Virus record (IMG/VR): IMGVR_UViG_3300044802_000011
Span: 1 to 42,081 of that record
Length of the DNA: 42,081 nucleotides
DNA from: a virus
Reading direction: 5' to 3' (one strand)
Numbering within the stretch: position 1 is the first letter of the stretch; the number at the start of each line of letters is the position of its first letter. The notes beneath the pieces are model-generated. The model saw only the letters and a list, made by a program, of their open reading frames with translations, did not search any database and was not told the origin of the DNA. Of this stretch, positions 1-42,081 are shown piece after piece. The position numbers and the translations under genes are program-made.

Positions 1-71
1 GGACTCCGACTTATAAAGGATTAACACAAAACACGAATCCTCGAGGGACAAATTCTACATTGAGGATAATC

Positions 72-93
72 GTTTCCTGCAGGAAACAACAAA
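72..93 (+). promoter_or_regulatory. Palindromic element upstream of terS (copy 1)
   Basis: A perfect 16-bp palindrome, GTTTCCTGCAGGAAAC (72-87), is followed by AACAAA and ends directly at the ATG of the terminase gene. A 22-nt stretch (72-93) matches 18009-18030 with one mismatch. The AGGA that could serve as ribosome binding site for terS lies in the right arm, so an RNA hairpin here would mask it. The element could be a protein operator, an RNA hairpin or both; the sequence alone does not say which. Confidence 0.5.
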
Positions 94-660
94 ATGCCGG
101 ATAAAGAAACTTTTGGGGATATACTCAGGAAAACCCAGACCGTTAAGGCTCCTTCTAAACCTAAAGAAGAGCCGTCTAAAGAACTAAACGAGTTTCCCTG
201 GGACCGTTTGGCTGATGAATCCACAAAGGCTTACGAGTTATTCTGTTTTTATCGTGATTACGGGCCGACGCGAACGTACACGGCGGTCCAGCGCAAATAC
301 TCTGGCGTAGAGTTTGACTTGACGCCTACGACACTGCGAACGTATGGGAAGAAGTTCAACTGGCCGATGAGGGCGCAGGCGTATGACGATCACATAATGG
401 CGCAGGAGCAGTCGCAAAATGAGAAACTAATACTAAAATTCAAAAAGAAACGCGCTAAGCAGGCGCAGAAGATGATGGACAAATATTTTGAGCTAATGGA
501 AACAGAGGATTCAGAACTTTTAACGTCAAAAGAAAAGCGTGAACGGTTTAAATTAGGATTTGATCTATTTAATGAGATTTTCCAGCTTGATAAAGATAAG
601 AAAGTCGAGCACTCTGGAAGCGTTACAATCGTGTTCGGAGACGAGGTAAAAGACGTTTAG
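94..660 (+). CDS. Phage terminase small subunit-like protein
   Basis: Likely recognises viral DNA and recruits the large terminase to start packaging. The 188-aa product has an acidic N-terminus, then a helix-turn-helix-like region at about residues 50-105 where a TYTAVQRKY segment precedes the W..R...YDDHI pattern typical of small terminase DNA-binding domains. A charged helical part (about 108-170) fits the oligomerisation region. It is the first gene of the late cluster, with the large terminase about 0.9 kb downstream, separated by several tiny genes instead of adjoining it. The start is the ATG immediately after the palindrome; an AGGA about nine bases upstream is the ribosome binding site. 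The assignment rests on the motif and position, not on close similarity to a named protein. Confidence 0.7.
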   Translation: MPDKETFGDILRKTQTVKAPSKPKEEPSKELNEFPWDRLADESTKAYELFCFYRDYGPTRTYTAVQRKYSGVEFDLTPTTLRTYGKKFNWPMRAQAYDDHIMAQEQSQNEKLILKFKKKRAKQAQKMMDKYFELMETEDSELLTSKEKRERFKLGFDLFNEIFQLDKDKKVEHSGSVTIVFGDEVKDV

Positions 661-669
661 GAGAGCATT

Positions 670-750
670 ATGGACGCAATGGACGTAGTGTGGGTTCTAA
701 TCGTAATTGTAATCCTGGTAGTGATTTTGCGAGCGATCGGGATTCTGTAG
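670..750 (+). CDS. Tiny single-transmembrane peptide
   Basis: A 26-aa open frame starting MDAMDVVW followed by about 17 strongly hydrophobic residues (LIVIVILVVIL) and a short end containing one Arg. It has a good ribosome site (AGGAG about eight bases upstream of the ATG) and sits ten bases after terS and ten before the next small gene, which supports its being translated. It would be a small inner-membrane peptide. No family is recognised. Small holin-like or membrane-signalling roles are possible but unsupported. Confidence 0.45.
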   Translation: MDAMDVVWVLIVIVILVVILRAIGIL

Positions 751-759
751 GAGCAAAGG

Positions 760-897
760 ATGTCTAACGGTGAAACCGTAGAGAACGTCCGGAAAGGCAC
801 GAAAGAGCGACAGGACGCCTGGAAGGACAAAGTAGACAAGACGCACGAACAGAAGAAGAAGGGCGAGGTTCAGGAAGAATACGCCCAGGAGCGCTAG
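760..897 (+). CDS. Small charged hydrophilic protein
   Basis: A 45-aa frame rich in Lys, Glu, Gln and Asp with no hydrophobic segment, probably helical. AGGAG overlapping the preceding stop codon gives a well-placed ribosome site. The next ATG directly follows its stop (TAGATG), so it is part of a tightly packed string of small genes. No function recognised. Confidence 0.45.
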   Translation: MSNGETVENVRKGTKERQDAWKDKVDKTHEQKKKGEVQEEYAQER

Positions 898-975
898 ATG
901 CAAGTAACCTATCTTGAAGTTGTGGCGACGATCATCCTGATTGTCGAGATACTAATCTGGTTAGGAATCAGATGA
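898..975 (+). CDS. Tiny single-transmembrane peptide
   Basis: A 25-aa frame, MQVTYLEVV then a hydrophobic run (ATIILIVEILIWLGI) and a final Arg. The start directly abuts the stop of the previous gene, and the stop overlaps the next start (ATGA). It resembles the 26-aa peptide at 670-750 in size and topology, so two membrane peptides flank one soluble charged protein. No family is recognised. Confidence 0.45.
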   Translation: MQVTYLEVVATIILIVEILIWLGIR

Positions 976-1148
976 AGGTGCCGGCGCGGATTGAGACGTT
1001 AATCCAGCCAAAAGAGATGACGATGGCCGAGGATATCGCTCGTCGTTACCTTGATGATATGAAAAACCGGCTTCGGGCGGAGGAAGGAATCACTCTGCGA
1101 GTTTATTACGAGGCTGATTATGCCAATAAAGAAAAAGGGGAAGAGTAA
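972..1148 (+). CDS. Small hypothetical protein
   Basis: A 58-aa frame overlapping the previous gene by four bases (ATGA), implying coupled translation. It is mixed charged and helical (MAEDIARRYLDDMKNRL), with no transmembrane segment or cysteine. Its end overlaps the start of the basic protein at 1120 in another frame. Not recognised. Confidence 0.4.
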   Translation: MKVPARIETLIQPKEMTMAEDIARRYLDDMKNRLRAEEGITLRVYYEADYANKEKGEE

Positions 1149-1281
1149 GGGACTCAAGAAGAAAGGCGCGAAAGGGTCGTATGTTTTGACGAGTCCTAAG
1201 AGTGGAAAGGTTCTAGCGCAAGGATCGAAGAAGGCTGTGACAAAAAGAGCCGGACAGATTGCATACTTCAGAAAACATTAG
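1120..1281 (+). CDS. Small highly basic protein
   Basis: A 53-aa frame with about one third Lys or Arg: it opens MPIKKKGKSKGLKKKG, has a core SYVLTSPKSGKVLA, and ends YFRKH. It overlaps the upstream gene by 29 bases in a different frame; a GAGG lies about seven bases before the ATG. The composition suggests nucleic-acid binding, but this is inferred from charge alone. Confidence 0.4.
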   Translation: MPIKKKGKSKGLKKKGAKGSYVLTSPKSGKVLAQGSKKAVTKRAGQIAYFRKH

Positions 1282-1288
1282 GTGAAAA

Positions 1289-1546
1289 GTGCCAGAAAAT
1301 GAACAAAAGCAGCAGCGGGTTCCGTTGGAAAAGAACGCCGGATGTTTTTGTTCCGATGAAGAAAATAGGCTCATATTAAGCGTTTCTAAAAGCGATTTTG
1401 AGAAAATTAAGGAGAAAATAAGCCAAAATTGGACAAAACGACGAAATTTTGGCATAGTTAGGGTCACAATCATGCAATCGGAGGCCAAATTAAGCCCCGT
1501 TGAACAACTTACAGGGACGATATTGCTCCGATTGGAACCGGATTAA
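1289..1546 (+). CDS. Hypothetical protein (GTG start)
   Basis: An 85-aa protein read from GTG with AGGTGA just upstream. The sequence is soluble, with two cysteines in CFCSDEE and a helical stretch KSDFEKIKEKISQNW, followed by predicted strands. It lies ten bases before the large terminase gene. No known family is recognised; its position beside terminase suggests a packaging-related or accessory role but nothing in the sequence proves it. The start is uncertain because the ribosome site is very close. Confidence 0.4.
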   Translation: MPENEQKQQRVPLEKNAGCFCSDEENRLILSVSKSDFEKIKEKISQNWTKRRNFGIVRVTIMQSEAKLSPVEQLTGTILLRLEPD

Positions 1547-1556
1547 ATAGATCAAT

Positions 1557-3050
1557 ATGGCTTCAGCCAAGAGTCGGAAGATAAAATCGCCCTGGAAGCG
1601 AGATGAGCGGGTAATAGGAGATGACGATCACATTGAACTCGACCTGGGCGACGGTCCGACCCTCCGCACAGACTTTCAACCGCTTTCGAGAGATGTGGAA
1701 GCGTTGAAGATGGGCGCGGAGCCTCCTGAGTACGGCCCAATGGTTATGGGCCGTGAAATCCACCCCCGACACTTCCCCCAGGCAAGTTTTGTGCCTGCCT
1801 TCACCGCGAAGGAGCGGTATCTTGTTTTGCACGGCGGAGCCGGTGCTGGTAAGTCTATAGCAGCGGCCCAGAAAGTGATAATGAAAAGTCTGAAATATCC
1901 CAATTCTATGACCGTCGTGATGCGTGCGTGGTCGCCTCGACTCCGGGTTACTGCGTTCCGTATGCTCAAGGAAATCTTAAATGAAAACATGATTCCCTAC
2001 CACGTCAACAACACCACGATGAAGATCGACTTCCCGAACGGGAGCACGATTCATGGGATGGCGATTGTTGATTCACAGGGCGGCGAGATTGCAGCCTCAA
2101 TCAAGTCACTGACTGATATCAGCGGGATGTGGATTGAGGAGCCAACAGAGCTTTCATTAGAGGAGTTTGAGATGATCCGGATGCGACTCAGAGGTAGAGA
2201 GCTTCCGGAGGGACAGTCGCGACAATTAATCCTGACATTCAACCCGATTGACCGAAACCACTGGCTGCACGAGATGTTCTTTAACGAGATGGATGACCCG
2301 ATGGAAGATGAGGACACGCGGATTTTCCACTACACCTTTGAGGATAACGAGTTTATTGATGCGGCATACAAGAAGATGCTCCTCGGAATCAAGGATCAGA
2401 ACCGCTATAACGTTTACACGCTTGGCAAGTGGGGCGAACTGGGTGCGATGGTCTACGATCGGTGGAAGCAGTGGGACTTTAACTCACAGGAGATGAACTT
2501 TGACACAATTATTGGAGGAGCTGACTTCGGGTTTTCTCACCCGTCTGCCTTTTGTGTACTGGGAATTGACGAGTCGAAACACGAAATATACGTCATTGAT
2601 GAGGTGTACCAGCACGCGGCTCTCAACAGAGACTTCATCGACTCAATCAAATCTAAACTCAAGCAAAACGGAATTGAGACTACTATCCCCATCTACTGCG
2701 ACGCCTCAGAGCCAGCCTCAATACAAGAGATGCGGCAGCATGGGCTGAACACGATAGCGGGACAGAAGAACATCCTTGACGGCATATCCTCGGTTCGACA
2801 GTACTGCGTTCGTGTGCATCCTCGTTGTGACAGTTTCCTTAGCGAAATCAGTGGCTATACGCGCCAGAAAGACCAGCAAGGCCGCGTTTTAGAAATGCCG
2901 AACAAAAAGGCAGGATTCGATGATCTTATGGACGCTATGCGCTATGCGGTTTACACCTACTCATTATCACAAAAACTCTACACGACCGTCATTCCGTCGA
3001 TCCGGCGCGGCAGAGGGAGATACGATTTTATTGAAATGGCAGGAGAGTAA
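1557..3050 (+). CDS. terL: Terminase large subunit (packaging ATPase-nuclease)
   Basis: The motor that pumps DNA into the prohead through the portal and cuts the concatemer. The 497-aa product has the expected two-domain layout. In the ATPase half the Walker A motif GGAGAGKS is at residues 93-100 and the Walker B-type segment MWIEEPTEL starts at 191, with the Glu pair at 194-195. The nuclease half is RNase H-like, with GGADFGF (Asp323), YCDASEP (Asp382) and FDDLMDAMRY (Asp455, 456, 459) as the likely metal-binding acids. The length is normal for terminase family 3 or SPP1-like enzymes. The stop overlaps the portal start (TAATG). This is among the most secure calls in the window. Confidence 0.95.
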   Translation: MASAKSRKIKSPWKRDERVIGDDDHIELDLGDGPTLRTDFQPLSRDVEALKMGAEPPEYGPMVMGREIHPRHFPQASFVPAFTAKERYLVLHGGAGAGKSIAAAQKVIMKSLKYPNSMTVVMRAWSPRLRVTAFRMLKEILNENMIPYHVNNTTMKIDFPNGSTIHGMAIVDSQGGEIAASIKSLTDISGMWIEEPTELSLEEFEMIRMRLRGRELPEGQSRQLILTFNPIDRNHWLHEMFFNEMDDPMEDEDTRIFHYTFEDNEFIDAAYKKMLLGIKDQNRYNVYTLGKWGELGAMVYDRWKQWDFNSQEMNFDTIIGGADFGFSHPSAFCVLGIDESKHEIYVIDEVYQHAALNRDFIDSIKSKLKQNGIETTIPIYCDASEPASIQEMRQHGLNTIAGQKNILDGISSVRQYCVRVHPRCDSFLSEISGYTRQKDQQGRVLEMPNKKAGFDDLMDAMRYAVYTYSLSQKLYTTVIPSIRRGRGRYDFIEMAGE

Positions 3051-4606
3051 TGATGGCTCCGAATAAGAGGAGAAGAAAGCCAGGGGCCGGAAGGCCACGA
3101 TCGGAATTTGGCGAGATAGGCAAGCCTGGACTAAGGGAATTTGGCGGCTATATCAGAGAAGAGTGGCTGCCTGCACTAACAGGCCGTCAGGGCGTCCGTG
3201 CGCTCAAGACCATGATCGGCACGGATGCAACGGTAGCCGCAATCGGCACCGCTACAAAGATGGCCGTGCTGCAGGTGAACTTCTTTATGCAGCCAGGGGG
3301 CAAAAGCGCCAACGATCAGAAGGCGTCTGATTTTATCGAGCATTGCATCTTCGATTGGCTTGACACATCATGGCAGCAGAAACTCCATGAGATCCTGACC
3401 TGTGGTGACTTTGGCTGGTCTTTATTTGAAAAGGTCATGGAACGCCGAGATGACGGCACAATAAGCTGGGCGAAGTGGGGATTCAGGCCACATGAAACCC
3501 TATTGAGGTGGGAACCTGACCCGAACACCGCCGAGATCATCGGCTTCAACCAGCAGATTTATTATCCCGCTTCAGAGGTTCTGTTGATCCCGCTGGAGAA
3601 ATGTATTCATTTCACCCTTAACGCGACCAAAGGCAACCCAGAAGGCACCAGTTGGTATAGAGGAGCCTATATGGCCTGGTATGCCAAGCATAAGCTTGAG
3701 CTCATTGAGATGATCGGCATTGAGCGGAACATGGCCGGTCTACCCGATATCAAGATCCCTGCCGAGAACTTCCTGCCTAAGAACAAGAAGGTTCTGAAAG
3801 TCTATCAGGACATGGCAGATAACGTTCACCGAAACGAGGATGCGACGTTCGTTACACCATCGGACGTGTGGCCAGGGACAAGCATCCCCATGTTTCAGAT
3901 TGGATTGGTAGGCGGCCAACAACTGACCACCAGGGGGACGGGGCTGCCTACCATTCAACCTATAGCACGATATCAGGCGGAGATTGCGCGATGTCTCCTT
4001 GCCGACTTCATGTTGCTTCCACAGGGCGGACCAGGCTCATACGCCCTGTCGAGCAACAAATCAAGCTTCTTTGTAATGTTTATCGAATCTATCTGCGATC
4101 TGATCTGTGACACGATCAACAAGCAGGCGATCCCTGAGCTCGTTGAGCTCAATCAGTTCGGTGATCTCACCGATATGCCAAAACTTGTGCATGGGAACGT
4201 CTCGAAGACTGACGTAGGCGTGCTAGGCAAGCTCCTCGCAAACCTCTACAAGGCCGGAGCGGACTCGATCTTCCCGAACGATGATCTGCTTAACGCGGTT
4301 ATGGAAGAGGCGGGGCTGCCGGATGTGGACACATCACAGAATGAGCTCGAGGTAGAGAAAGAAAAGAAGGCTATGGCCGCAGCGACGGCAGTTACACCAG
4401 AACAGGCTGAATGGGTAGAAACAGGCCCAGACGGAAAACCAGTACCAGTTCCGGCAAACATTAAGCGAGCGGCGCCTGCTGCTTCAGCGATGAAAGCACA
4501 GCCGCCTCAGAACGTGGCGCAGACGAAAGAGACACAGGCACAGCAGAAAAAGCGAGCAAAGAAACCGACTCGCGCACAGGATCGCAGAAATTTAGGTAAT
4601 ATGTAA
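3050..4606 (+). CDS. Portal protein, DUF935 (Mu gp29-like)
   Basis: Forms the dodecameric ring at the unique vertex through which DNA enters and leaves. The 518-aa product opens with a basic tail, then a region resembling the DUF935 / Mu gp29 portal family: a FGGYIREEWLPALTG-type start, a core with DWLDTSWQQKL and GDFGWSLFEKV, and the HETLLRWEPD and NPEGTSWYRGAY segments near the middle. The last 80 residues are low-complexity, rich in Ala, Lys, Gln and Pro. It directly follows the large terminase with overlapping stop and start, as is standard in tailed phages. Two adjacent ATG codons are possible starts; the first is used here. Confidence 0.88.
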   Translation: MMAPNKRRRKPGAGRPRSEFGEIGKPGLREFGGYIREEWLPALTGRQGVRALKTMIGTDATVAAIGTATKMAVLQVNFFMQPGGKSANDQKASDFIEHCIFDWLDTSWQQKLHEILTCGDFGWSLFEKVMERRDDGTISWAKWGFRPHETLLRWEPDPNTAEIIGFNQQIYYPASEVLLIPLEKCIHFTLNATKGNPEGTSWYRGAYMAWYAKHKLELIEMIGIERNMAGLPDIKIPAENFLPKNKKVLKVYQDMADNVHRNEDATFVTPSDVWPGTSIPMFQIGLVGGQQLTTRGTGLPTIQPIARYQAEIARCLLADFMLLPQGGPGSYALSSNKSSFFVMFIESICDLICDTINKQAIPELVELNQFGDLTDMPKLVHGNVSKTDVGVLGKLLANLYKAGADSIFPNDDLLNAVMEEAGLPDVDTSQNELEVEKEKKAMAAATAVTPEQAEWVETGPDGKPVPVPANIKRAAPAASAMKAQPPQNVAQTKETQAQQKKRAKKPTRAQDRRNLGNM

Positions 4607-4623
4607 GCCCAGAGGTGGGTCAC

Positions 4624-6330
4624 ATGACAGATGAAACCGACAAATATGGAATGCAGATGGCGGGGATGACCATCACACCTGGGCTCCTCAGCCAATTTAA
4701 CGACCGACAACTCTCACAGGAGTGGGAGATGCACAACGAATGGTCCAAAGACGCGACAAGAATGCAAAAATCAGCCAAGGCATATTCCACTCCTGGTGAG
4801 ATGATTTTTGACGAGTTGCAGCGAAGAGGGATCAGAATTAACCTGCGTCTTCCATTAGTTCCTAAAGACTTCCGAGTTGAAGGAACTGAAGAAGAACTAG
4901 CCAAAAGCGGCCTTCCGATGGCGGCTGCAGGAACCAGCTGGGATGCTGGTGCTGCACGCGCTGCGCTAAAGAAATGGGCCACCAAAGGCGATGGAACGAT
5001 TGACGTTGCAAAATATGGTAGGGCTTTTCTATTTCACGGAACGCCAGCTAATCTGCTCGGGTCGTATAAGTTTCCTATAGCGACCATTATCAATGGGAAA
5101 TTAACCGCTGTACCTAACGCGATCCGTGCGGCAAAAGGTCGTTTGGCTGGAAGCAGTATTCCTGCCGCTGCTAAAGCACGGATCGCGTCTATCCTAAGTG
5201 GCTATTCGAGCCGATTGGGATGGAACGATCTTCACAAGTCAGACGTCAAACCACTACACCCAGTCATAAAAGATGACCAACCACTCGTTGCCTTCGTAAG
5301 CGGTTCGCCAGACTTTGACGAAGCAATGAGAAATGAACCGATTGTAGGCGTCGCGGGCAACATCTTTGCCAAGCGTTACCTCGAGCCTCTTGGCCTCGCT
5401 AAAAGCGACGTGGCCATACTTCACCAAGTCCCCGTCCTCCTCAAAGGATTCGACGGCGGTGCTCGAGGACCCACACCACAGGAAGTCCTTGAATGGAAAG
5501 AGTGGGTCGCTGACGAGCTTGATACGCTCGCTCCAGACATAACAATCGCGCTTGGCCATGGGGTCGGCGAGGCCGTACCTGCTGACTTCACGCTACCGCA
5601 CCCCAAAGTCCTGATGAAATCAGGCTCACAGATGCGCGACGCCTACACTACGGATGAATTGAACCGCAAACTAGGGGTTATTAAGGAATATCTCGATGAA
5701 CGTCGAGAAGCGGCTGTTAGCGAGGTGCTAACGCCGGAAGAACCGAATAACGGTAATCAGGGCGAACAGTATATGAGGAAGTCCGCCCTTGATAACAATG
5801 AACATCAATTCAGCTTGTTTACGGCTGATGAACCAGATAAACGGAATCTGATCTTCGGGGTTGTTTATAAGCCGGACACACTCGACTCGCAGAAACAGTG
5901 GGTGCCTCCAGAAGTATTGGAAGATGCAGCCCAATGGTTTATGAAGCATAGTCAGTTGACGGATACCGAACATCAGGAACTGGCCGGAGCTAGGATTGTT
6001 GAAAGCTACATCGCGAAAACCGACGAAAATATCTACGGACGCGATGTTCCGAAGGGCAGCTGGGCTGTTACCACGGAAGTTAGCGATGACCTGAAAAAGG
6101 ACATCGACAACGGCCTGTATAACGACTACAGCATGTTCGGGAAGTCGATGGCACTTTATGGGGCTGTTCCGCCAGGCTATGAACCTGCGAGTGACGAGGA
6201 GCGCATGGCTATTGCCAAGTTGGAGAAGGTGAGGCCAGTCACGCTAGGATTTGTCAACGATGGCGCGGCTAAGGAACCGTTCATAATCGTGAAGTGCTCA
6301 GGCGCCGATTGCCCATTGGAAAATGCTTAG
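4624..6330 (+). CDS. XkdF-type prohead protease with DUF6582 and UDG-like domains
   Basis: Probably the maturation protease that cleaves scaffold and head proteins. Three regions are visible in the 568-aa product. Residues about 95-200 resemble DUF6582 (KKWATKGDG...IDVAKYGRAF, AVPNAIRAAKGRL). Residues about 218-365 resemble the uracil-DNA glycosylase superfamily: a strand VAFVSGSPDF, then EPIVGVAGNIF, PLGLAKSDVAI, LDTLAPDITIALG and the motif LPHPKVL with His326. Residues about 400-525 match the XkdF putative serine protease family, with His450, IVESYI and Ser503 in YSMFGKSM as likely catalytic parts. The ATG at 4624 is preferred over an in-frame GTG at 4615 because GAGGTG sits six bases before it. 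It lies between portal and scaffold, as prohead proteases do. Whether the glycosylase-like part is active is unknown. Confidence 0.78.
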   Translation: MTDETDKYGMQMAGMTITPGLLSQFNDRQLSQEWEMHNEWSKDATRMQKSAKAYSTPGEMIFDELQRRGIRINLRLPLVPKDFRVEGTEEELAKSGLPMAAAGTSWDAGAARAALKKWATKGDGTIDVAKYGRAFLFHGTPANLLGSYKFPIATIINGKLTAVPNAIRAAKGRLAGSSIPAAAKARIASILSGYSSRLGWNDLHKSDVKPLHPVIKDDQPLVAFVSGSPDFDEAMRNEPIVGVAGNIFAKRYLEPLGLAKSDVAILHQVPVLLKGFDGGARGPTPQEVLEWKEWVADELDTLAPDITIALGHGVGEAVPADFTLPHPKVLMKSGSQMRDAYTTDELNRKLGVIKEYLDERREAAVSEVLTPEEPNNGNQGEQYMRKSALDNNEHQFSLFTADEPDKRNLIFGVVYKPDTLDSQKQWVPPEVLEDAAQWFMKHSQLTDTEHQELAGARIVESYIAKTDENIYGRDVPKGSWAVTTEVSDDLKKDIDNGLYNDYSMFGKSMALYGAVPPGYEPASDEERMAIAKLEKVRPVTLGFVNDGAAKEPFIIVKCSGADCPLENA

Positions 6331-6351
6331 AGACAAACAGGAGATGTGTAT

Positions 6352-7107
6352 ATGGGCAAAAAAACCCAGGACACGCCTTTAGACCCGTTACTGGCCAGTC
6401 GAATTGAAGAGATTCTTTCAAAGGCTTCGCTAGACGATGCAAGCAAAGACAGAGCACGAATTGGATTTGCTGCGCTTGCACCGATAGCTGACCAAGCTGA
6501 TGTTATGAATAGTCTCAAGGACTTGCTCAGTGGCGAGATTGACGTTCCACCGACGACTGAAGAGCCGTTGGCTAAGAGCGTTACAAAGGACACAGAAAAG
6601 TCCGAGGAGATTAATATGGAAAAGAGCGACATTTCAGAGAAAGTCTCTGAGATTGCCGACGAAGGACTCCGCACGGCTGTAGAAGCCATGCTCAAGAAGA
6701 GCGCGGAGGACGAGAAGGCAAAAGAGGAAGCTCTAGCAAAAGCAGCAAAGCTTGAAGACGAGAAGAAGACCGAGGAGTTTATGAAAAAGGCATCTGAATT
6801 TTCGCACCTGCCTTCTGAAGGACTCGGAGAGCTTCTAAAGAGCATTGCTGACAAAGCTCCGGAAGAGTATGAAAAACTCGAGGAGATGCTTAGAGCGACT
6901 GAGACGAACATGGCCAAATCTGCCGTTTATAAGGAGATTGGCAAGGAACAATACAAGTCGAGCAAAGTAGAAGAGACAGTGAACGCTCGCGCTGCTGAGA
7001 TAATGGCTAAGTCGGAAGGCAAGGTCAATAAGGTGGCAGCGAAAGCGTTGGCATGGACGCCTGACTCCTACCAAGAGTGGCTTGACGAAGAGAAGAGGGG
7101 ATCGTAA
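6352..7107 (+). CDS. Putative capsid scaffold protein
   Basis: A 251-aa protein of mostly charged, helical composition, very rich in Lys, Glu and Ala (for example LKKSAEDEKAKEEALAKAAK), without cysteine and predicted to form coiled coils at about residues 90-175. This composition and the position between the protease and the decoration and capsid genes fit an internal scaffold that is removed during maturation. The C-terminus (WTPDSYQEWLDEEKRGS) may contact the capsid protein. AGGAG eight bases upstream favours the ATG at 6352 over the in-frame GTG at 6346. The assignment is by context and composition. Confidence 0.6.
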   Translation: MGKKTQDTPLDPLLASRIEEILSKASLDDASKDRARIGFAALAPIADQADVMNSLKDLLSGEIDVPPTTEEPLAKSVTKDTEKSEEINMEKSDISEKVSEIADEGLRTAVEAMLKKSAEDEKAKEEALAKAAKLEDEKKTEEFMKKASEFSHLPSEGLGELLKSIADKAPEEYEKLEEMLRATETNMAKSAVYKEIGKEQYKSSKVEETVNARAAEIMAKSEGKVNKVAAKALAWTPDSYQEWLDEEKRGS

Positions 7108-7871
7108 TGGCTGGAGATATCCCAGGCGATCAATATACACTACCAGCGTACGCGGATTACCGAAGTTACCAGTATTACGCCGTCTACCTAGACAGCGGCG
7201 GACGCGCACGCAAATGTTCTACCGGCGCGACCAGTGCAGTCTTTGGAATCCTCCAAGACCTCCCTAGCGCACAGGATGTTCCGTGTAACGTAATGACGCA
7301 CGGCAAGTCCTACTGTGTCTATGGCGGAAGTGTCACTGTTGGACAGAACCTTACAACCAATTCATCGGGACAGCTCGTAGCTGGGGCATCACCCACTACT
7401 GACGTTGTGGTAGGCGTCGCAGGCATTTCTGGTGACAGTGGGGACATAGGTGAGGTTTACCTTGACATACAGAGTGGCAGTCCACCTGGAGTCAGTGCAG
7501 GGAACCCAGTTATCAACCCAGTCAAAATAGCCTTGAACGGTATCACCACAGGCGCAGCGATTGTGTCCGGCATTCCGGTCAGCGGAGCAGGTCATGTCAC
7601 CGGCTTCTATATGGTAGTTGACACGGTGGCGACGCTCAGTGCGAAGGCGGCGACGATAACGCTCAGCACGGACGCGGGAGCAGTAACGGGCGGCGTTCTT
7701 GCGATGACGTCGGCGAACTGCAAACTGACAGCGGCTGTCGCATCGACGGCAATCAGCGGCGCGAACTCGGCTATAACTGCGAGTAGCACGATAACCTTGA
7801 CAGCGAGCGCAGTCACATCATTTGCGGGTGACGCGGGGTATGTCTGGTTCTACTTCGTTACTACGGCCTAA
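7107..7871 (+). CDS. Capsid decoration-like protein with C-terminal beta domain
   Basis: A 254-aa protein whose first 135 residues resemble DUF2190-type head decoration proteins: they carry the alternating 'value, GxVxVGxxL, VVVGVAG' pattern, seen as VYGGSVTVGQNL and TDVVVGVAGISG. The rest (about 140-254) is a Ser/Thr/Ala-rich beta domain with short strands and ends VWFYFVTTA. It is translated from an ATG overlapping the scaffold stop (TAATG) and directly precedes the major capsid gene. It likely binds the outer shell and stabilises it; the added domain may be surface exposed. Confidence 0.6.
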   Translation: MAGDIPGDQYTLPAYADYRSYQYYAVYLDSGGRARKCSTGATSAVFGILQDLPSAQDVPCNVMTHGKSYCVYGGSVTVGQNLTTNSSGQLVAGASPTTDVVVGVAGISGDSGDIGEVYLDIQSGSPPGVSAGNPVINPVKIALNGITTGAAIVSGIPVSGAGHVTGFYMVVDTVATLSAKAATITLSTDAGAVTGGVLAMTSANCKLTAAVASTAISGANSAITASSTITLTASAVTSFAGDAGYVWFYFVTTA

Positions 7872-7886
7872 AGGAGGTGAAGAAAG

Positions 7887-8897
7887 ATGCAACCAACGCA
7901 ATCAATGATTCACACGAATGTTCCAATCACGGAATTTTCGGAAATGTACCGACAGCAACAGACCGCCTTTATCGCGGATCGACTTGCACCCAATCTTGGC
8001 CTCCCTAACAAGACTGACATCTACTACACGTACAGTCAGGCTGACTTCATGAGAGATGAAGTCAAAGAGAGGGCCGCTGGTACTGAATCACAAGGAACCG
8101 AATACGGACTAAGCTCAAGCGATTATAAGTGTCAGAGGTGGGCCTTGCACAAAGACCTGACCGACGAAGACGTTAAGATCGCTGACTCGATGCTTGACCT
8201 CCACCAGGACGCGACGCAAATCCTCATGGATAAGATGTTGCTCAAGAGAGAAACCAACCTTATCAGCACTGTCTTCAAGACAGGCGTTTGGACGGGAGCT
8301 CTCGCTGGGACTGACATCACTGCAGCTGCCCACGGCAACGAGTCGTGGACCAGTAGCAGCCAAGTGGTTTGCCTTTGGAGCGACAAGACCAACAGTACTC
8401 CAGTGACCGATATCGTGAATGCGTGCTACGACCAAGCTGAGATCACAGGACAGATGCCTAACACGCTTGTTCTTGGTCCCAGAACGTTCCTAGCACTCAA
8501 GAACCACCCTGATATCAAACAGCAATATATGTACACCAGTCCGGACTCCATCACGACCGAGATGCTTGCTCGCGTATTGGAGATCGACACGGTTCTTGTA
8601 CCAACAGCAATCAGCAACACCTACAAGAGGAAAGTAGCTGGCACGAAGTCTATGTCCTATCTGTGGGGCAAGGACGCGCTTCTATGCTATGTGGCTCCGA
8701 GAGTCGCCCTAAAGACGGCTACCTCGATGCTGACCATAACATGGAACAACGCACCTGGCGCAGCCGCAGGCGGACAGGCCATCAGCACAATACCGATACC
8801 TGAGAAGAAAGTCGAGAGAGTCGAAATTGAGGCTTTCTGGACTCAGAAGGTTATCGGGGCTCCGATGGGCGCTTACTTCAGCAGCGTAGTGAGCTAA
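7887..8897 (+). CDS. Major capsid protein (HK97-fold type)
   Basis: The main shell protein, 336 aa. It begins with an N-arm (TNVPITEFSEMYRQQQTAFIADRLAP), then a segment typical of phage capsid proteins: LSSSDYKCQRWALHKDLTDEDV followed by long helical DLHQDATQILMDKMLLKRETN. The middle holds NTLVLGPRTFLALKNHPDI and the C-terminal half KSMSYLWGKDALLCYVAP, seen widely in capsid proteins of this kind. An AAAGGAGGTGA ribosome site, the strongest in the head module, precedes the ATG, which suits a protein needed in high amounts. Length and position after scaffold and decoration genes agree. The fold assignment is inferred from family patterns. Confidence 0.85.
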   Translation: MQPTQSMIHTNVPITEFSEMYRQQQTAFIADRLAPNLGLPNKTDIYYTYSQADFMRDEVKERAAGTESQGTEYGLSSSDYKCQRWALHKDLTDEDVKIADSMLDLHQDATQILMDKMLLKRETNLISTVFKTGVWTGALAGTDITAAAHGNESWTSSSQVVCLWSDKTNSTPVTDIVNACYDQAEITGQMPNTLVLGPRTFLALKNHPDIKQQYMYTSPDSITTEMLARVLEIDTVLVPTAISNTYKRKVAGTKSMSYLWGKDALLCYVAPRVALKTATSMLTITWNNAPGAAAGGQAISTIPIPEKKVERVEIEAFWTQKVIGAPMGAYFSSVVS

Positions 8898-8926
8898 ACA
8901 AAATAAAGCGGAACACGGTGAGAAAC

Positions 8927-9331
8927 ATGCACTTCACATATGGCGGCGTCTTAACTGACACGAACGGAGCAGCAGACAAACCCTTAGACTGGGTGCGGTT
9001 TCTCATCGGAGACACCGCTGTAAATGATACACAAAACCAATTACTCTCCGACGAGGAGCTTCTAGCACTCATCGGAACTGAAACAGACAAGGACGCTCTT
9101 CACGCTCCTGCAGCAGATGCGGCAGAAGCCATAGCCACAATGTTCAGGAAATTCCCACCTACGCGAGTAGGCGGCCTGGCAAACAAAGACCCACGATATA
9201 TCGTGGAGCAATACGAGCTATTGGCTGAGGTTCTAAGGAGCCATATCGGCAACACTCCGATGATCTACGCGGGCGGCCTTGATAAGCCGAAGGCGTTTTA
9301 CTCAGAACAATGGGAGGACACCAGCTGGTGA
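8927..9331 (+). CDS. Head-tail connector / adaptor protein
   Basis: A 134-aa helical protein of the gp6/gp15-like adaptor type that forms a ring under the portal. The diagnostic pattern is present: WVRFLIGDT near residue 22, LLSDEELLALIG at about 40, an Ala-rich helix AAADAAEAIATMFRKF-like segment, and a final helix EQYELLAEVLRSHI. The ATG at 8927 is preferred; an in-frame GTG lies nine bases upstream. Its stop overlaps the start of the head-closure gene (GTGA). Confidence 0.72.
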   Translation: MHFTYGGVLTDTNGAADKPLDWVRFLIGDTAVNDTQNQLLSDEELLALIGTETDKDALHAPAADAAEAIATMFRKFPPTRVGGLANKDPRYIVEQYELLAEVLRSHIGNTPMIYAGGLDKPKAFYSEQWEDTSW

Positions 9332-9681
9332 CGAGAATACCGCTCTATCTGGACCTACCTGACGTAATCGAGATTCAGAGCAAGCCCGACGATGCTACCA
9401 CTGGTGGCGGCTGGGAAAACCGCTGGCCGACGTTCGCTGAGCATGTGCGGGCCGAAGTGATCCCGACTAATGCCGAAGAAGTAATTATTGGTGACAGGCC
9501 GCAGGCCGAGATAGTTTACTCGATTATCATACCGGCCAAGGTGAAAGGGCTTCTTTCATCAATGCGAATCATCTGGAAAACACGGGAGCTTTATATCACC
9601 GCTATAATGCCAGAGATCGCGGAGAATGGCGTCCAGATTGTCACCGCAAGAGAGCGGCAATACGATCCTGAAATGACGTAA
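9328..9681 (+). CDS. Head-closure / head-tail joining protein
   Basis: A 117-aa beta-rich protein of the SPP1 gp16 kind that seals the connector after packaging. It has GGGWENRWPTFAEHVRAEV followed by strands AEIVYSIIIPAK, MRIIWKTRELYI and NGVQIVTARE. This matches the small OB-like fold of head-tail joining proteins, where a Trp in WENRWPT is typical. GTG at 9328 overlaps the previous stop and GGAGGA lies upstream; an in-frame ATG at 9310 is an alternative. Unusually, the next connector genes are more than 7 kb downstream. Confidence 0.68.
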   Translation: MTRIPLYLDLPDVIEIQSKPDDATTGGGWENRWPTFAEHVRAEVIPTNAEEVIIGDRPQAEIVYSIIIPAKVKGLLSSMRIIWKTRELYITAIMPEIAENGVQIVTARERQYDPEMT

Positions 9682-9695
9682 CGGAGGTGATTGCG

Positions 9696-9836
9696 ATGAC
9701 GAATGCAAGCGATGTTCAGGCTGTAATCACAGCGATCAACACAGTAGAAACTGATTTAGGAACGACCTCGGAATGGGTTTACTTGACTCTCAAACGAATG
9801 AAAGCAGACCTGTATCGAATCAAGAGAGGCGTCTAA
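9696..9836 (+). CDS. Small hypothetical helical protein
   Basis: A 46-aa frame preceded by an excellent GGAGGTGA site seven bases before the ATG. The product (TNASDVQAVITAINTVET at the start, LTLKRMKADLYRIKRGV at the end) is predicted to be helical with a basic C-terminus. It is the first gene of the accessory block that follows head closure. No family recognised. Confidence 0.5.
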   Translation: MTNASDVQAVITAINTVETDLGTTSEWVYLTLKRMKADLYRIKRGV

Positions 9837-9888
9837 ACCCTAGATCAGCGATTGACTCACACGAAAAGGTGGAAGGAGGTAAAAACGT

Positions 9889-10956
9889 ATGGAGTCTAGT
9901 GCGGTCTATTTAACAGACCGAAATAACAAGCCTATATTATTCGCGCATAAAGTGCGTGCAATAGGCGCCCTGACGAAAGGGGAACTGGTTTATTTTAACG
10001 GCTATCTCAATGGCTATCCTACGGTAGCTGCAGCCGACGGTTCCGACGTTACCAAGCCCGCGCAGCTTGTGATGCTGAGGGCAGTAGCAGATGGGCAAGT
10101 AGGCGAAGCGAAAGGGGTAGCCACTGTCGGCGACTTTGACACATCAGCTCAGTCAGTAGGTGATCTGGTGTATCTCAACGTCACCACGCCAGGCAGCATT
10201 CAATATACCGCGTCAACTGACACAGGAACGCAGGTTCAGCCGATTGGCGTAGTAGCAATCGCAAGCACCACAGGGTCGATCTACTTCTACCCAGGGATCT
10301 CTTTCGAGACTCAGCTGGGCGGCTCGTATATACAGAGTGGCGCGATCACCAACTCAAAGCTCTCATCGACGGCAGTCACTGCGAACAAGGTCAACACTGG
10401 CGTTCAGAAGCTGGCAACTGCAACAGTCACATTCGCTGGAGCAGCCCCACTGATAACAATTCCCGCAAATTCAATCGTCACCGACGTTATGACGGTTTGT
10501 ACAGAGACGTTTAACGGCACAACGCCTGCAGTAACTATTGGTGATGATTCAGTCGCAGCAGGATTCTTAACGCTGGGCTTGGCGACAGGACTCACCAACG
10601 GCGTCGTGAAAGGAGAAATAGCATCAGAGCGAGGCACATTGCTTTGGGTGCCAGGCGTGCTAAGCGGAGGCGATTGGACAGTCACACAGGGAACGTACAC
10701 GCCGAGCTCTTGGGAAGTAACTGCGTTACACGTAGATGGCACTACGCACAGTATGGACACAAAAACGCAAGGCTCAGGAGCAGGATCGCTGAGTGCAGGG
10801 TCACAAACCAAGACTGCAGCAAGCATGACAACGTGGGGATCACCACGGCGAAAGTATTACGCCACGGCAAATCATATAAACGTGACAATCGGCACTACAG
10901 GAACGCCAACAACCGGCGCTCTGACCGTGATGATGACCTATCTGGTGGTGGCGTAA
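9889..10956 (+). CDS. Decoration/fibre-like structural protein
   Basis: A 355-aa beta-rich protein. Residues about 20-150 follow a DUF2190-like decoration pattern (TKGELVYFNG, AKGVATVGDFD, VGDLVYLNV, IGVVAIAST), as in the protein at 7107. A linker with the repeat-like QSGAITNSKLSSTAVTANK, often found in phage fibres, leads to a C-terminal beta domain (about 175-355) ending ALTVMMTYLVVA. Ribosome site: GGAAGGAGG before the ATG at 9889. It likely decorates the head or forms part of a neck fibre. It is followed in the same direction by a 74-aa protein starting at the next base. Confidence 0.5.
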   Translation: MESSAVYLTDRNNKPILFAHKVRAIGALTKGELVYFNGYLNGYPTVAAADGSDVTKPAQLVMLRAVADGQVGEAKGVATVGDFDTSAQSVGDLVYLNVTTPGSIQYTASTDTGTQVQPIGVVAIASTTGSIYFYPGISFETQLGGSYIQSGAITNSKLSSTAVTANKVNTGVQKLATATVTFAGAAPLITIPANSIVTDVMTVCTETFNGTTPAVTIGDDSVAAGFLTLGLATGLTNGVVKGEIASERGTLLWVPGVLSGGDWTVTQGTYTPSSWEVTALHVDGTTHSMDTKTQGSGAGSLSAGSQTKTAASMTTWGSPRRKYYATANHINVTIGTTGTPTTGALTVMMTYLVVA

Positions 10957-11181
10957 ATGCAGCCGGTTAAAATCTACGGCATCTATGACGACGGCACCAC
11001 AGAAGGTTCGACAGTCCCGTTAAAAATTGGCTCAGATGGGTCACTTGACATTGGTTCGCTCAAGGCGTCCGTTGATGCACTGAAGACGTCAACAGACGCT
11101 CAAAAGACGTCAACAGATGCACTGAAGACGTCAGTAGACTTGCTCACGACAGCGGTTAACGCTCTCGCGGCAAAAATGTAA
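10957..11181 (+). CDS. Small protein with ALKTS(T/V)D heptad repeats
   Basis: A 74-aa protein, starting one base after the previous stop. It has a short beta-like N-terminus (VKIYGIYDDGT, VPLKIGSDGSL) and then four heptad-like units (SVDALKT, STDAQKT, STDALKT, SVDLLTT) ending in AVNALAAKM. The spacing suggests a short parallel coiled coil, probably a trimeric fibre stem or adaptor. No family recognised. Confidence 0.5.
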   Translation: MQPVKIYGIYDDGTTEGSTVPLKIGSDGSLDIGSLKASVDALKTSTDAQKTSTDALKTSVDLLTTAVNALAAKM

Positions 11182-11195
11182 ACAGGAGGATTAAG

Positions 11196-11648
11196 ATGAC
11201 AGCAGATTCGGCGAAATGGTTTTACCTGGGCGTAAAACATATATTGAAGGGGGAGATTCCGTGGGTAGCAAGCAGCTCATCGTTTAAGATGGCTCTCTAC
11301 ACTACGTTTGTCCCAACGCAAGCGAGTGATGAACTCTATGCTGCCGGAAGCACACCGGCAGGTTGCACGGAAGTATCCGGCGGCGGCTATACCGCAGGCG
11401 GCACGACTCTTACGAGTGTGGCTGATCCGGCGGTTTACTCGACGACGAATTACAGTCTCTCGTCAGCCGACGCACTATGGTCAGGCACGATGACGTTTAC
11501 TGGCGTCAATGGTGCTGTGATCTATTACAACGGCGCGACCAAGTATCTTCTCGGCTACATAGCTTGGGGTACGACAAAGGCAGCACAAGGCGGCAATTTC
11601 ACGGTTCAATGTCCAGCCGCAGGTTGGTTCGAGCAACCAGTAGGCTAA
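11196..11648 (+). CDS. Phage structural beta protein
   Basis: A 150-aa protein with strong beta propensity; it starts TADSAKWFYLGVKHILKG and has the conserved-looking GGGYTAGGTTL, DALWSGTMTFTG, AVIYYNGATKYLLGYIAWG pattern found in many uncharacterised phage structural proteins. The protein at 34965 has a related GYALGGKG and closing beta pattern, so the two may be distant paralogs. AGGAGG precedes the ATG. A hairpin lies between this gene and the next. Confidence 0.5.
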   Translation: MTADSAKWFYLGVKHILKGEIPWVASSSSFKMALYTTFVPTQASDELYAAGSTPAGCTEVSGGGYTAGGTTLTSVADPAVYSTTNYSLSSADALWSGTMTFTGVNGAVIYYNGATKYLLGYIAWGTTKAAQGGNFTVQCPAAGWFEQPVG

Positions 11649-11650
11649 TC

Positions 11651-11682
11651 GAGCCTCCTTTAGGGGCGCCTAGCGGAGGCTC
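11651..11682 (+). promoter_or_regulatory. Hairpin that sequesters the ribosome site of the YkgJ-like gene
   Basis: GAGCCTCC (11651-11658) pairs perfectly with GGAGGCTC (11675-11682); inside, TAGG (11661-11664) can pair with CCTA (11669-11672) around a GGCG loop. The GGAGG of the right arm is the only plausible Shine-Dalgarno for the ATG at 11686, six bases away, so the folded RNA would hide it. No T-run follows, which argues against an intrinsic terminator. Confidence 0.55.
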
Positions 11683-11685
11683 TAA

Positions 11686-12042
11686 ATGGAGTATAAGGAG
11701 TGCGAGCGCTGCTTTGGGTACTGCTGTATAAGCAGCCCTTCGCACCGTTATACTGCCTTGACCGAAGTTGATATACGTGCTATAGCGAAGCATTTGAGAA
11801 TCCCCCTAGAGCGCTTTAGGGAAGAGTATGTAGTGGAGACTCCAGAAGCGCTCATGTATGACCACGCACCATTTGCGAGGGCGCACATCAAGCGCCTTCC
11901 GTCCTCCCCTTGTCCTTTTTTACGCTCAGGACTGTGCGGGATCAATTCAGTTAAGCCTGAGATATGCCGCAATGCCAAGCCGGTTCCATTAATGGGTGAC
12001 GTGACGTGCGCGATGTGGAATAAAGTAAGAGCTGGAGTATAA
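11686..12042 (+). CDS. YkgJ-family cysteine-cluster (zinc/iron-chelating) protein
   Basis: A 118-aa protein with the family signature: an N-terminal CERCFGYCC cluster (Cys6, 9, 13, 14) and a second cluster SSPCPFLRSGLCGIN...KPEICR. Between them lies a region giving TEVDIRAIAKHL and the RFREEYV segment common to YkgJ proteins (PF03692, putative metal-chelating domain). The eight or so cysteines would hold a metal or iron-sulfur centre; function in the family is not well established. It is an unusual gene inside a virion-protein block and could modify or load a structural partner. Translation may be restrained by the hairpin over its ribosome site. It overlaps the fibre start (TAATG). Confidence 0.72.
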   Translation: MEYKECERCFGYCCISSPSHRYTALTEVDIRAIAKHLRIPLERFREEYVVETPEALMYDHAPFARAHIKRLPSSPCPFLRSGLCGINSVKPEICRNAKPVPLMGDVTCAMWNKVRAGV

Positions 12043-15000
12043 TGGCTGGCGTTCAAACCTTCATGGGGTCGTTCACGGCCAAGACCGGAACGGGAACGCA
12101 GCAAACCACCGGCATAGGTTTCACTCCAGCAGCGATTATCTTCTGGTATGATTTTGGCACCACAACCGCAAATACGTGGCACAATACGGCAGGGCAAGGA
12201 CACGGTTTTGCGGCGTTCGATGGAACAAACTACACGAACGCTGGAACAAGTTACGCCGCAGAACTCTTCGCTTCCTCTCACGCTTGCGTAAACCAGTCCT
12301 TCTCAAGCGGTAGTTATTGTCTCTATGCTGGTAACTATGCCGGAACAGCGCAAGTTGAGGCAAGTCTGACTGCCGTGGCAAACGGTTCGTTCACCCTTAC
12401 CTATGCCGTCGCCGCTGCATCAGCGTTCACAGTTAATTATCTCGCTATCGGTGGAAACTGCACGAAAGGATACGTCAAGAAGTGGGCATTTCCAGCATCC
12501 GGTACAACTCAGGATGTCGCCGTAACCGGCGTAGGATTCAAACCGCAATGTGTCCTCCACGCGAGCATTGATGAGGGTACTGACCCCGATACAAGTGGAT
12601 GGGCCGTCATTGCTTTCGGCGCGATGGATGCAGCCGGAAACCAATGGGCTACATATAACGTTCAAAATTCTGCTTCATCAGCGGTAGCTAACCGCGTTCA
12701 AACCAACGCGAGCTGTGTCTGGTGGACTGACGGTGAAACGAGCGTCAGTGAAAAAGCGACCTACAAAAGCATGGATACTGACGGGTTTACCGTCAATTCC
12801 ACTGCAAATGACGGACAAGCCACGGTGATCTATTCACTTTGCCTCTATGATGCGACGCCAAACGAGATGGGCGTGGGATCATGGGCAAAGACAACCGGAG
12901 GCAACGGATCAACGGATGCCGTCACCACGCCGGTTACATACCAGATCAACGGCATGATGTATTTCACCGACTCTTACACCGTCAATACTGCGCTGCAAAC
13001 CGGCGGACGTTGTAGTATCGGTGGTTCCGACGGAACACATCTCGGCAGCATCGTCGAATCTACCAAGACCGCAGCGGCCACTCCTCTCGCATATGGTGCG
13101 TTTTACAACAATAATGCGCTTGTTATCGCAGATAATGATACAAAAACGAATAATTCACTCCTAACGGCGAACACACTCAACGCAAACGGCACCGTCACGG
13201 TGACATGGGGAACCAGCGCAGCGGTGGCGACGCAGGTTTTATATGTCGCGTTCGGCGTCGGTGCTGGTGATGTAACGGTTGCGGGAGCCACAGCAACATC
13301 CAGCTTCAACGCCAACGCCCCTTCATTACTTGTCAATGATGTTGACGGCGCGACGGTCACAAATTGTCAAGTTGAATACATTGGCACCAGTTGGCCAACT
13401 TCAGGAACCGCCGTCACCAATATAGGGCAGTCTACAGGGAACAACGCGACTGCCACAGCGAATGAATATTATCTTAATCCGAGCAGCCAAGCTCAGGCGT
13501 GGAGAATCCCATTAGGAGCCAATGACATAATCTCGACGGCACGTTGGGCGGCCATTGATAACCCAACGAGTCTTACCTTTGAGGTTGGGTTCAGCATTGA
13601 CGGCACGATTGAAGCAGGGCGGCATTATTTACTCGCTAAGGTAACTACAGCCCCTGCCGGTTGGGGCGTTTGGTTCAGTGATGATGGATCACTCGCTTGT
13701 TCAAGAGACGGAACATCGAGCTATCGCTTTTATTTGACGACTGGATCGCTGGTTGCGAACGGCCATAAATATGTCCTTCAGGTCCACTGGGATATGTCGG
13801 CGACCACGAACGCGCCGGTAATGCGCCTATCAACTGATGGAGCCGCCTTCACGACGCCTTCTCTTACAGCGTCGGGAACCGCGACCGCGTGGGTCAACGA
13901 TTCGACCAGCGGAACGTTATCCATTGGCTTCTCGACCAGCTATCCACGAGCTATTACGGTCTACTATTGGAGGCTGCATATCGGCGTCATTCTCTCCGAC
14001 GCGGTATTAAACGCGAATGATACTGCGAGCAAGTGGAGGCTTTATGATGCAAGAATTGCCGCAGCCACCGCTACCGCGAACTTCAACGCTAATGCGGGAG
14101 TAATTTCTGTAGTAACTCCATCCGTTACTGCTACCTCAAACTTCAACGCTAATGCGGCATTGATTGGAGCTGCAACAGCAGCAGCGACTGCTACCGCTAA
14201 CTTCAATGCGAACGTTCCGTCTCTCGTTTGGGACGTAGTAACAGCCGCAGCTACCGCAAGCTTCGAGCTTGATGCCAACGCTGGACTGGTTGGAGCGGCT
14301 ACGACCGCACCCGCTGCGACCGCTAGCTTCAACGCGAACGTTCCGTCTCTCGTTTGGGATGTGGTAACGACAGCGGCAACAGCAAGCTTTGAGTTTGATG
14401 CAAATGCTGGGTTAGTCGGCGCCGCAACAACCGCACCTACAGCTGAACTCGACTTCAATGCCAATGCCGCTGTGATAAGCGTCGTAACTCCAGCAGCTAC
14501 CGCTACTGCAACATTCGACGCTAATACAACCGCAATCAACGTAGGAACTGACGCTATAGCGGCCACTCTGACGTTCAATGCGAATGTCCCGACGGAGGAA
14601 TGGGACGTAGTGGTTCCGGCAGTTGAGGCCATTGCTAACTTCAATGCGAATACCACGGCGGTTGATGTAGGAACTACGGCCCCTACTGCTGCCGCGACCT
14701 TCAATGCCAACGTTCCGTCGGCAGTCTGGGATGTAGTAACGACGGCTGCAACCGCTTCCGTAACCTTCAATGCAATCTCGCCGCTGGTAGGCGTAACCAC
14801 CCCTGGAGCGACAGCTGAACTAGACTTCAACGCCAATGCTGCGCTAATTGACGTAGTAACTGCCGCAGCAACGGCAGCACTTACGTTTAATGCTAATGTT
14901 CCAACCGAGGAATGGGACGTAGTTGTTACAGCGGCAACAGCCATTGCTAACTTCAATGCGAATACCACAGCTGTAAATGTAGGGACTACCAGCGCAGCAG

Positions 15001-16667
15001 CTCAGCTCAGCTTTAATGCCAATGTCCCCTCTACAATCTGGGACGTCGTAATATCAAGCGCCACAGCCACCGCGACGTTTAACGCCAACGCGGGGCTGGT
15101 TGGCGTAGGCACTTCGAGCGCTACAGCTGAGCTTGATTTTAATGCTAACGTCGCATTGATAGGCGTCGGAACGCAGGCAGCGACAGCGACTTTCGAGTTT
15201 GATGTAACCGACTGGACTGTAGTTACCGCATACGATGTCGTTGTCACCGCAGCAACGGCAGTGGCATCCTTTGCGTCGAATGCGCCATTAGTAGGCGTCG
15301 GTGCTATTGGAAGCACAGCGCAGCTGAGCTTTAACGCTAATGTAGCTAGTGCAGTCTGGGATGTGATAATCTCAGCCGCTACAGCCTCTTTGGAGTTTGA
15401 CGCAAACACAGGCGTCGTAGGCGTCGGGACCACAAGTCAAACTGCACAGCTGAACTTTAACGCGAATGCAGGATTAGTTGGCGTCGGCCTCGTAGCAGCA
15501 ACAGGCACCTTCCAGTTTAATGCAAACATCGTTGCGGCAGCTGAAGATGTCGTGATAATGGGCGTCACCGCAGAGATGACGTTCGCTGCTAATTCACCTT
15601 TGATTGGCGTCAGCGTTCTAGGAGCAGCTTCGCAGTTAGGCTTCAATGCCAACGTAGCGAACGCCGTGTGGGACGTGGTAACTGAGGTTCCCCCAGCTCT
15701 CTTGGAATTTAATGCCAATACATCAATCGTAAGCGTGGGGGTGCTAAGTGAAGCTGCCCAGCTAGAGTTTGCCGCAAATACCCCATTGATTAGTGTTATT
15801 GTTACTGGCGCCACAGCACAAACCCAGTTTGATGCTAATGTAGGCTTGGTTGGCGTAGTGGTTCTCGGACAAACTGCAATCGCTACCTTCGATGCGAATG
15901 TCCCCATAGCGGCGCTGGATGTGATTATTGCCGGAGCGACAGCGGTGATGCCGTTCGACGCGAATGCGGCACTCATTGGTGTAGGTACTCTTGGTTCTAC
16001 AGCTGAACTCACATTCAATGCAAACGCGGCAAGCGTGACCTGGGATATCCTAATCGCAGGGGCAACTGCTTTTCTGGACTTCAATGCAAACGCTTCTGTC
16101 GTAGGTGTAAGCACTCCAAGCGCGACTGCCACGGTTCAGATGGATGCGAACGCGGCCCTAGTTGGCGTGAGCGCTGTAGGAACATCGGCACAGTTCACTT
16201 TCGGCGCAAACTCAGGACTCGTAGCGGTCAGTGTATTAGGCACCACAGCCACTTTCGAGTTTGAAGCTATCATCGGTTTCGTTCCACAGGACATATTCGT
16301 AACCGCAGCTACAGCAGTTCTTGAGCTTGAAGCGAATCCTGCATTGGTTGGTGCAGGCGTAGAAGGCACAACAGCAGAGCTTGATTTTGACGTTAACGCG
16401 CCGATTATCAGTGTAGGCGTCAATGGCGAAACGGCGATCACAGGGTTTACCGCAAATGTTCCAGTAGTCACCATTGAGTATATCGGCACGGTGATTCATT
16501 TGATTGGAACCTCGTCTAGTACGCACGCGGCTACAGGATCAAGTGCTGAAGCGGTCGAACTGGAAGGAGATTCGACTGAAACAGCTGGCGTAGAAGGATT
16601 GACTTCAGAAACTATTAAGCTCGAAGGTGAGTCATTAGATACGGTTGAGTTAGAGGGGACAAAATGA
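12042..16667 (+). CDS. Giant repeat fibre / adhesin (1541 aa)
   Basis: A virion surface protein with four parts. Residues 1-410 form a beta-rich module with internal pseudo-repeats (GIGFTPAAIIFW, GVGFKPQCVLH, NYLAIGG, LYVAFGVGAG) that is shared with the protein at 37584. About 425-670 looks like a LamG/concanavalin-type jelly roll (TFEVGFSIDG, YLLAKVTTAP, KYVLQVHWDM, MRLSTDG). About 672-1490 carries about 39 units of 20-22 residues around FNAN...VGV.....ATA. The end is a short acidic tail with repeated ELEGDS- and KLEGES-like segments. The repeats are Ala/Val/Thr-rich and would make a long beta stalk. It starts overlapping the YkgJ-like gene and is followed at once by a BppU-like gene. Binding target unknown. 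Confidence 0.65.
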   Translation: MAGVQTFMGSFTAKTGTGTQQTTGIGFTPAAIIFWYDFGTTTANTWHNTAGQGHGFAAFDGTNYTNAGTSYAAELFASSHACVNQSFSSGSYCLYAGNYAGTAQVEASLTAVANGSFTLTYAVAAASAFTVNYLAIGGNCTKGYVKKWAFPASGTTQDVAVTGVGFKPQCVLHASIDEGTDPDTSGWAVIAFGAMDAAGNQWATYNVQNSASSAVANRVQTNASCVWWTDGETSVSEKATYKSMDTDGFTVNSTANDGQATVIYSLCLYDATPNEMGVGSWAKTTGGNGSTDAVTTPVTYQINGMMYFTDSYTVNTALQTGGRCSIGGSDGTHLGSIVESTKTAAATPLAYGAFYNNNALVIADNDTKTNNSLLTANTLNANGTVTVTWGTSAAVATQVLYVAFGVGAGDVTVAGATATSSFNANAPSLLVNDVDGATVTNCQVEYIGTSWPTSGTAVTNIGQSTGNNATATANEYYLNPSSQAQAWRIPLGANDIISTARWAAIDNPTSLTFEVGFSIDGTIEAGRHYLLAKVTTAPAGWGVWFSDDGSLACSRDGTSSYRFYLTTGSLVANGHKYVLQVHWDMSATTNAPVMRLSTDGAAFTTPSLTASGTATAWVNDSTSGTLSIGFSTSYPRAITVYYWRLHIGVILSDAVLNANDTASKWRLYDARIAAATATANFNANAGVISVVTPSVTATSNFNANAALIGAATAAATATANFNANVPSLVWDVVTAAATASFELDANAGLVGAATTAPAATASFNANVPSLVWDVVTTAATASFEFDANAGLVGAATTAPTAELDFNANAAVISVVTPAATATATFDANTTAINVGTDAIAATLTFNANVPTEEWDVVVPAVEAIANFNANTTAVDVGTTAPTAAATFNANVPSAVWDVVTTAATASVTFNAISPLVGVTTPGATAELDFNANAALIDVVTAAATAALTFNANVPTEEWDVVVTAATAIANFNANTTAVNVGTTSAAAQLSFNANVPSTIWDVVISSATATATFNANAGLVGVGTSSATAELDFNANVALIGVGTQAATATFEFDVTDWTVVTAYDVVVTAATAVASFASNAPLVGVGAIGSTAQLSFNANVASAVWDVIISAATASLEFDANTGVVGVGTTSQTAQLNFNANAGLVGVGLVAATGTFQFNANIVAAAEDVVIMGVTAEMTFAANSPLIGVSVLGAASQLGFNANVANAVWDVVTEVPPALLEFNANTSIVSVGVLSEAAQLEFAANTPLISVIVTGATAQTQFDANVGLVGVVVLGQTAIATFDANVPIAALDVIIAGATAVMPFDANAALIGVGTLGSTAELTFNANAASVTWDILIAGATAFLDFNANASVVGVSTPSATATVQMDANAALVGVSAVGTSAQFTFGANSGLVAVSVLGTTATFEFEAIIGFVPQDIFVTAATAVLELEANPALVGAGVEGTTAELDFDVNAPIISVGVNGETAITGFTANVPVVTIEYIGTVIHLIGTSSSTHAATGSSAEAVELEGDSTETAGVEGLTSETIKLEGESLDTVELEGTK
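14050..16490 (+). repeat. Tandem coding repeat of about 60-66 bp, about 39 units
   Basis: Within the 1541-aa protein, units of 20-22 residues follow F-(N/D)-A-N-x5-(V)-x-V-x5-A-T-A. Many units alternate between a 20-residue form (LVGVGT type) and a 22-residue form containing VP...WDVV. At the DNA level the units are diverged, with many synonymous changes, so the repeat is conserved as protein and not a recent slippage array. A lone similar unit precedes the LamG-like domain. Confidence 0.8.
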
Positions 16668-16668
16668 C

Positions 16669-17016
16669 ATGATGCACTATCAGGATATTGGCGTAGACGA
16701 ACCGATTGTCGCAGGAGAATATACGCGGATCACGGCGGACATTTATACCGATGATACTAAAACCGTGCTTGATCCGACTCTCGCAACTGGCGTGATAACG
16801 TGGACGCTCATGGGCGGTCTTGGCGATCTGGTCGTGAAGACCTCAGAAACTGAGGGAGGGATCACCGTTGACAGTCCTACTGCTGGCTCGATTATCATAG
16901 AGATATTAGAAGTAGATACTGAAGGATTCTCGCCAGGGGAATACACGCACAGGGCCGAGATTGAGATATCTAGTCACAAGAAAGGTTTATTCGAGGGCAT
17001 TTTCAGGATGGAATAA
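16669..17016 (+). CDS. BppU N-terminal-like beta protein
   Basis: A 115-aa beta-sandwich protein resembling the N-terminal domain of baseplate upper proteins: an opening DIGVDEPIVAGEYTRITADI, a central ATGVITWTLM, and a closing SPGEYTHRAEIEISSHKKG. Such domains anchor fibres to the virion. It follows the repeat fibre directly, as the related 220-aa protein at 40256 follows the shorter fibre at 37584. Two in-frame ATG codons begin the gene. Confidence 0.55.
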   Translation: MMHYQDIGVDEPIVAGEYTRITADIYTDDTKTVLDPTLATGVITWTLMGGLGDLVVKTSETEGGITVDSPTAGSIIIEILEVDTEGFSPGEYTHRAEIEISSHKKGLFEGIFRME

Positions 17017-17058
17017 GCAAACCTATAAGTTAAAAAAAAGCGTTAAGGTCAGCAGAAA

Positions 17059-17571
17059 ATGGTATTCGACGTTTATGTGGAAGATGAGGCTTGTATTGCC
17101 TCATTGATGGCACTTGCCGCCGAAGCTCCGATAATGTGCGCGGCGGGAGTAAATCTCGCTCTGGAAGAAGGAAAAGAGATGGCGGAGGCGGATATTAAGG
17201 TTGATACCGGCGCAGCTAGATCCCTCATTGATATCATTCCGGCTACGCCGACCACTATTTTTGATGCTCAGCTGCGTTCAATGGCCGACTATTCTGGCTA
17301 CATAGAAAATGTTGAAGGGGGGCCGTTCGCTAGGAGCCCAGGTTCAAGGGCGCCCCCTGCAAGCGCGTTAATGGGCTGGGCTTCGCGGCACGGCAGCACC
17401 GAAGGCTATACTGACCAACAGTTTGCATACGTTCTCGCTAGGTCGATTGGCGAGAAAGGTGTAGAGAGCAAACCATATATCGCGTATTTAGCCAAAGAAA
17501 AACTACCTGCATTGCTTGAAGCGCAGGTTACACTTGCATTAGATGAGCTGGCGGGAGTGTCGGCACTATGA
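17059..17571 (+). CDS. HK97 gp10-like neck / tail completion protein
   Basis: A 170-aa protein with the diagnostic VDTGAARSLIDII segment (residues 55-67) seen in gp10-like family members, preceded by a helix (VNLALEEGKEMAEADIKV) and followed by the Tyr-rich DYSGYIENVEGGPF. The C-terminal part has KPYIAYLAKEKLPALLEAQ, typical of the family's last helix. It likely sits at the head-tail interface. A 42-base A-rich gap precedes it, with only a weak ribosome site. The stop overlaps the next start. Confidence 0.68.
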   Translation: MVFDVYVEDEACIASLMALAAEAPIMCAAGVNLALEEGKEMAEADIKVDTGAARSLIDIIPATPTTIFDAQLRSMADYSGYIENVEGGPFARSPGSRAPPASALMGWASRHGSTEGYTDQQFAYVLARSIGEKGVESKPYIAYLAKEKLPALLEAQVTLALDELAGVSAL

Positions 17572-17975
17572 CGGCAATGCGATCTGCAGCATACGCATTG
17601 CAGGTTGCAGTTAAAGATCGCGTACAAACCTACCTCCCAACATGGCCAATATCAGAAAAGACGCAGAAGAATAAGAAACCCCCATATATTGAATTATACG
17701 ATATCTCAATGGTTTCTAGCCTGGATACTAAGACCACCAAAGCCGAGAGAATTAGGCTGACCATCAGGGTCTTTGATGAGGGTGAAAATTCAGATGCGGT
17801 CAAAGACGCTATTGATGACATTATGCAGGCGATAAGCAGTAGCAACTTGTCGCTTATTGACAATTTTATTTGCTACCTTCAAATTCACGAACGAACCGTT
17901 CCAAGTGTGCTCCAACGCGACAACAAGACGTGGATGGGGTCAACTACTTGGCAGTTCAGTATCAGGCAGGCGTGA
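17568..17975 (+). CDS. Tail terminator / tail completion protein (DUF3168-like)
   Basis: A 135-aa protein of the alpha/beta type that caps the tail tube. It has an N-terminal helix (YALQVAVKDRVQTYL), KKPPYIELYDI, a strand and helix (ERIRLTIRVFDEG then DAVKDAIDDIMQAI), and the closing MGSTTWQFSIRQA. This order fits tail terminators of the gp17 / DUF3168 kind. It overlaps the gp10-like gene by four bases (ATGA) and precedes the tail tube gene, the conserved order in siphoviruses. Confidence 0.65.
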   Translation: MTAMRSAAYALQVAVKDRVQTYLPTWPISEKTQKNKKPPYIELYDISMVSSLDTKTTKAERIRLTIRVFDEGENSDAVKDAIDDIMQAISSSNLSLIDNFICYLQIHERTVPSVLQRDNKTWMGSTTWQFSIRQA

Positions 17976-18005
17976 AGTCCTAGAACCGAAAACCGAACTA
18001 AATCA

Positions 18006-18030
18006 GTTGTTTCCTACAGGAAACAACAAA
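18006..18030 (+). promoter_or_regulatory. Palindromic element upstream of the tail tube gene (copy 2)
   Basis: GTTGTTTCCT (18006-18015) and AGGAAACAAC (18018-18027) form a 10-bp inverted repeat with a 2-base centre. The 22 bases 18009-18030 match 72-93 with one mismatch. Here the ribosome site of the next gene (AGGGGTGA at about 18033) lies outside the palindrome, so masking a ribosome site cannot be the whole explanation for the shared sequence. Confidence 0.5.
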
Positions 18031-18049
18031 CCAGGGGTGAATATAGAAC

Positions 18050-18481
18050 ATGACAGGCGAAATTCCGCTGATTGGAACGGACGTTCTGTTGCAGGTTTAT
18101 ACCGGCAGCATATACGAAACGGTCTTTGGTCAGCGTGGATGCACTTTGAACCTAAAGATGACCACTGTTGCTGTGAACTGGAAAGGTTCAGGCCGGTGGA
18201 CAAACAGAGTGCCAGGCGACCGTGATTGGTCAATGGATTTGACCGGCATGCACTGGCTCCAGAGCGACAATGCAACGTGGGAATCGACAATTATGTTTCT
18301 GAAGGACTCGTTTATTGGCTCAGAGACAGTTAACCGACTTAGACTAAAGATGCTCTTCCCAGGCGGCTACGCTGCTTCCGGCTACGGCTATATGGAGACT
18401 ATGACGCTCGATGAGCCGGTCGGTGCTGAGGCGACGCTGAAAGGGACATTTGTTGCAGACGGCGCATTAACATTCGCTTAG
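18050..18481 (+). CDS. Major tail (tube) protein
   Basis: A 143-aa beta-rich protein that would polymerise into the tail tube. The pattern GTDVLLQVYTGSIYETV, then a Trp-rich WKGSGRWTNRVPGDRDWSMD segment, then LKMLFPGGYAASGYGYM and a final GTFVADGALTFA matches small tail tube proteins of the TP901-1 type. It begins at ATG 18050, nine bases after AGGGGTGA, and follows the shared palindrome. Its place between tail terminator and chaperones supports the call. Confidence 0.72.
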   Translation: MTGEIPLIGTDVLLQVYTGSIYETVFGQRGCTLNLKMTTVAVNWKGSGRWTNRVPGDRDWSMDLTGMHWLQSDNATWESTIMFLKDSFIGSETVNRLRLKMLFPGGYAASGYGYMETMTLDEPVGAEATLKGTFVADGALTFA

Positions 18482-18497
18482 GCGGGGGTGACAGGAA

Positions 18498-18848
18498 ATG
18501 GCGGTTATAACGCCTATAACTCCGACCCAGATCACTAGCGCCGGTGTCCAGCAGACTCTAGCAGCGGCTACCGCTTGCGGTGACAAGTTTAAACCACAGG
18601 CAAACCACGACTTTATCGTAGTCAAGAATGGCTCTTCAGCAGCAATCACCGTAACCATCCCCAACCAGGCAGGAGGCGACGACCTTGTGGTCACTGTCGC
18701 AAAGCTGGCAGATGGGGCGGACAGCAACAAAACTATCGCTTTCGATTCGGCGTATCCCATCACAGATTACATTGACAGCGATGGCTACGTGAACATCGGC
18801 TACAGTCTGGCTACTACAATAACAGTCGGAGTATTTAGAGCGAATTAA
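18498..18848 (+). CDS. Small beta structural protein A
   Basis: A 116-aa beta-rich protein (AVITPITPTQITSAGVQQ at the start; NHDFIVVKNGSSAAITVTIP; final GYVNIGYSLATTITVGVFRAN). It shares the order of strands and the closing pattern with the next protein at 18863, so the two look like paralogs. It directly follows the tail tube gene, so a tail-tube decoration or minor tube protein is plausible. GGTGACAGGA precedes the ATG. Confidence 0.5.
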   Translation: MAVITPITPTQITSAGVQQTLAAATACGDKFKPQANHDFIVVKNGSSAAITVTIPNQAGGDDLVVTVAKLADGADSNKTIAFDSAYPITDYIDSDGYVNIGYSLATTITVGVFRAN

Positions 18849-18862
18849 AAGAGGAGGTTAAG

Positions 18863-19261
18863 ATGACTTCAGTTGATACAAGAGTCCCCACAAAAATAGT
18901 GGCGACTGGGATCGACCAAGATACATACATCACACAGCCAAGCTATTCTACCGTTCAGTTTGCACCCAATGGAAACAAGAATCTAATTGTGATTTCTTGC
19001 TCCAGTGGCACGGCTGTCGTGACGGCAAATGCAGTAACGGCGTGCAACATGCCGCTTGCGTGCTATCAAGGCTCCGTAGCGGGGAAACCTAACGACCACG
19101 GCTTGCACAACTTTGTGATGAGCGTGGATTCTGGAGCTACCAGTCCAGAAACGTTCGTGCTTCCGTATGTTGACCACTACACCGATGACACCGGATTGGT
19201 GACATTGACGGTGAGCTCAACACTGGGTAACATGAAGATCGGCATATTCGAGATGCCTTAA
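18863..19261 (+). CDS. Small beta structural protein B (paralog of A)
   Basis: A 132-aa protein with FAPNGNKNLIVISCSSGTAVV and a final TLGNMKIGIFEMP aligned in layout with protein A (FKPQANHDFIVVKNGSSAAIT, TTITVGVFRAN). It carries a few cysteines (ISCSSG, ACNMPLACYQG) absent or fewer in A. The start has a strong AGAGGAGG site. The pair probably forms a repeated decoration along the tail tube, but this is inference from position. Confidence 0.5.
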   Translation: MTSVDTRVPTKIVATGIDQDTYITQPSYSTVQFAPNGNKNLIVISCSSGTAVVTANAVTACNMPLACYQGSVAGKPNDHGLHNFVMSVDSGATSPETFVLPYVDHYTDDTGLVTLTVSSTLGNMKIGIFEMP

Positions 19262-19274
19262 ACGGTGAGGGTGT

Positions 19275-19766
19275 ATGCCAGCACGAAAGGCAGGGAGCGG
19301 GACAGACGGGCTTAGAAAATCGAGAGGAGGAAAAGTTATGAAGGGGGCAGGACCGGATACGTCAATTCCCGTGAATTTTAAAGACGGGGAACGGCGTATC
19401 GACTTTAAAATGGGCGCAATAGAAGCGATAGAAAGTAGCTATCCGGACCCAGATACCGGCAACCCAACCACACCGATATCAGTTATTCTCAGGTGGCAGA
19501 AAGGTGGCTTCGGGATGTCATGGTCACAGCTCAAGGTTTTCCTATGGGCGGGGCTTCTTTGGGAAACGCCTCACTTACGAAAGGATGAGCTTAATGACAT
19601 GATGGAACTTAAAAAGGTCAAGTACTATTCAGATCAAGTCGATGAAGCCCTAAAACTGGCGTTCGGAATTTCAGATGAAGATATTGCCAACGCGCAAGCA
19701 GCTGCAGATGACCAGAAAGCGCAAGAGGCAGTAGAAAAAAATGGAGCCTTGACTGGCGAGAGTTAA
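19275..19766 (+). CDS. Tail assembly chaperone, G-type (0-frame product)
   Basis: A 163-aa protein equivalent to lambda gpG: a beta start (TSIPVNFKDGERRIDFKMGAIEAIE) followed by helices (WSQLKVFLWAGLLW, LKLAFGISDEDI). It binds the tape measure during tail assembly. Near its end the codons GAA AAA AAT contain a run of seven A (19735-19741), where a -1 slip would join the downstream frame. A second in-frame ATG at 19338 has a very strong AGGAGG site seven bases upstream and may be the true start; the upstream start keeps normal gene spacing. Confidence 0.72.
   Translation: MPARKAGSGTDGLRKSRGGKVMKGAGPDTSIPVNFKDGERRIDFKMGAIEAIESSYPDPDTGNPTTPISVILRWQKGGFGMSWSQLKVFLWAGLLWETPHLRKDELNDMMELKKVKYYSDQVDEALKLAFGISDEDIANAQAAADDQKAQEAVEKNGALTGES
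19735..19741 (+). promoter_or_regulatory. Slippery heptamer for -1 frameshift (G to GT chaperone)
   Basis: Seven A bases read in the zero frame as A AAA AAT (the GAA AAA AAT codons). A -1 slip moves the ribosome into the frame that stays open through to 20194. No stop occurs in that frame between the slip site and the next gene, and the bridging peptide (KWSLDWRELKNQAYGFLNL) is sensible coding sequence. Confidence 0.75.
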
Positions 19767-20194
19767 AAAATCAGGCATACGGGTTCTTAAATTTACGTCC
19801 CCGCGAGTTTTGGTGGGAGTACACCTTGGTTGAGATAACCGAGATGCTGCAAGCCCATTATGAATGGGAAGAGCGACTTGGTGATATAATTGCGTACGGC
19901 ACAAATGTAGGTTTCACTGGCAAGAAACCGAAGCGCAGAACAGATTCTACTACCAAGAGATCAGTGGAGTCCGACCGGCAGCATCTTCTGAAGATGATGC
20001 GTGGCGACGCTGACCCTGAGCCAGTGGAGCTGACTCCTGAGCTTGTCGAGACTGTTTTTGCCAATGAGGTTAAAGGTGCAAAGCGAGTTGACATCCTACC
20101 CCCTCAAACAGAGCCAGATCAAGATGTAGCGGCTGATGTGAGATATCTTAGGGCATTGGATCGCCTGCTCAAAGAAGAGCACAAGGAGAATTAA
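19739..20194 (+). CDS. Tail assembly chaperone T domain, made by -1 frameshift
   Basis: This frame has no convincing start of its own: the first possible start is a TTG at 19826 without a clear ribosome site. The sequence from the slip site reads WRELKNQAYGFLNLRPREFW, then EYTLVEITEMLQAHYEWEER, a pattern expected for the T part of GT-type chaperones, followed by a charged helical tail. It is best read as the C-terminal part (151 aa) of a 306-aa fusion starting at 19275, equivalent to lambda gpGT. It ends overlapping the tape measure start (TAATG), the standard location. Confidence 0.78.
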   Translation, partial: KWSLDWRELKNQAYGFLNLRPREFWWEYTLVEITEMLQAHYEWEERLGDIIAYGTNVGFTGKKPKRRTDSTTKRSVESDRQHLLKMMRGDADPEPVELTPELVETVFANEVKGAKRVDILPPQTEPDQDVAADVRYLRALDRLLKEEHKEN

Positions 20195-23100
20195 TGACTG
20201 TAGCGCCAATTATTGTACATATCTTGGGTGACACCGCTGAGCTAGAGGCTTCTCTAGCGACTGCAGGTGGCGCGATAAAAGGCTTCGGCGCGGCATTGAT
20301 GGGGATCGGGACCGGACTAACCGCCCTCCTAACCGTTCCTATAGTTGGAATTGGGGCCGCAGCTCTTTTATCAGCAAACAACGTCCAGAAAGCGTACGCT
20401 ATAATTATAGCAGGAACAGGCGCCACAGGAAGCAAACTGGATGGATTAGAGAAACAGTTTGACTCTCTTGCTGCAAGTGTGCCAAATTCATTCACCGATA
20501 CCGCTACCGTTCTCACCACGGTCAACGAGAAACTTGGCTCCATGGGTGTCAACGTCGTTGACATATCCCACAAGATTCTTGACGTGTCGAGGATGACCGG
20601 CGAGAGCGCTACGACTCTTTCTTCTGATTTTACTGCTGCAATATATCAGTGGAAGGATCAGATCAAGAATGTAGACGACTTCATGAACGAGGTGTACTCC
20701 ACCGCGCAGGAAGCTCGCGTTCCCGTCACCACTATCCTAACCGACCTTGATCGCTATGGCCCAGTGATTCGTTCGGCAAACATTCCATTACAAACCGCAA
20801 TTCCAATTATCGGGGAGATTGAGGCTAAAGGCGAAGACGCCACAAGGACTTTCCAGGGCATGGCCTATGCGTGGGCAAACACGGCCAAGATGATTGCCTC
20901 TCCGTCAAAAACCACGCAGGCTACCGTTGACGCTATCACGGAGTCCGCTGCAAAAGCGGGCATTCAACTTACGAGCACCGGCAACGACTTACAAGCGGTT
21001 TTCTATGGTATAAAGAGCGGTATAATCACCGATGCTGAAGCCGCTAACATATTCGGGCCGAGGTTCGCTGATAACATAGACTCGATGATACGGGACGGCA
21101 CGATCTCCGGCGAAGACTTCATCAAGATGACGTCGGGGATGTCGATGAATATTGATGACGTAGGACATCGCACGATCACATTCGCTCAGTCGCTTGATAT
21201 TGTCAGGAATGCGTTTGAAATTGCCATAGACCCACTCGGCGCGAAGATGATCGCAGTCTTCCAGCAGATGCTGCCAGCGGTTATGGGTGCTATTGGGGTT
21301 CTCGGACGACTGATGGATGTATTTGCAGGCTTGCCGCTGCCTGTGGCTGACGTTGTGATGGCCATCGCAGCCTTCGCGGCAGGAATTGGCCCTGTCCTCG
21401 TAGGCACAAGCGCCCTTATATCCGCCGTTGGAAACATTGTTAACGGGTTTTCAAGGCTCATAAATATAGCCTCTACTGGGGCCAGCGCACTTAGTAACTT
21501 CTTTAGCGCCGGTTCTGCGACGACAGCAACAGCGTCAATTGTTGCCGAGACGGGGGCTATAGATGACGAAACCGTCGCTGCTTCAGCATGCGCAGTGTCA
21601 GAGGGGGAGCTGGCCATTCAAAGGGAAGCGGCAACAGCGGCTGTAGTTGAGGCGACTTCAGCAACTATCGCAGAAACCGTAGCCGAAGATGACCTTACTG
21701 CCTCGATTGTCGCAAATGCACTTTCAGATGAGACATTAATCGGAAGCAATACTGTTTTAGCGGGGAGTGCCGATTTAGCGGGCGCCTCGTTAATTACCGA
21801 AGGCGCTGCAGCCGATGAAGCGGCACTATCCGAAGATGCTTTAGCGGTCAGCGCAGGAGTAGCTGATGTAGCTGTAGGAACTGGTCTTGTAGGCGCATTG
21901 GTTAGTCTCTTAGTCACGTTAGGAACCATCGCAGCGGTATTGGCGCCCATCGTGCTTCTCATTGGCACCCTCGCTGCAGGTTTCATTATGGCCTATGAAA
22001 CCTCTTCTACGCTCCGTGATACCATTGCGACCGTAGGTGGCGTATTCGTAACCTTTGGCGGCCAACTGATGGAGGGCATCGGCCTCATTATTCACGGAGA
22101 CTACAAATCAGGTTTCGCAGATTTCCAGAAGGCGTTTACTGACCTGTGGAAAGGGCTTGTGGTAATTGATTGGGACCACATCGGTGAACAGATTGACACC
22201 GAGATAAAGGACGGCATTGCAAACCACAAGGGCGAGATTATGCACGCCCTTGATGGCTTCGAGGCAGAGGCAATTAAGTTCTTCCAGGGTGTTAACTGGG
22301 AGTCAGTCGGCACGGTCGTCGGGCAGGCGTTAGGTACGATGCTTGCCATCGCACTCAACGGTGCCATGACTGCGCTCGGTAGCGCTGCCCAGGGACCAGG
22401 CCAAGTCACCGCTCCACCAGGCTTTACGCAGACCGTAAGTCCCTCCGATGTAACCGCTCAAAACCTCAAGCTAGCGCAAGGAACCTCTGGGCTTGCATAT
22501 AACGCCCAGGGGCAACTAACTGGCGCGATGCAGACGACAGACATGACGACCCAACTTGAGCAGGTTGGCGAGGCTGCTGCAGGCGCCTTCGTAAGAGGTT
22601 TCGAGAAGGGCTTTACGGATGGGCTAAAGAAAGTTAGGTGGGGCGACCTGCTCTGGGGCATTATTAACACCGACTTGTCAACGGGTCAGCAAACCCAATG
22701 GGGCTTCGATCCAGGCAACAGCCCTCTTAAACATTGGATTGACGACATTGGCAGCTGGTGGGATCACATCAACTGGGGGCAGATATTCAACTTCAATAAC
22801 ATTCAGTCCGCCCTTACGAGTGGCTTAGCCGGTCTTGCGAGTGGGGTGGGACACTTATTTGACCCGATAATGACGCCCATCAACAACTTCGTTAGTTGGT
22901 GGAACGGCTTGCACTTCGGGCCGATAGCACTTCCTCAGATCACTTTGCCTGATTTGAACCCGATACACATCCTCGAGGAAGCCCTGCACGCGATCACCAA
23001 TATCCCAAACGATGTTATCGACCTCACTGTTAACCTTGGTGGCGTTGCCATATCAGTTTTACAGGAGTTGCAAGGTATCCTTGATTGGATTGTTCGTCAT

Positions 23101-24270
23101 TTCAGCACGCACGAAATAGAGCTGGATATTAAGATCCCTGGCATGGATATGTTGGAGAAGGTCTATGGCGATTTGATGTATATCGTCAACCACTCCGCAA
23201 TAGTAACCACACTCAAGACAGAAGCGGACTCCCTTATTACGAAATGGAATGATCTCGGCATCAGTGGTAAGTTTGGACCGTGGAGCATTGGCGGCGAAAC
23301 CATACCTTCAGTAGGCTGGGGCGGCTTTGACATACCTTCTGTTGGCTGGCCAGGATTTGACATCCCATCAGTTGGGTGGGGCGGCTTCACGATTCCTCCT
23401 GTTGGGTGGGGCGGCTTCACGATTCCTCCTGTTGGATGGGACGGCTTTACGATTCCTTCTGTAGGTTGGAATGGTTATAACTGGGGCGGTTACGATTGGC
23501 CTGGATTTCATGGAGGGGGTGGTTCCGTTGGAGGCGGTTCCATTGGAGGCGGTTCTTGGACGGTTGGGCCATATACCGCAGGATTTACGCTTGCGGGACA
23601 GAACCTAAGTGCAACCGTTGGTCCTTGGACTTGGGATCTTCCTTCCGTCCCAGTTCCAACAATCCCAATTCCGAACATTGATATAGGCGGCTTTGATGTT
23701 GGAGCGATTAATATAGGCGGTTTCCAGACCGGCACGCACCAAGTTCAAGGGTGGAACACCGGCACGCACCAAGTTCAAGGGTGGAACACCGGCACGCACC
23801 AAGTTCAAGGGTGGTCAACTGGCGATCATCCTGTTAAAGGGTGGTCAACTGGCGAACACCACGTTCAAGGGTGGAACACCGGCGAGCATACTGTTCCGAA
23901 GGTCGTCGTAGAAGAAGATTATTCGTGGAAGGCTCCGCAAATACCTCTGCTCGCTGGAGGCGCTATCATAGGCGCAAGACGCGGCGGCGTTCCAGTACTT
24001 GCAGCCGAAGCGGGGAAACCAGAGCTATTCATCCCGTGGGATCGTGTAGGTGAGGACTGGGGCAACCTACTCAGCACGCTTCCGAGGTTGGCCGGAGGTG
24101 CTATAGTTGGGGCAATGTCTCCGCCGTATATATCTGGCGGCGGGACTGGCACTGCACAACGCGAAGAAAGAATTGTGAATTATCAAGTAAACGTCACGGC
24201 TGACGGCGAGCAGATACAGCGCGAGGTTTTCGCTGCAATTCGTCAGCTTGAGGATTTCCATCATCTTTAG
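20194..24270 (+). CDS. Tape measure protein
   Basis: Sets tail length and is threaded inside the tube; 1358 aa, which would predict a fairly long tail. The N-terminal 300 residues match TP901-like tape measures (AAALLSANNVQKAYAIIIAG, DSLAASVPNSFTDTA, VVDISHKILDVSRMTG). Residues about 360-430 and 560-600 hold hydrophobic, possibly membrane-active segments, with a long Ala-rich helical stretch between. From about residue 1037 the protein changes character: six decapeptide units IPSVGWGGFx, a Gly-rich linker, then five copies of GTHQVQGWNT-type decapeptides, before a C-terminal domain with PVLAAEAGKPELFIPWD. It follows the chaperone frame directly. Confidence 0.85.
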   Translation: MTVAPIIVHILGDTAELEASLATAGGAIKGFGAALMGIGTGLTALLTVPIVGIGAAALLSANNVQKAYAIIIAGTGATGSKLDGLEKQFDSLAASVPNSFTDTATVLTTVNEKLGSMGVNVVDISHKILDVSRMTGESATTLSSDFTAAIYQWKDQIKNVDDFMNEVYSTAQEARVPVTTILTDLDRYGPVIRSANIPLQTAIPIIGEIEAKGEDATRTFQGMAYAWANTAKMIASPSKTTQATVDAITESAAKAGIQLTSTGNDLQAVFYGIKSGIITDAEAANIFGPRFADNIDSMIRDGTISGEDFIKMTSGMSMNIDDVGHRTITFAQSLDIVRNAFEIAIDPLGAKMIAVFQQMLPAVMGAIGVLGRLMDVFAGLPLPVADVVMAIAAFAAGIGPVLVGTSALISAVGNIVNGFSRLINIASTGASALSNFFSAGSATTATASIVAETGAIDDETVAASACAVSEGELAIQREAATAAVVEATSATIAETVAEDDLTASIVANALSDETLIGSNTVLAGSADLAGASLITEGAAADEAALSEDALAVSAGVADVAVGTGLVGALVSLLVTLGTIAAVLAPIVLLIGTLAAGFIMAYETSSTLRDTIATVGGVFVTFGGQLMEGIGLIIHGDYKSGFADFQKAFTDLWKGLVVIDWDHIGEQIDTEIKDGIANHKGEIMHALDGFEAEAIKFFQGVNWESVGTVVGQALGTMLAIALNGAMTALGSAAQGPGQVTAPPGFTQTVSPSDVTAQNLKLAQGTSGLAYNAQGQLTGAMQTTDMTTQLEQVGEAAAGAFVRGFEKGFTDGLKKVRWGDLLWGIINTDLSTGQQTQWGFDPGNSPLKHWIDDIGSWWDHINWGQIFNFNNIQSALTSGLAGLASGVGHLFDPIMTPINNFVSWWNGLHFGPIALPQITLPDLNPIHILEEALHAITNIPNDVIDLTVNLGGVAISVLQELQGILDWIVRHFSTHEIELDIKIPGMDMLEKVYGDLMYIVNHSAIVTTLKTEADSLITKWNDLGISGKFGPWSIGGETIPSVGWGGFDIPSVGWPGFDIPSVGWGGFTIPPVGWGGFTIPPVGWDGFTIPSVGWNGYNWGGYDWPGFHGGGGSVGGGSIGGGSWTVGPYTAGFTLAGQNLSATVGPWTWDLPSVPVPTIPIPNIDIGGFDVGAINIGGFQTGTHQVQGWNTGTHQVQGWNTGTHQVQGWSTGDHPVKGWSTGEHHVQGWNTGEHTVPKVVVEEDYSWKAPQIPLLAGGAIIGARRGGVPVLAAEAGKPELFIPWDRVGEDWGNLLSTLPRLAGGAIVGAMSPPYISGGGTGTAQREERIVNYQVNVTADGEQIQREVFAAIRQLEDFHHL
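23302..23481 (+). repeat. Six 30-bp coding repeats (IPSVGWGGF type)
   Basis: Six contiguous 30-base units in the tape measure gene encode IPSVGWGGFD, IPSVGWPGFD, IPSVGWGGFT, IPPVGWGGFT, IPPVGWDGFT and IPSVGWNGYN. The Trp-Gly pattern would suit a stiff, exposed or membrane-interacting spacer. Units 3-5 are nearly identical at the DNA level, suggesting recent tandem duplication. Confidence 0.85.
23731..23890 (+). repeat. Five 30-bp coding repeats (GTHQVQGWNT type)
   Basis: Units begin at 23731, 23761, 23791, 23821 and 23851, followed by a partial sixth. The first two are identical at all 30 bases and the third differs only at the end, so the array is recent. The encoded decapeptide is G-(T/D/E)-H-x-V-x-G-W-(N/S)-T, putting a His and a Trp in every unit. 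Confidence 0.85.
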
Positions 24271-24287
24271 GACAGTAGAGGAAAAAC

Positions 24288-26027
24288 ATGACTGAAACGT
24301 GGGTACTCAAAACGTATGATGGTGAAGTTTATAACCTAAACACAGAGGCAGCGGAGCTCAATTATGACACGGTTTACAATCTTCTGCAAGGGGTGACGGG
24401 GCATCACGGAATGCCAGTCACAATTTTATCCGACGTCGTAGTAAGCATAGCAGGCGCAGAGACGCGCCAAGTGCTACGTGGAATCCGCACCGTATATCTT
24501 CCATTATACATCAGAGGAAAAGACCCACAAGATTTTCATAAGAACCTCGAAAAACTGAGAAGATCGCTTGACCCCATGCATGAATGCCAGCTGTGGGTCA
24601 CTAATGAGGAAGGCGAAACGAGAGTCCTGTATTGCAGGTATAGTAAGGGATTTGAGAACGCCGTTGATGATGACAAGCGCCAGGCTTCATGGATGAATGT
24701 CCCACTTTATGTTGAAGCGGATGACCCCTATTTTTATGACCCTCCAGGCGCGGAAGTTACGCGCATAATCCTTTCAAATCCTTTTGCAGCCGAGTTTCTA
24801 ACTCCTACCGTTGTTTTGCAAAGCCTTACTGCGGACGCAGTCGCGACCAGTTTCGTCTTATATGTAGATTCTGTAGAATACTTTGTAGCAGGCCAGTCAG
24901 TTGAGATTATCAGCGGGGCTGCTGATTACACCCACTATGAAACCTGCGTAATTGATTCTGTAGACCTTACGGCTAACACGATCACTCTAAAAGGTTATCT
25001 TCGCGATGATTTCCTTGTCGCAGACGGCGCATATGTGCAGGTCGTAGACGACACCGAGATATTCGTTTCAACTGACGCCGATGGGCGGGTGCTCAATGAG
25101 GGCTGTAATTATGTGATCTTCTGGATGCGAGGTTGTCCTCCGTGCATAACGGCCTTAAACCAACTTGCGGATATGCAAAAGGCAAATCCAAACATCACGG
25201 TCACAAAAGTAGAAATTCAAGACGCTGATGCCAGTGAACAGGGTATAGGGATGACTGCCGCCAAGATACTTTATCCCGAAGCTTACGAGTTTGCTACGAA
25301 CTGTGGGCCGCCTCCGGCTGCAGGATATCAAGTCATTGATGGGATCATGCCCGCCGTTATTGCGCTCTACCGTAAAGGGGCCTTTATACAGGCGTGGTGT
25401 GGCGTTCACACGACGCAGGTTGATCCGATAGCGACCAATGAACTTGAGGATGCGTGTGGGCCGCGAGTAGCTTGGAGGATCGGCAAGAAGTATTTGGGGG
25501 ACAATATTATTGTTGAGAACAAAGGCGATGCAATCGCGTATCCGGTCTGGACAATTTCTGGACCTGGGAGCAGCCTACATCTCGCAAACGTCACCACTGG
25601 CGACGAGTTTTTATTAGACCACGACATCATCCCTGGCGAAACTGTGGTCGTTGATTCACGCGAAAGTGCTCATACGTGCGGCAGCACGAACCAGGCTGAT
25701 TTTCAAGGGACGGGCTATTGGGCTACTGAGACTTGTCCAACCTGCAAGGGAACGGGGGTGGTGCTCGGCTGCGCTACGTGTGGGGTTTATGAAGTCTGTC
25801 CTACCTGCCACGGAACCAAGACAATCCAGGTCTGGATTCCGTCGGCTAGTGGTAGCATAGCTGATGCGGCAGGGATGTTTAACCTACGTCCGCAAATTGA
25901 TGTAAATAAAAGGGTATTCTGGGGTCTTACCCCTGGCCCGAACGTTATCAAGGTCGAGTTGACCGGCGCCGACTTAACAAATACGTCGGTTCATTTCACG
26001 ATGGTTCAGCGGTATGAGGGTATGTAA
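24288..26027 (+). CDS. Distal tail protein with thioredoxin-like and zinc-finger insertions
   Basis: The 579-aa product begins (about 1-165) and ends (about 395-475, 525-579) as a siphovirus distal tail (Dit) protein: HGMPVTILSD, RTVYLPLYIRG, DDPYFYDPP, then NKGDAIAYPVWTISGPG and PGPNVIKVELTG. Three insertions make it long. About 175-258 is a small beta domain. About 265-372 is thioredoxin-like: the strand NYVIFW, active-site motif GCPPC (Cys283, Cys286), and MPAVIALYRKG with the likely cis-proline Pro355. About 483-511 is a DnaJ-type cysteine region, CPTCKGTG...CATC...CPTCHGT (Cys483, 486, 495, 498, 504, 507), placed in a loop of the C-terminal tail domain. It lies between tape measure and hub, as Dit genes do. 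Confidence 0.8.
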   Translation: MTETWVLKTYDGEVYNLNTEAAELNYDTVYNLLQGVTGHHGMPVTILSDVVVSIAGAETRQVLRGIRTVYLPLYIRGKDPQDFHKNLEKLRRSLDPMHECQLWVTNEEGETRVLYCRYSKGFENAVDDDKRQASWMNVPLYVEADDPYFYDPPGAEVTRIILSNPFAAEFLTPTVVLQSLTADAVATSFVLYVDSVEYFVAGQSVEIISGAADYTHYETCVIDSVDLTANTITLKGYLRDDFLVADGAYVQVVDDTEIFVSTDADGRVLNEGCNYVIFWMRGCPPCITALNQLADMQKANPNITVTKVEIQDADASEQGIGMTAAKILYPEAYEFATNCGPPPAAGYQVIDGIMPAVIALYRKGAFIQAWCGVHTTQVDPIATNELEDACGPRVAWRIGKKYLGDNIIVENKGDAIAYPVWTISGPGSSLHLANVTTGDEFLLDHDIIPGETVVVDSRESAHTCGSTNQADFQGTGYWATETCPTCKGTGVVLGCATCGVYEVCPTCHGTKTIQVWIPSASGSIADAAGMFNLRPQIDVNKRVFWGLTPGPNVIKVELTGADLTNTSVHFTMVQRYEGM

Positions 26028-27532
26028 TGCCAGGGAACACGCTTGTTGATGCCAATTGTGAAATTATCCTGAGAGATGCTAACCTAGAGGATGCGGGTGA
26101 GGTAACGCGGTTTATCCAATGGACGTCGCTCCTCAAGCTGAATGACGTTTCGAGCTGGCAACTGGACGTGCAGACGCAGAACTTCAGGGATTATGGAATT
26201 GACGAGACTATGGGGATCATGTTCAGAAGAGATGGTGAACTCATTCTTGACGGCCCCATTATGCAGATCAAGCAAAGCTTGGTTTCAGGCCAAGAAAAAA
26301 CTTCTATCATTGGGGGCTGTGACTTAGCCCTATTAAAGCCAAGAATCTGTTATCCTGTGGTTAGCGGCCCCATTTGGGATACTAAAGCGGCTGGGGCGGG
26401 GGCTTGGCGTTTTGCAGTGATGCGGTCTGCGGTAGGGATATCCGCCGTGACTATAAAGGACTCTGAGTTTGACACGTCTACAACTGATACTTCTCATCCT
26501 GCCGTGCTCTATGTAGCAACTGCAATAGGTTTCGTTGACGGTAACACCTGTAACGTCATAAACACTAATGGCGCGATACATCCTAGAACGATCGTGGGCG
26601 TCGATTTGAGTGGTAATACAATCACCGTCAGTGATGGTGATTCTACTCCGTGGCCTACAGGCACTATGATCTACCAGACTTCGGGGGGAATCGTTGACGA
26701 TCCGGCGTTTGTGGGCTACGACACTCGCACAGGGCCAGCAGAGAACGTAGCGAAGGAATTGGCTTATTTTAATGCTGGTGCTGGGGCGTGTGTTGACCAG
26801 TTTGGACCTAGAGCTATCCCTTTTCTGGTGGTTGCCCCGTCTACTGGTCGAGGAGATATTGTTACCGCGAATAGTCGCGGAGAGTCCCTTCTGACACAAA
26901 TTCAAAACGTCTGCATAAGCGGGGGGATGAACTTCTCTCTTACACAGCAAGATCAAAGCTTAGTTTTTGATGTGTTTTACGGAAATGACCTTTCAGTTAA
27001 CGAGAAGTTGGTATTCTCCGTTGACGGCGGGAACTTAAAAGATTATGATTATAGTTATGGGCCTCCGGTTGCAAACTTTGTCATGGGCGCCGGTCCGGAT
27101 ACTGGCACATCAAAGCTAATGCTGCCAAGTGGAGATCAAACGTCAATTAACCAATATGGGCGCAGGGAAACATGGATAAGTTCAGGAAGCTCGAAGGCAG
27201 GCGACAACGCTGCCACGATTGCCGCCAATATGGTAGCGGCGAACAATCTCGAACTGGCACAATCGTTGCTAAACTCTTCTCTCACCCTTAGCATACAGGA
27301 AAATGACCAAGTTCGTTATCCGAGAGACTTTAGGCTTGGAGATCGGGTGGGCGTGATGGTCGGAGACATGCTGACGAGTGCAGTGATCTCATACATCCGG
27401 TATGATATCCCCGTAGGAACAGGTGGGGCGCAGGGCTCGGCCATTGAAGCAGCGCTGACCAAGACAATGACGAAGCAGATGCGAATACAGGATGACCAGA
27501 GCAAGCTGTTACGACAAATCACTATGACGTGA
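26027..27532 (+). CDS. Baseplate hub protein, ReqiPepy6 Gp37-like
   Basis: A 501-aa tail-tip protein resembling the siphovirus ReqiPepy6 Gp37-like family (PF14594). Typical parts are an N-terminal beta domain (ANCEIILRDANLEDAGEV, WQLDVQTQNFRDY, GELILDGPIMQIKQSL), a centre with RGESLLTQIQNVCISGGMNF and YDYSYGPPVANFVMGAG, and the C-terminal YPRDFRLGDRVGVMVGDML. Between residues about 134 and 218 a small beta domain interrupts the family pattern (VVGVDLSGNTITVSDGD-type segment). It would sit below the distal tail protein and hold the receptor-binding proteins that follow. Start overlaps the previous stop (TAATG). Confidence 0.72.
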   Translation: MPGNTLVDANCEIILRDANLEDAGEVTRFIQWTSLLKLNDVSSWQLDVQTQNFRDYGIDETMGIMFRRDGELILDGPIMQIKQSLVSGQEKTSIIGGCDLALLKPRICYPVVSGPIWDTKAAGAGAWRFAVMRSAVGISAVTIKDSEFDTSTTDTSHPAVLYVATAIGFVDGNTCNVINTNGAIHPRTIVGVDLSGNTITVSDGDSTPWPTGTMIYQTSGGIVDDPAFVGYDTRTGPAENVAKELAYFNAGAGACVDQFGPRAIPFLVVAPSTGRGDIVTANSRGESLLTQIQNVCISGGMNFSLTQQDQSLVFDVFYGNDLSVNEKLVFSVDGGNLKDYDYSYGPPVANFVMGAGPDTGTSKLMLPSGDQTSINQYGRRETWISSGSSKAGDNAATIAANMVAANNLELAQSLLNSSLTLSIQENDQVRYPRDFRLGDRVGVMVGDMLTSAVISYIRYDIPVGTGGAQGSAIEAALTKTMTKQMRIQDDQSKLLRQITMT

Positions 27533-27538
27533 GGACAA

Positions 27539-28258
27539 ATGGGTATTCCACTGCGTTTTATTCTTCATAGCGGCATAATAAGCGATTTAGAATGGCTGTC
27601 GAGCATGGGATTCGACGAGGCAGGCCCAGTATGCAATATAGAGGACGTTCCGATGACTGCAACGGCCATTCACCGCGCAGGAATCCGATATGCTGCGGTT
27701 AACCCTTTCGCCGACGTGAGTGCAGCTCCTGGCGAAGCAGGCGCACCCCTCGCTCCTGCGTTTCAAGCGTTAAAAAGTGCTCACTGGGATATCGTCGCCG
27801 GTGCTGGAATGAGCGCAGACATCGTGCGAGTTGCCATGAACTACATGCACTTTTGTAGCTATGGCAGTGGAGAAAGCAGCGGAGAAACCAGCGTATATTC
27901 AGCGCCGTGGAACCACCCTGTAGTTGGGCCAAATACCCTTCACGTCGATTATATTGACACATTCAAGAGTAGCAGATGGTATCAATCATGCATAGACATG
28001 ATGGCGGCAGCTGTTGCGGCTGGAAATTGTGGTGAAATTGGAATTATGATTCCCTTATGGGTTGGGTCTATTCTTGAGTCCTCACTATGGATCAACGTAA
28101 TTAATGCAGCGCGGGCGCAAGGCGTTCCTTGTAGCAATGTTTGCTTTTGGGCAGACCAAGTGACGGATGGAACAGAGATACTGAAAACTGACGCAAGCGA
28201 AACACTCAACGGCCTGATAAAATATTACGGGGTGCGTCAGGGGATACAGGGAGAATAA
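27539..28258 (+). CDS. TIM-barrel-like tail protein A
   Basis: A 239-aa protein with alternating strands and helices: LRFILHSGIISDLEWLSSMGF, AIHRAGIRYAAVNPF, AHWDIVAGAGMSADIV, a YSAPWNHPVV motif, then GEIGIMIPLWVG and ARAQGVPCSNVCFWADQ. The layout resembles a glycoside-hydrolase-like barrel but no catalytic pair is certain. It shares its order of motifs with the N-terminal parts of the proteins at 28260 and 32763. As the first gene after the hub it is a candidate receptor-binding or surface-degrading protein. Confidence 0.5.
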   Translation: MGIPLRFILHSGIISDLEWLSSMGFDEAGPVCNIEDVPMTATAIHRAGIRYAAVNPFADVSAAPGEAGAPLAPAFQALKSAHWDIVAGAGMSADIVRVAMNYMHFCSYGSGESSGETSVYSAPWNHPVVGPNTLHVDYIDTFKSSRWYQSCIDMMAAAVAAGNCGEIGIMIPLWVGSILESSLWINVINAARAQGVPCSNVCFWADQVTDGTEILKTDASETLNGLIKYYGVRQGIQGE

Positions 28259-28259
28259 C

Positions 28260-30917
28260 ATGGCGAAAGTGTACGGTATATGGGCCAATTCTTTTTCAAA
28301 TATATCCTCACTTTGGAACATGGGCTTTGCTGATTTTGGTATAGTGAGTGGCAAAGATTCTGGTCCGCCAGGCGGTTTTGTGGGTGCCTGCAATGCCGTG
28401 GGTGCTACACCGTGCCTCCAAAACAGCGACAGCGGCTCTGGGGGGTGCTCTGGTGATTGTGATAATTATTACGCAGGTCTAGCCGGATCAGGACTTCAGG
28501 CAGTTGGTGGTGAATCTGAAGTTGGCCCAGAATATACGGCTATCCAGAATCACCTGATATGCTACAATATGGGTGGGGAAGGAACCGGCGGCGCAAGCGG
28601 CAACAACGATATATTTGGCGGCTACGAGGGCGCTCGCGTATCAGGATACGGCATGGCATCGTATCTTGAAACATACACAGCCAGCAGCATGATTAGTGCA
28701 GATGCGATGGGAGTCGCAGCGGCGGCAAATAAGGCCGCCGGATGCAAAGAGGTTGGCCTTCTCATTGGTTCATGGTCAGATGGCGACTATGGTGCAGACG
28801 CCTCGACCTATGCCGCCATGGTTAACGCATTCGCCAATCACGGCGTAGACTGTGCAGGATTCGCCTACTGGTATGTGCAAGGTGATGGCAGTAGTTTTGG
28901 GGGCAATGACCTCAGCATGATGCAACAGCTCATGGCGTGGTATCCTCCAATAAAAGCAAGCATGAAAGCTCGGTTTGGAGGCGCAGCAGGAACTGGTGCA
29001 GCTCCAGCAACCCCTGCTCAGCTTTACGGCGGTTCAACTCCTACTTGCTGCGCGTTAGGCGGTAGTGAAGTTGTTTGCTTTGTGCGCGGCACCACTGGTA
29101 ACGTTTATATGAAGGCGTATTATGGCAGTGCTTGGCATAATTGGGATGATCTTGGTGGCGTCGTGGGAGCAGGAACCGGTCCAGGTGCAGCTTCTTGGGG
29201 CGGCCAGCGCGTAGACTTATTCGTGGGCGGTGGCGGCGGAGCAGTGTACCATAAAGGCGGCACCACTCCACCGTACGGCGGATGGGAGAATCTGGGAGGT
29301 ACGACCACTTCTGATTGCGGTGCTTGCTCTGATGGAAGCGGAAATGTCTATGTGTTTGTGCGCGGCAGCGACGGTGCGCTTTGGCATAAGGATTATTGGG
29401 GCGGAAAATGGCACGGATGGTATAGCTTAGGTGGGCAACTCCTACCAGGCACCGGCCCTGCTTGTTGCTCCTGGGCCGCTGGAACTATAGACGTATTCGT
29501 TACAGGCACTAACAAAAACGTGTACCACATCCGCACATCTGGCGGTGGAAAGTGGGGGGGCTGGCAAAACTTGGGAGGCACTACGACGAGCACCCCTGGA
29601 TGCGCCACTCCTGGAAGTGGCTCAATTGCTCTATTCGTTCGGGGACAAAACGGTGCGCTTTATGTGCGGGGATTCGGAGGCGGAAAATGGCTAAATTGGG
29701 AAGAACTCGGCGGCAATATGGCCGCAGGGACTGGCCCGGGCGCGTGTTATACGCTCGGTAAGTATCAGGTCTTCGTGGCAGGAACCACGAACGATATCTA
29801 TCACACTTCAGGCAACGGTTCTTGGAGCGCATGGGAAGATATCGGCGGTTCTGTAGCCGTTCCACCGGCGTCACAAGAAGCTAAGGGTGGATCAGGAGCG
29901 ATCCCATCAGGCGCTGCCGGTGGAGGCGGTTCACTTTCGGGTGCTCATATATGGATTGGATTCAAAGAGTCGAATCAATATGCCTGGACTGCCAACGTTA
30001 ACACTTCAGTAACAATCACAGGGCAGGCCGGATACACGGACTCAAAAGGCAACTTTATTGCAGGGAAACCTTACACAGGCAAGCTCTGGCGCTGGGAGCA
30101 GGAATATGCTTCTGGGAAGGGCGGGGCATCGACTCAGATGGGACAGTTTACCCCAAACTCCGACGGCACATTTACGTGGAGTATCACGAGCGCCACCCCA
30201 GAAGAGATACATTACAACGTCGGATTTGTGGCCAGCGATGCAGTGGTTGGAGGCACCAAAGTAGTCGATGTTGCGGGCCATTATGTAACAGAAACAACGT
30301 CGGGATCAACAACCACGACTGCGGCTCACTGGAGCACCGTCACATCGTATATAATCGTAGAGGCAGGATGCCCATTTTGTGCCGAACTTGAAAACGAGTT
30401 AGGGCAAGTGAGTGGGTTCAAATATCAAATTTCAGACGTAAGCCAAGGTGGAAATAACTACGGTTACGGCGGTAACTTCCCTGGTTTAGTCTTGTGCAAC
30501 GGCCAAAAAGTGTCCAGCCCTGGCGGAAGCTACGCCGAGAACGCACAGGCGTTACTTAACGTCATTAGGGCTAATTGCTGGATTCCCGCGTCGAGTTCGA
30601 CATCGGGAGGCGGAACTAAAAAAGTATGGGTAGACCCGACATACAAAACTATTGGTGGGACTACAAAGCCGACTATATGGGCTGCGAAAGAATTGGTGAT
30701 GAAATGGACCACTCCAACTTCATCCGGCACCACAGACAGCACCAACCCGAATACGTCAACGCCTACGATTCCTAAGATTGCACAAACTCCGGCAGGATTT
30801 GAATCCCCTGACGTTTCCCTTACTCCGGTGCTACCCATCCCGCCAGCCGTTGCGGAAGGTATTACGGTTGTTTTGAGAGATCACAAGAAAGCGGCAGGAA
30901 CGAGGCGGCAGAGCTAA
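28260..30917 (+). CDS. Multidomain tail-tip protein: barrel, lectin-like propeller, glutaredoxin-like
   Basis: An 885-aa protein. Residues 1-240 are barrel-like and Cys-rich (GGCSGDCDNYY; EVGLLIGSWSDGDYG; VDCAGFAYWYVQG), related to the 27539 protein. About 255-530 is a beta-propeller like the PLL/PHL lectins, with repeated W..W..LGG, VFVRGSDGALWHK, VFVTGTNKNVYHI strands. About 550-690 is an Ig-like region. About 693-775 is a thioredoxin-fold domain of glutaredoxin type: YIIVEAGCPFC (Cys704, Cys707), then GNFPGLVLCNG with likely cis-Pro741, and a final helix AENAQALLNVI. The tail is Thr/Ser/Pro-rich. It probably binds sugars on the host surface; the redox domain is an unusual addition. Confidence 0.65.
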   Translation: MAKVYGIWANSFSNISSLWNMGFADFGIVSGKDSGPPGGFVGACNAVGATPCLQNSDSGSGGCSGDCDNYYAGLAGSGLQAVGGESEVGPEYTAIQNHLICYNMGGEGTGGASGNNDIFGGYEGARVSGYGMASYLETYTASSMISADAMGVAAAANKAAGCKEVGLLIGSWSDGDYGADASTYAAMVNAFANHGVDCAGFAYWYVQGDGSSFGGNDLSMMQQLMAWYPPIKASMKARFGGAAGTGAAPATPAQLYGGSTPTCCALGGSEVVCFVRGTTGNVYMKAYYGSAWHNWDDLGGVVGAGTGPGAASWGGQRVDLFVGGGGGAVYHKGGTTPPYGGWENLGGTTTSDCGACSDGSGNVYVFVRGSDGALWHKDYWGGKWHGWYSLGGQLLPGTGPACCSWAAGTIDVFVTGTNKNVYHIRTSGGGKWGGWQNLGGTTTSTPGCATPGSGSIALFVRGQNGALYVRGFGGGKWLNWEELGGNMAAGTGPGACYTLGKYQVFVAGTTNDIYHTSGNGSWSAWEDIGGSVAVPPASQEAKGGSGAIPSGAAGGGGSLSGAHIWIGFKESNQYAWTANVNTSVTITGQAGYTDSKGNFIAGKPYTGKLWRWEQEYASGKGGASTQMGQFTPNSDGTFTWSITSATPEEIHYNVGFVASDAVVGGTKVVDVAGHYVTETTSGSTTTTAAHWSTVTSYIIVEAGCPFCAELENELGQVSGFKYQISDVSQGGNNYGYGGNFPGLVLCNGQKVSSPGGSYAENAQALLNVIRANCWIPASSSTSGGGTKKVWVDPTYKTIGGTTKPTIWAAKELVMKWTTPTSSGTTDSTNPNTSTPTIPKIAQTPAGFESPDVSLTPVLPIPPAVAEGITVVLRDHKKAAGTRRQS

Positions 30918-30953
30918 GATGAAACATAGCGTTAACAGTTTGGAGGAGATCTA

Positions 30954-32567
30954 ATGACTACGCAACAATGCGTGACAGGCGAGACGAGCATCCCATTCAA
31001 TCAGTCACCAGGGAACGTGATGACGGAAGTTCTCTGGGCGGCAATGATGAAAAACGTGCTCGATACAGGAGTTATAAAGGGTACGGCCATAACGCACACG
31101 CTGGCGGTGGCTCCCAGCACGGGTCTATCCGTAACGGTAGACCTCGGAGAAGCATGGGTTTACGGACATTGGTATCAGAACAGCATAGTTCAGACGCTTG
31201 TGTTTGATCCCAACACCAACGCAGCAGGAACGCGAGCCGATTTAGTCGTATTAGACTGTAAATGGGGCTTAGATGCAGGTATCCACCTGGCAATCGTTAA
31301 AGGCACCCCAGGAGCGGTCTGGCCCAGCGGCAATGGATCGTTGACAGGGACTCCACAAACCACTGATCCGATAACCCTCGTTGGTGTAGAATGGCAGCTT
31401 CCGATTTATCAGGTCAACATTCGTTACCAAGCCACCTCAATTCTAGCTTCTGATCTCACTGATTGGCGAAACTATGTAACAGCAGGAACGGCTAAAAGTG
31501 CCACATACGTCTTGTGCGATAGTGACACAACCAGTCCTGGATGTTCAGCTAGCGCAGATGCATGTGTCCCTGCTGGTTCCCTACACGCAGAAGATTTAAT
31601 CAACAAAGCGCTCAACACGATATCTTCCACATACGGCGGTGGAACGCTACAGCTGTGCGAAGGAACGTATAGGACAAGTGCGCCAATAGTAGTCCCCTCA
31701 AATTGCAACCTTGTAGGGATGGGAAACAACACGCTTATTCAGATTCAGATCGCCGGTGGCGCCGTTCCGGTTATCTCAATTCCTACCCAGACTGATATAA
31801 CGCTCCACGATTTCGCAATCGACTGCGGGGGTAGCTTCAATCCTACATCACCACCTGCAGCGGTCGCAGGAGCTGATGGAATACTCGTAACCGATAGCAT
31901 GAGAGTTAAGATCAAAGACCTTGTGATATCAGGAGCGCGGGGCTTCGGGATAAACCTCGCAAGCACGGCCTCTTCGACGGCTTCTTACGGCCACAGGGTT
32001 GAGGGTTGCCTTATCCAAGGCTCATCTAATGCGGGAATACGACAGACCGGCTGTAGGGGGCGCATAACCAACAATCACCTTACCAATAATCTGAATGGGA
32101 TCATACTCGACGGCACCTCAAGCACGCTTGGCGCCCTTGCGAACGTGATAAGCACGAATACCATTGATCTCAATGCCGAAGTAGGAATTTTGCTAGGAGA
32201 GTCCGGTGCAAATTCTCACTTTGTTCAGCATAACACCATCTCAAACAACGAGATCACCGACAACTGCATCCAAGCAGACAACACGTATGCGTGTGTCTCG
32301 GTTCTCGGCCAGTATGCGATACGGAACTTTATTACTGGCAACCAGGTGGTTGATACGGCGCAGACATACAAGCCACTTTACGGCATCTATCTGGATGCGA
32401 CGGTCAGTTACAACACAGTTATGAACAACGAATGCAGCGCAGCGGCTAAAACCACTGCGAACAACATTGTCTCTGCCGGTAATACGACTTCAGCTAAGTC
32501 ACCAAATTGGCTTCGATTCAACCGAAGCGGCAGTGTAAGCTCAGGAGCTGCGAGCTACGACGACTAG
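30954..32567 (+). CDS. Beta-helix tail spike / receptor-binding protein
   Basis: A 537-aa protein. Residues 1-190 form a virion-attachment part (VMTEVLWAAMMKNVLDTGV, WVYGHWYQNSIVQTL, LPIYQVNIRYQATSI) resembling the attachment domains of other phage minor tail proteins. Residues about 195-520 read as a right-handed parallel beta-helix of the pectate-lyase-like kind, with repeated short rungs such as NNHLTNNLNGIILDG, NEITDNCI and NFITGNQVVD, and the opening GGGTLQLCEGTYRTSAPIVV. Such spikes bind or cleave polysaccharide. Catalytic residues are not identifiable with certainty. TTGGAGGAG precedes the ATG. Confidence 0.7.
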   Translation: MTTQQCVTGETSIPFNQSPGNVMTEVLWAAMMKNVLDTGVIKGTAITHTLAVAPSTGLSVTVDLGEAWVYGHWYQNSIVQTLVFDPNTNAAGTRADLVVLDCKWGLDAGIHLAIVKGTPGAVWPSGNGSLTGTPQTTDPITLVGVEWQLPIYQVNIRYQATSILASDLTDWRNYVTAGTAKSATYVLCDSDTTSPGCSASADACVPAGSLHAEDLINKALNTISSTYGGGTLQLCEGTYRTSAPIVVPSNCNLVGMGNNTLIQIQIAGGAVPVISIPTQTDITLHDFAIDCGGSFNPTSPPAAVAGADGILVTDSMRVKIKDLVISGARGFGINLASTASSTASYGHRVEGCLIQGSSNAGIRQTGCRGRITNNHLTNNLNGIILDGTSSTLGALANVISTNTIDLNAEVGILLGESGANSHFVQHNTISNNEITDNCIQADNTYACVSVLGQYAIRNFITGNQVVDTAQTYKPLYGIYLDATVSYNTVMNNECSAAAKTTANNIVSAGNTTSAKSPNWLRFNRSGSVSSGAASYDD

Positions 32568-32595
32568 AAAACGACGAGAGGGGGCAGCAAAAGAC

Positions 32596-32766
32596 TTGGA
32601 AGCACAGCAGAGATGGTTCGACGCGCATAAGACCCTCCACATCACCAACGATGCACATTCAGCCATATTACGTTTCGCTGGAAAACTGCAGCTTGAAAGG
32701 GGAGAGTTTGTTAGCATCTCGGCGGCTATAGAAGAGTTGGCACGGAGAGCGTTAGAAGACATATGA
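32596..32766 (+). CDS. Small ribbon-helix-helix-like protein (TTG start)
   Basis: A 56-aa frame in the 195-base gap between the spike and the next tail protein. The sequence KTLHITNDAHSAILRFAGK, then GEFVSISAAIEELARRAL, has the short strand, helix, turn, helix pattern of ribbon-helix-helix DNA-binding proteins of the Arc/MetJ/CopG kind. Its stop overlaps the next ATG (ATGA), suggesting coupling. A GAGGGGG stretch lies upstream of the TTG, the only usable start. It could be a small regulator or antitoxin-like protein; no partner toxin is visible. Confidence 0.5.
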   Translation: MEAQQRWFDAHKTLHITNDAHSAILRFAGKLQLERGEFVSISAAIEELARRALEDI

Positions 32767-34661
32767 GATACGAACTGCACGGCGCGACATTCAGTGACAT
32801 ATCGTGGGCCGCTAACAACGGCATAGATGCGCTGGGCCTTATTGCTACAGCCACTGACACCTACGACGCCACGTTAGCTGCGATCCATAGCGCAGGAATG
32901 GAAGCAGGATTAAACGTTTTTAATAACGGCGAAGCTCCGCTTGGCTCCAGTGGCGAGCAGTACGATGCGTATATTCAGGATATAGCTGCAGCAGGGTGGG
33001 ATTACATTTGTGGTGACTCAGTTGCTGGTGACGTCGTAAACACCATACGGAAATATATTCCATTCGTCAACCACGCAGGGGACATCGGAGGATTTCAACT
33101 CAGGGCGTGGCAGCCGCCGTGGAACCATCCGGTTGATGGCACCTATCCTCACCATGATTATATCTATACCTGGGTGAGCGGTTCGACTTACAACAGCTTG
33201 GACTCAACAGTGGCAGCCCTGGCGGAAGCCGCACAGAATGCAAGTGCAGTCGCTGGACGTTTAGGGGTCGTAATCAGCTCAGCATTGCCCTCGAACGTAG
33301 GCACTTGGGTAAGAACCATTGAGGCTGCTTCGGCAGCCGGTGCGACTGTTGATACTGTGGTGCTCACTACCGATATTACCTCAGACGTTGTAGACGCTGT
33401 ACAGACCGGCGTTCTTGGGCCAATACTTACACAGTTGCAGGCAGTTTATCCACCGAATACTCCGGTAGTTGTTCCGCCCACTGGCACGACTGCGACTGCT
33501 ATGACTGCTACGAATAATGCGACCAGTCCTGAAGCGGTGAACACTTCTTTTTCCATCTCTGGAACGTTAAAGACCGGCGGCGTAGGGTTAGGAAGCAAGA
33601 CAATTTCAATCTATAGGAACGATGCTCAGAGCAACCAAAGCCTGATAGCAACTCCTTCCACTGACGGAAGCGGTAACTTTGCGGCCTCCGAGAGTGAGGC
33701 AGTAGCCGGTAATTATTCTTATAGCTGTATGTTTGCAGGCGACAGCACGTATGACACTTCTTCAGCTTCCACAAGCGTCACCATAGCCACGCAGGTTATC
33801 CCACCAAAGCCAGTTGTACCTATCGCTACAAGCACCCATCCTGTGATGTGCTCTGGGGGGGCAAACACTTTGGATGTGTTTTGCAAAGGTGGAAACACGT
33901 CGCTTTATCACGTTGGCGGCACTGGCTCATCGTGGGGCTCCTGGGCCGACCTCAGCACAAGCACCTTTATGTCCTCCCCTGGTTGCTGTGCGCCACAGTC
34001 AGGCCAGCTTGTAGCTTTAGTTAGGGGTAACGACAGCGCCCTATATTCTATGTCATATTACAGCGGTGCTTGGCACGCATACGATGACCTGGGAGGGACC
34101 ATCACTTACGGGCCAGGAGGCAGCGCGTACGGTAACGGCGTTCAGGATATCTACGTGGTAGGAACGACCGGAGCGCTCTGGCACATGCGGTATATCCCAG
34201 GTTCAGGCTACTCAGTATTCCAAAATTTAGGTGGGATCTGCTACTCTGAGCCAGCAGCCACGTCTCCGGACAGCAACCATTACGCCGTATATGTTCGCAA
34301 CTCTTCCGGAACGGTAAGCCAAGCCTTTTACGGCGGTTCGTGGGGATGGACAACCATTGGCGGCGCAAACATGCTCGCGGGAACCGGCCCAGGATGTTGC
34401 TCTGGTGGTTCTGCGTATCACATTTTCGCCAACGTAGGCAACAGCTTATACCACACTCAGGGCTCAGGCGGGGGCGCCTGGTCGGGATGGGAGAATATCG
34501 GTTGTCCTATTGGCGGAGCGATCACCTCGTCACCCAGCGCAGCGATGGTTGGAAGCACTTGTCACGTAGTTGCGCGAGGCAATGATAAGGCAGTCTGGCA
34601 CATTTCCGGAACGACCGGAGCGTGGGGACAATGGGCGTCGATAGGCGGATTGATACCGTGA
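32763..34661 (+). CDS. Barrel, Ig-like and lectin-like propeller tail protein
   Basis: A 632-aa protein. About 1-235 is a third copy of the barrel-like domain (YELHGATFSDISWAANNGID, AAIHSAGMEAGLNVF, AAGWDYICGDSVAGDVV, QPPWNHPVDG). About 240-350 is an Ig-like domain of the Big type (FSISGTLKTGGVGLGSK, GNYSYSCMFAGDSTYD). About 350-632 is a PLL-like beta-propeller (LDVFCKGGNTSLYHVGG, LVALVRGNDSALYSM, IYVVGTTGALWHM, VVARGNDKAVWHISG). Domain order resembles the 28260 protein without the redox part, so the two probably arose by duplication. Likely a host-surface binding protein. Confidence 0.62.
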   Translation: MRYELHGATFSDISWAANNGIDALGLIATATDTYDATLAAIHSAGMEAGLNVFNNGEAPLGSSGEQYDAYIQDIAAAGWDYICGDSVAGDVVNTIRKYIPFVNHAGDIGGFQLRAWQPPWNHPVDGTYPHHDYIYTWVSGSTYNSLDSTVAALAEAAQNASAVAGRLGVVISSALPSNVGTWVRTIEAASAAGATVDTVVLTTDITSDVVDAVQTGVLGPILTQLQAVYPPNTPVVVPPTGTTATAMTATNNATSPEAVNTSFSISGTLKTGGVGLGSKTISIYRNDAQSNQSLIATPSTDGSGNFAASESEAVAGNYSYSCMFAGDSTYDTSSASTSVTIATQVIPPKPVVPIATSTHPVMCSGGANTLDVFCKGGNTSLYHVGGTGSSWGSWADLSTSTFMSSPGCCAPQSGQLVALVRGNDSALYSMSYYSGAWHAYDDLGGTITYGPGGSAYGNGVQDIYVVGTTGALWHMRYIPGSGYSVFQNLGGICYSEPAATSPDSNHYAVYVRNSSGTVSQAFYGGSWGWTTIGGANMLAGTGPGCCSGGSAYHIFANVGNSLYHTQGSGGGAWSGWENIGCPIGGAITSSPSAAMVGSTCHVVARGNDKAVWHISGTTGAWGQWASIGGLIP

Positions 34662-34671
34662 AGGAGGAGTT

Positions 34672-34962
34672 ATGGTAGAATTTGAACCGATAGAAGGGCC
34701 GAAAATGAAGGTGTATCCGCCCACTGTGACGATACAGAATAATATTTTTCCACCGAAAAACGAGTTGCGGAATTGTACAACATGCGGCAGGGGACGTAGA
34801 CTACCTCAAGATATTATGGATGAGGATTTTTACCATTATCACTGCTCTTGGGTTGGTCCAAAGCCATCGGAGCAAAAAGACCTCCGGACAGCTTTTCAAC
34901 ATACCGGCGACAAGCGACGTGATAATGGTTGTGAGTTTTTTGTTAGAAAACGGAGGGAATAA
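34672..34962 (+). CDS. Small protein with a possible zinc site
   Basis: A 96-aa protein with an excellent AAGGAGGAG site. The N-terminal half is strand-rich (MKVYPPTVTIQNNIFPP), followed by NCTTCGRGRRLPQD, a His/Tyr-rich YHYHCSWV, and a basic end with NGCEFFVRKRR. The CxxC pair plus later Cys residues could hold zinc. No family recognised. It sits between two structural proteins. Confidence 0.45.
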   Translation: MVEFEPIEGPKMKVYPPTVTIQNNIFPPKNELRNCTTCGRGRRLPQDIMDEDFYHYHCSWVGPKPSEQKDLRTAFQHTGDKRRDNGCEFFVRKRRE

Positions 34963-34964
34963 CA

Positions 34965-35441
34965 ATGGCAAGCGCGATTTTTGACAATGCCCCTGTTTCA
35001 TTAATGACTTCAAAGGTGAATATAGCCGCCAATTCGACGAGCACCTTTTGCGTCCTCGGAACAGTAGCGCCACAGAAGGCGTCTTGGGCAACGTATAACG
35101 ACATAAAATGGGCGGCATCAACGCCTTTTGAGATTGCAACGGTAAATGGCTACGCTCTGGGTGGCAAGGGCATAGCGACTATCGTTCCTACTATGGTTGC
35201 GACAGTGACAGGGTTAAAGACCTCAGCTTCGCTGGTGTTTACGACGACTGACACGATCACTGCGAACTATGCAATCGTTAACACGTTGGATCGGACAGTT
35301 GGTAGCCCAACTTCGACAACCACTACGAACTCGATATTGTGTTATCTAGGAATAGGCAATCAGACGGTCACGAACGGCACACTGACGCTTGGATGGAACA
35401 CTAACGGCATAATCACCTGGACTGTAGGCGTAGCACAATAG
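34965..35441 (+). CDS. Phage structural beta protein (possible paralog of the 11196 gene)
   Basis: A 158-aa beta protein beginning MASAIFDNAPVSLMTSKVNI, with the GYALGGKGIATIVP and IITWTVGVAQ segments that recall the GGGYTAGGTTL and closing strands of the 150-aa protein at 11196. GGAGGGAATAAC precedes the ATG. It probably belongs to the fibre or decoration part of the virion; the relation to 11196 is weak and needs a structural comparison. Confidence 0.42.
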   Translation: MASAIFDNAPVSLMTSKVNIAANSTSTFCVLGTVAPQKASWATYNDIKWAASTPFEIATVNGYALGGKGIATIVPTMVATVTGLKTSASLVFTTTDTITANYAIVNTLDRTVGSPTSTTTTNSILCYLGIGNQTVTNGTLTLGWNTNGIITWTVGVAQ

Positions 35442-35442
35442 G

Positions 35443-36534
35443 ATGACATACAGAACAGGGACTAAGCGGCTCAACTACTCGGTCTGGGGTTGTTGCTATG
35501 CTCCAGGTCAAGGGTGGGACACGCATATGCAGCCAACCGACGGCAGCGGATCAGTGAATACAAGGGACTGTGACACTGGTGCTTTAGACCCTATGAACAC
35601 TGGCTCCAGCGATATGATCTCGTACATCAAGAACAACGGCTGGGATGTGGTGCTTACCCCAACAGGTTACGAATTTGAGAATCCAAATCACGCCTCGAGC
35701 AGGGCTGGATACACGATAATTCAGGACTTCATAGAAACCTACGTTAACGTGATGGATGACAACGGCATAAAGTGGTGGCTTGAGATTACGCCTGTGTCGT
35801 CAGATTACGATAATTTCACCTATCAAACCACAGCCTCAACATATGAATCAGCCGCAGGGCCATTCCTGACCAATATAGAGAACAATCATAGCACAAACTT
35901 CCAGGGCTATATGTTTGAGCTGGCATACGAGGCGTTCGTTGAATGGCTAGGTGCGCGAACAAGTTTCACAGTTTCAAATAAAGATTTCACAGGTTTTGCT
36001 GACACTACAATGATGGACACGGCTGCCACAAACTGCCTCAAATTGCCCAACGGAAGCCTTGCGAGCATACAACGTCGGTGCAGCTATCTTGATGAGGTTA
36101 TGGTTGAGATGCTGTGGGGTGGAATGACTGAAGACTGGATAACTGGGTTGCCGGTTGTCTTAGGCTATTATCCGAACATGAATATAACCCTAAATGTTGA
36201 CGAGGTATGCCGGACAAATACTTGGAACGATGCTCCGCTCCAAGGTTTTCAAGTTGAAGGGACTACCGACACTGACTGGTGGTATGACTCAGCCGTAGCT
36301 GACAGTTGCTGGGCCGAACGGCAATGCGCCCTGCAACGGTGCCATCAGATTTATGAAGTGCTGGTTGGTTTAACGGGCGCACCGTTCAAAGGGATGTGCT
36401 ATGACTTTGGAGCTCCTGTCTGGCCTGACATGGGCATGGGCAGCCCCGACATATCATATTTCCTAGAATTTGTAGACAACTTTGGCTTTACTCAATTAGC
36501 ACAAACAGTCAATACGTCGGTTACATTAGCGTGA
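35443..36534 (+). CDS. Unknown tail-cluster protein, barrel-like type 2, copy A
   Basis: A 363-aa protein of unknown family with alternating strands and helices: ISYIKNNGWDVVLTPTGYEF, NVMDDNGIKWWLEITPVS, a YESAAGPFLTNIENNHSTNF motif followed by QGYMFELAYEAFVEW, and GYYPNMNITLNVDEV. The layout and conserved acids (LEITP, FELAYE) suggest a glycosidase-like TIM barrel, but no named family fits. It shares its GPFLTxI..NH...F.G region with the next gene at 36541. Cysteines are frequent (WGCCYAPG). Placement in the tail-fibre cluster suggests action on the host envelope. Confidence 0.45.
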   Translation: MTYRTGTKRLNYSVWGCCYAPGQGWDTHMQPTDGSGSVNTRDCDTGALDPMNTGSSDMISYIKNNGWDVVLTPTGYEFENPNHASSRAGYTIIQDFIETYVNVMDDNGIKWWLEITPVSSDYDNFTYQTTASTYESAAGPFLTNIENNHSTNFQGYMFELAYEAFVEWLGARTSFTVSNKDFTGFADTTMMDTAATNCLKLPNGSLASIQRRCSYLDEVMVEMLWGGMTEDWITGLPVVLGYYPNMNITLNVDEVCRTNTWNDAPLQGFQVEGTTDTDWWYDSAVADSCWAERQCALQRCHQIYEVLVGLTGAPFKGMCYDFGAPVWPDMGMGSPDISYFLEFVDNFGFTQLAQTVNTSVTLA

Positions 36535-36540
36535 GGCATC

Positions 36541-37575
36541 ATGACGCTCAATATAAGTTACCCTCAAAAGCGCCAAACCGGAGGCGCAATATTCGGATGG
36601 AGCGGCGCCGGTAACGCAACGACTGCGGATTATAATTATGCAGCGGCTAATAACATCACGGTTGGGTTAGATTGCAGCACCACTGATGCGAATGCTATCT
36701 ACAATTACACCTACAGCAGCGGTTCACTCACTACGTTTTACAACAACTGTATAGCACCCCTTGAAGCTAAAGGGATATACTGGACTTTAGAGCTAGAATA
36801 TTTTTGGGCTGGCTCGTGGCTTGATTTGAATACCCCGTGGAACATGCCACCATATCCAGAGTCGTGGTTCTCAGGAACGCCGAACTCGTGGGATGCGGTT
36901 TTTGGTCCATTCTTGACATGGATTTTCGACAACCACAACGACTACTTTGCGGGTCCACACTATGAAGGTGGTAATTGGAATATGTGGGCATACCTCGCTG
37001 ACAAATGCGCGGGGCATTCCCCATGCTGTTTTAAGAGTGGGGGTCGTGGCGGGCGGCCTGCTTTTGGTGGAAGCTATAGTCCTTGGATCGAAACGGGCGA
37101 AGCAGCCGTTCAAGGCGTGACGATATGCTATTGCACAGGAACAGACTCGAATGGCAATCCGGTTCAGCACACGGAGCAAGATTTTACCTTGCTGGTTCCT
37201 GAGATAGAATTTGAGATTTACACGCCATATATGCTCTATGACGGGTGCCTTCCGTGGATGGCGGCGGTTGTTGGGGTTCCGGCGTATGCTAAGACGCGAA
37301 TGGGAATCAATTTTGACCAAGTGGGTTCACCATCAAATACTAGCAGTGACTGGTGGCTACCCTCCGGTATAACCATCAGCACCAGAGCGCGTGCGGAACA
37401 ACTCGGAGCCTTGCAGAAGTTCAATTATATCCGCGACTTATATGGGGCGTTCGACTGGTATGACGTTTGTTACCAGAATTATCAGGGCGACTTCAGTTCA
37501 GGGGGCTACGATTGGTATGATAGTCTCGGCATCATACGCCCTGGCACCTCGCAGTCATTATCGGTTAACCTTTAG
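36541..37575 (+). CDS. Unknown tail-cluster protein, barrel-like type 2, copy B
   Basis: A 344-aa protein paralogous to the previous one: LEAKGIYWTLELEYFW matches its NGIKWWLEITPV stretch, and VFGPFLTWIFDNHNDYFAGPHYEGG matches its PFLTNIENNH stretch. It carries unusual Cys-Gly-rich loops (HSPCCFKSGGRGGRP; ICYCTGTDSNGNP). The C-terminal half has LVPEIEFEIYTPYMLYD and FNYIRDLYGAFDWYDV. GTGAGGC precedes the ATG, six bases after the previous stop. Likely an enzyme-like or binding protein at the tail tip; function unknown. Confidence 0.45.
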   Translation: MTLNISYPQKRQTGGAIFGWSGAGNATTADYNYAAANNITVGLDCSTTDANAIYNYTYSSGSLTTFYNNCIAPLEAKGIYWTLELEYFWAGSWLDLNTPWNMPPYPESWFSGTPNSWDAVFGPFLTWIFDNHNDYFAGPHYEGGNWNMWAYLADKCAGHSPCCFKSGGRGGRPAFGGSYSPWIETGEAAVQGVTICYCTGTDSNGNPVQHTEQDFTLLVPEIEFEIYTPYMLYDGCLPWMAAVVGVPAYAKTRMGINFDQVGSPSNTSSDWWLPSGITISTRARAEQLGALQKFNYIRDLYGAFDWYDVCYQNYQGDFSSGGYDWYDSLGIIRPGTSQSLSVNL

Positions 37576-37583
37576 GATTCAAG

Positions 37584-40256
37584 ATGACATCAGGAACAAT
37601 AACCGTAGTACGGGGCGTGCAATGTAATATCCACCTGGCGGTAAACAATCCAAGTGGCACCTTAATAAATATTCAGAACACTACAGAATCCGCCACGCTC
37701 ACGTTTACGGTTACTTCCACAAGCATCTCAAAAGGCACATCAAACTGGACAATATTTCCGGCATATTATCTTTATGAGGATGTGTATCAATCCGGCTGGT
37801 GGGATGAGCGAAACTATGAATATCTTATCCGTATTCTTCCGGCTGACACTACAGGGCTCAGCGGGAACTACACCTACCATCTTGCGGTCACAACGACAAC
37901 GTACGGCACTCAGAACTTTACCGGCACTTTCACGGTCGTAGTTCCGGCTGCCGGCCCCAACTTCTCAGTGAATAACGGCGGAACGCCTGCATTGATTTAC
38001 CTCGAGACGCTTGTGAGTGGCAACAATACGGCAGAACCGGCGGCCAATATCACCTTCAACGTTGCGAATATATCAAAATCTACAGCAAATAGTTCAATAT
38101 TTTATAGGGTTCCTACGTTAGACCCTGCAAGCACCGACCCTTATGGCCATGTTATCCGGCTATATCCTGGGGAACTTGCGTCATTGGCTGCGGGAAGCTA
38201 TACATATTCCTTGATCGTCACAACGGCAACGTATGGCACCAAAGCCTATTATGGCACGATGACCGTGACAGGCGGCACCAATGTTTCCGTGACCGCTGCT
38301 ACTGCATCTCTATCGTTTTCTGCAAATACCGCCAAAGCAGCAGTTAATGCACCAGGAGTTGCTGCTACCACATCATTTAATGCAAACGCCCCTACGATCA
38401 GCCCAGTCGCTACTGCGGCTACTGCCATTCTAAATTTTAACGCAAATCCGGCAGGCACTAGCGTCGAAAATGGCGACGTCACAGTAACTACGGTTCCAGC
38501 TGTCCTTCAGTTTAACGCAAACCCTGCCTCGACCACTTCGACGCCTGGGACCCCCGTTACGGTAACTGCGGCAACCGCTACCGCGTCATTTAATGCTAAC
38601 GTTGGAACTGCCGTTGCCGACCCACCACCTCAGACGTTCTTTAGCAAGGTTGGCCAGTTCAACACACCTACCGCTGTCGGTAGTCAAACTGTAACCGGCG
38701 TGGGGTTCACGCCAAAGGTCGTCATTTTCTGGGAAGCACCAGGAGCTTCTACAGGATGGAGCATAAGCAGTCTATTTGGCATTGGATTTGCCGCTAACAA
38801 TAATGGCACGATGCAGGTTGGGTATATCACGATCGCAGACGGCAGTGGCCAAGACAACAGCCAGCGTGACAAGTGGAGCTCTACCTCATCAATCGGGTGC
38901 GTCAATTACAACAGCACCATGATTAATGAGGGGGTCGTTACCGCTTTCAATTCTAACGGTTTTGTTATAAACTGGACTACGGCTACCGCCGCACTTCCAA
39001 TACACTATCTGGCGCTCGGCGGCACCGCCATCACCAACGCGGCAGTAATATCGTGGACCGCTAATTCAACTACAGGCAACCAAAGCGTTACGACCGTTGG
39101 ATTCACGCCAACCTCCGTTATCACGATAGGAGATGCCTCTACTGCCGCAAGCGGCTCCTTAGCTGCGGACGGGAGATATCATATAGGTGCAATGGATGGC
39201 ACCAGTCAATGGGCGATGTTTGGCTATACGTCCCTCACAGTTCCGACCAGCACAGGGCGCCTTCAGCTTACCGATTCTTGCATAGTTGGTAGATCAACGC
39301 TTGCTGTAGGAACGCCGTCCTACAAGGCGTCATATGTGGCCATGCTGTCCAACGGCTTCCAGATAAATTGGAGCGCTGCAGACGGAAATGCACGTAAGTT
39401 TGTTAGCTTATGCTTGCAAGGCACCGTTTGCCAAGTAGGGAGCTGGACAAAATCGACCGCTGCTGCGCCAGCCACCGACACCATAGGCGGCCTCAATTTA
39501 ATACCGTTTGCCGTGCTTGCGGCGACTGATAGCTATCCTGCATCTGCAAGTATGCAAACAGGACACCGCCTCATGATTGGTGCTTCAGACGGCACGAATT
39601 TTGGCGTGACGGGCGTGACGGACAAGCACAACGTTTACCCGAGCGTTGCCTATAAGTTCACCTCTCCTACCGCAGCGTTGAACATCTCAGACAACGACAC
39701 TGAAACCAGCGACGCGGTTGGCACCCTCACCTTCTCCGGCGCAAATGTTCTGGCGAACTGGTCAACGAATAACGCCGTTGCGACGCAGATGCTCTATCTT
39801 GTTTTCGGAATGCTCGGTGCAAAATTCACGCAAACTACCGTTCCTAACCTTACTGGCACCGTTTATCTTCCCTCTGTCACAGTGCAAAACAACGCCTTCT
39901 TTTGGAATCAGACCGTCGTTCCAAATGCGGGCGGCGCAGCGATAGCACCTAGCGTCGGCATTGAGGTGGACCCGTTGCCTCCGGATGCTACAGGGGCAGC
40001 AATAGCTCCGGATATTGACGTAAAGAACCAATACGTTGTGTGGAATCAGGAAGTGGTTCCTGATGCGACCGGCGAGGCTATCGCTCCAGTTGTGGTTTTA
40101 GCTGGCCGAAAGAACCTTGCTGCTGTACCACCTACGACTATGTTGACGGGTCAGCTCAGTGACGATGTAACGTTAGCTGGAGAGAGCGAATCGACTGAGA
40201 CGCTAGAGGGTGCGGAAAAAGATGACGTGACGCTGGAGAAAAAGGAGGAAAAATAA
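37584..40256 (+). CDS. Second repeat fibre / adhesin (890 aa)
   Basis: A shorter relative of the 1541-aa fibre. Residues 1-230 hold two Ig/cadherin-like beta units (SGNYTYHLAVTTTTYGTQNF and AGSYTYSLIVTTATYGTKAY). About 230-345 has five repeats of the FNAN type (LSFSAN, TSFNANAP, LNFNANP, LQFNANP, ASFNANV). About 350-755 is the module shared with residues 1-410 of the larger fibre (GVGFTPKVVIFW, HYLALGG, LYLVFGM). About 755-850 has repeats around VPDATGxAIAP. The end is acidic with TLEGAEK-type segments, as in the larger fibre. It is followed by a BppU-like gene, repeating the arrangement at 12042-17016. Confidence 0.65.
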   Translation: MTSGTITVVRGVQCNIHLAVNNPSGTLINIQNTTESATLTFTVTSTSISKGTSNWTIFPAYYLYEDVYQSGWWDERNYEYLIRILPADTTGLSGNYTYHLAVTTTTYGTQNFTGTFTVVVPAAGPNFSVNNGGTPALIYLETLVSGNNTAEPAANITFNVANISKSTANSSIFYRVPTLDPASTDPYGHVIRLYPGELASLAAGSYTYSLIVTTATYGTKAYYGTMTVTGGTNVSVTAATASLSFSANTAKAAVNAPGVAATTSFNANAPTISPVATAATAILNFNANPAGTSVENGDVTVTTVPAVLQFNANPASTTSTPGTPVTVTAATATASFNANVGTAVADPPPQTFFSKVGQFNTPTAVGSQTVTGVGFTPKVVIFWEAPGASTGWSISSLFGIGFAANNNGTMQVGYITIADGSGQDNSQRDKWSSTSSIGCVNYNSTMINEGVVTAFNSNGFVINWTTATAALPIHYLALGGTAITNAAVISWTANSTTGNQSVTTVGFTPTSVITIGDASTAASGSLAADGRYHIGAMDGTSQWAMFGYTSLTVPTSTGRLQLTDSCIVGRSTLAVGTPSYKASYVAMLSNGFQINWSAADGNARKFVSLCLQGTVCQVGSWTKSTAAAPATDTIGGLNLIPFAVLAATDSYPASASMQTGHRLMIGASDGTNFGVTGVTDKHNVYPSVAYKFTSPTAALNISDNDTETSDAVGTLTFSGANVLANWSTNNAVATQMLYLVFGMLGAKFTQTTVPNLTGTVYLPSVTVQNNAFFWNQTVVPNAGGAAIAPSVGIEVDPLPPDATGAAIAPDIDVKNQYVVWNQEVVPDATGEAIAPVVVLAGRKNLAAVPPTTMLTGQLSDDVTLAGESESTETLEGAEKDDVTLEKKEEK

Positions 40257-40918
40257 TGGCTGTAAGCCTAGACATAAGTTCAGATAACCCTGACATTCAC
40301 ATGGATGAACAATCTTCCATGAACGTGACCGTTTATGCAACTGACAAGAAGGGCGTTTTAAAAGACCTGACTGGTGCTAGTATTACGTGGGTAGCTAGTT
40401 TCAACGGCGTTCAACAGGTCAAGAAAGACATTGCCACTATGACTATCATGCTCGCACCGGCAGCCACGGCCAGCCTCACTTCAGAGGCGGCTGCGGGTGC
40501 CGACACTATTGATCTTGATAAAGTCGCAAGCTTTGGCAGGGACGCTTGGGGAAGGCCAATCGCTGACTTCGCAGCTGGTGACTTTATAACGGTCACTGAT
40601 GGAACCAACAGCGACTTGATGACCATCGAGAGCATTGATCTTTCAGGGTTTTCATTGACGTTCACCAGTGGGTTAGGTAGCACCTATCAAGCTGCGGCTA
40701 CCGCGACAGAGATCATACCGTCGTTCTCGTTCTCACTTCTTGTAGGGGATACGATTCTCCCAGCCACTAAATCATATGGAACCGCGATAATCTGGCAGCA
40801 CATGGCGCTTGCTTCGTGGCCTGCCGCTATGTCACCAGGGAATATATATCAAGCAGCGACGGATATGGTTGCGATTCGTGGACGTATGTTCATCATGCCT
40901 ATCCTTGATATGAGCTAA
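40256..40918 (+). CDS. BppU-like beta protein with inserted domain (220 aa)
   Basis: The first 62 residues (SSMNVTVYATDKKGVLKDLTGASITWVAS) and the last 27 (SPGNIYQAATDMVAIRGRMFIM) match the two ends of the 115-aa protein at 16669 (ADIYTDDTKT...GVITWTLM and SPGEYTHRAEI). In between is an extra domain of about 110 residues, including a small beta part (SEAAAGADTIDLDKVASF, AAGDFITVTDG, TIESIDLSGFSLTF). Such baseplate upper protein domains connect fibres to the virion. AAAGGAGGAAAAAT precedes the ATG, which overlaps the stop of the fibre gene. Confidence 0.55.
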   Translation: MAVSLDISSDNPDIHMDEQSSMNVTVYATDKKGVLKDLTGASITWVASFNGVQQVKKDIATMTIMLAPAATASLTSEAAAGADTIDLDKVASFGRDAWGRPIADFAAGDFITVTDGTNSDLMTIESIDLSGFSLTFTSGLGSTYQAAATATEIIPSFSFSLLVGDTILPATKSYGTAIIWQHMALASWPAAMSPGNIYQAATDMVAIRGRMFIMPILDMS

Positions 40919-41302
40919 ATGCCAAAAGGAGTTTATGTCCATAAGAAAGGCGTCCCGCACCCACACAAAGGCAGTCACGCCCCAAGACCAGGAGCACGCG
41001 GCCCTCGGCCTGCGGCTCGTCACTCGCACAAAGCGTACGTTCACAAGAAAGGCTACAAGATTCATCGCGTGGCGCCGTACAAGAAAGGCTACCACATCCA
41101 CAGGGTTGCGCCCTATCGGCATGGTTATCACATCCACCGTGTCGCTCCCTACCGAAAAGGCTATCATATTCACCGAGTTGCCCCTTACCGAAAAGGATAT
41201 CACATTCACCGAGTCGCGCCATACCGGCGAGGGTATCATATACATCGTGTAGCCCCTTATAGACGTGGCTATCATTTATCGCACAAACGCATTGGCAGGT
41301 AG
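40919..41302 (+). CDS. Histidine-rich cationic repeat protein
   Basis: A 127-aa protein of very biased composition: Lys, Arg, His, Tyr, Gly, Pro and almost no acidic residue. After a basic lead (VYVHKKGVPHPHKG; HSHKAYVHKK) come six 12-residue units GYHIHRVAPYRK and a truncated last unit. Each unit contains two His, one or two Arg/Lys and two Tyr. It is preceded by the BppU-like gene (TAAATG junction) and followed by a two-TM protein. Possible roles are metal binding, nucleic-acid or membrane binding, or a cationic membrane-disrupting peptide of the 'disruptin' sort; none is proved. No known family recognised. Confidence 0.7.
   Translation: MPKGVYVHKKGVPHPHKGSHAPRPGARGPRPAARHSHKAYVHKKGYKIHRVAPYKKGYHIHRVAPYRHGYHIHRVAPYRKGYHIHRVAPYRKGYHIHRVAPYRRGYHIHRVAPYRRGYHLSHKRIGR
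41051..41266 (+). repeat. Six 36-bp coding repeats (GYHIHRVAPYRK)
   Basis: Units begin at 41051, 41087, 41123, 41159, 41195 and 41231, plus a partial at 41267. Protein units are nearly identical, while the DNA units differ at many third positions (for example CATATTCACCGAGTTGCC against CACATCCACAGGGTTGCG), so the repeated peptide is kept by selection. Confidence 0.88.
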
Positions 41303-41310
41303 GCGAGCCT

Positions 41311-41550
41311 ATGAAAAAACTTGAATTTAAACCGATATACATCACCGTGATTATCGCGGTTATGTGGGGGCTGAGCACGCTCCTGTTGCTCCACGGAGCA
41401 TTATTCCATAACCAGACGCTGCGAAACCTCGATGTAAGTAACGGCCTTGAGGTTGTTGTGGCGCTTGTTTCGTTCGGCGTGCTGGTTCTATGGCTATGGT
41501 ATATGGTGCGCCTTGGAAAAAAGATGGACTGGACCAACGGAGGAGACTAA
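41311..41550 (+). CDS. Two-transmembrane membrane protein
   Basis: A 79-aa protein with two hydrophobic segments: about residues 10-30 (ITVIIAVMWGLSTLLLLHGAL) and about 47-65 (VVVALVSFGVLVLWLWYMV), a short polar loop (HNQTLRNLDVSN), and a basic/acidic end (RLGKKMDWTNGGD). Size and topology fit small holins or other late membrane proteins. Its stop overlaps the next start (TAATG). A holin role is a guess from topology and late position. Confidence 0.5.
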   Translation: MKKLEFKPIYITVIIAVMWGLSTLLLLHGALFHNQTLRNLDVSNGLEVVVALVSFGVLVLWLWYMVRLGKKMDWTNGGD

Positions 41551-41840
41551 TGGGCTACACTGAAAACATGGAAGACTGCGAACAACGAGCACAAACAAGA
41601 CGAGAAGCAGCAGAACGTACTGCAGAGCTTCGGCTACAAACCGCTGAAGCGGTAGCGAAGAACTTGCTCGACGTCGCGGCGGAGAAGGCGACATCGCTTG
41701 TCACGGAAGCGGCTATCAGGGCGAAAGACCTGTTGGATGTGGCGGAAGAGAAGGCAGTCGAGCTAGTCCGAGAGGAGAGCATAAAAGCACAAGAGCTTGT
41801 TAAAAGTGCTGCTGAAGCAGACAGTAAAGGCGGCGATTAA
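41550..41840 (+). CDS. Charged helical protein A
   Basis: A 96-aa protein from the ATG overlapping the previous stop, with ACGGAGGAG upstream. It is almost entirely helical, with repeated segments such as AKNLLDVAAEKATSLVTEAA and AKDLLDVAEEKAVELVREE, which look like an internal duplication. No transmembrane segment. The following frame encodes a protein of the same character. No function recognised; a coiled-coil accessory of the membrane protein is possible. Confidence 0.5.
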   Translation: MGYTENMEDCEQRAQTRREAAERTAELRLQTAEAVAKNLLDVAAEKATSLVTEAAIRAKDLLDVAEEKAVELVREESIKAQELVKSAAEADSKGGD

Positions 41841-41841
41841 C

Positions 41842-42081
41842 ATGGATGATGAACGAGCAGCGCACCGTATAGAAGCGGAACGAAAGGCGCTTGAGTTAAT
41901 CGAGCTTACCGCAGCAGAAGCGCGGAAGCTTATTGATGATAGCGCAGAACGCGCACTAGCCCTCCTTGCAGACGCAGTAGAAAAGGCGAAAGCAATGGTC
42001 GAAGCAGAGCGCAAACGTGGTGGAGACACCCACGACATGGAGGTTCATGTGCAGGAGGCGCAAGACGACCTGACGGCGGCA
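41842..42081 (+). CDS. Charged helical protein B (partial, runs off the window)
   Basis: An open frame from the ATG at 41842 to the end of the window (80 codons, no stop). The sequence (RIEAERKALELIELTAAEA, RALALLADAVEKAKAMVEA) is Ala/Glu/Lys-rich and helical, related in style to protein A, so the pair are likely duplicates. The true C-terminus is unknown. Confidence 0.45.
   Translation, partial: MDDERAAHRIEAERKALELIELTAAEARKLIDDSAERALALLADAVEKAKAMVEAERKRGGDTHDMEVHVQEAQDDLTAA

Follow-up and report, generated by a model that had tools for sequence, protein, structure and literature searches.

Structural block and tail genes of the window

The window, the whole 42,081-nucleotide stretch analyzed here, is a 42-kb IMG/VR record (IMGVR_UViG_3300044802_000011) of an uncultured phage, and all predictions rest on this one genome. 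It contains a siphovirus structural block in which terminase, portal, protease, and capsid genes are followed by tail genes. The tail genes are ordered as the tape measure protein, the distal tail protein (Dit), a Gp37-like tail protein, and a run of adhesin-like genes. Because the tape measure gene precedes them, the downstream genes are at the tail-tip position.

20194-24270, + strand: tape measure protein (phrog_1272, E=4.6e-21)
24288-26027, + strand: distal tail protein (Dit), carrying two inserts (phrog_106, E=2.8e-27; phrog_33 Dit, E=2.1e-12)
25089-25472, + strand: thioredoxin-like insert in Dit, residues 268-395, CPPC at 283-286, IMPAVIALYRKG (phmmer against the PDB; without counterpart in three actinophage Dits)
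25710-25832, + strand: second Dit insert, a Cys-rich zinc finger of DnaJ/anti-TRAP type in the C-terminal portion of the protein, residues 475-515 (CPTC, CATC, CPTC)
26027-27532, + strand: Gp37-like tail protein, tail-associated/Tal-like (PF14594, E=3.7e-20; phrog_538, E=1.8e-30)
27539-28258: 239-residue protein directly upstream of the 885-residue adhesin, a relative of its N-terminal domain (blastp)
28260-30917, + strand: 885-residue tail adhesin, putative receptor-binding protein (open reading frame; position downstream of the tape measure, Dit, and Tal-like genes; domain matches)
32763-34661, + strand: 632-residue paralogue with N-terminal domain, Ig-like domain, and PLL propeller (blastp; PF16640, E=0.0034)

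Several other proteins of the window have distinctive sequences. A 1541-residue protein (12042-16667, + strand) is composed in part of numerous degenerate repeats of the ATATFNANAxLVGVG type, which look related to those of an 890-residue protein (37584-40256), and is directly preceded by a 118-residue open reading frame (11686-12042, + strand) with 8 Cys (6.8%), including a CERC motif. The N-terminus of a 537-residue protein with 13 Cys (30954-32567, + strand) matches virion structural families, and the protein gives a weak pectate-lyase-like (β-helix) match (E=0.0014). Two Cys-rich proteins of 363 and 344 residues (35443-37575, + strand), with weak mutual similarity in blastp within the window, appear glycoside-hydrolase-like by eye and have no family match.

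Viral contig scans with the 885-residue protein, Dit, each redox domain, the MCP, and alignments of the MCP, propeller, and N-terminal domain revealed no tail-tip relative, with the limitation that scanning by short exact or degenerate peptides can miss diverged relatives. They returned only two close records, L006 (MCP 100%) and L007 (MCP 76%), along with distant MCPs near 37%. L006 (IMGVR_UViG_3300047586_000032, 22 kb), with an identical MCP and 100% DNA identity over 2363 bases from window position 18000, is the same virus in another record and stops short of Dit; neither L006 nor L007 extends to the tail tip. Sixteen longer MCP-related viral records contain no Dit match, and the MCP scan of genome contigs gave no pointer to the host.

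The 885-residue adhesin and its predicted glutaredoxin-like domain

The 885-residue protein is predicted to be a tail adhesin in which a sugar-binding lectin propeller, an Ig-like spacer, and a glutaredoxin-like domain lie between an N-terminal domain and a Ser/Thr/Pro-rich C-terminal end.

28260-28964, + strand: N-terminal domain, residues 1-235, common to the 239-residue (27539-28258) and 632-residue (32763-34661) proteins (blastp, alignment)
29034-29894, + strand: PLL/PHL-type lectin β-propeller, residues 259-545 (phmmer against the PDB)
29940-30299, + strand: Ig-like linker domain, residues about 561-680 (sequence inspection)
30321-30593, + strand: predicted glutaredoxin-like, thioredoxin-fold domain, residues 688-778 (NCBIfam, model, fold searches)
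30369-30380, + strand: CPFC active-site-type motif, Cys704/Cys707 (translation)
30480-30482, + strand: Pro741, in the place of the thioredoxin-fold cis-Pro (translation; alignment with the VP of glutaredoxins)

The N-terminal domain, without a match in Pfam or the PDB, may be TIM-barrel/hydrolase-like on our own reading of its sequence. The propeller is homologous across its repeats to PLL/PHL lectins, with PHL (5mxe, E=4.1e-55) and PLL (5c9l, E=9.4e-46) as the best PDB matches in phmmer, and the Ig-like linker has no confident family match. A tblastn search of the propeller against 50,697 phage records gave no match, and the 885-residue protein and its parts were likewise unmatched in phage records. 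A search of 396 genomes belonging to the same phylum as a Bryobacterales MAG (G024) matched the propeller alone, with no hit to the glutaredoxin-like domain. The 632-residue paralogue also lacks this domain.

The initial annotation had described a glutaredoxin-like thioredoxin-fold domain at 30330-30590, corresponding to residues 691-777, and translation of 28260-30917 confirms its CPFC (Cys704/707) and the Pro741 within NFPGLVLCNG. The elements follow the order β-CPFC-α-β-[short loop]-Pro-β-β-α: strand SYIIVE, CPFC, helix AELENELGQ, strand FKYQISDV, and a short Gly-rich loop, then NFPGLVL with Pro741, the hairpin CNGQKV, and helix YAENAQALLNVIRANC. The final helix of the annotation is also recovered, with the terminal segment SYAENAQALLNVIRANCW predicted helical in the AlphaFold2 model. 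CPFC (704-707) follows predicted strand 1 and precedes helix 1, placing the CxxC at the start of that helix, and Pro741 is at the aligned place of the proline before strand 3, as judged from sequence only. The Cys704-Pro741 spacing of 37 is slightly short relative to the roughly 40-44 of the compared glutaredoxins, and helix 2 is therefore read as eroded. Glutathione-binding motifs are replaced, with FPG in place of TVP and PGGSYAEN in place of GG(C/S)DD, and additional cysteines are present at 746 and 773.

Family searches point to glutaredoxins at low scores. The NCBIfam matches of the domain are exclusively glutaredoxin families (n=3; E=0.0023, 0.017, and 0.044), all far under their curated cut-offs; the top match, mycoredoxin TIGR02200 (E=0.0023), reaches 18.3 bits against a cut-off of 89.5. 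Among ten shuffles that keep CPFC, one matches a single glutaredoxin family, at 0.12; the domain's own matches stand above these controls. With a home-made profile built from eight glutaredoxins, the domain (23.4) scores within the range of CPFC-keeping shuffles (median 20.9, best 32.4), and this lack of discrimination leaves the sequence evidence outside CPFC thin. CPxC arises by chance in 2% of whole-protein shuffles; a hydrophobic strand before the fixed CPFC combined with a Pro/β-hairpin motif after it arises in 0.28%, an optimistic figure because the motif was defined after the sequence had been inspected.

Structure prediction provides the stronger line, with a weight limited by low model confidence. 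The single-sequence, template-free AlphaFold2 model has a pLDDT of 55 and a pTM of 0.44. VIA-align against the PDB gave thioredoxin folds in 50 of 50 rows among the matches listed, the best with a Z of 6.5 and an rmsd of 2.8 over 80 residues. With the same model, Foldseek returned thioredoxin/glutaredoxin folds in most leading PDB rows, ArsD among the matches, and glutaredoxins/thioredoxins for nearly every named row of BFVD, a viral library. The annotated fold is supported by the fold matches, the CxxC, and the proline placement, but with a model at a pLDDT of only 55. We consider it quite probable that the domain adopts a thioredoxin fold and, given that fold, somewhat more likely than not that it is redox-active.

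Two inserts in Dit and the cysteines of the tail tip

The identification of Dit is firm. The window Dit possesses an N-terminal tail-ring domain and a C-terminal Dit domain, is encoded after the tape measure gene, and matches Pfam SPP1_Dit just under the cut-off. Alignment with three actinophage Dits reveals two clean inserts, one spanning about residues 175-405 and the other about 466-530. The former harbors the thioredoxin-like segment at 25089-25472, which agrees with the second thioredoxin-type domain that the annotation had placed about 5 kb from the first. It carries CPPC and IMPAV and matches a PDB thioredoxin in phmmer (E=0.02) along with many weaker thioredoxins, and it misses the Pro-hairpin pattern of the glutaredoxin-like domain by one residue. 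Its AlphaFold2 model is too weak to use (pLDDT 38, best Z 4.0); complex I B8, mL43, KaiB, and TrxP, all of which we take to be thioredoxin-like, are among its weak matches (Z ≤4.0).

The second insert, an addition to the annotation, resembles a DnaJ-type zinc finger. It matches RtpA (anti-TRAP; E=4.8e-6, under the cut-off) and DnaJ_CXXCXGXG (E=0.0025) and is 39% identical to bacterial DnaJ over 64 residues, with three CxxC motifs, two of them CxxCxG, against four in DnaJ. In a search of 299 genomes of the phylum that includes a Bacillota MAG (G031), its matches were DnaJ proteins only. This zinc finger is probably metal-bound. DnaJ-type zinc fingers have been reported to show thiol-disulfide activity, which would fit a picture of thiol exchange at the tail tip. 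Three thiol modules are thus predicted in the tail tip: the glutaredoxin-like domain, the Dit thioredoxin-like insert, and the Dit zinc finger.

From Dit to position 37575, the eight proteins of the tail tip contain 91 Cys in 4080 residues (2.2%), against 46 in 8500 (0.54%) in the other virion-region proteins (Fisher p=3e-16), and the share is still 2.0% with motif cysteines left out. This agrees with the Cys-rich loops that the annotation had noted in neighboring tail proteins. The enrichment fits a disulfide-stabilized extracellular adhesion device, and the tip cysteines would offer resident thiol-exchange domains possible substrates; it may also reflect nothing beyond ordinary structural disulfides.

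Candidate roles and known systems

We tentatively read these tail-tip proteins as "evolved" forms equipped with modules for thiol-disulfide exchange, which most likely serve disulfides of the tip itself, so that the substrate of these domains would be the tail itself. The cytoplasm in which tail proteins fold is reducing and leaves their thiols free. Many tip cysteines would then be oxidized after assembly or lysis, and the resident thioredoxin-fold domains would exchange disulfides in cis or with neighbors, acting as a tethered oxidase/isomerase. The adhesins would thereby reach the right disulfides or form reversible inter-subunit bonds. A fuller version, a siphovirus tip with its own thiol-disulfide machinery (the thioredoxin-like and zinc finger domains of the Dit ring plus the glutaredoxin-like domain of the lectin adhesin) forming, shuffling, or releasing disulfides, either within the tip or from the tip to the surface of the host, is possible but doubtful. 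We favor self-directed exchange, with envelope-directed exchange as the next mechanism of interest and an inert spacer as the plain alternative.

That plain alternative, a redox-inert thioredoxin-fold module that is simply a compact domain for binding or spacing, with its Cys pair as a structural disulfide, is somewhat unlikely. Small stable domains are often swapped into tail adhesins, evolved Dits usually bear binding modules, and the eroded helix 2 with its shortened Cys704-Pro741 spacing (37 against roughly 40-44) would suit an inert domain, but CPFC and the proline are both intact, and these serve catalysis rather than scaffolding. Should the domain instead act on the host envelope, it would reduce a surface protein or low-molecular thiol, or form a mixed disulfide with one, triggering the tail or fixing binding irreversibly. 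This role would suit a domain carried by a lectin-bearing adhesin in contact with the cell surface, and the closest family match, mycoredoxin, is in keeping with it; the Milano authors also name a host-surface reducing agent among possible triggers of tail disulfide reduction (PMC10811340). We regard such a role as unlikely: no surface thiol target is known, and a free virion lacks an electron source for repeated reduction, although one exchange per domain could still occur.

A domain that is no thioredoxin fold at all, but a Gly-rich C-terminal domain with CPFC by chance, would account for the low model confidence, the absence of a Pfam match, and a profile score inside the range of CPFC-keeping shuffles. 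Thioredoxin folds are unanimous in VIA-align and near-unanimous in two structure libraries, and the family matches are exclusively glutaredoxin, which makes this quite improbable. Metal binding, in which CPFC together with Cys746 would hold an Fe-S cluster, zinc, copper, or arsenic in the manner of some thioredoxin-fold proteins and lambda gpL-like tail hubs, would be in line with ArsD among the fold matches, with the Fe-S clusters known in tail tips, and with the probably metal-bound Dit zinc finger. The glutaredoxin-like domain has no metal-family match, however, and CPxC is the motif typical of dithiol glutaredoxins; we hold this role to be very unlikely.

The glutaredoxin-like domain shares with glutaredoxins/mycoredoxins (TIGR02200) and NrdH redoxins the CPxC, the predicted strand and helix order, the Pro before strand 3, and a length of about 90 residues. 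It differs in the short Gly-rich loop replacing helix 2, in the extra Cys746 and Cys773, and in being part of a virion adhesin, whereas theirs is a free cytosolic enzyme. Likewise, the propeller has its repeats in common with the PLL/PHL lectins of Photorhabdus but is embedded here in a phage tail adhesin. The lambda gpL-type tail-tip hub (Tam et al. 2013, cited in PMC11945409), with its iron-sulfur cluster, is a further case of a cofactor-like module built on cysteines at the tail tip; its Fe-S site has four Cys and lies in the hub, without a thioredoxin fold.

Tail cysteine chemistry, proposed to control mechanical state, has precedents in phage Milano, with disulfide networks in tail and baseplate and contraction induced by DTT with guanidine (PMC10811340), and in phage T1, with a disulfide network along the tail tube (PMC11945409). 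Theirs are structural disulfides, and the Milano paper makes no mention of thioredoxin or an oxidoreductase (PMC10811340). The initial annotation knew of no described system of this sort; given Milano and T1, this is too strong for tail disulfide chemistry in general. As to tail-borne thioredoxin-fold domains, our search of the open-access literature gave no report of a tail protein with a thioredoxin- or glutaredoxin-like domain. The Milano authors leave open the natural reductant of the tail disulfides in infection (PMC10811340), and a tail with its own thiol-exchange domains, if true, would be a direct answer in one system. Siphophage evolved Dits and adhesion proteins with inserted carbohydrate-binding modules are well described (PMC10688798, PMC9692632), and the window shares with them a tail-tip protein enlarged by foreign inserts and a lectin, here in the neighboring adhesin. 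The Dit inserts are thioredoxin-like and DnaJ-type zinc finger modules rather than carbohydrate-binding ones; redox modules, if confirmed, would thus join sugar-binding domains among the acquisitions of evolved Dits and adhesins.
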